A DNA stretch of 64,000 bases, taken from Spinacia oleracea. Lineage: Eukaryota > Streptophyta > Magnoliopsida > Caryophyllales > Amaranthaceae. The stretch is from contig NC_079487.1 of the NCBI RefSeq assembly GCF_020520425.1, positions 66,580,398 to 66,644,397 on the forward strand, in the 5' to 3' direction. Shown here piece after piece: positions 1 through 64,000 of this stretch (position 1 is its first letter; each line of letters opens with the position of its first letter). Both the position numbers and the translations under genes were made by a program. Below the pieces are notes generated by a model. The model made no database searches. It was not told the origin of the DNA and saw only the letters and a program-made list of their open reading frames with translations.

Positions 1-3000
1 CAAAGGAAACTTCACTAACAACAACAAGATTCAAATTAAATACCAAAGGAGCTTGCTATGTGTGTGGGAAGATAGGACACAAAGCCTATCAATGTGACCA
101 CCGCCACAAGAGAAACTCCAATGGTGCCTCCCATGCCAACCTTGTTGAAAAGAATGATGTGATAGCCTCGGTGGTGGTTGAAGCCAACTTGGTGGAGAAC
201 ATGGTGAAATGGATCTTGAACACGAGAGCATCAAGACACTTTGTGCTTACAAGGATATCATGACGGACTTTGAGAATGTTACTGATGGAAACCATGTTTA
301 CATGGGAAATAGTAGCACCGTCGGGGTTCTTAGCAAAGGGAAGGTCCACCTTAAACTCATTTCCGGAAAAAAATTGTTTTTGAATAATGTCTTGTATGTT
401 CCCTCCCTTGTGAGGAATCTTGTTTTCGGTGCCCTTCTCGATAAAGGCAGCCTAAAACTTGTCGTTATTGTTATCTTTACGAATGGAGAGTTTGTTGGGA
501 AAATTTACCTTAGTGAAGGTTTTTTTGTGTTGAATGTTTTGAACAATATTGAAAGTACTTATCCTTTTGCTATATCGTTGAGTCTATGGATGTTTGGTAC
601 AATCGGTTAGGACATTTAAATTCTTACATGAAAAAATTGAAGGACGTGAACTTAATTTATTTTAATAAAATTGACAAAGCCTCTAAATGTCCTATTTGTG
701 TTGAGGCCAAACATACTAAGAAACCATTTAAGCAAGTGGTAACGAGAAGTACTAAATTGCTAGAGTTGATTCACTCGAATTTAGTGGACTTTAAAAATTG
801 CACTATTAGTAGAGGTGGAAGAAATTACTACACAACTTTTGTTGATGATTTTTCAAGGTTTACTAAATTTTATCTTTTGAAAACCAAGGATGAGGCTAAA
901 AATGCATTTTTAAATTATAAATCCGTGGTTGAAAATCAACTTGACCTTAAAATTAAAAGAGTTTGAATCCGATAGAGGTGGTGAATATGGAAAATGTTCT
1001 TTGATATAATTTGTGAAACCACTGAAATCATCCATGAGTTAAGTTCCCCAACCTTACACCCCACAACAAAATGGTATTGCCGAAAGGAAAAATAAATCTT
1101 TAAAAGAGACTATTTATGCCATGCTTCTAAGTTTCGGATTATCCAACAACATGTGGAGGAAAGAGGTTTTATCCTCTTATTATGTACTCAATAGGGTGAC
1201 TCATAAGAAGTTGGATAAGACACACTATGAGCTTTGGAAGGGTTATAGTCCTACCATGAGTATTTTGAGAGTGTGAGGGTGCTTAACTAAGGTTGCTTTT
1301 CCAGATTTTAAGAGAACAATTATTGGGTCTAAAACTTTTGATTTTGTGTTTATTGATTATGATCATAATAGTGTCGCATATAGATTCATCCTTTTGAGTA
1401 TAATTCTATTTGTGAATTCAGGAATGCAATTTTCTTTGAGCATACTTTCCCATTAAAAGCGTCTTTGTCTTCACATGTGCATGAGCCAAGTGGTGATGTG
1501 GCCTTGGATGTTTATTTGCGTACTCCTAGTGTTCCTCCTCCTTATACTATAGTGGAAGAAGTCCAACCTAAGAACAGTAATAAGCTTAGAGTAGAGACTA
1601 CCTATGGACCGAATTTCTTGTCCGGTTTTTCTTGTTGTAGACTTTGACGTGGATTATTTGAGTGAAATGGTTGTTTATTTGTTTCTCTTAGAAGATGACC
1701 CAACGACTTATAGTGAAGCTATGAAATCCATATATGTTAGTTTTTGGAAAGAGACCATTAAAAGTGAATTAGATTCAATCATGTCTAATCATACTTGGGA
1801 CTTATGTGATTTGCCTAAGGGGTCTAAACCCATAAGTTGTAAACGGATCTTTACTAAGAAGAAGAAACCCAATGGCTCTATTAATAAGTTTAATTCTAGA
1901 CTTGTTATTAGAGGTTTCACTCAAATATAGGGAATTGGCTTTTTTGATACCTACTCACCCGTGACTAAGATTGCCACCATTAGGACTTTGATTGCTTTAG
2001 CCGCAATTCATGACTTAGTGGTCCATCAAATGGGTGTTAAAACAGCTTTCCTTAATAGTGATATTGATGAAGAAATTTACATGACTCCACCTAGAGGGTT
2101 TTTGGTTAAGGGTCAAGAGCATAAGGTGTGTAGGCTTAAAAAGTCTTTGTATGGTTTGAAACAAGCTCTTAAGCAATGGTATGAAAAGTTTGATATATAG
2201 TACCCTTAGGAGTGTTGGCTTTGTGACTAATTATTCGAACCTTTTGTGTTTTCTAAAGTGTTTGATTCCTATTGTTTTATTATTTTTCTCTATGTTGATG
2301 ACATGCTTATTGGATGCTAACCTTGAGCTTATGAATTACACTAAAGATTTTCTGTCTACTAAGTTTGAAATGAAGGGATTAGGTGAAGCCGATGTGATCC
2401 TTGGTATCCTGTTATCAAAAGTGGTTTACACAAAAGTAAATCCAAGGATGGGTTCTCAATGAGTCAATCGAATTATGTGGAGAAAATCCTGAAGAAGTTT
2501 GATTGCTATGATGTGAAGCCATGCAAGACTCCTTATGATGCAAGTGTAAAGCTTACAAAGAATAAGGGTCCAAGCGTGTCTCAAGAGCAATATGCGATGG
2601 TAATAGGGAGTGTGATGTTTTTGAGGAAGTGCACACGTCCCGATATTGCCTGTGCAGTAAGTAGATTAAGTCGATATACCCATAATCCTAGTAGTGAATA
2701 TTGGAATGCACTTTATCGATTGCTTAGTTACCTAAGGGGTACCATGGAGGTATGTTTGCATTTTAATCGCTTTCCTAATGTTTTGGAAGGTTACCGTGAT
2801 GCTAATTGAGTGTCCAATAATGATGAACTTGTATCTACTAGTGGTTATGTGTTTATATTGGGTGGAGGTGTTATTTCATGGAAGTCCTTAAAACAATCAT
2901 GTTTAGCTCGCTTCACCATGGAATCTGAATTCATTGCTCTTGAGTTGGCAGGTCAAGAAGCAGATTGGTTAAGGAGTCTTCTTACCGATATCCCATTGTA

Positions 3001-3261
3001 CGTGGGAGGAAAGATCTTCCCCATTGTCTTTGCATTGTGACTCTCAAGCTGCGATTGGTGTGGCTAATAATAGCAACTACAATGGTAAGAAGAGGCACAT
3101 ACGCCTTAGACATAGTTCAGTGAGACAACTACTCGTAAATGGAGTGATTGCATTGAACTATGTAAGATCCGTAAGAAATTTGACGGATTCTTTGACTAAG
3201 GGGTTGGAAAGGAACCAAGTTCTTGACTCGTCGAGGGGGGATGGGGATCAAGACCATGAAG
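1..3261 (+). pseudogene. Copia gag-pol remnant of the outer relic
   Basis: Fragments in successive frames follow Copia order. A CCHC zinc knuckle lies at about 54-95 (CYVCGKIGHKAYQC), followed by protease-like and GAG-pre-integrase segments (586-720, with H..H..CPIC). An integrase core at 760-1130 contains the readable words VDDFSRFTKFY and, in a shifted frame, a PQQNGIAERK-like stretch. Reverse transcriptase spans about 1690-2470 (LVIRGFTQ, QMGVKTAFLN, SLYGLKQA) and RNase H about 2600-3230 ([30 protein letters not shown]). At least nine frame changes or stops separate them, so no functional polyprotein can be made. The style is Tork/TNT1-like, but lineage was not tested. Confidence 0.85.
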
Positions 3262-3568
3262 TGAATATGATTAGCAATACTAATATTCCATCCCCATGGC
3301 ATTTTGTGTTTCTAGTCCTTGATGTAGGTTGAATTCGTTCGAATTCTTCATGGATTTATACTTACGTATAGTAGGTGCTCTAGCTAAGTATATGAGAAAT
3401 CCACAGTTATAACTTATGTGGAGGTTAAGTTTGTTTAAACTCTTAATGAATCCTAAGAGATGTTTGGTGATATTGAGTAGCACAAGGGATTCACCTGCGT
3501 GGATGTGAAGACTCACCATCTTCTATGGAAACTTGGGCGATTTCCTAGAGCTTCCATGAGAACTAAGG
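3262..3568 (+). other. 3' noncoding region of the outer relic, up to the insertion point
   Basis: No coding potential is seen after the end of the RNase H domain. The last five bases (TAAGG, 3564-3568) are the left copy of the duplication made when the minus-strand Sirevirus-like element inserted. The sequence resumes at 25321. Confidence 0.6.
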
Positions 3569-4687
3569 TGTTAGTTTTACATAGTTCCTCAAGAGGGGAG
3601 GTGAATTGATATTTTACGGTTTTATAAAAATTTAAACTACTAGGAACAGAAACAGTAAAATATGCAATCAAGATTTAGCGTGGAAAACTCTCTAGGCCCA
3701 ATAGAGAGGAAAAAACCATGGCCCCTTTGGGGACTTAAACACATTCACTAATTAGGCAAAAACAACTCAGTTTTACAGTCCTAATCTACTCGGGCCACAA
3801 TCTGTTAATCGCCTCTGATTACAGATGACTAGGAACAACCCCTCGTTGTTCCTTCCCTTATGGACACAGTCCCTCAACTGCTTCGCCTCACATATCTCTC
3901 GTGAGATCTTCACTCTTGCTCAAGTAAGCCTGACTCAGGCTTATCATACAATAACTCAACACTTTAATTGAAAAGAATAGATAGTAAACTAATTCTAACA
4001 CAAGATATAAAACCAAGTAACAAATACTTCTCTATATGGGAACAGGAACAGACTCTTTAAAGATTAAGACTTTAAGGGTAATACCTGAAAGCTTCCGGTT
4101 GATGTAAATAAGTCTGATAAAAAACTTTCGTAAAGAACTTGAGGTTTATTTATAAGAATTTAAGTGTTTACCCTAGATTCTAATTCAACTCAATTTAGGA
4201 CTCTTTTCAAAAGATAGTTTTTCGCAAATAACTCTTTAAAACGCGTTTTGATAAAAATCAATCTTTTACGTATTTGAGAGTTGTATGTCAACTCAAATTC
4301 TCAAGAGTATAACCTCAAGTAGGATAGTAAATTCAGTTTTAAACCTTGATGTTTATCTTTTGTAAAATAAAACTGATTTACTTTAGTTTTAAGAGATGTC
4401 TTAGACTCTACGAAATACTCTGTTCCCATACTAAGCTGTATTTGAATACACTGATCTTATACCTTTCTAGACTCATAAGACTTGCTGGGCTTCACACTTC
4501 TTGGCCCATGATTTAATCTTTCCATACGCTTTGAACTTGTTTTCTTCATAGCTTCTCAGCTTGCTTCTTCATATGCTATTCTTACCACGAGCATTGTGAA
4601 CTTATAGTGACCTGTTCCTGACATTCCTTAGACAAACAATCGTGAGTATAGTTTAAGCTTGTCACCATCAAAACTCAGGAATCAACA
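3569..4687 (-). repeat. 3' LTR of the Sirevirus-like element
   Basis: In plus orientation it starts TGTTAGTTTTAC and ends GGAATCAACA. It matches 24204-25320 nearly base for base. A TATA box (TATAAATAA on the minus strand) lies at 4146-4154 and has an equivalent in the other copy. The polypurine tract abuts the inner edge at 4688. Confidence 0.93.
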
Positions 4688-4702
4688 ATTTCCCCCTTTT
4701 TG
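4688..4702 (-). other. Polypurine tract of the Sirevirus-like element
   Basis: On the minus strand this is AAAAAGGGGGAAAT, directly adjoining the first bases of the 3' LTR. A purine run at this place primes plus-strand DNA synthesis in LTR retroelements. Confidence 0.8.
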
Positions 4703-5261
4703 ATGATGACAACCTTACAACTTGATAAGAATAAAATATGCTTAAATTGACTAAGGAATGAAACATGGAACAACTGACATTCATACTCCAAACCTCAACC
4801 AGGAACAGAGGTGCAATTTCTGAGGTGTCGAACCCACGCATAGATACTAAACACTTTGAAAACAAGTTACCCCCAATATCTTCCCCCTTTGGAATTATCA
4901 AAAAGGGTCCACTTTGAAAAACGATTTCACAAAACAGAAGGAAGAATATATATATGTGAATTATGTTACCCCATCAAACAGAGAAGCATCTTGCAGCTCA
5001 AGTCGATCAACGAGTTTGACCGCACCCCTGCAAGCAAAACAAGGAAAAAGCAACATAGAACACAATACAAGCAATAATCCTACATGTCAGTGTGGGTCAA
5101 TTATCAGAACGTAGGAAAAGCGCACTAATGAGCATTAGTCATAAACCTGGCGCATCCAAAAAAAACATCCAAAAGAAATTGTTCAAAGAGCCAGGAAAGA
5201 TTAAATTGTTTGAGAGATAATAAAATATATGGGGTGGGGTAATGCAGCATATGTGGCAGGG
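4703..5261 (-). other. Noncoding region between ORF3 and the 3' LTR
   Basis: About 560 bp with no sustained frame on either strand. It lies between the stop of the third ORF and the polypurine tract and is AT-rich. No other structure was recognised. Confidence 0.5.
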
Positions 5262-7011
5262 TCAAGATTGGGGAGATCCAGGAGAAGCATCCTCAGCATT
5301 TGCCACCTCCTCTATGACCATATCAGTAAGGCGCTCCGTCATGTCGTTGAAGAACTCTGCCTGATCCTGCTGCATCTTGTGTATCAGCTCCTGTAAAGAT
5401 GTAACAGCAGATAATAGAACAACATTATCCAGCTGCAGTTGATCCACTTTGGCCATCAGGAGCTGAACTGAGCCATCTGGTGAGGGAGCAGCGGACTGGG
5501 TTTCACCTTCTTTATCTGAGTCAGAGTCCTCAACCCTGTAGACCGGAGGTGCTCCCTTAGAGGAACTAGCAAGACGGCTGCTACGGTGAATGGGTTAAGT
5601 GGACACAGGTGAGAGATGGGGCTGCCTTATAGGTGAGGTGGCTTGTATAGGGCTTTTATCTTTTGGGTACTCAGTGTGAGACACATCCTCAGACTGACCC
5701 TCCTCTTTACAGGAAAGGCCACTCCGCCTTCTTCTTCTGAGAACTCCTCCTCATCTTCCGCATCCTCATCTCCCTTATCTTCCTGTTGGGTGGTCTCTCC
5801 AACACTCGACTTACCAACACAGACCACCCCATCAATCACACTCAAACTGATCCCATTTAAGCAAGCTTTGTTAAGAATATGGGCTGGAGTAAGAGGTTCA
5901 GCAGTGTAACGAGTTAGGTCAACTCCTACCTTCCTCATGATGAATGTGAGAAGAGAACCATACCCAATCATGTTATTTTGCGAGATACAGAGAGTGAGGT
6001 GGGAAATAAAAACAACAGGAAAGTTGATTTGGCGTTGGGATTCTAAGAGAAAGATGTAGATGAGATCCAACCTGCTTGCCAAGGCCCTCTTGTCATGACG
6101 AGGCACAAGACCCCGTCGAACCACATTGAATAGGACTTTCTGGAAGGGAGTGAGGACTGACTGGTTAAGAGCCTTTGGGTGCTTACCCTGACCACCAAAA
6201 TAGGAGTAAACCTTCTTCATTGTCGCACCACCCAGCTCGATTTGACCCTTACCCTTGTGATAGACTTCTTCTCCTAAAACAGGAACTTTGAACCAGGAAC
6301 CCAATTTTTCAGCATCGAAATTAAATTTCTTCCCATTAACTTCAGATTGACAAACCCCCTTTTTATTTACGAAATTAGAGCAGAATTCCCCATGGCTTCA
6401 GGATACATACAAGCTTTAGAGAAAACTTCAAAGAGATAAGTCCAACCCTGAGATTCTAAAGACTCCATTAACTCGACAAACCCTACTTCTTGACACCAAG
6501 CAAAATCAATGCTAAGACCAGGGAGCATACGATCGGGGGGAAAATAGAAAAATTTTGTGGGTTCGATTTTTACCTTCTTCTCCATTGGAAGGTGAGGTTC
6601 CCCCTGAGTTGATGCAGCGATTTCCTTTTTCATGACCAGCTTCCTTTTGGTGGTGAGTTTTGCGGTGGATTTTGCAGCTGGTGGTTTGGGAGTTGGTTGC
6701 TTGGGAGCCATTGTTTCTGGATGAATTGTTTGAAGGGGTATGACGGTGATTATAGGTTCGGAGGGAGAAGAGGAATCTGTAGGGTTTGGGAATTGAAGTT
6801 TGTAGAGTGTAATGATTATATAGGGGTGGCAGTTGCGATTCAATAGGAGAGATAAGGTTGTATTTTGAATTTTAAAATTTGGGGATTTGAGGAGAAAGAG
6901 GGGATGTTCCGCGATTCTTATAGGCGGAATGATTGGAATGGGAAGAGTTGTGTTTGGGGAATCGGAGTGTGGGAAGCGTGTTTGAGTGTAGAAACTTGAA
7001 TAGTAATGCAT
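5262..7011 (-). pseudogene. Third ORF (env-position) of the Sirevirus-like element, broken
   Basis: The frame can start at 7011, or at 6711 (MAPKQPTPKPPAAK). It opens with a proline/lysine-rich tail, then a globular part with FFYFPPDRMLPG, GFVELMESLESQGW and KACMYPEA (about 6390-6570). It continues in a second frame (6304-5627: GSWFKVPVLGEEVY, RLDLIYIFLLESQRQ, ILNKACLNG), followed by an acidic stretch (EDEEEFSEEEGG). The end is in a third frame (5456-5262) with a predicted coiled coil (MAKVDQLQLDNVVLLSAV). The globular pattern resembles the 'putative plant transposon protein' domain (Pfam Transposase_32 type), recalled by eye. There are frameshifts near 6390 and 5700 and a stop near 5598. No signal peptide or clear membrane segment is seen, so 'envelope' describes position only. 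Confidence 0.6.
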
Positions 7012-7316
7012 GCACCAGGTTTTGTAAGATTCGATGAATCAAATTAAATGCTTTCCATTCATTTTTAGTATTCCCAGTTAGACTTAGAATTAATGCAAGT
7101 TTTGTAAACAAGTGCGATTACCTTAGTAATGTGCAGACGTGGCTGTGGTAATGCACAGCTGGATTTTGCAATCTGAGTCTGATTGTTAGTCCACTCACAA
7201 ACAAATAAGAAAAAAAATATTTACAAGATTAAAAACATATTTATTTATTTATTTATTTATTTTTGTTTTTTTTTAATATTCCAGTAAGGTCAGAGAATGA
7301 GTAAGGGCGACGATTA
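7012..7316 (-). other. Spacer between pol and ORF3, with (TTTA)n
   Basis: A noncoding stretch between the pol stop (7317) and the start of the third ORF. A short (TTTA)n run lies at about 7239-7264. No splice or ribosome-entry signal could be judged. Confidence 0.5.
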
Positions 7317-8153
7317 TCATTGTATTCGTATCATACAAAGTTCTAACCTTAGCTTGTCGTGTCTGTCCCTGTTTAGTGGTTTGGTGAAGATGTCAGCAAC
7401 TTGATCTTCTGTGGGACAGAATTCGAGCTTGACCAGTTCCTTTTCCACATAATCTTTTAGAAAATGGTGACGAATGTGAATGTTTTTGACTCTTGAATGA
7501 TGAACTGGATCATTTGATATGCAGATAGCACTAGTGTTGTCGCATAGGATAGGAACACATTTTAATTTCATACCAAAGTCTCTAAGTTGTTGTTTGATCC
7601 ATATCATTTGGGAACAGCATGAAGCGGCAGCTACATATTCAGCTTTTGTTGTGGATAGTGCCATAGTGCTTTTTTTCTTTGATGCCCAAGAGACGGCACA
7701 TGCTCCTAGGAACTGAACCATTCCCGATGTGCTTTTTCTGTTTACTAAATCACGTTTATAGTCAGCATCTGTATATTCTTTGAGGTCAAAATGATCATAG
7801 TTAGGGTACCATAAGCATAAATCATCTGTTCCTTTTAGGTATCTTAGAATTCTTTTGACTGCTGTAAGATGAGATTCTTTTGGGTTAGATTAGAAGCGAG
7901 CACAGACCCTACACTGAACGCAATATCTGGTCTGCTCGCTGTGAGATAGAGTAAAGAGCCAATCATACCTCTGTACCTTGATTGATCTACACTTTTACCT
8001 TCTTGATCCTCATCCAGTCTCGTGGTTGTACCCATTGGAGTGTGATTGCTTTAAGATGACTCCATTCCATATTTCTTGATGAGATCCTTGATGTATTTCT
8101 GTTGGTGGATCATGGTTCCTTGTTCCGTTTGCTTAATTTGGAGACCTAGAAAG
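7317..8153 (-). pseudogene. Sirevirus-like pol, C-terminal part (end of RT and RNase H)
   Basis: From 8153 downward the frame resumes where the solo LTR interrupted it and gives the end of the RT (LLYLTASRPDIAFSV near 7900-7950). After a frame change it gives RNase H (VSWASKKKSTMALSTTKAEY; ILCDNTSAICISNDPVHHSR; HIRHHFLKDYV; VADIFTKPLNRDRH) to a stop at 7317. An in-frame stop near 8050 and a frameshift near 7850 inactivate it. The CDN and 'AEY' residues of the RNase H site are readable. Confidence 0.85.
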
Positions 8154-9503
8154 TGTTAGGTTATGATACATATGACAATTCATAAATCATGCGGAAAAAC
8201 CATAAAGCCAGGAAAGCATATTATTTACACATAATCATTTAGCATAGTTTAGATGCATACTCTTTGTTGCGTGCCTTCCCTAGCTGCGCCCGAACCGAAC
8301 AAGAACAAGTCTTTAGGACTCCAAGTGTCGTCCCTCCGTAGATAGTCCACAGCACGTCCGGATCCGCCTTAAGCTTGACCAACTAGGATCGCCCTTAAGG
8401 TACTTAGAATTTTCGGCACATATAGGCAATTGTATGACTGAATTTTTGCTCTCAAAAATCACTTTTGAATACTTGAATACTCGATATAAATTGTGAGCAT
8501 TGATCACCTATTTATAGGGCATGGGTATCGGATATTAGAATCCTACTAGGAAACGATTTAGTGAATCTGAATTAATCTAAAATTCAATCACTTAATTTAT
8601 CTAGTAGACTTAGGAAATTAATCTTTATACGAATCCTAACCGATCAAGGTTTCGTACGCAAGCACAAACACTCACGCAGGCGCAGCAGCCCACGAGGGGC
8701 GCCATGCGCGCGCGCGCTGAGCCCAGGCCCAGCAAGTGCTCGTAGCCCACGAGGGGCGCGCGCCTGCTGGCCTTGCTCTCGCGTTTGGGCTTTGCTAGGC
8801 GTTGGGCTTAGCTTCGTGCTAGGCCTTGCATCTATCAAGCTCGTCCGATGTTTATTCGTACGATACGCTTCCGATTAAATTCCCGGTTTCCGGAATTCAT
8901 TTCCGATACGAACAATATTTAATATTTCCGATTCCGGAATCAATTTCCGTTTCGAACAAATATTTAATATTTCCGTTTCCGGAATTATTTTCCGATTCCG
9001 ATAATATTTCCGATTCTGACAATATTTCCGTTTCGGGCAATATTTCCGATTCCGGCAATATTTCCATTTCCGATAATATTTTCCGATACGTACCATGTTT
9101 CCGTTTCCGGAAACATCTACGACTTGGATAATATTTATATTTCCGATACGATCCATATTTCCGTTTCCGGCAATATCATCGTTTCCGGAGTATTCATTTC
9201 TTGCCTGTGACGATCTTAGCTCCCACTGAAACCAAGATCCGTCGATTCCGAATATCCATAGATGGAGTATTTAATGCCATTAAATACTTGATCCGTTTAC
9301 GTACTATTTGTGTGACCCTACGGGTTCAGTCAAGAGTAAGCTGTGGATTAATATCATTAATTCCACTTGAACTGAAGCGGCCTCTAGCTAGGCATTCAGC
9401 TCACTTGATCTGACTGAATTATTAACTTGTTAATTAATACGTAACCGCATTTATTAGACTTAACATTGAATGCATACTTGGACCAAGGGCATTATTTCCT
9501 TCA
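8154..9503 (-). mobile_element. Solo LTR of the nested Copia family, in the RT of the host element
   Basis: This 1350-bp copy matches the LTRs at 12578-13963 and 21662-23047. In plus orientation it starts TGTTAGGTTATG and ends ATTTCCTTCA. A perfect duplication GAAAG flanks it (8149-8153 and 9504-9508). No internal domain is present, so it arose by insertion followed by LTR-LTR recombination. A TATA box (minus, TATAAATA) lies at 8509-8516. It contains a TTCCG-rich tandem tract (about 8870-9190) and a GC-rich tract (8680-8830). It splits the RT just after the motif NFFL. Confidence 0.93.
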
Positions 9504-10227
9504 GAAAGAAGTTTAGTTCTCCCATCATGCTCATTTGAAATTCATGCTGCATTAAGTCAGAGAATTCCTTGCAAAGATCCTCATTAGTAGCACCAAATAT
9601 GATATCATCAACATAGATTTGAACAATTAGTATATCTGTATTTCTGGATTTAAGGAACAGGGTTCTGTCAACCTTACCTCGATTGAATTGATTGTCTAGT
9701 AGAAAATGAGAGAGGCGTTCATACCAGGCTCTTGGAGCTTGTTTCAGTCCATATAGTGCCTTGTCCAGTTTGTAAACATGTGCAGGATATTCTGGATCTT
9801 CAAATCCTGGCGGTTGTTCCACATAAACCTCTTCCTTGAGGATTCCGTTTAGGAAGGCACATTTTACATCCATTTTATAGAGTTTGAATCCCATGTATGA
9901 TGCAAATGCTATAAGTATGCGTATTGCTTCCATTCTTGCAACTGGAGCAAAAGCCTCTTCAAAATCTATTCCTTCTTGTTGATTGTACCCTTTGACAACC
10001 AATCTTGCCTTGTTCCTGGTGATCGTTGCATGTTCGTCTTGTTTGTTTCGGAAGACCCACTTGAGACCTATTACTCGATTGTTCAATGGTGTAGGCTCAA
10101 GGTGCCATACTTTGTTCCTGTCAAATTCATTGAGCTCTTCCTGCATGGCAATGATCCAATCAGAGTCAGTTAGTGCTTCTTTATAATTTTTAGGTTCAAT
10201 CATGGATAATAAGCATAGAAAGCACAA
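9504..10227 (-). pseudogene. Sirevirus-like pol, reverse transcriptase N-terminal part
   Basis: Reading down from 10227, the product has the Copia RT landmarks [66 protein letters not shown] and the catalytic box [10 protein letters not shown]. It then reaches MGELNFFL, where the solo LTR interrupts. It is in a different frame from the integrase segment upstream (frameshift near 10200-10230). The catalytic aspartates are present, but the chain is split by the 1350-bp insertion. Confidence 0.87.
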
Positions 10228-11843
10228 AAGTTTTTGAGTTGCGATCTCGTTGTTATTCCACGTCCAAGATCACTAATTATTTGGTCGAGTGGGTGTAAGC
10301 TTTGATGTTTCCAAGGTCTGGGTTGGAATGGTGTAGTTGTTTCTTCAGTGGGTTGTTCCACTTGTTCATTTGTCTCTGTATGTTCTTCGGTCTGTGCCGG
10401 TTCCTCTTCAGCTGTGCCATCTTCAGGTGTTTCTTTATTTTGAGCTTGTTCTTCCATTTGAGAATATTTTCTTATCTCTTCGTCTTCTGTTTCTCTAGTA
10501 AGTCCAAGTTCGAAGTTTCCATCAGTGGTTGTACCTGTAACAAAGTTTTGAGAGTCAGTTTCATCAAATATAATATGTATGCTTTCTTCCATGCACATGG
10601 TGCTTTTGTTAAACACTCGATATGCTTTGCTGTTTGAGGCATATCCTAAGAAAATGGCTTCATCACTTCGTGCATCAAATTTTCCCAGTTGATCCTTCCC
10701 ATTGTTGTGGACGAAACATTTGCAACCAAAAATTCTGAGATGTGTTATTGAGGGTTTTCTTCCTTTATACAGTTCATATGGGGTCTTGTTCTTGATAGCT
10801 CTAATCAGTACTCGATTGAGTATATAGCATGCAGTATTTAGAGCTTCGGCCCAGAAACTTTTGGGGAGTCCACTAGCAATCAGCATTGTTCTTGTCATGT
10901 CTTCAAGAGTTCGGTTCTTTCTTTCTACTACTCCATTTTGTTGGGGTGTTCTTGGAGCTGAGAAATTATGATTTATTCCTGAATTCTTACATAAGTCATC
11001 GAACTTCTTGTTTTGAAATTATGTACCATGATCTGACCTGATGTGGACCAATTTGTGATTGCTTTGACGTTGAACCCTAGAGGAAAATGCTAAGAATTCT
11101 TCAAATGTTTCTTCCTTGCTAGCTAGGAAAATCACCCATGTGTATCTTGAGAAGTCATCCACAATTACAAGTACATACTTCTTTCCACTCCTGCTCTGAG
11201 TTCTCATTGGTCCACATAAATCCATGTGGATCAATTCCAGTGGTTTTGTTGTACTGATTACTCCCTTAGATTTAAAAGATGTTCTTACTTGCTTACCTTT
11301 GATGCAGGCATCACAAACTGATAATTTTGCGAACTTTGTATTCGGAAGACCTGTGACTAAATTTTTTGAATTCAACTTGTTCATTAGAGAAAAACTAGCA
11401 TGACCAAACCTTTTGTGCCATAACAAAGGATCATCTTCAATAACGCTGAGACAGGTCAGATTGGAGTGAGGAACAAAGTTAAGGTTGACCACATAGGTGT
11501 TCCCTTTCCTCTGTCCCTCTAAGATCACTGTTTCAGTGTTACTGTTGATGATTAGACATTTATTTAAGAAGAATTTTGCATAGTTTCCTTTGTCACAGAA
11601 TTGAGAAATACTTAAGAGACTATGTCCTAGACCTTCAACTAAAAATACATTATCAATGGAGTGAGACTTTGACTTACCGACCTTGCCAATACCAATGATG
11701 TTACCTTTCTTGTTATCGCCAAAAGTCACAGTTCCACCTTCATAGGTCGTGAGTGAGAGAAATCTGTTCCTATCTCCTATCATGTACTTGGAACAACCAC
11801 TGTCTAGGTACCATGTTTTGTTCCCCCTCACTTCGACCTGCAT
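10200..11843 (-). pseudogene. Sirevirus-like pol: protease, GAG-pre-integrase and integrase
   Basis: The chain starts near 11843 with a protease-type site (TWYLDSGCSKYM), then a GAG-pre-integrase zinc motif (LLWHKRFGHASF ... CDACIKGK). The integrase core has MDLCGPM and VDDFSRYTWV; the second catalytic aspartate is in RSDHGT. An in-frame stop lies directly after it, at 11019-11021. The same frame then continues through TRTMLIASGLPKSFWAEA and GCKCFVHNNGKDQLGKF, with an acidic glutamate-rich linker, to a stop at 10200. Apart from the single stop the 1.6-kb frame is open. Confidence 0.87.
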
Positions 11844-11871
11844 GATAAATTTAGTTAGAGTTTTTAGGAAC

Positions 11872-12572
11872 CTAGCATAGCTTGGGTTCCTTGCTTGGAA
11901 TCAAATCACTTTTCTTTACCCATTTAGTTTTGGTGAGATCGATGTTCTTTTCCAAGCCTCTTTGGTTTTTAGGACAAGAGACTCTATAATGACCAATTAG
12001 ACCACAGAAGGTGCATACTATGTCACTGTAGAGTTCTACTCTGGTCTTTCTATGGTGATGTTTCTTGTGATTGAAACCTAATCCTCCTGTGCGTTTGGTT
12101 CTAGCTTCTTCTATCCATTTAGGTGTTCCTTCTATTCTGTGTCTAGTCTTTCTAGCCAATTCTCCTTCTAGGTTAGTCTTTTCTTGGTGAATCTTGACTA
12201 GTTCAAGTTGAGTTCTTTCTAGCTCATTTTTATAAAGGGTTTTGGTCTTGGCTATTTCTAGGTCAATCAGTTCTTGTTTTAGCCAGGAGTTCTCATTTCT
12301 CAAGGCTTCACAAATTTCTTTTATGTGAAGGTTCTGATCAAAGATACTAAAGAAATGATTGTCGATATCTATGTTTGTATTTTTGGTCCATTCTAACTCC
12401 TCAGTGAGTTCTTTGACAGTTGTTTGGTGTTTCTTATCCGAATCTAATTTTTCTTTTAGGAGTTCCTCATAGTCACTAGTGAGACAGGAAAGCAGGTCAA
12501 ACAGTTCTAATTTAGACAGAGATTCTAATCTACTTTTAATTTGAACAAGACTTGCCTGGAATTTTTCAGATT
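11872..12572 (-). pseudogene. Sirevirus-like gag, C-terminal coiled-coil region with second zinc knuckle
   Basis: From the insertion point (12572) downward the frame reads a charged, heptad-like segment rich in E, K and L (for example ELTEELEWTKNTN, KQELIDLEIAKTKTLYKNE). A CCHC knuckle follows (CTFCGLIGHYRVSC, about 11985-12030). It ends at 11872 and the protease frame begins after a frameshift. An extended coiled coil between two zinc knuckles is a known feature of Sirevirus-type gag. The N-terminal half of the same gag lies at 23048-24138, beyond the nested element. Confidence 0.75.
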
Positions 12573-12577
12573 CTGAG

Positions 12578-13963
12578 TGTTAGGTTATGATACATATGAC
12601 AATTCATAGATCATGCGGAAAAACCATTTAGCCAGGAATACATATTATTTACACATAATCATATAGCATAGTTTAGATGCATACTCTTTGTTGCGTGCCT
12701 TCCCTAGCTGCGCCCGAACCGAACAAGAACAAGTCTTTAGGACTCCAAGTGTCGTCCCTCCGTAGATAGTCCACAGCACGTCCGGATCCGCCTTAAGATT
12801 GACCAACTAGAATCGCCCTTAAGGTACTAATAATTTTCGGCACTTTTAGGCAAGATATGTGACTGAATTTTTCTCTCAAAAACTCACTTTGAATACTTGA
12901 AAACTCGTTATAAATTGTGAACCCAGGCCACATATTTATAGGGGTATGGAAAGAGAATTGGAATCCTACTAGGATACGAATTAATTAAATTAGAATCCTA
13001 GTGAAACTCTTATTTAATTAATTTATCAAATAGGATTAGGAATTTAATCATTAAACGAATCCTGTACGTTTTAGGTTTCGTATGTGAACACAAACACTCA
13101 CGCACGCACAGCAGCCCACGAGGGGCGCCATGCGCGCGCGCGCACAGCCCGAGCAACGCAGCTCACGACTGCCGCAGCCTTGGGCGCGCGCTGGGCCTGC
13201 CTTGCGGTGGGCCTGGCGCAGTCTTGGGCTGGCGTGTTGTGGCGCGCGTTTCCCTTGCTGGACGTGGGCCTGGCTTCGTGCTGGGCCTTCGTCTAGCAAG
13301 CTCGTCCGATGCTAATTCGTACGACGCGCTTCCGATTAATTTTCTGATTCCGGAATTCATTTCCGATACGAACAATATTTAACATTTCCGATTCCGGAAT
13401 TAATTTCCGTTTCGAACAAATATTTAATATTTCCGTTTCCGGAATTATTTTCCGATTCCGATAATATTTCCGATTCAGACAATATTTCCGTTTCCGGCAA
13501 TATTTCCGATTCCGGCAATATTTCTATTTCCGATAATATTTCCCGATACGTACCATGTTTCCGTTTCCGGCAACATCTACGACTTGGATAATATTTATAT
13601 TTCCGATACGATCCATATTTCCGTTTCCGGCAATATCATCATTCCTGGAGTATTCATTTCTTGCCTGTGACGATCTCAGCTCTCACTGAAACCAAGATCA
13701 GTCGATTCCGAATATCCATAGATGGAGTATTTAATGCCATTAAATACTTGATCCGTTTACGTACTATTTGTGTGACCCTACGGGTTCAGTCAAGAGTAAG
13801 CTGTGGATTAATATCATTAATTCCAATTGAACTGAAGCGGCCTCTAGCTAGGCATTCAGCTCACTTGATCTCACTGAATTATTAACTTGTTAATTAATAC
13901 TGAACCGCATTTATTAGACTTAACATTGAATGCATACTTGGACCAAGGGCATTATTTCCTTCA
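12578..13963 (-). repeat. 3' LTR of the nested Copia element
   Basis: In plus orientation it starts TGTTAGGTTATG and ends TTCCTTCA. A minus-strand TATA box (TATAAATA) lies at 12933-12940. A GC-rich block lies at 13090-13300 and a TTCCG tandem tract at about 13331-13640. A near-perfect palindrome lies at 13726-13748. The length is identical to the 5' LTR. Confidence 0.95.
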
Positions 13964-13978
13964 GTCTCCCACTTGTCC
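13964..13978 (-). other. Polypurine tract of the nested Copia element
   Basis: On the minus strand this reads GGACAAGTGGGAGAC, directly abutting the 3' LTR. AAGTGGGAGA is the usual plant Copia polypurine signature at this place. Confidence 0.85.
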
Positions 13979-14834
13979 TTAGGGACAAGTGTGCATTTCC
14001 TAATTCCTTTGTCGCTCGATGCTTGCTCTTGAACATAAGGTAAGAGTTGTCATCCTTATTATGTCCAGAGGTGTTCCTCGGTTTCAGAGTTCAACTTATC
14101 AAATAAACAGATAATCATAGCCTATGATTCATCCGAGCACGGCCATGCATTTCACAGTTTCTAGCTCTCCGAGTGGCCTTGTACAACTTTTAAGCATCTC
14201 ATCCCGATTTATGGGAGGACAATCCCAATCTTGCGATCTTGAGATTAGACTTCATTTGATAGGTGATTACCTGAGCGTTGCCTTTATAGCCTCGTTTTAC
14301 GGTGCGACGGTTGGTCAACGTCAAAGTAACCAATTCTCAAACAAGTAATCTCAAATCACTCAGGTATTGAGGATTTAGTGTCTAATAATTTTAATGAAAT
14401 TTACTTATGACAGATTTTCATCTCTTACAGTAAAGTTTCATAGGTCTTGTCCGATACTAGTCTTCACAAAGTAAGTATCTATGCCAATGATTATGACATT
14501 GCCATGTCCACATAGTTCAAGAAACAGAACTACTAGTCATCTTGCATTCTAATCGTCTAACGTTTTCTATGCGTCCAATTTTATAGAAAACTCCGACTAG
14601 GGACCATTTTCAACCTTTGACATTCAAGTTCACTTGATAGACATTTCTTAGTCACAAGACTGGTCCTGACAGTCTATCTTGAATATATCGTCAAATTGAA
14701 GGGACTCATCATTTAATAAACCACAAATTAAATGGAAAAATGAATTCTCTTCATTTATTGTGAATGATTAACCAATAATGTTTTACAAAGATTTAAACTC
14801 TAAAACTTTAAAACATTAAACAGAGACATCAAAG
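13979..14834 (-). other. 3' noncoding region of the nested Copia element
   Basis: About 850 bp between the last possible pol stop (14835-14837) and the polypurine tract. No sustained frame is seen on the minus strand, and no third ORF is present, unlike the host element. Confidence 0.6.
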
Positions 14835-14933
14835 TCATTCTCCAATATGCTTGATTCCCATAGCTGCAGTGTGCGAGTTGTGCTTCGCCTGCGGCAGAGG
14901 TTTAGTCAATGGATCTGATATGTTGTCATCAGT

Positions 14934-17900
14934 TCAAATTTTGCTTATCTCGACTTCTTTTCTTTCAACGAACTCTCGTAGAAGGTGAAATCTACGAAGT
15001 ACATGCTTGACTCTCTGGTGGTGTCTAGGCTCCTTTGCCTGTGCAATAGCTCCGTTATTATCACAATACAGGGCTATTGGTCCTTTAATGGAGGGGAATA
15101 CACCAAGTTCACCTATGAACTTCCTTAGCCATATAGCTTCCTTTGCTGCTTCATGTGCAGCAATGTACTCCGCTTCAGTTGTAGAATCCGCAATGGTGCT
15201 TTGCTTAGCACTTTTCCAGCTTACTGCTCCTCCGTTGAGGCAGAAGACAAACCCAGACTGTGATCTGAAATCATCTTTGTCGGTTTGGAAACTTGCGTCC
15301 GTATGGCCTTTAACAATTAATTCATCATCTCCACCATAGACCAGGAAGTCATCTTTGTGCCTTTTCAGGTACTTCAGAATATTCTTGGCAGCAGTCCAAT
15401 GCGCCTCTCCTGGGTCTGACTGGTATCTGCTCGTAGCACTGAGTGCGTACGCAACATCCGGGCGTGTACATATCATAGCATACATTATTGAACCAATCAA
15501 TGATGCATATGGAATCCCATTCATTCGTCTACGCTCATCAAGTGTTTTTGGGCACTGATTCTTGCTTAGAGTCATTCCATGAGACATGGGTATGTAGCCT
15601 CGCTTGGAGTCCGCCATCTTGAACCTATCAAGCACCTTATTGATATAAGTGCTTTGACTAAGTCCAATCATCCTTTTAGATCTATCTCTGTAAATCTTGA
15701 TGCCCAATATGTACTGTGCTTCTCCTAGATCTTTCATCGAAAAACATTTCCCAAGCCAAATCTTGACAGAGTTCAACATAGGAATGTCATTTCCGATAAG
15801 TAATATGTCGTCGACATATAATACTAGGAAAGCAATTTTGCTCCCACTGACCTTCTTGTATACACAAGATTCGTCTGCGTTCTTGATGAAACCAAAGTCA
15901 CTGACTGCTTCATCAAAACGTATATTCCAGCTCCTGGATGCCTGCTTCAATCCGTAGATTGACTTCTTTAGCTTGCATACCTTTTTAGCATTCTTTGGAT
16001 CCTCAAAACCTTCAGGCTGTGTCATAAACACAGTTTCTGTTAAAACGCCGTTTAAGAAAGCAGTTTTGACATCCATCTGCCATATTTCGTAATCGTAATA
16101 TGCAGCGATTGCTAACATTATCCGAATAGACTTTAGCATTGCAACTGGTGAAAAGGTTTCATCGTAATCCACACCGTGGACTTGCCTGTAACCTTTTGCA
16201 ACCAATCTAGCTTTGAAAACTTCAAGTTTCCTATCCTTGTCCTTTTTCAGTTTGAAAACCCATTTGCTTCCAATGGCTTGGTAGCCATCTGGCAAATCGA
16301 CCAAATCCCATACTTGGTTTTCAGACATGGAGTCTAATTCAGATTGCATGGCTTCTTGCCATTGCTTGGAGCTAGGGCTCGTCATAGCTTGTTTGTAAGT
16401 CGCAGGTTCATCACTTTCAAGTAATAGAACGTCATAGCTCTCGTTCGTCAAAATACCTAAGTACCTTTCCGGTTGAGATCTATATCTTTGCGATCTACGC
16501 GGGGTAACATTTCTAGTTTGACCATGATTCTCACTAGATTCTTCTAAAGATCTCTGAGTTTCATCCTGAATGTCATCTTGAGCATTCTCTAGAGTTTGTT
16601 GTTCGACTCGAATTTCTTCGAGGTCTACTTTTCTCCCACTTGTCATTTTGGAAATGTGATCTTTCTCCAAAAAGACACCATCTCGAGCAACAAACACCTT
16701 GTTCTCAGATGTATTGTAGAAGTAATACCCCTTTGTTTCCTTTGGATAGCCCACAAGGATACATTTGTCAGATTTTGGATGAAGTTTGTCTGAAATTAAT
16801 CGTTTGACGTATACTTCACATCCCCAAATCTTAAGAAAAGACACATTTGGAGGCTTTCCAAACCATAATTCGTATGGAGTCTTTTCGACAGCTTTAGACG
16901 GAGCTCTATTTATAGTGAGTGCAGCTGTATTTAGTGCATGTCCCCAAAATTCTAATGGAAGTTTGGCCTGACCCATCATTGACCTGACCATGTCTAGCAA
17001 GGTTCTGTTCCTCCGTTCTGACACACCGTTCCATTGTGGTGTTCCAGGAGGAGTCAATTCTGATAGAATTCCACATTCTTTCAGATGGTCATCAAATTCA
17101 TAGCTCATATATTCACCGCCTCTATCAGACCGCAGTGCCTTAATCTTCTTGCCTAATTGATTCTCTACTTCACTCTGAAATTCCTTGAATTTGTCAAAGG
17201 ATTCAGACTTATGCTTCATTAGGTAGACATAACAATATCTACTGAAGTCATCAGTGAAAGTGATAAAGTAGCTGAAACCACCTCTAGCATTTGTACTCAT
17301 TGGTCCACATACATCTGTATGGATTAAACCCAATAGTTCATTTGCTCTTTCTCCAACTTTAGAGAAAGGTTGCTTTGTCATTTTGCCAAGTAAACATGAT
17401 TCGCATTTACCATAATCCTCTAAGTCAAATGGTTCTAGAATTCCTTCCTTTTGAAGTCTTTCTAAGCGTTTCAAGTTTATATGACCTAATCGACAATGCC
17501 ACAGATAGGTGAGATCTGAATCATCCTTTTTGGCCTTTTTGGTATTTATGTTATATACTTGTTTGTCGTGATCTAATAAATAAAGTCCATTGACTAATCT
17601 AGCAGATCCATAAAACATCTCTTTAAAATAAAACGAACAACTATTGTCTTTTATTAAAAAGGAAAATCCCTTAGCATCTAAGCAAGAAACTGAAATGATG
17701 TTTTTAGTAAGACTTGGAACATGGAAACATTCTTCCAGTTCCAAAACTAGCCCGGAGGGCAACGACAAATAGTAAGTTCCTACAGCTAATGCAGCAATCC
17801 GTGCTCCATTTCCCACTCGTAGGTCGACTTCACCCTTGCTTAACTTTCTACTTCTTCTTAGTCCCTGTGGATTGGAACATAAGTGTGAGCCACAACCTGT

Positions 17901-18815
17901 ATCTAATACCCAAGAAGTTGAATTAGCAAGTATACAGTCTATAACGAAAATACCTGAAGATGGAACGACTGTTCCGTTCTTCTGATCTTCCTTTAGCTTT
18001 GGACATTCTCTTTTGTAATGGCCTATTCCATCACAATAAAGACAGCTTGATGTGGATTTGTCCTGCTTTGATTTAGCATTGCCCTTGGACTTTCCACCTT
18101 TCTTGAACGGTCTCCTTCTAGCCTTGAGTAAATCTTTGGCTTCACAGTCCAGTATTATTTCAGCCTTTCTGACAAGGTGAACAAATTCTGCAACTGTTTC
18201 TTCTCTTGGTTCACTTAGGTATAGTTGCTTGAAGCGACCAAACCCACTGTGTAGTGAATTGAGCAAGATAGAGACTGACATCCTTTCGCTTATTGGTGTT
18301 CCTAGTAGACTTAGGCGATCAAAGTATGAACGCATAAGATCCACATGGAACCTCAGTGGGACGCCTACCCTCTGTTTAGTGCGAAGGAGCTGAACATGTG
18401 TTTCTTGGACCTCCATCCTATAACACCTGTTGGGAGAACTAACCTTTAGACCAGACATTGATTCAATCAACTCATGGACGTTCAGGTCTCTGTCCTCCGT
18501 GCTTCCACGACAGATATCCCTCAGATTCTTGATGAGCGTAAAAGGTTCATAGGCTACAAACCTTCTAGCCCAATCATCAGGGATATTGTTCAGCATGAGA
18601 CTCATAACCTTTTTGAGATCCGCATCCCAGGCGTAAAATCTCTCAGGGGTCATGTCTCTGGCATAGTAGCTTGGCATGGGATGTGACAGTACATACTCAA
18701 GTCCATTGAGTTTGACTATTTCAACTAGCTTAGCTTCCCATTCAAGAAAATTTGCCAGGTTCAGCTTGACCATAAGCTCAGAACCTATGATGATGTTTTG
18801 ATTGTTGTTTGCCAT
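14934..18815 (-). CDS. Copia gag-pol polyprotein (1293 aa), single frame with premature C-terminal stop
   Basis: The ATG at 18815 (MANNNQNIII) is chosen because it opens the recognisable gag; an in-frame upstream ATG would add 31 hydrophobic residues. Domains in order: gag (1-250); CCHC knuckle C258/C261/H266/C271; protease DTG at 305-307; GAG-pre-integrase H440/H445/C471/C474; integrase D501, D564, E600; RT from about 830 with YVDD at 1000-1003; RNase H from about 1130 (TTEAEYIA, LYCDNNGA). It encodes the proteins for particle assembly, processing, reverse transcription and integration. A TGA stops the frame at 14934-14936, but the same frame continues with SDPLTKPLPQ-type sequence to 14835, so about 32 residues of the usual C-terminus are cut off. 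No other disabling lesion was seen. Confidence 0.93.
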   Translation of the reverse strand: MANNNQNIIIGSELMVKLNLANFLEWEAKLVEIVKLNGLEYVLSHPMPSYYARDMTPERFYAWDADLKKVMSLMLNNIPDDWARRFVAYEPFTLIKNLRDICRGSTEDRDLNVHELIESMSGLKVSSPNRCYRMEVQETHVQLLRTKQRVGVPLRFHVDLMRSYFDRLSLLGTPISERMSVSILLNSLHSGFGRFKQLYLSEPREETVAEFVHLVRKAEIILDCEAKDLLKARRRPFKKGGKSKGNAKSKQDKSTSSCLYCDGIGHYKRECPKLKEDQKNGTVVPSSGIFVIDCILANSTSWVLDTGCGSHLCSNPQGLRRSRKLSKGEVDLRVGNGARIAALAVGTYYLSLPSGLVLELEECFHVPSLTKNIISVSCLDAKGFSFLIKDNSCSFYFKEMFYGSARLVNGLYLLDHDKQVYNINTKKAKKDDSDLTYLWHCRLGHINLKRLERLQKEGILEPFDLEDYGKCESCLLGKMTKQPFSKVGERANELLGLIHTDVCGPMSTNARGGFSYFITFTDDFSRYCYVYLMKHKSESFDKFKEFQSEVENQLGKKIKALRSDRGGEYMSYEFDDHLKECGILSELTPPGTPQWNGVSERRNRTLLDMVRSMMGQAKLPLEFWGHALNTAALTINRAPSKAVEKTPYELWFGKPPNVSFLKIWGCEVYVKRLISDKLHPKSDKCILVGYPKETKGYYFYNTSENKVFVARDGVFLEKDHISKMTSGRKVDLEEIRVEQQTLENAQDDIQDETQRSLEESSENHGQTRNVTPRRSQRYRSQPERYLGILTNESYDVLLLESDEPATYKQAMTSPSSKQWQEAMQSELDSMSENQVWDLVDLPDGYQAIGSKWVFKLKKDKDRKLEVFKARLVAKGYRQVHGVDYDETFSPVAMLKSIRIMLAIAAYYDYEIWQMDVKTAFLNGVLTETVFMTQPEGFEDPKNAKKVCKLKKSIYGLKQASRSWNIRFDEAVSDFGFIKNADESCVYKKVSGSKIAFLVLYVDDILLIGNDIPMLNSVKIWLGKCFSMKDLGEAQYILGIKIYRDRSKRMIGLSQSTYINKVLDRFKMADSKRGYIPMSHGMTLSKNQCPKTLDERRRMNGIPYASLIGSIMYAMICTRPDVAYALSATSRYQSDPGEAHWTAAKNILKYLKRHKDDFLVYGGDDELIVKGHTDASFQTDKDDFRSQSGFVFCLNGGAVSWKSAKQSTIADSTTEAEYIAAHEAAKEAIWLRKFIGELGVFPSIKGPIALYCDNNGAIAQAKEPRHHQRVKHVLRRFHLLREFVERKEVEISKI

Positions 18816-21646
18816 ATTAAAAACTACAATTGAAAAGAATAAACAAATAAATAACCATTCACAGTTTCTCTTAATAAACTTAAATTCTAGCATACATGCA
18901 TAATTCAATGTTTATTAAGCATTTTATTCAAGTTATGTGTTCCGGCAGGTGTGAATAAAATGATTCCAAGATACTAAAATCATTGAAGAACTAAGCACAG
19001 TTTGTCGACTTAATCCTAAAACATCTTAGGTAAGCAAAAGCCTTTTGCTAATAGTCTAGAAACTATTCTTGGTTGATAGGTATGTCTAAGAACTTATTAG
19101 GTAAACCTATCGATTTTGCCACGACATAAAAGGACTCCTTACTTATATCGTTGAGTTTCACCAAAACTAACATGTACTCACAATTATTTGTGTACCTTGC
19201 CCCTTTAGGACCAATAAGTAACACCTCGCTGAGCGAAAACTATTACTAGATTGATGTAAAGGATATCCAAGCAAGTGTATATTTTGGCATGGCACCTTAT
19301 AACTCAATTTTTAAGTTTGGAACTTAAGGCTCTTACTATGTTGGTTAGATTTTAAGTGAACTAAAATCCTTAATCATGCAACATAATCAAGCTTTTGATC
19401 TCATGCATTTTAAGACATATTTAAAAGCAATAAATAACTTAAAACATGCATAAGATAAATGTGATCTAGTATGGCCCGACTTCATCTTGAAGCTTCAACT
19501 TCAAAGTCCGTCTCGAAAATCTCTGTGGGAGGCACCATTTTCTTCAAATAGGATAAGCTATAATTAAAACTAATTACAACTATTTGATGGTACGCAGACC
19601 ATATTTGAATTTGAAAAACGACTTTGGTACTTTAGACCAATTACATTCAAATTAATGGTACACAGACCATATTTTCTATCCTATTTGGGCCATACTAGTC
19701 ACTTCATAACCTGCAAAACAGTACATATACAATATATACCATTCACCCATTCATTATCATGAATGGCCCACATAGCTGGTTAGTAAAACACATTATGCAT
19801 CACGTAAACATTTGCAGCAATTAATCAAGGGCACCAATAATCTACCAATTATTCAGTCCTTATTAATTCTAATCAAGTTGTTTTAACCTTAAGGATTTGT
19901 AGACCTAATCAAGAGTTTATGACTAAAAAGGGCTCCCACTCAAACCAATAAATTCATATGCTTTACTAATTTTAAACATAAAAATGTATTTCTAGTCTAA
20001 CCGGAAACATACAAATTTAATTAAAATTTAAAGCTCATATAAATTTATAATTGAATCCAAACGTTTAATTTAATTTCAGTCGTATTTAAATTAATTCATG
20101 ATTTTAATTTTAGTAAAATAATTAGAATAAATAAAATTTATTATAATTACAATATTCAAAATTAAAATCCAAGAAAATAATTAAAATTATTAATTTTAAA
20201 ATTAATTAAAATTACGTAAACTGAAAATTTCAAATTAAACATTCAAAACGATCTAATCGCAACGCAAACACCCTACGCATCGCACGCCCATGGGCCACAC
20301 GCACACAGCCATCGCTGGCCATGTGCGCGCAGCCCATGCGCTGCGTCGCATAGCTGCTGCTTCTACCCTTCGCAAGCCATCGCGCGAGCTGGTGCTCGCT
20401 GCGCGCGCGCCAGCGCTCGATGCACGCGAGCATGTGCTCGCTGCGCGCGCGCCAGCGCTCGATGCACGCGAACCATCGCTCGCTGCGTTCGTTCGCTAGC
20501 GCTCGCTGCACGCGGGCCAGCGCTCGCTTCGTGCACTCGCCAGCGCATGATGTGCGCGCTCGCTAGCGCTCGCTTGGTGCGAGCCAGCGCTCGCTGCGCG
20601 CGGCATCGACGCTGGGCGCAGCACTCGTGGCACGCGAGCTTGCGCTCGCTGCGCGCGAGGTTGCGCGCTCTTGCGCGAGGCAGTGCGCGTTGTGGCGCAG
20701 CTCGCTTGCTGCCCACACGCGACTGCCGTGCCTTGCCTTCGCCCATGCCCATTCGTCCATTGCTCATAGCCCACGACACAAGGCAGGGCTGTTGCCTTGT
20801 GCTCGTGCACCATGCCCTTGCTCATTGCATTCGTGCCGCATGGGCGACGAGCTCCCTTGCTCGTCGTCGCATGCCCGCACTATACAACACCCCTTAAGGG
20901 TAACACGTAGCGTCCATTGCTTTGTGCGTGCAAGTTATATGAACGAATCGCATAAAATTTAAAAAAAATTATATTTAAAATTAATGACAAATTAATAAAT
21001 TAATATTAATTTTATAATTTTAGGGCGAAAAATCGAAAATTTATTATTCAATTGATTTCCGATTAACATGGATTCAAGTCTAGGTCATAAAAATTTAAAA
21101 TTTATCATAAATTTACAATTTTTATGGTGGTTTTTAATCATAGGTATCTAATTAAATTATAATTAATTATGAAAATCAAATTAATTCTAAATTATTCTAA
21201 TTTTCAACAAATTAATCATAATTACAAATTAGATTGCATAATTAACAAGGCTAGGCATTCAAACTTGTTAAACATATACAGTAGGTCAATCAAAAATTCA
21301 AGATTTATCAACAAGAATCGCAAATATTTAATTTAACATCTTAAATTTACGAAATTTTGCATTCGAAAAACTAAAACCTTCGAAAAGTCATAGTTAGGCT
21401 TCGAATTTGAGAATTCTGGGTTCGAAAAGTCAAAATTTTAGAATGCCTTTTACATGCGGAATTGACACAAAAATCACTCGATTTGGATGAGTAACGAAGA
21501 AACTGCCGAAAAACTGCGAACGTATAATTAAATAAACGCAATTTGCAATTAATTAACAATTACGAAAATTAATCACCCCTTTTAATTCTTGCGAATTTGT
21601 AATATTTAACCATGTTCATGCAATTTAGATTATGAAAGTAATAAGA
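18816..21646 (-). other. Long 5' leader of the nested Copia element
   Basis: About 2.8 kb between the primer site and the gag ATG, unusually long for Copia. It is AT-rich except for a strongly GC-rich island at 20258-20940. Short frames on both strands inside the island look like by-products of its repeats. No recognised protein is encoded. Confidence 0.7.
20258..20940. repeat. GC-rich low-complexity island of GCGCTCGCTGCG-type repeats in the leader
   Basis: Dozens of variants of CAGCGCTCGCTGC and GCGCGCGAGC occur in this 0.7-kb island, surrounded by sequence with very low GC. A near-exact repeat of about 45 bp occurs at 20396-20442 and 20441-20490. Many words are self-complementary (AGCGCT, GCGCGC), so the RNA could be highly structured. 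The GC-rich block in the LTRs (13090-13300) has a similar composition. Confidence 0.8.
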
Positions 21647-21660
21647 GGCTCGTGATACCA
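21647..21660 (-). other. Primer binding site of the nested Copia element
   Basis: On the minus strand, one base after the LTR end (CTAACA), the sequence is TGGTATCACGAGCC. This resembles the tRNA-Met-type primer site of plant Copia elements, with an extra base compared with the host element's TGGTATCAGAGCC. Confidence 0.8.
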
Positions 21661-21661
21661 C

Positions 21662-23047
21662 TGTTAGGTTATGATACATATGACAATTCATAAATCATGC
21701 GGAAAAACCATTTAGCCAGGAATACATATTATTTACACATAATCATATAGCATAGTTTAGATGCATACTCTTTGTTGCGTGCCTTCCCTAGCTGCGCCCG
21801 AACCGAACAAGAACAAGTCTTTAGGACTCCAAGTGTCGTCCCTCCGTAGATAGTCCACAGCACGTCCGGATCCGCCTTAAGATTGACCAACTAGAATCGC
21901 CCTTAAGGTACTAATAATTTTCGGCACTTTTAGGCAAGATATGTGACTGAATTTTTCTCTCAAAAACTCACTTTGAATACTTGAAAACTCGTTATAAATT
22001 GTGAACCCAGGCCACATATTTATAGGGGTATGGAAAGAGAATTGGAATCCTACTAGGATACGAATTAATTAAATTAGAATCCTAGTGAAACTCTTATTTA
22101 ATTAATTTATCAAATAGGATTAGGAATTTAATCATTAAACGAATCCTGTACGTTTTAGGTTTCGTATGTGAACACAAACACTCACGCACGCACAGCAGCC
22201 CACGAGGGGCGCCATGCGCGCGCGCGCACAGCCCGAGCAACGCAGCCCACGACTGCCGCAGCCTTGGGCGCGCGCTGGGCCTGCCTTGCGGTGGGCCTGG
22301 CGCAGCCTTGGGCTGGCGTGTTGTGGCGCGCGTTTCCCTTGCTGGACGTGGGCATGGCTTCGTGCTGGGCCTTCGTCTAGCAAGCTCGTCCGATGCTAAT
22401 TCGTACGACGCGCTTCCGATTAATTTTCTGATTCCGGAATTCATTTCCGATACGAACAATATTTAACATTTCCGATTCCGGAATTAATTTCTGTTTCGAA
22501 CAAATATTTAATATTTCCGTTTCCAGAATTATTTTCCGATTCCGATAATATTTCCGATTCAGACAATATTTCCGTTTCCGGCAATATTTCCGATTCCGGC
22601 AATATTTCTATTTCCGATAATATTTCCCGATACGTACCATGTTTCCGTTTCCGGCAACATCTACGACTTGGATAATATTTATATTTCCGATACGATCCAT
22701 ATTTCCGTTTCCGGCAATATCATCGTTCCCGGAGTATTCATTTCTTGCCTGTGACGATCTCAGCTCTCACTGAAACCAAGATCCGTCGATTCCGAATATC
22801 CATAGATGGAGTATTTAATGCCATTAAATACTTGATCCGTTTACGTACTATTTGTGTGACCCTACGGGTTCAGTCAAGAGTAAGCTGTGGATTAATATCA
22901 TTAATTCCACTTGAACTGAAGCGGCCTCTAGCTAGGCATTCAGCTCACTTGATCTCACTGAATTATTAACTTGTTAATTAATACTGAACCGCATTTATTA
23001 GACTTAACATTGAATGCATACTTGGACCAAGGGCATTATTTCCTTCA
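21662..23047 (-). repeat. 5' LTR of the nested Copia element
   Basis: 1386 bp and collinear with 12578-13963 with about ten substitutions by eye. The TATA box (minus, TATAAATA) is at 22017-22024 and would start transcription toward the polyprotein. The palindrome is at 22810-22832 and the TTCCG tract at about 22415-22725. Confidence 0.95.
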
Positions 23048-24138
23048 CTCAGTCTGGTCCATCTTCTTCGTGTTCAGCTACAAGGCACAGGTGAGCTGTT
23101 TCTTCGTTAGGTTGATCATGTTCCTCATCTGAAGAAGAGTCTCCCCATGCAGCAATCATGGCTTTCCTTACATCAGTTTTAGAGAAAGGGTTCTTATTAT
23201 CTTTGAATCTGTCTTTGGCTGTTTCCTTTCCTTTTCCTCGTTCTTGTTCCCAGAGGGGACATTCCCTGATGCGATGTTCCAGGTTTCCACACTTATGGCA
23301 TCCAGTGTCAGTTTTGGAGAATTTTCGATTTGGTTTGCTTTTGTGATCTCCTTCTTTGTAATTTCTAAACATTCTTCTGAATCTTCTAGCAAATAGGGAT
23401 GTCTCCTCATCTTCTTCAGAGTTATCATCATTTTTCAGTTTTTAGTGCAAGGGCTCTATTTTTTATACTCTCCGAGGGTCTTGCATTCAATTGTAGCTCA
23501 TGGGTTAGGAGAGATCCAGCCAGCTGTTCCAGGTTGAACTTGGTGAAGTCTTTGGTTTCTTGAAGTGCAGTGACCTTGGCCATCCAAGGATCCTGTGGAA
23601 GACTCCTTAGAACCTTTCTTACTTGTTCTTCGGGTGTTATGATTTTCCCAAGAGAGTTCAATTCATTGATGATGTTTGTGAAGCGAGTGATCATGTCTTG
23701 AATTGTTTCAGAGGATTTCATGGTGAACAACTCATACTGGTGCATTAAGAGATTGATCTTTGATCTCTTGACTTCGTTTGTTCCTTCATGAGTGACTTGG
23801 AGCAGATCCCAAATCTATTTTGCATTTTTGCAACCCATTACTCTATTGTGCTCATTTGGACCCAGTCCACAGTGTAGAATTTCCACAGCCATGGCATTGA
23901 GTTCAAGCTTTTCATAGTCAGCTTTGTCAAATTCTGCTATCGCCTTGGGAACAGTTTCCCCAGAGGTACTTAGCTTAGTGACTTGGAAGTCTCCCACTTC
24001 AATAACTCTCCACACTTGATAGTTTTCAGCCTTGATGAAAATCTCCATCCTGTTTCTCCAATAGGAGTAGTACTTACCACTAAACATTGGAGGTCGTTGT
24101 GTTGAGTATCCCTCTTCTAGTTTCTCTGTAGTGTTCAT
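23048..24138 (-). pseudogene. Sirevirus-like gag, N-terminal half
   Basis: A likely start is the ATG at 24138 (MNTTEKLEEGYS), about 50 bp after the primer site. The product contains PPMFSGKYYSYWRNRMEIFI, typical of plant Copia gag. There is an in-frame stop at 23815-23817, then LMHQYELFTMKSSETI and KFNLEQLAGSLLTHEL to a stop at 23428. After a frameshift a CCHC knuckle follows (CHKCGNLEHRIREC, about 23260-23305) and an acidic tail. The nested Copia interrupts it at 23048 and the chain resumes at 12572. Confidence 0.85.
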
Positions 24139-24188
24139 AGCTTCAGAATCGTTTTTCCCGTCAGAGTTACCTGCAGTTAAAGGGTTCT

Positions 24189-24201
24189 GGCTCTGATACC
24201 A
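24189..24201 (-). other. Primer binding site of the Sirevirus-like element
   Basis: On the minus strand TGGTATCAGAGCC begins two bases after the 5' LTR end (CCAACA). This is the standard primer site complementary to the 3' end of initiator tRNA-Met in plant Copia elements. Confidence 0.92.
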
Positions 24202-24203
24202 AT

Positions 24204-25320
24204 TGTTGGTTTTACAGAGTTCCTCAAGAGGGGGGGTGAATTGATATTTTACGGTCTTATAAAAATTTAAACTACTAGGAATAGAAACAGTAAAATATGC
24301 AAGCAAGATTTAGCGTGGAAAACTCTCTAGGCCCAATAGAGAGGAAAAAACCACGGCCCCTTTGGGGACTTAAACACATTCACTAATTAGGCAAAAACAA
24401 CTCAGTTTTACAGTCCTAATCTACTCGGGCCACAATCTGTTAATCGCCTCTGATTACAGATGACTAGGAACAACCCCTCGTTGTTCCTTCCCTTATGGAA
24501 ACAGTCCCTCAACTGCTTCGCCTCACAGATCTCTCGTGAGATCTTCACTCTTGCTCAAGTAAGCCTGACTCAGGCTTATCATACAATAACTCAACACTTT
24601 AATTGAAACGAATAGTTAGTAAACTAATACTAACACAAGATATAAAACCAAGTAACAAATACTGCTCTATATGGGAACAGGAATAGACTCTTTAAAGATT
24701 AAGACTTTAAGGGTAATACCTGAAAGCTTCCGGTTGATGAAAATAAGTCTGATAAAAAACTTTCGTAAAGAACTTGAGGTTTATTTATAAGAATCTAAGT
24801 GTTTACCCTATATTCTAATTCAACTCAATTTAGGACTCTTTTCAAAAGATAGTTTTTCGCAAATAACTCTTAAAACGCGTTTTGATATAATCAATCTTTT
24901 ACGTATTTGAGAGTTGTATGTCAACTCAAATTCTCAAGAGTATAACCTCAAGTAGGATAGTAAATTCAGTTTTAAACCTCGATGTTTATCTTTTGTAAAA
25001 TAAAACTGATTTACTTTAGTTTTAAGAGATGTCTTGGACTCTACGAAATACTCTGTTCCCATGCTAAGTTGTATTTGAATACACTGATCTTATACCTTTC
25101 TAGACTCATAAGACTTGCTGGGCTTCACACTTCTTGGCCCATGATTTAATCTTTCCATACGCTTTGAACTTGTTTTCTTCATAGCTTCTCAGCTTGCTTC
25201 TTCATATGCTATTCTTACCACGAGCATTGTGAACTTATAGTGACCTGTTTCTGACATTCCTTAGACAAACAATCGTGAGTATAGTTTAAGCTTGTCACCA
25301 TCAAAACTCAGGAATCAACA
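24204..25320 (-). repeat. 5' LTR of the Sirevirus-like element
   Basis: 1117 bp, with plus-orientation ends TGTTGGTTTTAC and GGAATCAACA, matching 3569-4687. The TATA box (minus) is at 24781-24789. It is followed at 25321-25325 by the right TAAGG duplication. Confidence 0.93.
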
Positions 25321-25625
25321 TAAGGTAAACGCATGGTTTAAAACGCGTTCACTTAGTGGAGGTTTTAGATTTTCGGAGTGTGGTATGTGTTGTGGGGGGC
25401 TTGACTTAAATCTTAGATTTTCAAGGTTAGTCCACTCTTTGATCAAAAGTTTAAGGGTTTCAAGGTTTGTCCACCCCTGGACTTGTAAGTCATTGTTCCA
25501 CTTCACTAAGCATTTGGTTTCAATTTATTAAATGTAACATCGGATGTTATGTATTGATTTCCTCTTATGCCCATAATTTTTCTTTCTTTTATTTGGTAAT
25601 ATTTTTCTCATATGTAGTGGGGGAT
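25321..25625 (+). other. Rest of the 3' noncoding region and polypurine tract of the outer relic
   Basis: This continues from 3568 once the inserted element is removed. It ends in the purine run AGTGGGGGAT (25616-25625), which abuts the relic LTR. No coding potential is seen. Confidence 0.7.
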
Positions 25626-26346
25626 TTTTGGAACTAGAGTTGGAAAAAGGGGCCACCTAGTGCCATCGGGCGGTGGTGCCCGACCTGGCGCGAGTGCAAG
25701 GAAGAAATTGAGAAGTTTATGTCGCACTCTCGCCCAACCTGACATATTTTTGGTGTTTTGGTGAAGTGTTACTCGCATCCTACCGGGCGAATTACAACGG
25801 GTTTGTGTGTGTCTCTCGTACCCGATCGGGTGGGCTTGCCCGGTCCGACCGGGCGAAAGCCAAAAGCCTTATTTTGTCCTGATTTACTTGTTTCCTTTGG
25901 ATTCCTTTTTGGTAACAACCTTTTAATTGTGGTTTAAGGATGTTAATCATTCTAATTATGGTGAGTTAAGTTAGTCCATTATTAACCCTTCATTATCATA
26001 GGTTTAATTGGCTTAATTAAGGACATTGGATTCCTTTGAGTTCCTTGACTTCCTGTGCTGTTTTATCTCCTCCACTAATCTTATAAATACTGTTCATTTC
26101 TGATTTTGTAACAACTATTATCTCGTCTTCTTCTATTCTTCCTCTCTCTTTTGGGCATAAAATCTAGTATCTCCATCTCACACCCAAGACTCCAAAAGTG
26201 TCATTGTGTAAACCTTAGGGAACAAATTGGTGAATACGATTGTGCACTCCGTTTGTACTAAATCTCGTGTTCAAGACAAACAAGTTCCGTAAGATCTTCT
26301 TATCCTCTTGTTTTACACTTAGCCTTGAAAACACTTAAATACAACA
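25626..26346 (+). repeat. 3' LTR of the outer Copia relic
   Basis: It starts right after a polypurine tract at TTTTGGAAC, where TGTTGGAAC would be expected, and ends AAATACAACA at 26346. The two ends are inverted complements apart from the decayed second base. A TATA box (TTATAAATA, 26091-26099) is followed by a pyrimidine-rich stretch, as in an LTR promoter. The partner 5' LTR is outside the window. The 3' boundary is inferred from the terminal sequence only. Confidence 0.75.
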
Positions 26347-26871
26347 CTCAATTTTAAGCACTAGACCAATACATCATTAGTAGGTAGTGCAAATTCTATC
26401 ACCTTGCCACATTCTATGAATACACCAAGTAAGATAGAGCCAATCAGCCAACCAACAAGAATTAGCAGGAAAATCACCTTGTAACTTGAAGGTCATAGGA
26501 TCAAGCTCCATCAGTTGCAAAATGAACGATATTTAGAGCAGATCCCAGTCAGGTTGTCAAAAAAAGGTAGTTCCAACTACAAGTTCTAATTAGCTTATAC
26601 CAAAACAGCTAGAAGAAAGAAAAAAAAACATATTACGGATTTTTAAAACAAACGCGGTAGTATATTAGGAGGAAAATGTCCACGCAGTTGTTGGATAAAA
26701 ATGATAAATTGAACAAACACAGCAAAATCACAGGTGGTGTCAAAAACGTTCAAATACGTGTTATGAAAGAGTTACAAATGATTACAACAATCGTGCTGCA
26801 AACTTATGCTGTCTAATATTTTAATAAGTTGACAACTAATACACACAAGCACTTACAAGTTCAGTTATCAA
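26347..26871. other. Intergenic DNA and probable 3' UTR of SRR1
   Basis: About 520 bp between the relic LTR and the SRR1 stop. The part nearest 26871 is expected to be SRR1 3' UTR. No other structure was recognised. Confidence 0.5.
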
Positions 26872-27717
26872 CTAAACAATGGGTAATCCTTGCTCATGAT
26901 TCGGGTTGAAAAAAAGCCAACTGGATTCATAAAAGGCTCTGCAATGATCATCTGGACCTGTTTTGACTCTGAACTCCTCTGCAAATGTCCGAGCAGCCAA
27001 GATACGCTTTGTGTAAGGAGAAGCTATGTAGTCCTTGACTACATCATTGTGATGTTCATAAGATTCAAAACTGTTTCCAAATAATGCCAAGTTTCTCAAC
27101 ATATCTGCATTCCAATTTACCTCTAGAAGGTTGTGATACAACGAAGCCTCACAGTGAGGCATAAAGAACAATGTGGGTTTTAATGCCTGTCTTCTACCTT
27201 CCTCATTCACCGTTATAACAGAATACCCAAGAGATTCCAGAACCCGTGTTTCAGTGCCAGAAAGAACAGGGTCAAATACCTCGACATCACCTATCCATTC
27301 AAACTTTCTCTTCATCAACATCACTAAACTAAGCTGTAACCGTGGGGCTTCAAAAGATTCGATGCTGCCTATACCATATACTACCATCTTCATACTTGGT
27401 TCAGACCCTAAAACTCTAGAAAAACAATTAAACACTTCAGGGTCTTGTATCTGATTCAAGAAAAGTTCAAAAAACTTGGAGCTCTCGAGTTTCTTCAAGC
27501 TAGTCTCGATTTTCTGCATTAATTTTGACTCTCTCTCTTCATCGACTTCCAGGTCAGGTGGGGCCAATTGCTGCTCTTTTACATCTTGCTCTGGGTGGGA
27601 TACTTTAGGCTGACATTTTCTCCGTTTCCGACGAGGTAGGACAACAGTCCAATCAGGATCAACGTATTCAGACCTCTCATCATAGGTTGTAGTATCATCA
27701 TCAGCAGCAGCAGCCAT
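26872..27717 (-). CDS. SRR1: SRR1-like protein (SENSITIVITY TO RED LIGHT REDUCED 1), 281 aa
   Basis: One uninterrupted frame from ATG at 27717 to TAG at 26872. The N-terminus is disordered and acidic, with a basic cluster (RRKRRK, residues 29-34) that could be a nuclear signal. The SRR1 domain covers about 75-260, with MVVYGIGSIESFE near 111-123, FEWIGDVEVFDPVL near 139-152, KPTLFFMPHCEASLY at 180-194 and SSWLFFNP near the end. Length and motif order fit plant SRR1 (Arabidopsis about 275 aa), known from phytochrome B signalling, circadian clock and flowering-time work. Its biochemical role is not settled. The frame is intact and no TE lies in it, so it is probably functional. A 5'-UTR intron is likely. 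Confidence 0.93.
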   Translation of the reverse strand: MAAAADDDTTTYDERSEYVDPDWTVVLPRRKRRKCQPKVSHPEQDVKEQQLAPPDLEVDEERESKLMQKIETSLKKLESSKFFELFLNQIQDPEVFNCFSRVLGSEPSMKMVVYGIGSIESFEAPRLQLSLVMLMKRKFEWIGDVEVFDPVLSGTETRVLESLGYSVITVNEEGRRQALKPTLFFMPHCEASLYHNLLEVNWNADMLRNLALFGNSFESYEHHNDVVKDYIASPYTKRILAARTFAEEFRVKTGPDDHCRAFYESSWLFFNPNHEQGLPIV

Positions 27718-30440
27718 TGCTACGTATAGAACTACAGATATTTGTCAATTTTAGCTGTTCACGAGTTTAAAAGATAGTGCGGAAGAATTCTATGCGTCAA
27801 AAAGTAGAACTCGAGAGAGAATATGGATAGCCGGGCAGGCAACCCATATTATAATATCCGAGCACTTGAATGATGGGATTGTTGCTTTCTGTAACATAGG
27901 TCACCATTCATATCAAGTGAGCCGGTTCTAAGCAGAAACCAGAGAATACATGTATGTGCGTTTGGGTTTAGGCCCTATGGAAAACAGCAACTAGCTAGCA
28001 AGCCCTGGTAGGAAATGTACTGGGTTCAAATCATGTGTTCGCAAACTTGGATGTCAAGCCTGCGAAAGGGAAAAGGAACAAAAAGGGATAAACAAGCAGA
28101 AATCCAAATTGAAAAGGCAGGATCAGAAAGAAGCACTAAACTAGAATATAAACAGAATTCACTTCTGTGGTTTTTCCAGGGACTGGAGCCACCAAGGAAT
28201 ATAAACACATCCACACAACCACACGCACATTACATGAACCAAAAACTACTAAGTATAGGGAAACACGAAATGCATCAGATTTGATGGAAAATGACGAGGT
28301 CTCTGTTGCATTTATCAAGTATGAACAAAAAATGTTACTCAATTGAAAGGTCTTTAATTCAACTACAGCTTCCTATGCAGAGAAAGGGCTTTTCTTTCCC
28401 ACGTCAACTGATAACAGTGTGTACTGTTATGTGTACATATATGTACTTGTGCATACACATTAAAACATGAAACCACATTAAAAACATCTATTACAATTTC
28501 ATTCGAAGGCATTGAGCATAAGTTCAGAAATACAACTATCAACTCATGAATGATAATTAATAAAGAAGAAAGAGATCCTCCTATTTGATCCATTCCTAAG
28601 TAATCAAACAAAGAGAAGGAAACGAGGGTTTACGACTATTACTTCACTTGGGAATTTGTAGAAGTATTCAATTGTAACTAATATGAAAAATGTAGTAGTT
28701 TTTAAGAACCGTTAGCTATTAAAATACAACTGCCACGTTGTACAATCATATAGAATTATACAAATTCACTCCAAAAGTGACTTCAAAGTCTTTTACATCT
28801 TCTATCGGAGTAGGGTATTTGTTTCCTTCTAAGAGTGAGACTATTTGGACAAAGACACCAGTAATGTCACCTGGACATTCACCCACAATACAAAAAAATA
28901 ATTATTTGAACATCGAAGTGTCAATAACAATCTAGAATGAACACTCTATTAGCCACAAAAATAATACCAAACTACCAACACAATCACATACCAAACAGAA
29001 CAGAAACGGAAGAGGGAAACCAGAGAATTAGACTGCACAGGCTAACCCCACCCAGGAAAAATTCAGCAGTGGACCACCTTGCTGTCCAGCAAAGGCACCG
29101 ATGCCCAAATCATACAACAGCCATTATAAGGGGACACTCGGTTCAAAAACTCACGATTGGAAGTAGAACTTCAAATAAATTCCTTAACATGTAGATGGTG
29201 ACGGACGTACCATTTACTCACCCCTTCCTAGGACCCTAACACAACCTTCACAATAAGCACCAACACATTTCAAACCACAGACCACCATGACAAGGATACT
29301 GCTTACCCCCTCCCTTTTAAACAAAGCTCCCATTCCCCTTGTGGCCTTCCTTCTCTTTGGATTTCTATAATCTTGTGATAAAAGCTCATGTATGCACTGC
29401 AAGGTCTGCAACACAGTTGAACAAATCAAAGGAATGCTACAGATATTGATCAGGACCAAGCTGTTCAAGGCTGTATCTAGTTTGTGAATCTTTATTTTGC
29501 AAGATTCAGTCATCGAAAATTGATCAACGCTTTGACTCTTTGTTCATACAACGGTGAACACCTTAACCAATCTTGTAGAATTTTACAATTTGCATGATGC
29601 TCCAGAACTTCAAATGCAGACCGGGTGCTAATGTGCTATATGAGGCATCATATACATCGTACAATGCTACCCACCTATTGCTACTAGATCATTTTCCGTA
29701 CTCTTTAATTAATTAACTAACCGGGAGGTTTTGGATACCCTCAAGCTAATCCTTACAGCCTTGATCATAAGAATGTATGCTATAATCTACTCTTCAACAC
29801 GGTTGCTGCTATAAATTGACCTACTAAATTCTCACTTTATCATTTCCTCAGATCACACTGAAAAAACGAGCATACCGCTTCAAATATCGAAATCAACTAT
29901 TTGCAACTCGCAGAAATTATAATAAAAAAAAATAAAAAAAAAAACTTTCTTCATTCTGAAATAATAATAAAAGTTATAAAAAAAAATCTCTTCATTCTGA
30001 AATATACTTCGTATATCATAAACCTAGTTAGAATGTTAATGCACAGTCCTAGTAATCCTAATCAATCTTCAATCATATCGAAAAGAATAATACAAATTTC
30101 AAGTAGAATTATGAAGTGGGTACAGACTAATTGGACATAAAACAACACCAATACAAATCTAACAACAACAAAAAACATTGATTCTATCATATCAGGAAAT
30201 AACAAACAAAACACTTTCTGAATCAATAAAAAAACACAAATATAATCAACAGAAAGATCTAAAAAAATCGATACAAAATAGACAATACCGAGAATAGCAG
30301 CAGCAGAAAAGAAGAGGTAGTTAGCTGAGATGCCGCCGGCTAGAGGTAGTGAAACAACTGCCAGATGATGTTTTTATTGGAGGAAGGAGATGCAGCTGCG
30401 AGGTTTGCAACTTGCGAATACGAGATTTATTAGAGTTCGA
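27718..30440 (-). other. Probable SRR1 5' UTR with an intron of about 2.5 kb (27732-30288)
   Basis: Upstream of the SRR1 ATG there is a good acceptor (ATATCTGTAG, minus strand, ending at 27732). At 30288 there is a good donor (CTCG then GTATTG) after a GC-richer leader-like segment at about 30289-30440. No convincing coding frame lies between; small frames at 28015-28284 and 29214-29513 have no recognisable features. The inference rests on splice-site appearance and composition only. Confidence 0.4.
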
Positions 30441-30516
30441 GGACACACAAAATTCATTGCTTTATTTTTTGGTCATATACGCAGTTTTTGTAATTTAATA
30501 CCTTAATCTAATATAA

Positions 30517-30520
<4 letters not shown>

Positions 30521-30580
<60 letters not shown>
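30521..30580. repeat. (TA)n microsatellite, left edge of the repeat array
   Basis: About 60 bp of uninterrupted AT repeats, preceded by TCTAATATAATCTAAT and followed by array block B (AAATGAGGCATATTTGCTG). Related (TA)n tracts separate the other array blocks. Confidence 0.9.
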
Positions 30581-30584
<4 letters not shown>

Positions 30585-30950
30585 GAGGCATATTTGCTGA
30601 AATATTAGACCGTCACTTAGGATTACTAATGGTTTCGGCCAATGAAAAATAAGATTTCTAATTTATTTTTGAATTAAAAAAATCGATTGCCACGTAGATA
30701 ATTAGGTGTCACGTAGATATATACAACTCCATCTAAATTCAAACACTCTGAAAATTAAAAATTAAATCTAAAATAAAATTCAATCAAAATCAAACACTAA
30801 TCTAAAATAAAATAAATAAAATTCAATTTAAAGTCAAACATTAATCCAATTAGAGCGCCACGTAGAAATTATAATGGTTTTCCCCAATGAAAAATAAGAA
30901 TTCAAAATTAATTTTGAACTAAAAAAGTCGAGTGCCACATAGATAAATAA
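30581..30950. repeat. Array block B, copy 1 (completed at 34772-34800)
   Basis: It begins ATGAGGCATATTTGCTG and has repeated CACGTAGATA words. It matches 39511-39905 and 48779-49179 closely. It is interrupted after ATAGATAAATAA at 30950 by Helitron 1 and resumes with TTAATTGTCACGTAG at 34772. Confidence 0.88.
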
Positions 30951-31433
30951 CTAGTATAGTACTCGTGCGATGCACGGTTTATGATCTAAAGATTAATTTT
31001 GCATGAAATCTAAACTATAGCTATATAAACTTGTATTCTAAATAGATCTTATAGATTCTCTTCTAATTAAAATCCAAATCTACAACACTTGAAGCAAATT
31101 TGTGAGAGACCCTCTTCATCACCATGTCAAACATAAAGTTATTTTCATCCACATTTACTTTGATAATCATACCATCTAATAATGGATATACCATATATCC
31201 ATTACGCGATCAAATAATATCTATCCACACCATCTACTTTATTTAGGTAGAGATGACTCTGAAGCAGGGCGTGTGCGGAATATATATGGTCCTTCCACTT
31301 CCAAATCCGTTTAAAAATGTCATCTTCATCCCCGCTACCCAGGATAGTATATGGTACTCATCCTCATACCAACCCAATCACCGCCTCGCGGGGTATAAAA
31401 TAAAAGTCATCCCCGCTCCTTCACCACCCAGAT

Positions 31434-31451
31434 ACCCCCCCCCCCCCCCCC
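31434..31451. repeat. Poly-C tract
   Basis: About 17 consecutive cytosines (TACCCC... to CCCTAA) within Helitron 1. The length is likely to be unreliable in sequencing. Confidence 0.7.
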
Positions 31452-31663
31452 TAAACTCACCCCTAGATCCAAAAAATTTATTTAATTTGGTAGGAGATTT
31501 TTGAATTTTAAAACACTGTTCTTTTCTGTAATTTAATCCGGTTGTCTGATTCGAGTGATTGAGTAAATAAATAGAATTTATAATATGCAAGTATAGTGAA
31601 AATATGTAGATATAATCATAATCAATCAGATGAAGATAAGATAGACATGCGGTTCCAGACTAA

Positions 31664-31878
31664 GGCTCTGTTTGGTTCACGTTATTTCCATTTATTTTTA
31701 AAATTAAAATAAGTCCAAATAAGTTCACATAAATTCAGATATGATAAGTTCTGGAAAAATAAGGGTTGTCATAATTATAATTTATAACTAAGATAAGTTC
31801 TAATAAGTTTAGGTAAGTTCATATAAGATAAGTTCATTAAAAAAAATGAAAATCAGGTGAATAGAACGCAATACCCCC
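31664..31878. mobile_element. Tourist-like MITE (215 bp)
   Basis: Ends GGCTCTGTTTGGTTCAC and, inverted, GGGGGTATTGCGTTCTATTC are imperfect inverted repeats. The element is flanked by TAA on both sides (31661-31663 and 31879-31881), as for PIF/Harbinger elements. The interior is rich in AAGTTC words. A related end occurs at 63930. Confidence 0.65.
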
Positions 31879-32214
31879 TAAAATCCATCATCGCTTGACA
31901 TATACATTTTTATCCCCATAATCCACCAAGGTTAGACGCACGATTCACGTATCAAAATGTTAATGTTGTACAATTTTTTTTATATATAAGTGATATTGCA
32001 TTCGTTACATTAATCTGCTATTCTAATTTAAAAAAATATTATCAACAATAACTTAACAAACTCATAATACAAAGTGTGTTATTTAAGTAATTTTATATCA
32101 AATATGTTCAATGATTCATCTTAAACACCATCTTTTTATTCTATGCTAATCCTTACACTTTTGAGCATATACTTGTTGACATTAATTCGTTATTTAAAAA
32201 TAATCCTTAAACTA

Positions 32215-32454
32215 CTCCCTCTGTCCCAATTTAAAGTGTTCACATATCATGACACATAATTTTAGTATAAGTTTTGAAATGTGGTTATCGAATATTTTTT
32301 TATTGAGAAAGTAGGTAGAATGAAAGGTGAATTTTCTTTAATTGAATGAGAATGAGTATGGGAACTTAGGTTTTAGTTGTGGGAAAAAAGAAGTAAATAT
32401 TATAATCGTGGGCCCTTTCCAAAAATACTAACTTCCCAAACTAAATTGGGTTTC
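32215..32454. mobile_element. Truncated Stowaway-like MITE
   Basis: It starts with TA then CTCCCTCTGTCCCAATTTAA. The far side stops at CTAAATTGGG, where the other terminal repeat would begin, so the end is lost or decayed. Confidence 0.5.
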
Positions 32455-32771
32455 ATGACTATAATGCATATATGATTATAAATCATAGTCCACCAATTAA
32501 TTGTAGAATTTAGTTTTGATCATATTTGTCATAGTATTTGAGGAAGCACATACCAAGTATAATTTAGTTAGTTATATTTTAATTTCACCAATATTATTAT
32601 CTATGAAACTGCATATTTAAATAGTTCAAAATGCTATCAATTTTTCTTGTAATATTTAAATATTTTTTTGTTTATTACCATACTCGTGTATTACTTTTGA
32701 AAAAGATTTTTTTTGAAAGAATATATTAAAATATAATTATTTTTTTTTGTTTAGAAATATCAAAAGATATA

Positions 32772-33022
32772 CTCCCTCCATTCTTGATTATTAGTCCCTT
32801 TTGGAATCTTGTCACTATTTACAATTGAAGGCAATTTTCTAATTTCTTTCCAATTCGTATTTCAAAATATAATCATGTGACATCTTGTTTTGTTCGTATC
32901 TTAAAAATATCAAATTTTTATATTTCTTTAACGTACGTATTTGGATATATATTTAAGTTTAAATATGGAGTTGAAACGGATGAAAAAGTCAAAATGGGAC
33001 TAATATTTAAGAACGGATGGAG
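32772..33022. mobile_element. Stowaway MITE (251 bp)
   Basis: Terminal inverted repeats CTCCCTCCATTCTTGATTAT... and CTCCATCCGTTCTTAAATAT... run 27 bp to AGTCCC. TA flanks both ends (32770-32771 and 33023-33024). Its location is inside Helitron 1. Confidence 0.9.
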
Positions 33023-34695
33023 TATATTTTTCATTAAGTATTTATTACTATGTATGATTTGGTATAAAGTATTATTAATAATTTATAGAAATGAGATGAT
33101 TTTTAGAAATGAGTATATTATTCATATAATCTTAATGCATCATTTAAGTAATTTTATAATATTATAAGATAAGGAGTACGAAGTAGTATCTATTTTTTTG
33201 AATTATCTTTTGAAAAAAAATTGAAGTACTTTTTGGGAAAAAAAAAACACAAAGAGCACGATGTGTTAGTTGTAAAAGATAGAGACTTGCTTATTTAATA
33301 CGATGTACGGAGGTAAGTACTTCGTAATATATAGGTTACATTAGCTTTTCTTCTTCTTGTAAGCTATGTATAATTATTCAATGTTGTATAATATCACATT
33401 TAGTACTTGTATTTTTTAGGAAGAATCTATTTTTTAAAATGTTATATTACGTTCATGATATTATACATTTTTTGTTATATTTGGTCATTCTAAACTTGTT
33501 TGGGATCATAATTATTTAAGGTTGACAAAATAATACGTAGTAGATCATTATATTATGAAACTCTTGTTAAGTATGACAAAGTAATATAATTGTTTTATTC
33601 TTTCAAATACTCCGAATATGATAAAATGGATTTGTAAAAGATGTTTCTTACCTTAAATAATTATTTAATATATATGTGAGTTAAAAAAATTAAATAATAA
33701 ACACTGATAGGGACATGTATCAGCTTTACATCGAGCGCTCTGTGTTTTATTAGAGTATATATATAGATAGATATAGATATAGATTAAGTTTGTATTAAGT
33801 AATCAGAATTATAATTTTTCCTATAAGAAAAATATACTTTGACTTTACTTGACTGCAATTATCTTTGCTATATACGAAGTATTAGAATAAACTTGCTTTT
33901 ATATAGAGAAAGTTAATAAAAATTTCGTACTACAAAATATTTTACCCCGTATTATTTTTATATATATAATCCCATAGAATCATATATTTCAATATTTTTC
34001 AAATTATAAGAGAGGAAAGTTAGAGAGTGACACTTGTCAACTCCACATTAATTTATTCTCTTTTTAGTATAATACTCGGTATGTAGTTATAGATAAATGC
34101 TAAACGTTGATCATTTTTTAAAACACTACACTGAACACGACCTAAGCAAAGTAAAACTCCACCACTCCTTAATATCTCGGGTTTTTGTCTCTACCAGTCC
34201 TTAATATCTCGGATTTTTGTTTGTTTTTTTATTGGCAGTGTAGTAATGTATATTATATATAGATAGATAGAGTAGATATAGATATAGATATATATAGATT
34301 CACATAATATTCATTATACATATATAGGAAATGCTCCATATGAGTTTGTAAAATATTGATAGGAAAATGCTCCATGTATAGGAAAGACTTATTTTCATTA
34401 TGTAAAGATTGTGATATGTATATCACACATTCTTAATACTTACGTTTTGGGTTTTGGACATGAGAATGTGATAATGCTAAATGCACTATTTCTTAAATAA
34501 ATAATGCCAAATGCTAATGATCTATATAAGGTTTTTTTTTTTGAAAGGATAATGATCTATATAAGTTAGTAAAAATATTGCTAAATAAAGATGAATCTTT
34601 TAATTCTTTATCTATTTTTCTATATTAGTTCTTGTTACCATAAAATACAATAAGTTAAATGTGACAAAAATTATATATTAATTAATTAATTAACA

Positions 34696-34758
34696 TTAAA
34701 AGAGAGGCCAATCAATGAGTGACATTTGTCATCACCACATTGATTTCCTCTCTTTTAG
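34696..34758 (-). repeat. Subterminal hairpin at the Helitron 1 5' end
   Basis: The arms AAAAGAGAGG...AATCAATG and CATTGATT...CCTCTCTTTT face each other around a TGACATTTGTCA centre. A decayed sister copy lies at 34007-34076. Confidence 0.8.
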
Positions 34759-34959
34759 TATAATATATAGATTAATTGTCACGTAGAAATTTTTATTAAT
34801 TAAAATATATATATATATATATATATATATAAAGGAACAGCTGAGGGCGTTTTGGTAACTTCACTTTTCGTGTCCCCAAGCAAAAGGACCAACATACCCT
34901 CCTTAAGTTGTTTATCGTGTTGACTGCTGATCCTACTGACCTACCCTAAGTCCCTAATC

Positions 34960-37150
34960 CTCCCCCAATCCCGTTTTCTCTCTCCTTCCTCCAGTTTTCT
35001 CCTCCGTTTCTCTTCATCTTCTTCGATCTTCTTCCACTAATCCACTTCCACCAAATTTGAGCCGCTGAATTCCTAAGAAATGGTCTCTAACCAGATTCTT
35101 TCGATTCTTCTACAAAGCTACAACTCGATTGTTCCTATTCGTTAATTTTTGGGAACCCTTTAATTTTGTAATCTCAAATCTCTGTTTTTTAATCTGTATC
35201 TTACGTTATTGAAAGTGTTTGATTGAAACCCTTTAATTTTGTTTGATTGAATTTTTTGATTGAAACCTTTGTTGATTTTGATTATTATTTTGAAAGCATA
35301 GATTTTGAAAGCATTTCGATGTGAAGCAACTTTTGGAGACGGATTTGAGACTAATTTCGCTTTTCTGACGTCAACGAATTCGTCAAAGGTATATTCTCTC
35401 TCCAAAAACCCCAATTTCAAACCCTATTTTACGTTTCCGTCACTAAATTCTCTCAATTTTGATGTTTCAGGTGTTTCATTTGACCTATCAGATAAGAGCT
35501 TTTCTGCATCGAAGATCAAGAGGTCTTTGATTGAGTGTATTCCTTGGTGAAGTGGTATTCTTCTCTTACTCCTCCCTGTAAATTCAACATCCTCGAAAGC
35601 CTTCAGTCAAATTTCAGTGTGCTTCTTCGGAAAATCTATACTTTGTTATGAAAATTTCAATGTTTTCCTTTGAAAAAATTGATTATCGTGTTTGATTTTA
35701 AATTCGATATTTCTGGTGATGAAGTAAGAACATGAAATTTGAATAACCAAAACAATTAGTTTATTAGTTCTCTTAATTTTGTTAAATTGATTATCGTTTT
35801 TAATATCATTAGTTCTCTTAATTTTGGTTGAAATAGTACTTGCTTTGATGAAATTGAATAATTCGAGATCATTTCTTTTTAATGAAATAATCATGGGTCT
35901 GACCATCTGTGCCAAATTAATTTTGGAAAATTTGGGGATTTGGATTGGAGTAATTTACTAATTTGATTGATCAGGTACTTTGAAGAGGAATTCTGGTGTT
36001 TGTTAACATGATGAGATGATTAAATTAAGTTGTAATTAACCTAAGATCACTAATTATAGTTGAAAGGTGCATTGTGAAAATTCAGATAGTTTTTGGTGTG
36101 AGAAATGACGAAAAGTAAACACATGTAATCTTGGTGGTGGGATAGCCACATTAGCCCGATAATTCGAAATGGCTCCAGGAAAATGTAACAGGTATAATAT
36201 GCTTTTCTGGCTTTGTTATGATGTTGGTTGTTTAGATTTTCGGTTTGCAAGATAACGCCAGAATATATTCATTAACATAATATTATTCTCCAATTTACTC
36301 AGGTTCCCATAAAAACTTTCCGCAGATCAAGATCTGCTTGACTGTCAAACCCTCACCTGGCTTGAGCTCAATTGGGTTTGTACTCATTATCTCCAAAATC
36401 AGCCTTTGTCAAAGTATTCTTTATTGGTTTACTTGGTGTGACAATTTGTCAGATGTAATACTACTAAGTGCAGTTGGATAAGTATTTAAGTGCAATTAAT
36501 TATATTGTTTAATTTTGTTATTACTGTTATTTATGATTTAAGTTGAACCTGCATCATAAACTGATTTGAGTTGAGTCTGATTTAGGGAAAGTTTTTTGAT
36601 TTTTTGATTTTTTGATTTTTTTTACCAAAATAGGAAGCAAGAGAGGGTGTGAAAGAGTCTAAACCAGAAGTTTATAGAGATTAGAATTACTCTGTAGCTA
36701 ATTTTAATCAGAATCAGGGTGGGGATTCGACGATGCAGGGTTCGAGGACGAGTGACGGCAATGTGGAGTCTGGATCAGAAAGAAGGGGTTAGTATTATTG
36801 ACTCTTTTTTGCTTTGTGATTAGATGATTTGATGATTAGATGATGATTATGATGATGGGAGAATTGTTAATGATGTACTGATTTTGAATTTTTAGGAACT
36901 CAGCAACAATCAATTATTTGGATTAGTAGTTATTGTTGCTTAATGAAACAATTAGCTTTGTTTGCTTCGGTTCAGTATTGATTGGTATCGTATGTTGTGG
37001 AATCTGCATCGATCCTATTTCTTTTTCCCTTGGACCATAGGAAAAGAGTGAAGCAGTCAAGAGGAAGCTTGATATGCAATTGGAAAGCAAAGGATACAGA
37101 AAACAACAGGGAGCGAAAATTCTTCATCTGTTACTACTAAACTGAATTTT
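34960..37150 (+). other. Exon-like shards of unrecognised origin inside Helitron 2
   Basis: CT-rich leader-like sequence (34960-35040) is followed by short open stretches with plausible splice sites. Examples are 35305-35395, ending CAAAG before GTATATTC, and 36734-36786 (MQGSRTSDGNVESG), ending before GTTAGTATT. The pattern suggests a captured gene 5' region. No protein family could be named. Confidence 0.35.
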
Positions 37151-37406
37151 TCAGGTATTTAGTTTTCTAACCAACATTTGTTTCTCTTTACAGCATGGAT
37201 AGACATCTTGAAATTCTCTTCTTAGCCATTACTCTATGACTTACCAACTAAACTAGCTGTTACTGTATGGTACGGAGTATGGGTGTTATTTGTTTTCACA
37301 AATTGTCAATAATTTGAGGTTCTCTTTCTCTATTTGATTAATTTGAGTGTTTGTTTACTGGTTTATGTTGATTTGAGTGATGAAATTTATAGTTTATGAA
37401 GTAATT

Positions 37407-37760
37407 AATTGCAAACTTTGGTTAGTTGTTGTTGCTTACTATTGGCAAATTGGTGTAGTCTACAATGAGCTTCCCTTGAGGACTGATTAGTAAGTCGTCC
37501 TGCCAAAGGGTAGTAATGCACCAACACCTTTGAAAGAGCCTCTTTTAGGACTTCCCATGCTAACTCATTCCCTTTCTCTTCTGACTTGTAACTATATATT
37601 GTACGGACAATCACAACTATGTTTTGGTCTAAGTTTGACAGCAAGTATAAACCCTTTGGTGTGTCTTCTGCTGGTTCTACCAATATTGGTTCCCCTACTT
37701 GCTTCACTTTCAGCTTTGATGATGTCGTTTACCGCCCGTTCGAGTACTTTGTCACCCCGT
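37407..37760 (-). pseudogene. BAHD acyltransferase N-terminal fragment (HHT/HCT-like)
   Basis: The minus-strand frame contains KQVGEPILVEPAEDTPKGLY, LSNLDQNIVVIVRTIYSYK and ALSKVLVHYYPLAGRLT. These are the hallmark first-exon motifs of BAHD acyltransferases, closest in feel to omega-hydroxy fatty acid feruloyl transferases. After LAGRLT the frame shifts, and the expected continuation is readable in another frame. Upstream an in-frame stop precedes the motif. The HXXXD and DFGWG catalytic motifs are absent because only the N-terminal part is present. It lies inside Helitron 2, opposite to its orientation. Confidence 0.78.
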
Positions 37761-38065
37761 TTTCTCCATTTTCATTAACCTATTTACCATCAACCAAAAC
37801 AAATAAATAATAAATAATTATTAATAATTTCACTATTAGCGTAACTATAAAATAAAATCTGGAGGAAGGGAGTATATATTTAGTTGAGAATGGATGATAT
37901 GAGTAATTACTTAGTTGCCTTTTTGCTGGGTTTTCAGTAGAATGAATGTTAACTTTGCTGGCAAGGGGTTGTCATGAATGCTATATTTGATTACATGTTT
38001 ATGTTGTTTGGAAGTGAATCTAAAAAGAATTTTTTTTTTTTTTTTATAGATAAAGAAAACTTTCC

Positions 38066-38260
38066 ATGTGCAAGGGTTCCAAGAGCAAAGTTTTGATTGT
38101 TGAGGAGGTGATGGAAAGTGAGGATTACAAGAAAGATTCAGTTGGGGATCACCAAAACTCTTTACGGTTGCTTGAATTATCAACAACTAATGATCTAAGT
38201 AGTTTTAAGGATGCTGCGGAGAAAGAGGATTATGAGTTGGATGAACCGATGAAGTACTAA
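38066..38260 (+). other. Small open frame (64 aa), acidic, unrecognised
   Basis: MCKGSKSKVLIVEEVMES to DEPMKY, preceded by a poly-T stretch ending in ATAG that could be a splice acceptor. It may be a terminal exon of a captured gene in Helitron 2. No family was recognised. Confidence 0.3.
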
Positions 38261-38747
38261 TTCTTTCTTCTACCATTCATAATAGTACTCCGGGGTACTA
38301 ATTAGTTGATGATTGAAAATGGAAAGTTATTCTAAGTTTCTAACTATAAACTACTTCTGGCAATTTTGTGAAGCTGATTGTAATGGTATAATCATATTTA
38401 CATTTTGTTTTTTTGTCACCTTTCCACAACTGTTGTGGAAATGAGAAGCTTTTCCTATGATAATTACACATTTTTCTTTGAAACAATCAACCCTGTTGAT
38501 TTTTGTGGTTTCAAGGATTTGGTTCGATACTAAATGTTGGAATCATTTCCTTTTCTTTTCATCCATTTGATGACATCTAAGCTGGTTAACTAATTCTTTT
38601 AAGATAAAACAAAAGAATTATGAAATTTTTGTATTATTTGTTAATATTGATAATTTGATCTTGATTTTATAGCAAGTTTGCTTAAGGGGATTAAATTTGC
38701 TTTTTTATATTCGCACGCATCGCGTGCATACAAGACTAGTATATATA

Positions 38748-40872
<2,125 letters not shown>

Positions 40873-40940
<68 letters not shown>
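40873..40940. repeat. (TA)n microsatellite at the left edge of the Mutator-like element
   Basis: TA repeats with one TG interruption (around 40908). The facing tract at 48732-48778 suggests that one TA array was split by the insertion. Confidence 0.9.
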
Positions 40941-40943
<3 letters not shown>

Positions 40944-41045
40944 GGGGGATCCTGTGAAAATAGGTCCTTATGTGAGTATACTATTATATATGAGAATGAA
41001 TCTAATCCGTAGGATTAGATTCAATCTAATGGCTAGGATTAAAGG

Positions 41046-41290
41046 ATGAGAAAACCATCCACCCTCCCAATTAAAACCACGTTTCTTTCATTAATCCCCA
41101 CTCACTTTCTCTCTCTAAAACCTCCCTCTTCAATTTCTCTATCTCACAACTCGCGACTCGCCATTTTCTCTCTCGACATTTTCTCTCTCCTCTCGACAAA
41201 ACCGCCATCAAATCTCCAACAACAGTTGATCAATCTCCTTCTTCGTCGGTGTAAGGTAAATTCGACATCAATTGTTCTATATTTCTTCTC
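41046..41290 (+). promoter_or_regulatory. Pyrimidine-rich leader-like sequence near the left terminus
   Basis: TTTCTCTCTC-rich sequence lies just inside the terminal repeat, followed by a good donor (GTGTAAG then GTAAATTCG). It looks like a transcription start and 5' UTR reading inward. A comparable segment reads inward from the other end (48390-48570, minus strand). Confidence 0.35.
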
Positions 41291-41824
41291 TCCTTCTACA
41301 ATTTTCCCTAATTTTAACCTTATTTGCTCAATTAAAGATGACTAGAGCAGAAAAACAATTCAAATGACAAAGGTAAACAAAATACACAAATTTTTAACCT
41401 AATTCGAACTACTTTCTTTGTTTTTATACATTAATTGAAGTTATCTTTGTTAAATTTTGATTTTCAGGCAAAAAAAAATACTAAAAACCAGCAAAATGTC
41501 TAGAAGAACCATGAGAGTAAGTATTCAATGCTTTAATTTTAGCGAAGTTTTTGTAATTATTTTCGGAATTTTTCGGAATTTATTTTTGTAATTATTTGGT
41601 CTGCGAATTTGTGGATGTTTCTAGCGATTTTGCGAATTTTTATGTTCCTTATATTTGATCGTTGTTGCAATTGTGGATGTTCCGATATGAATTTTTAGTA
41701 TTTTTTGATAAGAATTTAATTTCTGATTTTCTGAATTAATTTGAGAATTTTAAGATATTTTTTCGATATTATGATGCTCTAAAACTAGTAGTTATATGCT
41801 ATGAATTTTTATGTTCACTGTAAT

Positions 41825-43080
41825 TGCATATGTTCTGAACTATATTTGCATATGTTCTAAACTATATTTGCATATGTTCTGAACAATAAGTGCATGTGTT
41901 ATGAACTATAATTTTACACATTCATTGAATAGGTTAGTAACAAGTGGCTTCGTAACTTATCTTATTGTGAGCTTTGAGTGTAACTGCTGGTTCAGAGATT
42001 TCACTTTTGTTCCTCTCCATTTGTTACATTGAATTTGGAGACACAAAAGGCTCCCTTGGGGCTGTAGTTGTGTAGTTTAGCTTTAGGTTTCTGTAAGTCC
42101 TACATTGATGTATAACAGTGCATTGATTGCCTCAGGGACACATATAGAGTAAAATGCAATAAGAGAAGTTCTTTCATGACCTGCATCTAATATTCAGTAT
42201 ACTAGAAGGCGCTTCAAGAGCTCAGTTTAGGAATGTGTCATATAGTTGAATTGAAAATGTAGTTGTTGGCCTGTTTCTCTGTTTTGAAAGTGTTTTTTAT
42301 AAGCTTTGAACAAAAAGTTCCAGCTTTGAATAACTAACTCATTTTTCAGAACAAGAGATATTATGGCCGAGTATTTTTACTACTCTATGTTAGGAAATGC
42401 TTGTCATAATATGTTGATTTTAGAGGTTGCCATGGGACAGGAATAAGCCCGGTTAGGGCGGTTTCCAGTTAACCTCTAAGCCGAGGTAGTTCAAGTTTGG
42501 AAATTAATGGACAAACTCATAATCAGTTGGTTCATGCCATAGGTTGGTTCTGGACTCAGTAGATATTAAAGTTTTAGAGTCTAGTCCTAATCTTGCTTAT
42601 GTACTAAAGTATCATTACATATGTTCTAATTATTATTGTATATGTTTTAATTACAATAGCATATGTTCTAATTATTATTGAATATGTTCTAGTTATTATT
42701 GCAAATGTTCTTATCATTATTGCATATGTTTTAAAGGTTTATACGAACTATATGGTATGGACTTTCATCTATATATGTTTCTTTGCATAGTTAGCTGCCC
42801 ACACTTGTCGGGATTTATAGATTTTCAAAGTATGCTTCTAAGCCTAATAAGGGAAATTGGAAAAGGCTTATGCTACATTATGATGTTGTTGGACATTGAT
42901 TATAACTAGCTGATAAGTTGGCTATTCTCTACTTTTTAGTGTATTAGGATAAGTATTTTTTATAAGAATTTAATTTCTGAATTTTTGAATTAATTTGAGA
43001 ATTGAGAATTTTACTCTTTTTTTCTTCTTCTAATTTTCGATATTTTATGATGTTCTAAGAGTAATAGTTATATGTTCTGA
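41825..43080 (+). repeat. Phased ATGTTCT arrays, left part
   Basis: Four copies of TGCATATGTTCTGAACTATATT-like units start at 41825, 41847, 41869 and 41891 (22-bp steps). Six copies of ATATGTTCTAATTATTATTG-like units start at 42619, 42640, 42661, 42682, 42703 and 42724 (21-bp steps). Two more are 22 bp apart at 43050 and 43072. Confidence 0.93.
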
Positions 43081-43197
43081 AGTCTTAAACAGAGGAAATG
43101 AGAATAAATGCACAAAACAACGAAGAAAATTGTCCTTCCATCACTTATAAAGGACATCATGCGCAATATTTGGTAAAATTTTATACTCTCAATACTT

Positions 43198-43930
43198 TAG
43201 AACATGAAGGTTAAGAATGTAGAACATGAAAGCTTACTGTTTAGAACAAAATTGTTTAATGATTAGAACATAAGTAATATTGGTAGATATATATGTTATT
43301 TGACTACACTTACCATTATTAGAGTAGGGGAGGTTTGAGCTGGAGTGACTGGACTACACTTAATATTATATTGCATAATGACTTTAGAACATGAAGGTTA
43401 AATTAAGAAAATGAAAGTTCACGGTTTAGAACAAATATATTTAGTGGCTCATAGTGTCAATCTTTTGGATATTGGCAATGGTTAATACTAGTTGTGGCTC
43501 ATGTTTGGGTAGAGTGGAAGGATAACTTTTTTAGTCCATTGCCTTTCTTAAAGAAGTGTACATTGCTTTGTAGAACATATAGCTTAACTGCTTAGAACAT
43601 ATAGCTTAACTGATTAGAACATATAGGAATAATGTATAGAACATATAGCTTCACTTGTTAGAACATATAATTTCAATTGTTAGAACATATATAGCTTCTC
43701 TTTTTATAACATTAAGTTTCACCTTATAGAACATTATTTTTTACTACGTATCACTAGTTTATAAAGTGATCAAACACTATTGTCGGAGTCCATTTGTTGT
43801 CCAATTATCGAAAAAACACTCTTAGCTGACATCCTTTCAAATATTGGGTAATATTTCATCATCTCAATTCTTTAGAATATGAAGGCTCACTTTTAAAAAC
43901 ATTAAGTTTCACCTATTAGAACATAATTTT
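43198..43930 (-). repeat. Phased TAGAACAT arrays, central part
   Basis: Motif starts at 43198, 43220, 43242 and 43264 (22-bp steps), then 43385 and 43427 (42 bp). Next come 43571, 43593, 43615, 43637, 43659, 43681, 43705 and 43727 (mostly 22-bp steps), then 43873, about 43895 and 43917. Between clusters the spacer sequence changes while the AGAACAT core stays. Confidence 0.93.
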
Positions 43931-43975
43931 ATATTGTTCTCTACATGTAGAGAAGCTATTATTTTTAGATATTTT

Positions 43976-45690
43976 ATGTTCTAAAATTCATAACAATATG
44001 TTCTAAAACTAGAAAATTATGTTCCAATGTTCTCTTCTTGTATCTAATATATTCCTGAATGTGCTTTGGGTCTGATTTTTAGCTTGTTTCTACCACAATT
44101 CAGGTCATGTTAGCTATGCTGTGTTTTCATGTGCAAAATCATGGGCTAATATAGTTGCATAGATTGGTGTTGTTCTTAAGTGGTTGTATAGCTGCTGGTG
44201 CATGCTATTTATTTTAATGTTTTGGGTCAGTCTGGGGTGGTATGATTCCTTTTATTGACTATATATTGGGCAACTGTTCTGCTATGTTTGGCTACTGCTA
44301 GCAGTTTTGTGTGTGTGGTGTTGTTGCAAGTAACGGTCGTCAATGCTTGATATTCTGGGACAATGTCTATTAGCTCAACTGGTAGAGCTTTGTGCGTTTG
44401 CACAATGATGTAGGTTCGAATCCTACATAGGCAACTCTTTGTATTCCATTTATGATATTAATTATTTCTTCTATTTGATGATTCTTTACTTTTGATTCAC
44501 TTATATTTAGTTTTGGATTTGTTCTACTTACTTTAGAACATATGTATAAATTTTTAGAACATTAGCCTTGGTTATAGAACATTAGCCTTGGTTTTTAGAA
44601 CATAATATCTAACACTTGAACTGAAGGCAGTTGTTTTTAGAGAAACTAGCCAGGGGGCAGGGAAGCATGAATGAGATGGCCAAGATGTATGACCAACATA
44701 ATTCTTCATTGGTGGAGTATGATAAGAAAGCACAGGTCTTGCATAATTGAGTTTATTGTCATCTAAATTATAGTTTTTTCTTTCTATGATATCAAATTTC
44801 AGAAGTGTATTAAATTTTTCTTTTTATGGTTGTTTGTTTATAACAAAGGTAAGTAATTCTTAGTCCATGTTCTAAAAAGTTGAACTTTTGTTCTAAATAT
44901 TGTCATGTATGTTCTAAACTTTAAATTATAATGTTTAGATGTAAATATAGAATGATTTCACTTTTTAATTTCTAAATTTAACTAAGTTATGATGTTTCTA
45001 CCACATAGGAGTAATTTGTTCTTAAACCTAATTTGAGCTTAACGAGTCTAACATGTAGTTAATCGAGCTTTGCTTAATTATTTGACGAATATATTTTTCG
45101 TAGGTTTATTATTGACATAACTAATGAGTTCTGACCGTGAATATTCTCACTTTAAAAATATTTTAAAGTCTTTCGCCCATGTTCTGAGAAATTGAACTTT
45201 TGTTCTAAATAGTGTGACATATGTTCTAAACGTTAAACATAACCTTTAGATATAAATAAAGAGTATTTTCACTTTTTATTTCTAAAGTCAACTTGTTTAC
45301 GATGTTTCTACCACGAGTAAATTAATTTGAGCTTATTCAGCTAATCGAGCTTAAAAAGTCAAACATGTAGAATTGAAAGTCAAAGGCTCACTAGCTTACT
45401 TAATGAGTCAAAAATATTTTAATGTCCTTCTTAGTCCATGTTCTAAAAAGTTGCACATTTGTTCTACATAATGTAGCATATGTTCTGAACTTTAAAGCAT
45501 TATAAATAAATATTGCTCTCACTTATTTTTAATTTCTAAAGTTAACTCACTTTTAGGACATACGCTTATGTTTTTTGATCATGAGATTATAACATTTTAG
45601 AAAAATAAATATTGTATGATGTCTTTCATGTTATGAAAAGATGTACATCATGTTCTAACTTATGATACGTCATGTTCTAATTTGTGTAGC
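43976..45690. repeat. Phased ATGTTCT/TAGAACAT arrays and a longer repeat of about 260-310 bp
   Basis: ATGTTCT starts at 43976, 43998 and 44019. TAGAACAT starts at 44534, 44555, 44575 and 44596. ATGTTCT-type triplets start at 44867/44888/44909, 45179/45200/45221 and 45438/45459/45480 (exact 21-bp steps), then 45628/45650/45672 (22-bp steps). The three 21-bp triplets sit in a longer direct repeat that shares GAACTTTTGTTCTA, ATTTTCACTTTTT and GATGTTTCTACCAC. Confidence 0.9.
44364..44434 (+). tRNA. tRNA-like sequence, possibly a pseudogene (anticodon uncertain)
   Basis: A 71-nt cloverleaf can be drawn. The acceptor stem TGTCTAT pairs with ATAGGCA (one G-T), the D stem GCTC with GAGC, the anticodon stem TTGTG with CACAA, and the T stem GTAGG with CCTAC around TTCGAAT. 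Box A (TAGCTCAACTGG) and box B (GGTTCGAATCC) are good. The anticodon loop has only six bases (CGTTTG), one short of normal, so no anticodon is assigned. It lies inside the Mutator-like element with no SINE body recognised around it. Confidence 0.55.
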
Positions 45691-46225
45691 TATTGTTTTG
45701 AAGAAGATTATTTCAGAAAATACGAATAGGAGTAATATGAGGAGTGATGTGTAAGAATTAAAGGAAGATCGGACACAAGATGAAACATAGATGATCCCCA
45801 AACCCAAAAGTTGTATGATAACTTTCAATTGTATCTATAATAATCTTAATAAACAAAAGAAACACTCGTAATAAAGTTGTATTTAATACATTCGATTGCG
45901 ACCGAGCATCAATTGGACGATCTACCAGCAACAAGGGAAGAAAACTTAAGAAGCTTAGGATCAACCTGCAAACAATTCATCTCATTTTCATCCAATATTA
46001 ACATAACTTGAATATTCTCATGCATAGGGATTAATAACATCAAGATAACCAAATTCCTGAATGAAGAACTCATCCTACCTTCACCATATCCGCTCCAAAT
46101 TGGCAGTCCTAACTCGAAATCGGGATCTAAACCAAACCAAGTCTGTTCGAACTACTACATTGTATATGTTTATGTTTGGATCTGTCTTTATGTCATCTAA
46201 TTCCTGCTTGTATTTCCGGAATATT

Positions 46226-46474
46226 TCAGTCCCTTTTTTTACCTTGTAACTTGCTTAAGAACTCGACATTCTTAAACTCTGATAACATTCTCCCAACTTC
46301 TGCCACCAGTTCCGACAGTTCGGGTGCTAATTTAGTTGTTGCCTCATTGTCGTTCCTGCAGCTACCCTCATGATCATACTGAGCTATACCTTGTGAAACC
46401 AGGTTTCTGAAATCTGTTGGTGATAGTTGTGGAATCAAGCGAGGCCCCATGTTTATAGCATAGGTTACCACCAA
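46226..46474 (-). other. Exon-like open segment, unrecognised
   Basis: The minus-strand frame includes TYAINMGPRLIPQLSPTDF and ELSELVAEVGRMLSEFKNV, with more ordinary codon composition than its AT-rich surroundings. A possible acceptor precedes it (near 46479) and a possible donor (GTATAG) lies near 46396. It could be a captured exon of a host gene within the Mutator-like element. No family was named. Confidence 0.35.
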
Positions 46475-47122
46475 GGGACCTGCATGATTTTAGTTATCAC
46501 AATGAGCAATGTAATAAACTAATCCTTCTTCTAAGTAGAATATAAAATCCAAAATAGGGAGGTACTAGTTTAGAAATGCGTTACAAGATCAATAGAACCA
46601 AGAACAGTTCCCTCATATACGACATCAATAGCACCTAAGGTCAAAAAGAGAAAACTCTAATATTCTAATCTTTTTTACTTATGATCTAATATTGTTCCTT
46701 GTGTTCTAAAAAAAGCCATTATGTTCTAAAAAAGTTATGCCATTTTTAACCTCTAATATTTGCAAGGAAGTTTCATCAATTATCAAGTAAATTAAATTCT
46801 ATATAGAGAACAATATAAGTATCTTGGGCATTGCAATCACAAAAGCTAGCTTGAGGGTGGGAAAGTCTACACGTCTATATAAGACCCCCATCAAACACAC
46901 GCTTCTCTCCAAGTAAGATTGACGGGGGACTCAAATCTCATATGTTGCTTCCACTATAATCTACCATCGAAGGGCACTCATGAGTAGACCTTGTGTTGGA
47001 CCTTGTTGGCCTCAACCAAGCATGACTACTGGAGGAGGTGTTGTCTAGCTACTAAACCAACTGATATAGGTCTTCCCATACAACCAAACCCAAAAACTAG
47101 CTCAAAGATGGGAGAGTCAATA

Positions 47123-47188
47123 GCACGCACACACACACACCCACGCGCACACACACGCGCGCGCACACACACAAACACACACACACAA
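47123..47188. repeat. (CA)n/(CG)n microsatellite
   Basis: CACACACACAC with CGCGCGC interruptions, inside the Mutator-like element. Confidence 0.9.
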
Positions 47189-47521
47189 TCTCGACATGGA
47201 AGTTAGAAGTATACACCTTACAATTGGAATGTAACGAAGGACCACTGCGAAGCTGAGATTTAGGTTTTTCGAACTGGATAGAAATATAGGTAGGACTTAT
47301 AAATGCAGTCGGGCGTACGCATATTGAGTTGTGTGTTCGCTAGCTCATTTCTACAACACAATCACTAATTCTTGTTATTTCAACACGAAATTCATTCTCT
47401 CGTTCCTCCAGGACTTAATATAGAAATTACTTCAGGAGTAACAACTACATTTGAATTAGAACAACTTGCATATCGTTCATTATTCACAACAAAATCTAGA
47501 AAAGAATAAGAAAAAACAAAT

Positions 47522-47871
47522 CAGAACATATATAATGTTTCTATAGAACATTGGGTTAAAAATGCAGAACATGTAAAGCAATAATTCAGAACAGCAGAAA
47601 CAGTGTCACAGGAAAATAGAGACAACTATACAGAACACTAGAAGCAATTATTAAAAAACATGAGTATTACTCAGAAAATTTAAACGATTATGCATAAGAT
47701 GTAATGCAATAATTCAGAACATCAAAAACAATTTACAACTTGCATATTGTTCATTATTCACAACAAAATCGAGAAATAATAAATAAATAAAACAATTCAG
47801 AACATGTATAATGTGTACATAGAACATTGGGTTACAAATGCAGAACATTTAAAGCGATTATTCAGAACGTT
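47522..47871 (-). repeat. Phased CAGAACAT arrays, right part
   Basis: Starts at 47522, 47544, 47565, 47587, 47631 and 47715 fit a 21-22 bp lattice with weaker copies at some intermediate positions. A second set starts at 47799, 47820, 47841 and 47863. Two further copies near 46701 and 46721 are in the opposite direction. Confidence 0.85.
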
Positions 47872-48728
47872 AAACATCAGACACATTAATAAGAAAACTC
47901 ACTCGATTCCGTCAATGATGAGGACGAACTATGATGAACTTCCGATGACATTGCTCACAGAGAAAGAGTACTGATCCGTAAATCAAAAAGCATGAAACAC
48001 ACACATGATTAAATACGAATTTGAACACATAAATTAAGAAAACGAATTGTCATGAACCATTCGATAATAAAAAAATCAAAAACAAAAACAAATCCAAAAC
48101 AAAAATCAAAAATCAAAATAGAAAACAAATCAGAATATCAAAAACAAAACAAATCAATTATGAATTCAACAATCCAGTAATCAAAAACAACTCGCGAAAT
48201 TGAAAATAAAAAAGCAGGTCACAAATTCAACAAATCATGAATAAGCAATTCGGTAATCAACAATTAGATAATTGCAATTTGATAATAATGAAATCAAAAT
48301 CGACAACCAAAACTAGGTCAAAAATTGAAAAATTATCAAGCAAAATACACAAATCAGAATTGCAAAAATGAACGAAAATTGATAAAATACCTTGGAATAA
48401 GAAATTTGATGAATGTATTCGAGAATATAATTGAATTCTGAAGCAAATTGTAGATGAATTTGACCTTGATTAAGGTCCAGTAATGGCGGCAAAAGAAAAG
48501 AGAGAGGAGAGAAAACAGGGAGATTGAGAAAACATAAGTTAGAGAGAGAAAGAAATAAACGTGAAAAGTGAAGGATATGGGCTGGGTATATCTTGAACAA
48601 ATTTACAAAAATGCCATTAGTAATCCCTTGATTTTTGGCTATTAGATTAGAAACGATCCAAAGGTCAAGATTTATTCTCACATAGGAGAGTGTTCTCACA
48701 TAAAGGAGGTGTTCTCACATGAGCCTTC

Positions 48729-48731
<3 letters not shown>

Positions 48732-48778
<47 letters not shown>
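48732..48778. repeat. (TA)n microsatellite at the right edge of the Mutator-like element
   Basis: About 47 bp of TA repeats between the element's right end (CTTCCTC) and block B copy 3. Confidence 0.92.
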
Positions 48779-48782
<4 letters not shown>

Positions 48783-49171
48783 GAGGCATATTTGCTGAGA
48801 AATTAGAGCGCCACCTAGGATTACTAATGGTTTCGGCCAATGAAAAATAAGATTTCTAATTTATTTTTGAATTAAAAAAATCGATTGCCACGTAGATAAT
48901 TAGGTGCCACGTAGATATATACAACTGCATCTAAATTCAAACACTCTAAAAATTAAAAAATAAATCTAAAATAAAATTCATCCAAAATCAAACACTAATC
49001 TAAAATAAAATAAATAAAATTCAATTTAAATCAAACATTAATCCAATATTAGAGCGCCACGTAGAAAATATAATGGTTTTCTCCAATGAAAAATAAGAAT
49101 TCAAAATTAATTTTGAACTAAAAAAGTCGAGTGCCACATAGATAAATAATTAATTGTCACGTAGAAATTTT

Positions 49172-49179
<8 letters not shown>
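48779..49179. repeat. Array block B, copy 3
   Basis: AAAGGAGGCATATTTGCTGAG through AAATAATTAATTGTCACGTAG. It closely matches copies 1 and 2 and is uninterrupted at the Helitron 1 site. Confidence 0.92.
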
Positions 49180-49238
<59 letters not shown>

Positions 49239-49290
49239 TTTTATTTAAACCTAACAATTTAATAGAATCCGTGCATCGCACGGGCTAAAA
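49180..49290. repeat. (TA)n and a Helitron-like 3' tail closing the array
   Basis: TA repeats to 49236, then AT-rich sequence with a perfect hairpin CCGTGC-ATC-GCACGG (49269-49283), followed by GCTAAAATCTACT. This has the layout of a Helitron 3' end, but the final CTAG is not intact. The array unit itself may therefore be Helitron-derived. Confidence 0.5.
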
Positions 49291-50759
49291 TCTACTGTTT
49301 ACTATATTTAAACATCTTTAAAAACAAAAACAAAAAAAAAATTAGAAATCGACACCAATTAACGATTTTCGTTAGGAAAAACATTAATAACAGCCTGTCT
49401 CCTGTAGTCCTATGTGACATGTTCACACTATGAATAAGGAGCATGATGGCCCAGAGATTAACGGCCATTAACTAAATGTGAGTTAAGAGTAACAGAACAT
49501 GTCCCTTTTAGATCAGTGGTAAAAATGCATTCCATTCTGCAAGGAAATTGTGCGTTCGAACTCTGCTAACCAAAAGATTTTTCCTTTTTATTTAGTGTTA
49601 CTCCTCGATATTGTTTAGATTTTAGAGTTACTACGCCTATTGTTTAGAGTTATTGCTTGATATTGTTTTTAGTTACTTCGCATATTGTTTAGTGTTACTC
49701 CTCAATATTGTTTAGAGTTACTACGCCTATTAAAAAACAAACAAACAACAACAACAACAACAACAAAAACAATAAGAAATAATAATCCCCATCCCCCGTT
49801 CCCCCGTTAACAAATAACAACAACAAGAAATTGAAAAATCAAAACAAACTCATGAGTACTTGATAATCTATTCTTTAAATTTCTGTAATTTCATAAAATC
49901 ATTCTAAATCTCTTTCTTCTTCCTTTAATTTCTGCTCTAGACACTCAATGATATACACTCACTAAGTTTTTTACTCATTGCCAAGCAAATTTAAAACACT
50001 TTACAGACTTCTCCAGTTACATTTTACCAAAAGAGTGCTGAGGGGATACACATTTAACTGTCCATCACAATTACTAAATATATCAGCAAGAAATTCAAGA
50101 AGTTAGCTCAACTTTCCGGTACATTCTGCCCAAAAGAAGCATAAGAAATTTGTCTTACACAACTGATCAGATTTAACCGACAGTATAACAGTCGAATTCG
50201 AGTGCTAGATAATCAATCGTCTAGCAAGAATTGAACTTAAAACTGCAAAGCTAAGTCGTTTTTGTCAATGATCACTAAAATTGATTTCGAAAAGCAGATA
50301 AAGGAAAGGTTGCACATTATGTCAATGTAACACTGGATTTTTCACCAACCTCACAAGAATAAATAAGCACATTGATCCAGCCTCCAGTACCTTCATAGTT
50401 GGAGATAATTTAATGACATAATGTCATAAATGAAAGATAATTTATTGGGGTTGGATTAGTAACATAATGTCATGATTGAAAGACAATTTAGTGAATCAAA
50501 TGCGAACAACAGTGAGGGTTTTCGTTTGGTTCGAATTCCACTCATGAACAGAAAGTTAAAGAACAGATTATTAAGCACTCATGAGCTAAATAACTAATAA
50601 TCCACTGTTAACAAATAACAATAACTCAAGAAGAAGAAATTGAATTATTAAAACATACTCATACAACATTACAACACATGAATTAAAACAATTAAACTAA
50701 GCACACAATGAATCATGAGCAAGAAATTAATTTCAGCTTTCATAAGTACTCCTACTCAA
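49291..50759. other. Intergenic DNA with a tRNA-like relic and a short tandem repeat
   Basis: Box A-like TAGATCAGTGG and box B-like GTTCGAACTC at about 49509-49560 suggest a tRNA or SINE relic. Six copies of a unit of about 23 bp (TTTAGAGTTACTACGCCTATTG-like) occupy 49590-49731, followed by (CAA)n at 49741-49775. No gene is recognised in the remainder. Confidence 0.5.
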
Positions 50760-50963
50760 GAAACTAAGCACTCGTGATTCGTGAATGGTGAGGGGAGGAC
50801 CTTTCAGCTTGTCGTAGTGAGCGCGCGGCGCGGTGACGGTGAGGCCGTGGGGGACATGTGGGCCGGCCGGCTGGGATTGTCGCGGTGTCGCCTATCGGTG
50901 AGGGCAGAGGGCTGGGCTGCGCTGTGGAAGATGGGGAGGAGAGAAAGAGTTTTCGCGAAATAG
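50760..50963. other. GC-rich island with a 60-aa open frame, unassigned
   Basis: About 200 bp of GC-rich sequence (GCGCGCGGCGCGG, GGGCCGGCCGGCTGG) in an AT-rich region. The plus frame MNGEGRTF... to FAK is open, and so is a minus frame. No family is recognised. It could be a fragment of a gene 5' end. Confidence 0.3.
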
Positions 50964-51011
50964 GTCGGATTGTGTGAATGACATTTCTCGTCTACATTTG
51001 TAAAATTTGAT

Positions 51012-51415
51012 AATATTAAGGATTTTTTTGTCATTTAACACCTTAAATAGATCAGTTTTTGTAAGTTAACACCTTACTTAATTTTTATTGTTTTTAAACA
51101 ACTTACAAAACAAAAAAAATTTAGAAATCCACACCACTTCACGATTTTGGTTAGAAAAAAACGTTAGTTTTTAACTATGCTAAAGTTCCCAAGGCATGAT
51201 TTGGTGGTAAACAACTCCTTCTACCATCAAATTATACTTTGGGAGCTATATCATGGTTAAAAACTAATGTTTTTTCTTATGGAAAACGTTAAGGGGTGTC
51301 GATTTTAAAAAAAATAGTTTTTTAAGGTGTTTAAATATAATAAAAATTAAGTAAGGTGTTAAATTACAAAAACTAGTTTTTTTAAGGTGTTAAATGACAA
51401 AAAATCCTAATATTA
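51012..51415. mobile_element. Foldback element with arms of about 190 bp
   Basis: The left arm (ATTAAGGATTTTTTTGTCAT, TTAACACCTTA, TTTTTGTAAGTTAACACC) is repeated in inverted form on the right (AAGGTGTTAAATGACAAAAA, ending ATCCTAATATT). The loop is about 60 bp (51190-51255). Each arm has internal TTAACACCTTA repeats. No target duplication is clear. It is probably a MULE-type foldback MITE. Confidence 0.8.
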
Positions 51416-51548
51416 ATACTTCTTTGGCGGATTTTCTTTTATTAAGCTAACGTATGACATTTTTTTAATTAATCCCAAATTTAAGACCTACTAATTTTTA
51501 CTGGGCTTAACAAGTCAGAGACAGATTATAGATGGTGAATTGGTGATA

Positions 51549-51838
51549 CTCCCTCCGCAATTAAATAGGAGACACATTTAAACGGGCATGGATATTAAAG
51601 AAGAATAGTTGAATGAAATAAAATAATAAAGCAATTAAAGTTGGGGTAAATATTTTTATCAAGTAAAATAAATGGGGGCCATTAAATTTTGGAGGGGTGT
51701 GGGTTGGGCGTTTATGAAATTAATTGTTTAATGTGGTGGTTGGTCATAGGGTAAATTAAATATGTTATTTAATTAGATGGTAGGGTTGAAAAGTAACTAA
51801 AAATGGTAAATGTGTTTCCTATTTAAATACGGAGTGAG
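51549..51838. mobile_element. Stowaway MITE (290 bp)
   Basis: Inverted ends CTCCCTCCGCAATTAAATAG... and CTCACTCCGTATTTAAATAG... extend over 32 bp with few mismatches. TA flanks both sides (51547-51548 and 51839-51840). Confidence 0.92.
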
Positions 51839-53517
51839 TATATCATACGTGACACTACACCATTGAAATTTTTGTTTTTTTTGGAAAATTTGACAAAGAC
51901 ATTCCCAACTATAAACATTCGTATTTAAAAGATCTCAAGTACGGATTATTACTGGAAGTTCCCAACTAATGGGGTGTTGACTTCGTGAGGTCCTTTTTCA
52001 AAAATAACCTGTGGTGTAAGTGAAAGACGATGACATGTCAGATGGTATAAAAAAGTCATAATACCACTGTAAAACAGATCCACCCATTTAATTAAAAGCC
52101 TACACATTTAATTATAGCTCACCCAGTTACAATACCTTTAAATTAACACCCAGAACCCCCCCCCCCCCTTCTTCTTCATCCTCTCAAAATTTCGACTGTT
52201 GCTGCTCTGTTCATCTTCTTCCCTTCTTAAAAATTTTTAGGGTTGCGCGCCACCCTCCCTCTACGGTTCTACCACTTTTATTATTTCACCCTCACCCCCA
52301 TCCACTAAGACGATATAAACCACCCTCACGACACCTACCTAGTCACCCTTTTCGCGCGTGGCTAGAAACCGATCCAAATCACCTCCCCCCTAACCCAAAC
52401 CAACAAATATAGCGGTAGCGAAGATGTCAGACGAAGCTCCAATTCCAGAAATTTAAGTCGCTCAAAATCGATAAATTTTAATTATCTCAAATTCCAGAAA
52501 ATCGACCCGGCGTTCCAGAAAACTAATGCCTAAAATTCCAAAAGAAATTCACAATTTCAAATTTTCAATATTGGAAGCGTTGAAAACAAATGCTCTGTTG
52601 TAAAGAAGGTTGGAAAAAGTGAGATTAAAGGCGGAAGATGAGAAGAAAGGGAAGAACATGAAAAAAAATAAAGAAGGTGAGAGTGATGGTCTTGGTCGGC
52701 TCCAGAAAATGATGGATGTCGCCGGCAAATAGAAAAAATGAAATTTGTAAGGTGTCGATGGAAAATTGAAGAAAGGGGAAGCAATTCTTCAGAGTAGGAG
52801 GGCCTGCAGTTCATCGAAGGAGCTGAGGGAGGAGGCGGATAAGGCTGAAAGAGAAAAGAAATGTTAGAAGAAAAAAGATAAATTAAAAAAATAAAAATTG
52901 ACTTACACAACCGATCACCAGTAAGAAGGACCACTCGAAGTCAACACCCCCCTTAGCCGCGACCTTCCAGTAATAATCCATACTTGGGAACTTTTAAAGA
53001 TGAATTTTCATAGTTGAGACCTCATTTGTCAAAATTTCCAATAAAATATTAATAAACGTAAAGTGAAACCGAGTAAGTTTTAAAACTTTTGGAATGTATG
53101 CACCTTGAGTATGAAAAACGGGGGGAGTACTTGACTGGAGGGTCGTTGCTTCCAACGGTAATACAAGACGTTGTATTGTTATTTTTATGTGCAGGGAATT
53201 CCATCACAGAGGTGGCACATGGTTACTATTATATCTTTAGTGTTTGGTTGGCTCCCAACACTCGTCCACTAGACTTTCATTTTAGAATCCGGTTCGATGC
53301 ATATTCTAATTAATTTATAAATTCAAGAGTCGTGTCAAGAGTCGAGTCTTGTCTTTATGATTAACCCTTTACTATATGACTTTTGCATGTGGATTTATTT
53401 ATGGTATTCAGGAGTGAAGCACGTATAACTATAGACTTTGTTTTAGCTTGTAATACTCAACTTTTGCTAAGCTTTCATGTCTTTTGGCCACGGTCTTTTC
53501 CATAATGAACCTATGAT
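51839..53517. other. Intergenic DNA, no gene recognised
   Basis: It contains a poly-C tract near 52157-52170, a pyrimidine-rich stretch (52170-52400) and purine-rich DNA (52600-52880), which produce long but uninformative open frames. A 74-aa plus frame at 53089-53313 has no recognisable feature. The last eight bases (53510-53517) are a target duplication of the next element. Confidence 0.5.
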
Positions 53518-54071
53518 CAGTGGTGGTGCTAATAAGGGTTCAGTGGGTTCAACTGAACCCTTACTAGCAAAAAAAGAATCAGGCAAATTTAATTAAAAAA
53601 CAAAGTCAAGTATTAGTTAACGCGCTAAATGACACAAATAATAAGGGTGCTGCAGTGGTTTTGATCAAACGTAAAGGTGCGAGGTTCGAATCCCTGTATT
53701 ATTGTTTATTTCGGCTTCCTTTTTTTTCTCTATAAAATAGTAACTCTTAACAGCCCACGACTCTAATTGCTGTTAGACTCCAACAGCCCCCAATTCCTAA
53801 AATTCTAAAACCCTACCTCTCCTCTCCTCTCCTCTCCTGTCTTATTGAGAAAGATCTTTTTTTTTCTAGTTAAGGATGATGATGTAATAGATGGCTTTCA
53901 AAATATGAAAACTCGTCGAGTTCAATTGTAATTTTTTTAACGTTATTGTAATAGAATATGTGCCCCACGAATTATTAGTCGTAATTTGGATTTTAGATTT
54001 TAGATTATGATTTTATTATATGCGTCCGAGAATTCTGAACCCTTAACGAGAAAATCCTGGCACCGCCACTG
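53518..54071. mobile_element. Non-autonomous hAT-like element (554 bp)
   Basis: Inverted ends CAGTGGTGGTGCTA and, from the right, CAGTGGCGGTGCCA. A perfect 8-bp duplication CCTATGAT flanks it (53510-53517 and 54072-54079). These are hAT hallmarks. The interior has no transposase but includes a tRNA box B (GAGGTTCGAATCCC, about 53681-53694) and a short CTCTC repeat (53818-53840). Confidence 0.92.
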
Positions 54072-54079
54072 CCTATGAT

Positions 54080-55943
54080 GATTCATCAAATGCATTTGCG
54101 TTGTTGGGGAGTAGTATTTTCTAAGCAAGATTTCTATAGGTGACTTGCAAGTGAAGTTATCATTCGGGATGGGAAGGTTGAGAGTGATTTTTATTACTTG
54201 CATGGTTTTGAACACTGATTAATAAATAGTCTATATTATACTTAGTTAATGGATTATTTTAAATTGGATTTTGGTTTGGGCCTATACGGTTCCAACTTGT
54301 AGTCGAGGTCATTAACTATATTATTTATATTTTGAAAGTTAGTTATTTTCGCTGCGTAATTCTGGTACTAGTCTTAACCGTTATCACGGTGGCGGTAATA
54401 TTCTAGTAATTCGTTTAATTCAAGTTGGAAAATAGTTTTGTAAAAGCAAGGAATTATTAGGTTGTTACAAAGTGGTATTTGCAGAGCTTTAGTTTAAAAG
54501 CCGTTTTGCACTAATTAATATTGCAAAGTGGTTATTCCTTAAACTAGATTTAGAATAGTTACTTGATAGTAATTCATACTATTTAAGTGGTTCGCGGATT
54601 TTTTGGTTGAATTTGAAATTTTATTTTCCTAAAGTAGTGATATTTTTTAGTACTCAATATTTTGAAAGTCAAATACCAATTATTTAGGATTATTTAAAAG
54701 TAAGAATTTTATTTATTTAATTATTTTTGAAATTCTAGAATTATTTTCTAAAATTAGTTTCTAAATTAACTAAAATTTCCAAAAAAAAATGATAAGAAGT
54801 CCGAAAATTATTATTTTTTGTTTGAAAATTTTCAGATTTATTCGAATTAATTAGATTTATTTTCGAACTTTTAATTTTTATTATTTGATTATTAATTAAT
54901 GATTTTTATTTTAATTTTGAATAATTTTAATTATTTATGAGTTATTTCTTAATTATTTTCAAAAATTATTATTTATCCTAAGTGAGGAAAGGGTAGTTTA
55001 AGAAGGGCATATTTAGATTAAGTATACATTTCAAGTGTCTTTTAATTCAAATATGTGTTAAGTGTTTACTTATTTGAATTGCTTGAACTTTATCATGATT
55101 TATTAGGCTTTGTATGATTAATTGCATCATAATTCGTGATTAAGCATATACTTGTGCATTGAGTTTGTTTAAGATTTCAAGCTTAATTTATTTCTCTTGG
55201 TGGTAGGTTCCTTTTTATGGGAACACGTTAGTCTGACTTTTAAGTTGTTGATTTGAGGAATTGAAATATTGTCTTCAAAGTTTTCCAACCTAGGAGACTT
55301 AGAGAAACTTGAGGATGAGACTCCGCACTTGTATGTGAAAAAGATAGAATTTGGGTGGAACTACTTTTCTACGATTAAGAATTTACCACCTGAAAACGAA
55401 AAAAATTGATGAAATCTTTATGTATGGCTACCTAATTCATTTTCCCTCCAAGTTTTTACATATGTGATTTTCTTTAACTCTTTTACCTTTCTCTCTTTAC
55501 TTCCATTAATTTTTGTCAATTTTCTGAATTAATGGTGGTGAAAAATTAAGTGAGTTCATGAAAAATAAGGAAACGGGGAAGAAAAAAGAGTTAAGTACAT
55601 GAAATCGTAGAAAAAGAGAACATATTAGACATATTACCTTTATCGTGGCGCCCCACCTAACATTTTAATCTACTTTCCAATTTTCAGGTGGTAAAAAACA
55701 TGTTTTAAACTTTTTTAGGTGGTAAAATACAAGTTTTAGTTTTTAGTGGGTAAAAACAATATTTTGATTTTTTTTTAGGTGGTAAAAACAATTTGTCCTA
55801 ATATAAAAATAGTAAAACATTTTAAAAGTTACAAAAAGTTGCATATAAAACCTTTTACTAGTATTTTGACTAGATTAAAATGCTATCTGCCGCTTCACAC
55901 TACCGCTGAACAAGGCATATGCGAGAAGAACATATCTTGTGTA
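54080..55943. other. AT-rich intergenic DNA, no gene recognised
   Basis: Long runs of ATTATTTT-type sequence with no sustained frame. Three or four copies of TTTTAGGTGGTAAAA-like words occur at 55683-55800, with an inverted copy at 55391 (TTTACCACCTGAAAA). Only weak foldback structure is suggested. Confidence 0.5.
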
Positions 55944-56276
55944 CAATAACAACAACAACAAAGCCTTAGTCCCAAAATGATTTGGGGTCGGCTAACATTA
56001 ATCGTCGTAGGAGATCGTCATTGTCACCAATCAAACCAGAAAGGAGCAGGAAGTAAAAAGAAAAAAACAAGGAAGAGAAAGTGGAATTAATGAAAGTAAG
56101 ATAAGAGAAAAATGTATATACATTATAGAAGAAATATTGTAAGAGATAATAAAAATAAGTAAAGTTTAAAATAAATGAATAAGTAAAATAAGTACATTTC
56201 AAAATAGCATGTAAAATTTAAAAAACTTCAAAAGAATTTTTTTTAAAAAAAAACAGAAACATGAAAGCTGTATAAG

Positions 56277-58350
56277 TCAAATGAAGTCATCAATGTATAT
56301 TCTCTCCCTCCACTTTGTCCTATCCAACGCCATATTTTCCTCGATCCCAAAAAAGCTCATATCGTGCTCAATCACCTTCCTCCAAGTTTTCTTAGGTCTT
56401 CCCCTACCCCTTACAATTCTATCACTTTGCCACCCTTCTATCCTCCTAACCAGGGCATCAATTGATCTTCTGCTTACATGTCCAAACCATCTTAAACGTT
56501 TTTCCATCATCTTAAACTCAATCGGTGCAACCCCTACTTTCTTCCTAATAATCTCATTCCTCAAACGATCCTTTCTTGAATGCCCACACATCCAACGTAA
56601 CATGCGCATCTCCGCCACATTCATCTTGTGCACGTGACAATGTTTCACTGCCCAGCATTCCGTGCCGTATAACAAAGCTGATCGAATTATCGTATCTTTG
56701 GGGCATGCCTGAATCACATAGGAACCCTGTGGCACCTTTCCACTTCAACCAACCTTCTTTGATTCTATGTGCCACAACGCCATCCAATTCTCCATCCTGT
56801 TGGATAATAGATCCTAAATAATGGAACATTTCAGAGCCTTGGAAAATTTTCCCATCTAAGGTAATCCCCCCTGTCTCTCTATCTTGGACTCCACTAAACT
56901 TACACTCCATATATTCCGTCTTGTTTCTACTCAGCCTAAAACCCCGAGATTCCAAAGTTTGTCTCCATAACTCCAAATTACTTTCCACTCCTTCTTTTGT
57001 TTCATCAATCAACACAATATCATCTGCAAACATCATGCACCAGGGTATACCATCTTGGATTGACCTCGTCAATTCGTCCATGACTATTGCAAAAAGAAAC
57101 GGGCTAAGTGCGGAACCTTGATGCACTCCTATCGTAATGGGGAATTCTTCGGTCTTACCAACACTAGTTCTCACACTCGTGCTAACTCCCTCATACATGT
57201 CCTTGATGATATCAACATACTTCCTCGGAATTCCTTTCCTACTTAATGCCCACCAAAGAATTTCCCTTGTTACCGTCTCATACATCTTCTCCAAATCAAT
57301 GAAAACCATATGTAAATCCTTCTTCTTATCCCGATAATTCTCCATTAGTTGCCTTATAAGATGAATGGCCTCCATAGTCGATCTCCTAGGCATAAATCCA
57401 AACTGGTTCTCCGAAATTTTCACAGTTCTTCTCAATCTTTGCTCAATAATCCGCTCCCAAAGTTTCATAGTATGACTCATTAGTTTGATTGCTCGATAGT
57501 TGGCACAATCCTGGACATCACCCTTATTCTTGTACAATGTGATGATAGTACTTTTCCTCCACTCTACTGGCATCCTATTACTTCCCCAAATCTTGTTGAA
57601 AAGAGTTGTTAACCATACAACCCCTCTCTCTCCCAAACATCTCCAGACTTCGATAGGTATACCATTGGGCCCCACTTTCCTCTTGCGACCCATCTTTTTC
57701 AGTGCCATTTCGAATTCTCTCTATTGAATTCTTCGCATATAGTCTAGGTTAACCATATCCCGAGGGATATTTGTATCCCCAATATCGCGCCCTTGATCCC
57801 CGTTGAACAAGTTAACAAAGTAGAAACTCCATCTATCCTTGATTTCCTTATCTCCCCCAAAACTTATTGATCAACATCTTTCACATATTTAATCCTCCCG
57901 ATGTCTCGCGTCTTTCTATCTCTCATTCGAGCAAGTCTATAGATGTTTTTTTCCCATTCTTTTGTATCCAATCTTGCGTAAAGATCCCGATTCACCTTTT
58001 CTCTAGCCTCTCTTACGACCTTCTTTGCTTCCCTTTTAGCCTCCTTGTACTTCTCGTAGTTCTCATCACTTCTACATTTTCCCAACTCCTTATAGCATTC
58101 TCGTTTGCTCTTTATAGCTTGTTGCACAACTTCGTTCCACCAAGATGTGTCCTTACTTGGTGGCATGATTCATTTAGATTCCCCTTAGGACCTCTTTCGC
58201 CACTCCCTTTATGGTGTGCTCCATTCTTGTCCATATTGAGTCTATATCCAAATCCATATCCCCGGCCCAAATACCTTCACTTGCCACCTTTTACACGAAT
58301 TTTAGTTGTTGCTCCCCTTGAAGTTTCCACCACTTGATCCTAGGCTCTAC
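56277..58350 (-). pseudogene. LINE reverse transcriptase and C-terminal region
   Basis: The linker is readable from 58166 (SWWNEVVQQAIKSKRECYKE). RT motifs follow: GPNGIPIEVW, NYRAIKLMSHTMKLWERII, ENQFGFMPRRSTMEAIHL, VFIDLEKMYE, GVHQGSALSPFLFAIVMDEL and the catalytic FADDIVLI (about 57023-57050). After a frameshift near 56740 the C-terminal part reads YGTECWAVKH, EMRMLRWMCGHSRKDRLRN, RLRWFGHVSRR and GRPKKTWRKV to a stop at 56277. Frameshifts near 57710-57870 and 56740 disable it. The motif string is that of plant RTE elements. Confidence 0.9.
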
Positions 58351-58355
58351 TAGTG

Positions 58356-59757
58356 TGTTAGGTTATGATACATATGAATAAACATAAATCATGCGGAAAA
58401 ACCTTAATGCCAGAAAACATATTATTTACACATAATCATATAGCATAATTTAGATGCATACACTTTGTAGCGTGCCCTCCCTAGCTGCGCCCGAACCGAA
58501 CAAGAACAAGTCTTTAGGACTCCAAGTGTCGTCCCTCCGTAGATAGTCCACAGCACGTCCGGATCCGCCTTAAGCTTGTCCAACTAGAATCGCCCTTAAG
58601 GTTCCTAGGAATTTTCGGCTAAAATGGTTGCAAGTGTTTGGCTGATTTTTGCTTCAAAATCTTACCTTTGAATACTTCAATTTTGTGTATAAATCTGTGA
58701 CCCTAGGCACCTATTTATAGAGTTATGATAAAGGACTTATAATCCTATTAGTATACTAATTTAGTTTAATTAGAATCCTGCTAGGACTCTATTAAATAAA
58801 CTTTATCTATTAGGATTAGGATTTAATCATATGACAAATCCCGATAGCTTTAGGATTCGTGTAACACGCACACGAGCAACGCACAAGCACCGCACGCCCA
58901 TGCGCAAGCCTTGCGGCCCACGCACAGCGCACAGCGCTGAGGCCCACTTGCTCGCAGCCCATCGCTGATCTCGCGTGCACCAAGGCTTGGCTGGGCTGGC
59001 TTTGCGCTGGGCCTGGTCGAGGCTTGGCGTGTTATTGGATGCGTTGGCTTGCTGGGCGATGGCCTGGCTTCGTGCTGGGCCTTCGTCTAGCAAGCCTCGT
59101 CCGATGCTAATTCATACGATACGCTTTCCGATTAAATTCCAGATTCCGAAATTCATTTCCGATACGAACAATATTTAATATTTCCGATTCCGAAATTAAT
59201 TTTCGTTTCGAACAAATATTTAATATTCCCGTTTCCGGAATTATTTTCCGATTTCGATAATATTTCCGATTCTGACAATATTTCCGTTTCCGGGAATATT
59301 TCCGATTCCGGCAATATTTCCATTTCCGATAATATTTTCCGATACGTACCATGTTTCCGTTTCAGGCAACATCTACGACTTGGATAATATTTATATTTCC
59401 GATACGATCCATATTTCCGTTTCCGGCAATATCATCGTTTCTGGAGTTCATTTCTTGCTTTTGACGATCTCAGCTCCTACTGAAACCAAGATCCCTCGAT
59501 TCCGAATATCCATAGATGGAGTATTTAATGTCATTAAATACTTGATCCGTTTACGTACTATTTGTGTGACCCTACGGGTTCAGTCAAGAGTAAGCTGTAG
59601 ATTAATATCATTAATTCCACTTGAACTGAAGCGACCTCTAGTTAGGCATTCAGCTCACTTGATCTCACTGAATTATTAACTTGTTATTTAATACTGAACC
59701 ACATTTATTAGACTTAACATTATATGCATACTTGGACCAAGGGAATTATTTCCTTCA
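58356..59757 (-). mobile_element. Solo LTR (1402 bp) of the nested Copia family, in the LINE
   Basis: Plus-orientation ends TGTTAGGTTATG and TTATTTCCTTCA. A perfect 5-bp duplication TAGTG flanks it (58351-58355 and 59758-59762). It is collinear with the LTRs at 8154, 12578 and 21662 but more diverged in the GC-rich block. The TATA box (minus) is at 58712-58719 and the palindrome at 59520-59542. The LINE resumes on each side, so it inserted after the LINE. Confidence 0.93.
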
Positions 59758-59762
59758 TAGTG

Positions 59763-60512
59763 GTCTTCTTCTCCTTATAACTTTACCTCGAAAATCAAGT
59801 ACCACAAGTCTATGTTGGGCTGCTTTACTCTCACCCGGAATCACCTTACAATTGGTGTAACACAGTCTCAACGCATTCCTTACTAAAAAGAAGTCAAACT
59901 GACTCGTATTATCTCCACTCCTATAGGTTACTAGGTGAGAGTCTCTTTTCTCAAACCAAGTGTTCATTATACCCAAGTCATATGCCAATGCAAAATCCAA
60001 AATAGCATTTCCCGCTTCATTCCGCTCCCCATACCCAAAACCACCATGAATGCTTTCAAATCCATCGCGACTCGAGCCTACATGTCCGTTGAGATCCCCA
60101 CCAATGATCAGTTTCTCACTTCTAGGGACACGTTGCACCACTTCTTCTAAATCCTCCTAAAATTCTTGTCTGGTTGAAGCATCTAGTCCTTCTTGTGGTG
60201 CATAAGCACTCACAATAGTTACGACTTCATCCCCTATCACAAGCTTAATACTCATAATTCGATCACTCTTCCGGGACACATCCACTACATCATCAATATA
60301 TTCTCGGTCAATAAGGATGCCTACCCCATTCCTACCCCTAGTTTTTCCCGAATACCAAAGCTTATAACCCCATGGGCTATTTCTTTTGCCTTGTTTCCAA
60401 CCCACTTAATCTCCTGCAAACATAATATGTTAATTCTCCTCCTTCGCATAACCTCTACTACTTCAACTAATCTCCCTATCAAAGAGCCAATGTTCCAAGT
60501 CCCAAAACGCAT
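59763..60512 (-). pseudogene. LINE apurinic endonuclease domain
   Basis: It starts MRFGTWNIGSLIGRL at 60512, with INILCLQEIKW (catalytic glutamate). After a frameshift near 60390 come GVGILIDREY and SAYAPQEG; then, past a stop at 60155-60157, IIGGDLNGHVG, HLVTYRSG and SQFDFFLVR. The order and motifs match the APE-type endonuclease at the N-terminus of RTE LINEs. It is interrupted at 59763 by the solo LTR. Confidence 0.9.
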
Positions 60513-60539
60513 CCTACTACCCTTACCCCTGCCCTTACC

Positions 60540-60780
60540 ATGAAACCTTGGATAGTTAACACCACCCTCGGTGGCGCGCCGCTTTCGGGTGACGACCTAG
60601 CAACCCTTGCATATTTTCCACTACACCCGGAAGTGTAGCGCACCCTTGCATATTTGACACCACCCCCAGGTGTAGGGGTGGTGCGCTGCTTCTGGGCGAC
60701 GACCTAGCAACCCTCACATATTTTTTACTACACCCGAACTTAAGAGGTGTAGCGCGTCACTGAGAAGGGAACGCCCCCAC
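60540..60780 (-). repeat. LINE 5' UTR with two related monomers
   Basis: CGACGACCTAGCAACCCT-like sequence, followed by CATATTTT, a CTACACCCG word and TGTAGCGC, occurs twice (about 60578-60642 and 60695-60762). Self-complementary TACACC/GGTGTA words could form hairpins in the RNA. Monomeric 5' UTRs often act as LINE promoters. Confidence 0.7.
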
Positions 60781-60937
60781 GATATTCCAATTCCATTGTC
60801 AATTCATGTCATGATATGTGGCTTAGTTTCACTGCTGGCCGCCACCAACCTACCGCACCCTCCTCCTTTATCTGAGCTTGGGACCGACAGTGAATGCCGC
60901 ATACCTCACAAGTGTGAATGCCGCATACGCGACACTC

Positions 60938-61046
60938 GGGAAATGATAAATCCAAGGAATAATTTCACTTCTTCCAAGGAAATCAGCTTTAAAAAATTAT
61001 GGATTTCCTTGGCAGAAGTAAAATTTTTCTTGGATTTATCACTTTC
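60938..61046. mobile_element. Small foldback MITE (109 bp) just upstream of FY
   Basis: The ends GGGAAATGATAAATCCAAG and, inverted, GAAAGTGATAAATCCAAG pair over most of the length, with inner arms CCAAGGAAATC and GATTTCCTTGG. A perfect 10-bp duplication CGCGACACTC flanks it (60928-60937 and 61047-61056), a length typical of Mutator-type transposition. Confidence 0.88.
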
Positions 61047-61220
61047 CGCGACACTCACAGGCGGAGTTAAGAACATATCCTGTGTAGTCGTCTCAAAATT
61101 ATTCACTGAGCGTGCCCAAAACAATTCAATGAGTCGGTAAGTTTGGAACCTACTGCACTGTAGATACCTTAAAAAAAAAGAAGAAATTACTGCACTGTAG
61201 ATTGGGACAACCACTCTCCA

Positions 61221-61247
61221 ATGGCGAACGAAACCACCACTCTCTAA
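61221..61247 (+). other. Upstream ORF in the FY 5' leader (8 codons)
   Basis: ATGGCGAACG opens a short frame (MANETTTL) that stops before the FY ATG at 61317. Its context (CCAATGGCG) is good for plant initiation, so it could dampen FY translation if included in the mRNA. The transcription start was not determined. Confidence 0.45.
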
Positions 61248-61316
61248 AACCCTAAACCACGCTCTTTCTCTTCTTTTCCCCCCATTTTCGAATTCCCGCT
61301 CTCTCCTTTGGAAGGA

Positions 61317-62401
61317 ATGATGTACGGAGAATCTCCTCAACAACAGCAGCAGCAGCAGCAACACCACCAACAACACCACCAACAGCAACACCAACCACAG
61401 CAGCCGGGGCCTCCGCCGCACCACATGCAGCACGCACCACCGCCACATATGCATCCTCCGCCGCAGTACCAGCATCCGCCACCTCCTCCGCAGCATCAAC
61501 AGCCTCTTCCGGGAATGGAGTTTCACCGTGGACCACCACCACCTCCTCCGCCAACAATGATGCGACAGCCTTCTGCTTCTTCGACTAATCTCCCTCCTCC
61601 TCCCGATTTTCACCATCCTCAGCAACCTCCTTACGACTGTAATCTATCCCCTCCACAATTTCTTTTGGATGAATTATAGCAATGCCATTCAATTCTGAGA
61701 TTCAGATTATCACATATTAAAATGCGGATTAAGTGAATTTTGGTTTATTTGTTAGATGAATTGTATTGTTTGATTAATTGAGTTGTTTATCTAGTTTGTT
61801 TGTATGAAAGGGTTTCCGAAATTGTTGTGGCCTTAGGTATAGGATTTTCGACATTGGGTTTAGAACAAGACAGTTGAGGTTTATACAATTGCTGCTGATT
61901 GTCTGCTTGATTTTGGTCTAAAACTTCGAAATGGGCTGCAATTAGATTTCCCTTGCATTTTTTCAAGAGAATATGGAGGAAAGCACGTTTTTTTGATTAT
62001 TTTCTTTTGAATGCAAAATACAATATTTCCTATCCTGCGGCTTGTTTCTGCAAGATTATTAAAACCAGGTGAAATTGTCTCTATCAACCACCGCCCTTCT
62101 AGTTCCAACTCCAAAGTTAGATAGTGGATAGGAGTATGAAGATTGTGAGTTTCCAAAAAGTGTCCTTGAGGTGTGATTGGATCAATGAGATGGGGTTTTG
62201 GGAATTGGTTTAATTAAAAAGCTGGAGAGTTTTAAGACTTTTGGGAATAGTCTCAGTGGTAAGCTGAGTATATCTGAAGTGATCAATCCTTTTAATTTTT
62301 TCTGTGTAGCTCATGCTGATAGCTATGCTGCCAAAAGAATGAGAAAGCTCACGCAAAGACGAGCTGTGGACTATACAAGCACAATTGTCCGATATCTTCA
62401 G
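61317..62401 (+). CDS. FY: Flowering time control protein FY, exons 1-2 (gene continues past the window)
   Basis: Exon 1 (61317-61638) encodes a Q/H/P-rich N-terminus ([25 protein letters not shown]) ending with [20 protein letters not shown]. Intron 1 (61639-62309) has GTAATC at its start and TTCTGTGTAG at its end and keeps phase. Exon 2 (62310-62401) encodes [20 protein letters not shown] and [10 protein letters not shown], a strongly conserved FY/WDR33 segment just before the WD40 repeats. A donor (GTATTT) follows at 62402. FY is the WD-repeat subunit of the mRNA 3'-end processing complex (yeast Pfs2, human WDR33) and acts with FCA in flowering control. The WD40 part is outside the window, so a truncated copy cannot be excluded. 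The first ATG codon fixes the start. Confidence 0.9.
61639..62309 (+). other. FY intron 1 (predicted)
   Basis: 671 bp with consensus ends, T-rich. If it is not spliced, exon 1 reads on into an early stop at 61677. Phase calculation (322 nt before, two bases to complete the codon) supports the junction. Confidence 0.75.
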
Positions 62402-64000
62402 GTATTTACTAGAGTATAATTTTAACAAACACTTGAATTATGTGGATTTTCACCCTTAATGTCATATGAACCCTATGTAGTGGCATGTGATGTATTAAGG
62501 TAGTGTTAATATATAAAGATTTGATTTGAATTTAAGAATTCTATATCAAATACAATGTTTGTAAAATACTAGAATTCAATCCGGAGACTCAAATTATATC
62601 ATGATGTTTAGGAAGAAAGTTGTAATTTTGGAATATAAAATTTCAACCACAAAATGGTATATAATTAAAAAACTCTCTCCTACAGTTCTATAACCCTAAC
62701 AACGTATGGACCTTTTGATGGTTTGGAATTGCTTTTTCTCTCAATTTTAGATTTTGAGTTCATTCTTACTGTCGGATTTCTGAATAAATTGAGGTGGGGT
62801 TCTTTCGGTTTGGTTTATTTGAAATGACTTTTGATTTAAGATTAAAATTTCCCCAAAGGAATTCAATAGGGTATTCTGTTGACTAGGAGTTGTCGGCCTA
62901 AGAACTTTATCCTTTGTCTGTACTTCTATCTCCTAAAACTGTGCTTCATATCATAGTTGGTGCTGGCTATGACGTTTCAAGGTCTGTGTTATGTTGTCAG
63001 AGATTGAAGAATTAGGGGATGATAATGATGAAGGTGAAAGAAATGATTATAATGAAGAATAATTAGATAAGTTCATCGATTTCAAATTTTCTCAAGGATG
63101 GACAAAGAGAGGGTAGGCTTGAGTGGAGTAGGTTAGAGTTTGTGCTGGGGTTACTAATGAGTATTGGCGAGGTAATAGATTTCAGTTCAAATCCTTTATT
63201 GTTGTGCCCTTTAAGAACATCCAAGGATTCAGACCACTGTGCATAGGGGGATTTCAAATTTGAAACTATTAGGGGTTTGGCTCACATATATGGAAAAGGA
63301 AATGAATCAAGACAGGGAGGAGATGAGAGGAAAGGAAACAAGAAATGGAAACTCATTGTTATATTTGGTCAGGAGTGAAACAATTTAGTATAATACCCCG
63401 TATGTTAACAGTCAACCTCACCAAATAACAATTTAGTATAATAATGCCACCATTATCATCACATTGTCCGTTGCTGTGCCTTCGCACCTTGTCTACTACC
63501 ACCGTCTTTTGTTGCAAGTATGGTTTCCCTTGTTCACTTTCTTTCTTTATGATTCAACAAGATCTGGCCTTTATGGCTGAATTTGATCGCCGAATTTCTG
63601 GGCTTAGGGCTTCAATGGCTGATGTTGACCACCAATTGATTGGTTTTGGTGAGAATTCGTGATTAGGCGGATTTCAGCCTTATAATTTGGTGACAGTGGT
63701 TTTATTGGATCTCACGAGGTGCTGAAATGCTGAAGTCGAAGATTCAAACATTTTACTAGAAGCCATTGCAACTGAAGAGTGGTCTGAAGAGGTGGTGGAG
63801 CAGGACTTGGTAGTTGTTTTCTTTCTCTCTCTCACTTTCTGGCGTACTGTTGTGGGTATGGTGGTGGTAGTGCATCTGGTGACAGTGGTTGTGTGTTTTC
63901 AGAACAAGCAAAGCATGTACAATATTTAAGGGGCGTTTAATTCACCTTTAAAAATAAGTTTCAGGTCCAATAAGCTCAAGTAAGTTCAAATTAGTTACAA
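62402..64000 (+). other. FY intron 2, open-ended
   Basis: At least 1.6 kb after the exon 2 donor with no sequence resembling the next FY exon. A 72-aa frame at 63444-63662 is unrecognised. A Tourist-like MITE begins near the right edge. Confidence 0.5.
63930..64000. mobile_element. Tourist-like MITE, truncated by the window edge
   Basis: After TAA (63927-63929) the sequence GGGGCGTTTAATTCACCTTT resembles the inverted right end of the MITE at 31664-31878. It continues with AAGTTCAAATTAG words of the same family. Confidence 0.6.

Follow-up and report, generated by a model that had tools for sequence, protein, structure and literature searches.

The stretch of spinach DNA considered here (the window, 64,000 nucleotides) raises the question of why one part of it should be filled with evenly spaced copies of an 8-bp word, TAGAACAT/ATGTTCTA, here called the core. 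The question can be divided in two: (i) whether the arrays of this core are maintained by selection or merely by duplication; and (ii) if they are selected, which protein might bind them and to what end.

The copies are concentrated in an element at 40941-48731, which contains 66 cores at up to one mismatch, 32 of them exact and 34 with one mismatch. When the element was shuffled 200 times with a first-order Markov model, the mean was 0.65 for exact cores (maximum 4) and 13.8 for cores at up to one mismatch (maximum 26); going by the latter figure, chance could account for about 13 of the 34 copies with one mismatch. All exact copies in the window lie inside 41852-47827 and none occurs in its other 56 kb, while at up to one mismatch the density is 8.5 per kb in the element and the remaining window has 76 copies, or 1.35 per kb. 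Same-strand pairs 20-23 bp apart number 37 (shuffle mean 0.06, maximum 2), with 17 at 21 bp, 17 at 22 bp and 3 at 20 bp, and there are multiples at 41-44 bp. An earlier note on this DNA had described about sixty copies, phased at 21-22 bp in separate clusters whose orientation flips, and all of this holds for the element.

On the minus strand lie arrays of three units at 41830-41881 (22-bp steps), seven at 42599-42733 (21-22-bp steps), three each at 44867-44916, 45179-45228 and 45438-45487 (21-bp steps) and four at 46660-46728 (20-21-bp steps), together with pairs spaced by 22 bp at 43050-43079, 43976-44005 and 45650-45679. The plus strand carries four units at 43198-43271 (22-bp steps), a pair spaced by 42 bp at 43385-43434, eight units at 43571-43734 (all but one exact, with 22-bp spacing in the first six), four exact units at 44534-44603 (steps of 21, 20 and 21 bp) and three units each at 47522-47572 and 47798-47848 (steps of 22 and 21 bp). 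The run from 43571 to 43681 is exactly as first described, with six exact cores at 22 bp. Another, given as starting at 42619 with exact 21-bp steps, is real, but its starts had been placed 2 bp off and one step is 22 bp; the cores begin at 42599, 42621, 42642, 42663, 42684, 42705 and 42726 (steps of 22, 21, 21, 21, 21 and 21 bp), and several units of this run have one mismatch. One-mismatch cores also occur, possibly by chance, at 41272 and 41774, just beyond 41825-47871.

Judging from its ends and its relatives, the element is a non-autonomous Mutator-like element (MULE); its Mutator-like nature had been proposed in the earlier note. The ends match those of other copies, (TA)n tracts lie on both sides (40874-40940 on the left and 48732-48779 on the right), and GGGG adjoins the left end. 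Inverted, the two ends match at 73% over 89 columns, and a target duplication is unreadable within the (TA)n. The left terminal region (40946-41030, plus strand; GGGATCCTGTGAAAATAGG..TGTGAGTATA..TATGAGAATG) has degenerate terminal repeats without the word AGAACA, and the right terminal region (48675-48720, minus strand) has three copies of TGTGAGAA at 18-19 bp, two of which are GAGAACAC and which have AGAACA in common with the core. The right arm (47381-48666, minus strand) matches the 5′ region of a transposase gene of a sister family at 79.6% identity over 1316 alignment columns. It aligns to positions 1-1239 of that locus (L051) and ends just short of the FAR1 exon of an intact FAR1-MULE-SWIM gene (PF03101, E 9.6e-17; PF10551, E 1.2e-20; PF04434, E 5.1e-6). 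In a second coding copy, L031, the transposase has PF03101 and PF04434 and its middle piece (P0006) has no Pfam hit; a search of a transposase piece against solved structures gave nothing. By their domains, the coding relatives are assigned to the FAR1-bearing (Jittery-type) group of the MULE superfamily, whose features (group 36) are taken from PMC6446971. The window element itself gave no tblastn match to transposase or antisense-gene pieces (five proteins plus joined exons, E<=1) or to the charged piece P0002 (E<=1e-5). Seven window ORFs had no Pfam match at E<=0.1.

The arrays extend well beyond this copy. The spinach genome contains 9,981 TAGAACAT pairs at exactly 21-22 bp (5,142 + 4,839), compared with 11 (5 + 6) for the reversed motif as a control. 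Among the first 100 places with any core distance of 12-42 bp, 60 are at 21-22 bp and 24 at 41-42 bp. In the fetched loci, which had been selected for containing the motif, the core is the top 8-mer after TATATATA/ATATATAT (533 seen versus 13.8 expected). In the earlier note, an equal density of the motif in unrelated AT-rich DNA of this genome was to count against the proposal; the rest of the window is sparse in it and the reversed motif is rare genome-wide. One fetched locus with two cores, L035, could not be tied to the MULE family.

The simplest explanation is neutral, namely that slippage and unequal exchange have spread a functionless unit of 21-22 bp. The units are indeed tandem, and some arrays in L034 and L037 have conserved spacers as well, as expected from recent tandem duplication; by position, adjacent spacers are 0.38-0.70 identical, somewhat above spacers from different loci (0.38). 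The core has nevertheless been kept more often than the DNA around it. In comparisons of aligned relatives, whose pairs overlap and are not independent and in which the aligner sets core on core within arrays, exact cores were kept in 310 of 463 cases. Other 8-mers were kept in 24,750 of 66,740 cases and composition-matched 8-mers in 1,688 of 4,068, these last less often than the core in 39 of 42 ordered pairs and more often in 3. Similarly, across 62 non-autonomous alignments subject to the same limits, both sequences of a pair had the core site in 311 of 459 cases, a share above that of all 60 permuted motifs (mean 29%, maximum 46%). Per-base identity is 0.883 at core sites versus 0.817 elsewhere, although the best permuted motif is higher at 0.905. 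At most spacer positions the information content is close to background. Equal decay of core and spacer, the outcome that the earlier note had set against its own proposal, is not what these alignments show. Also difficult for a neutral origin are the flips of cluster orientation inside a single element and the absence of exact cores from exons (0 of 78, where exons make up 45-47% of the parts examined in the three coding copies). Because the core is kept more than its spacers, slippage alone is not a sufficient explanation, and given the permuted motifs and exon avoidance as well we consider it improbable as the full cause.

A spacing of 21-22 bp is likewise kept in 122 of 344 neighbour pairs with distinct spacers, which again argues against neutral duplication. 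Its relation to the DNA helix is a different matter. Once 240 of these 344 are set aside for lying close to the unit length or a multiple of it, the remaining 104 give a Rayleigh p of 0.49, and a general rule of helical phase is not supported; the 10.5-bp phase score of the core is 0.50, with at least one of 25 permuted motifs higher (maximum 0.59). The earlier argument that the cores share one face of the helix cannot be told apart from an effect of the duplicated unit's length: the 10.5-bp phase is absent without that unit and its multiples, a point in favour of the neutral explanation.

The phasing could also act through host factors or DNA structure, with phased AT-rich cores favouring or excluding nucleosomes or recruiting a host transcription factor to give promoter or intron-enhancer activity. 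The two-turn spacing, the AT-rich surroundings and the placement in introns and 5′ regions fit such a role; for example, the intron at 2008-2232 of the intact L051 transposase gene is an array of GTTCT at about 21 bp. Structure alone would explain too little, however, because a specific 8-bp word is kept amid spacers near background. The absence of the exact word from the other 56 kb of the window also speaks against a host role, with the reservation that L035 could not be tied to the family. We regard this explanation as improbable. A signal at the RNA level is disfavoured too, because all 17 exact cores of L051 are on one strand while its two genes run in opposite directions.

We conclude that the arrays are very probably a selected, cis-acting binding platform, as their pattern of conservation suggests. 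It is somewhat probable that the binder is encoded by the element, and there are two candidates.

The first is the transposase, which enters as a rival binder because AGAACA is common to the core and to most of the terminal repeats seen. The arrays would then be internal sites bound by the FAR1-type transposase that the element family encodes, matched to or derived from its terminal sites, and would serve to concentrate, titrate or autoregulate it. Terminal AGAACA arrays at 18-19 bp are present in 10 of the 23 sequences scanned, and the end mask of Medicago MuTAnT, GGGGTTTGCTAGAACA, terminates in TAGAACA according to the accessible text of PMC4486113. A family at 50% identity with different ends (GAGAACC) has neither AGAACA nor TGTTCT in the roughly 410 element bases fetched. 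On C1, three transposase loci at >=80% identity, one being the query's own locus and chosen for its cores, sit 0.2-6.9 kb from core pairs, and seven at <=51% identity sit at least 67 kb away. There are several difficulties: the internal spacing of 21-22 bp differs from the terminal 18-19 bp, the bases flanking AGAACA are unlike between core and ends, and three left ends, those of L036, L043 and the window element, lack the word. Dense arrays in the introns of both genes are not known to be required for transposition. Domesticated FAR1 proteins, moreover, bind CACGCGC, as stated in the accessible part of PMC13306707. This explanation seems somewhat unlikely to us. Even with the transposase as binder, the presence of AGAACA in both ends and core offers a clear and cheap binding test.

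The second candidate is the product of an antisense gene borne by the coding relatives, with a weak match to the plant mobile domain (PMD) and an Ulp1/SENP-like part. With Pfam, four proteins gave a sub-threshold PMD match (E 0.004-0.042), and five more that were scanned gave none. A match to SENP1 (E 3.2e-4, residues 20-107) was obtained with exons joined by eye, and the putative catalytic motifs, His/Asp/Cys candidates that were spotted by eye and are presumably catalytic, fall outside the matched stretch. The joined exons gave no Pfam hit for the Ulp1 (C48) domain; the relatives P0131-P0133 bear the UniRef name 'Ubiquitin-like protease family profile domain', and two AlphaFold models of the antisense domain have a mean pLDDT of 38. 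The earlier note had suggested that full-length members might carry a VANC-like or a MULE transposase gene: the transposase was found, but neither DUF1985 nor DUF287 was found in the antisense gene (P0002-P0004, P0128-P0135). Nor was a DUF1985-VANC gene found beside the arrays among the listed loci checked. Scoring 150 out of 893 candidates gave 149 listed DUF1985 matches, and the 18 of these that fall on C1 below 68.9 Mb are at least 31 kb from the nearest listed core pair. For these two reasons, we do not claim membership of the VANC group.

Between families, antisense pieces are 39-47% identical and the FAR1, SWIM and MULE parts of the transposase 56%, 66% and 72%, with pieces taken from different reference copies; this counts in favour of the anti-silencing reading, as VANC is likewise the less conserved partner of VANA in Arabidopsis. 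Set against the FAR1 part alone, faster evolution of the antisense gene is not clear, and for this reason our estimate for an anti-silencing role was lowered slightly, from even to just below it. In Arabidopsis, related VANC proteins and their motifs diverge in step. The two spinach families with these antisense pieces have the same core, an observation that runs against an anti-silencing reading.

Taking the binding platform as the preferred reading, we propose the following model. In a spinach FAR1-type MULE family associated with TA microsatellites, an element-encoded protein, most likely the antisense protein and next most likely the transposase, would recognise AGAACA cores that recur two helical turns apart. 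With many molecules of it on introns and intergenic DNA, the noncoding DNA of the element would escape methylation and silencing. Protection could act both in cis and, for non-autonomous copies like that of the window, in trans; two elements of about 2 kb contain hardly more than their ends and 34 and 29 exact cores. By analogy with known systems, the chances that anti-silencing is the job of the platform are nearly balanced. A more specific version, which we think unlikely, is that FAR1/Jittery-type MULEs have an anti-silencing system of their own, apart from DUF1985-VANC, in which the terminal transposase-binding word AGAACA was recruited into phased internal arrays, the PMD-Ulp1 antisense protein reads them, and non-autonomous copies made of ends and arrays live off the system.

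Finally, we compare the spinach elements with known systems. VANC proteins keep the noncoding DNA of VANDAL elements from methylation and silencing. Sasaki (2022) reportedly found that specificity is set by motif sequence, density and helical periodicity, and that non-autonomous copies are among the targets. The parallel drawn in the earlier note is close: as in the VANC21 and VANC6 systems of Arabidopsis, a MULE has a short motif in tandem in its noncoding DNA. Yet the motif is YAGTATTAY or AGTTGTCC/AGTTGTAC there and TAGAACAT in spinach, and the spinach elements, unlike VANDALs, have a transposase with an N-terminal FAR1 domain, terminal repeats, borders seen mostly inside (TA)n and an accessory gene without a DUF1985/DUF287 match. 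The portion of PMC5735166 available places VANDAL motif sites in accessory-gene introns and upstream of the transposase gene, among other positions, and describes VANA as far more conserved than VANC. VANC-type genes of the KIU (Kaonashi) group have an Ulp1 domain, a possible counterpart of the Ulp1-like part of the spinach gene, and VANDALs with KIU recognise noncoding DNA motifs (review PMC13317346, in the part available), although KIU carriers are non-TIR MULEs whereas the spinach elements have terminal repeats.

Another comparison is with Medicago MuTAnT/AutoMuTAnT, alike by description in its (TA)n target, GGGG terminus, Jittery-like transposase and TAGAACA end mask, but with a single ORF and no internal motif arrays mentioned in the accessible text (PMC4486113). 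The 16-kb mobile element near EPSPS in Kochia, also a chenopod, is described in the available part of PMC6808082 as having an FHY3/FAR1 gene (FAR1 DNA-binding and SWIM domains) and a gene of the ubiquitin-like superfamily; the likeness is at the level of this description, and our model, if correct, may have a bearing on this FAR1-bearing element linked with EPSPS duplication. Protein action accompanied by loss of methylation on the protein's own element is known for MURA on MuDR ends and TnpA on Spm, cases that, as given in the accessible part of PMC10398659, involve no FAR1-type MULE. If the model is correct, anti-silencing through motif arrays would extend past VANDAL-type MULEs to FAR1-type, terminal-repeat MULEs in the spinach family, with a motif and an accessory protein different from those of VANDALs, and a single genome with its roughly 10,000 phased pairs would provide a second large natural system bearing on array density, helical spacing and specificity.

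The Mutator-like element (MULE) at 40941-48731 holds all 32 exact copies of the 8-bp core word TAGAACAT present in the window (C1:66580398-66644397), against a Markov-shuffle mean of 0.65 (maximum 4) for the element. With up to one mismatch, there are 66 cores in the element versus 76 across the other 56 kb of the window, the shuffle mean being 13.8 (maximum 26), and phased core pairs number 37 versus a shuffle mean of 0.06 (maximum 2). The core counts and spacings of the earlier note are borne out; the coordinates it gave for one run are shifted by 2 bp. Two parts of the element, at about 45680-46660 and 46729-47457, are almost free of cores and contain small ORFs (e.g., 46226-46489, minus strand) for which no Pfam match was found; these stretches may be captured host DNA, as in a Pack-MULE. 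Also inside the element is a tRNA-like gene (44364-44434, plus strand; Rfam tRNA, 52.4 bits), to which ARAGORN gave only a two-base anticodon and no amino acid, and which has 65-67-bp copies, 83-89% similar, in several other fetched loci. Elsewhere in the window, a complex TTCCGATTCCG-type tandem array occurs in four copies (8886-9148, 13336-13608, 22420-22692 and 59132-59404), perhaps as parts of one retrotransposon family, and the 21-bp tandem repeat CGCGCGAGCCAGCGCTCGATG at 20381-20657 is GC-rich compared with the AT-rich window average.

The phasing extends across the genome. In the 894,210,420 bases searched, TAGAACAT-N14-TAGAACAT was found at 838 + 837 places, versus 1 + 1 for the reversed motif used as a control, and pairs with N13-14 at 5,142 + 4,839 places (control, 5 + 6). 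A search with N4-34, which sets no particular spacing in advance, gave 6,494 + 6,179 places (control, 215 + 276). The first 100 of these had 60 pairs at 21-22 bp, 24 at 41-42 bp and 16 at other distances; because they are drawn from roughly the first 9 Mb of C1 and some belong to a few long arrays, they cannot be counted as 100 independent events. Long arrays with a 21-bp repeat were also found at C1:2399532-2400426, 2660595-2661483 and 11221163-11221808.

The core and its spacers can be compared between relatives. Over ordered pairs of seven sequences, which are heavily non-independent, 310 of 463 exact cores were still exact in the aligned relative, as were 24,750 of 66,740 other 8-mers (core-overlapping ones included) and 1,688 of 4,068 8-mers of the same composition without CG or CHG; the core was retained worse than the latter in 3 of the 42 pairs. 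Where either sequence had a core site, both had it in 311 of 459 cases (60 permuted motifs: mean 29%, maximum 46%), and in 176 of 266 among coding copies (mean 28%, maximum 44%). In the single alignment of the window copy with L051, a sister-family locus, 5 of 8 core sites were shared, a value that some permuted motifs equal (maximum 71%). Per-base identity (0.883 at core sites, 0.817 elsewhere, up to 0.905 for permuted motifs) sets the core apart less well than the shared-site count. Adjacent repeat units agree at 0.79-0.98 over core positions, a figure partly built in because units were picked by near match to the core, and at 0.38-0.70 over spacers, which that choice does not affect. Spacers from different loci agree at 0.38. 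When all 1,455 GAACA words of the loci are taken as anchors, information content at most spacer positions is 0.01-0.06 bits, rising slightly at neighbouring cores.

The comparison loci were 20 stretches of 10 kb from the first TAGAACAT-N14-TAGAACAT places, together with L051 and L052, of which L052 covers the end of a single locus from a distant family. L033, L036, L040, L043, L044/L045 and L046/L047 contain relatives of the window element, in full or in part; further fetched loci match it over shorter lengths, and L035 gave no match. Ends are alike between families, with a left end of GGGGAGGGATCCGGTGAGAACACC or variants, and (TA)n adjoins most element borders inspected. Many ends have AGAACA words spaced 18-19 bp; this word is missing from the degenerate repeats at the left ends of L036, L043 and the window element. 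Terminal arrays occur in 10 of the 23 sequences scanned (22 loci and the window), in the window solely at the element's right end. Because AGAACA is common to the core and many element ends, the main rival explanation of the arrays is that the transposase itself reads them, and the end mask GGGGTTTGCTAGAACA given for Medicago MuTAnT in PMC4486113 also speaks for it. L052:991-1401 (C5:110409900-110411300) is the (TA)n-flanked left end of a separate but related MULE family (50% identity); it starts with GAGAACC terminal repeats in place of GAGAACAC, and no AGAACA or TGTTCT was found within the approximately 410 element bases examined. The small elements in L034 (about 6984-8987) and L037 (about 4369-6220) consist of ends, 34 and 29 exact cores, and a core-free stretch. 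In these two-kilobase elements the 21-bp core array is satellite-like, with conserved spacers.

Coding relatives supply a transposase. L051 (C5:39213200-39219200) encodes FAR1 (PF03101), MULE (PF10551) and SWIM (PF04434) domains, its pieces having between-family identities of 56%, 72% and 66%, respectively, in two exons that join into 735 stop-free residues. The window's right arm (47381-48666) aligns in reverse with L051:1-1239 (79.6% identity, 1316 columns) and stops just before the FAR1 exon, which marks the window copy as a non-autonomous derivative that kept the 5′ region of the transposase gene, its coding part being undetected. A further copy, L031/L032, is bordered on the left by (TA)n and has FAR1 and SWIM exons; within it, a LINE-type retrotransposon (L032:1062-6230; RVT_1, zf-RVT and DUF4283 matches) separates the antisense gene from the distal arrays. 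At least 11 genome copies share a 539-residue open frame, 71-72% identical to the L031 query (148 of 1,143 candidates scored), which suggests recent spread. L049 has the antisense gene, and a 90% transposase match lies 1.8 kb beyond the fetched stretch.

In three coding copies, exons account for 45-47% of the sequence examined; they contain none of the 78 exact cores and 19 of the 206 with one mismatch. Exon limits were drawn in part by eye, and clustered cores are not independent. In the L051 transposase gene, GTTCT-type units of ~21 bp, about ten in number, fill the intron (2008-2232). L051 has its 17 exact cores all on one strand, although its two genes are in opposite orientation; L031/L032 and L049 have cores on both strands.

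On C1 below 68.9 Mb, ten transposase loci are among the matches listed. The three with at least 80% identity, one of which is the query's own locus, chosen for its cores, lie 1.4, 0.2 and 6.9 kb from the nearest listed core pair, and the seven with at most 51% identity lie at least 67 kb away. None of the 18 DUF1985 loci listed there is within 30 kb of a listed pair. The core list (100 N4-34 places and 41 of 100 N14 places) is incomplete, making all these distances upper bounds.

The second gene, antisense to the transposase, has pieces common to L049, L031/L032, L002 and L050, and its N-terminal part is highly charged. Four of its proteins have a sub-threshold plant mobile domain (PMD) match (E 0.004 to 0.042), which the domain scan did not find in the related proteins P0130, P0131 and P0133-P0135. 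The joined antisense exons match SENP1 (E 3.2e-4, residues 20-107), and L051 has Ulp1-like pieces, 47% and 39% identical between families, that run antisense to its transposase. A search with the joined exons gave six relatives, three from quinoa (41-43%) and three from Spinacia, one of these named for the plant mobile domain and two for the ubiquitin-like protease family. The Spinacia protein P0130 probably represents the very gene in L049.

Finally, we favour, over reading by the transposase, an element-encoded reader of the core arrays that would hold the element's noncoding DNA unsilenced, by analogy with the anatomy of VANC targets, as described in PMC5735166 and PMC10398659. We do not claim membership in the VANC family, because DUF1985 and DUF287 were tested for in the antisense gene's proteins and not found. 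Among the papers listed by literature searches, none, judged by its title and the opening of its abstract, dealt with motif arrays in FAR1-type or spinach MULEs. The table passage in PMC6446971 assigns PMD genes to VANDAL, MUDR and certain further plant groups, and gives the Jittery group FAR1 without PMD; the spinach combination of a FAR1 transposase and a PMD-like antisense gene is absent from that table. Like VANC targets, the spinach arrays consist of a conserved short word repeated in tandem at two-turn spacing in noncoding DNA, and, as in the elements that carry such targets, the motif is kept in non-autonomous copies and a second gene lies beside the transposase.
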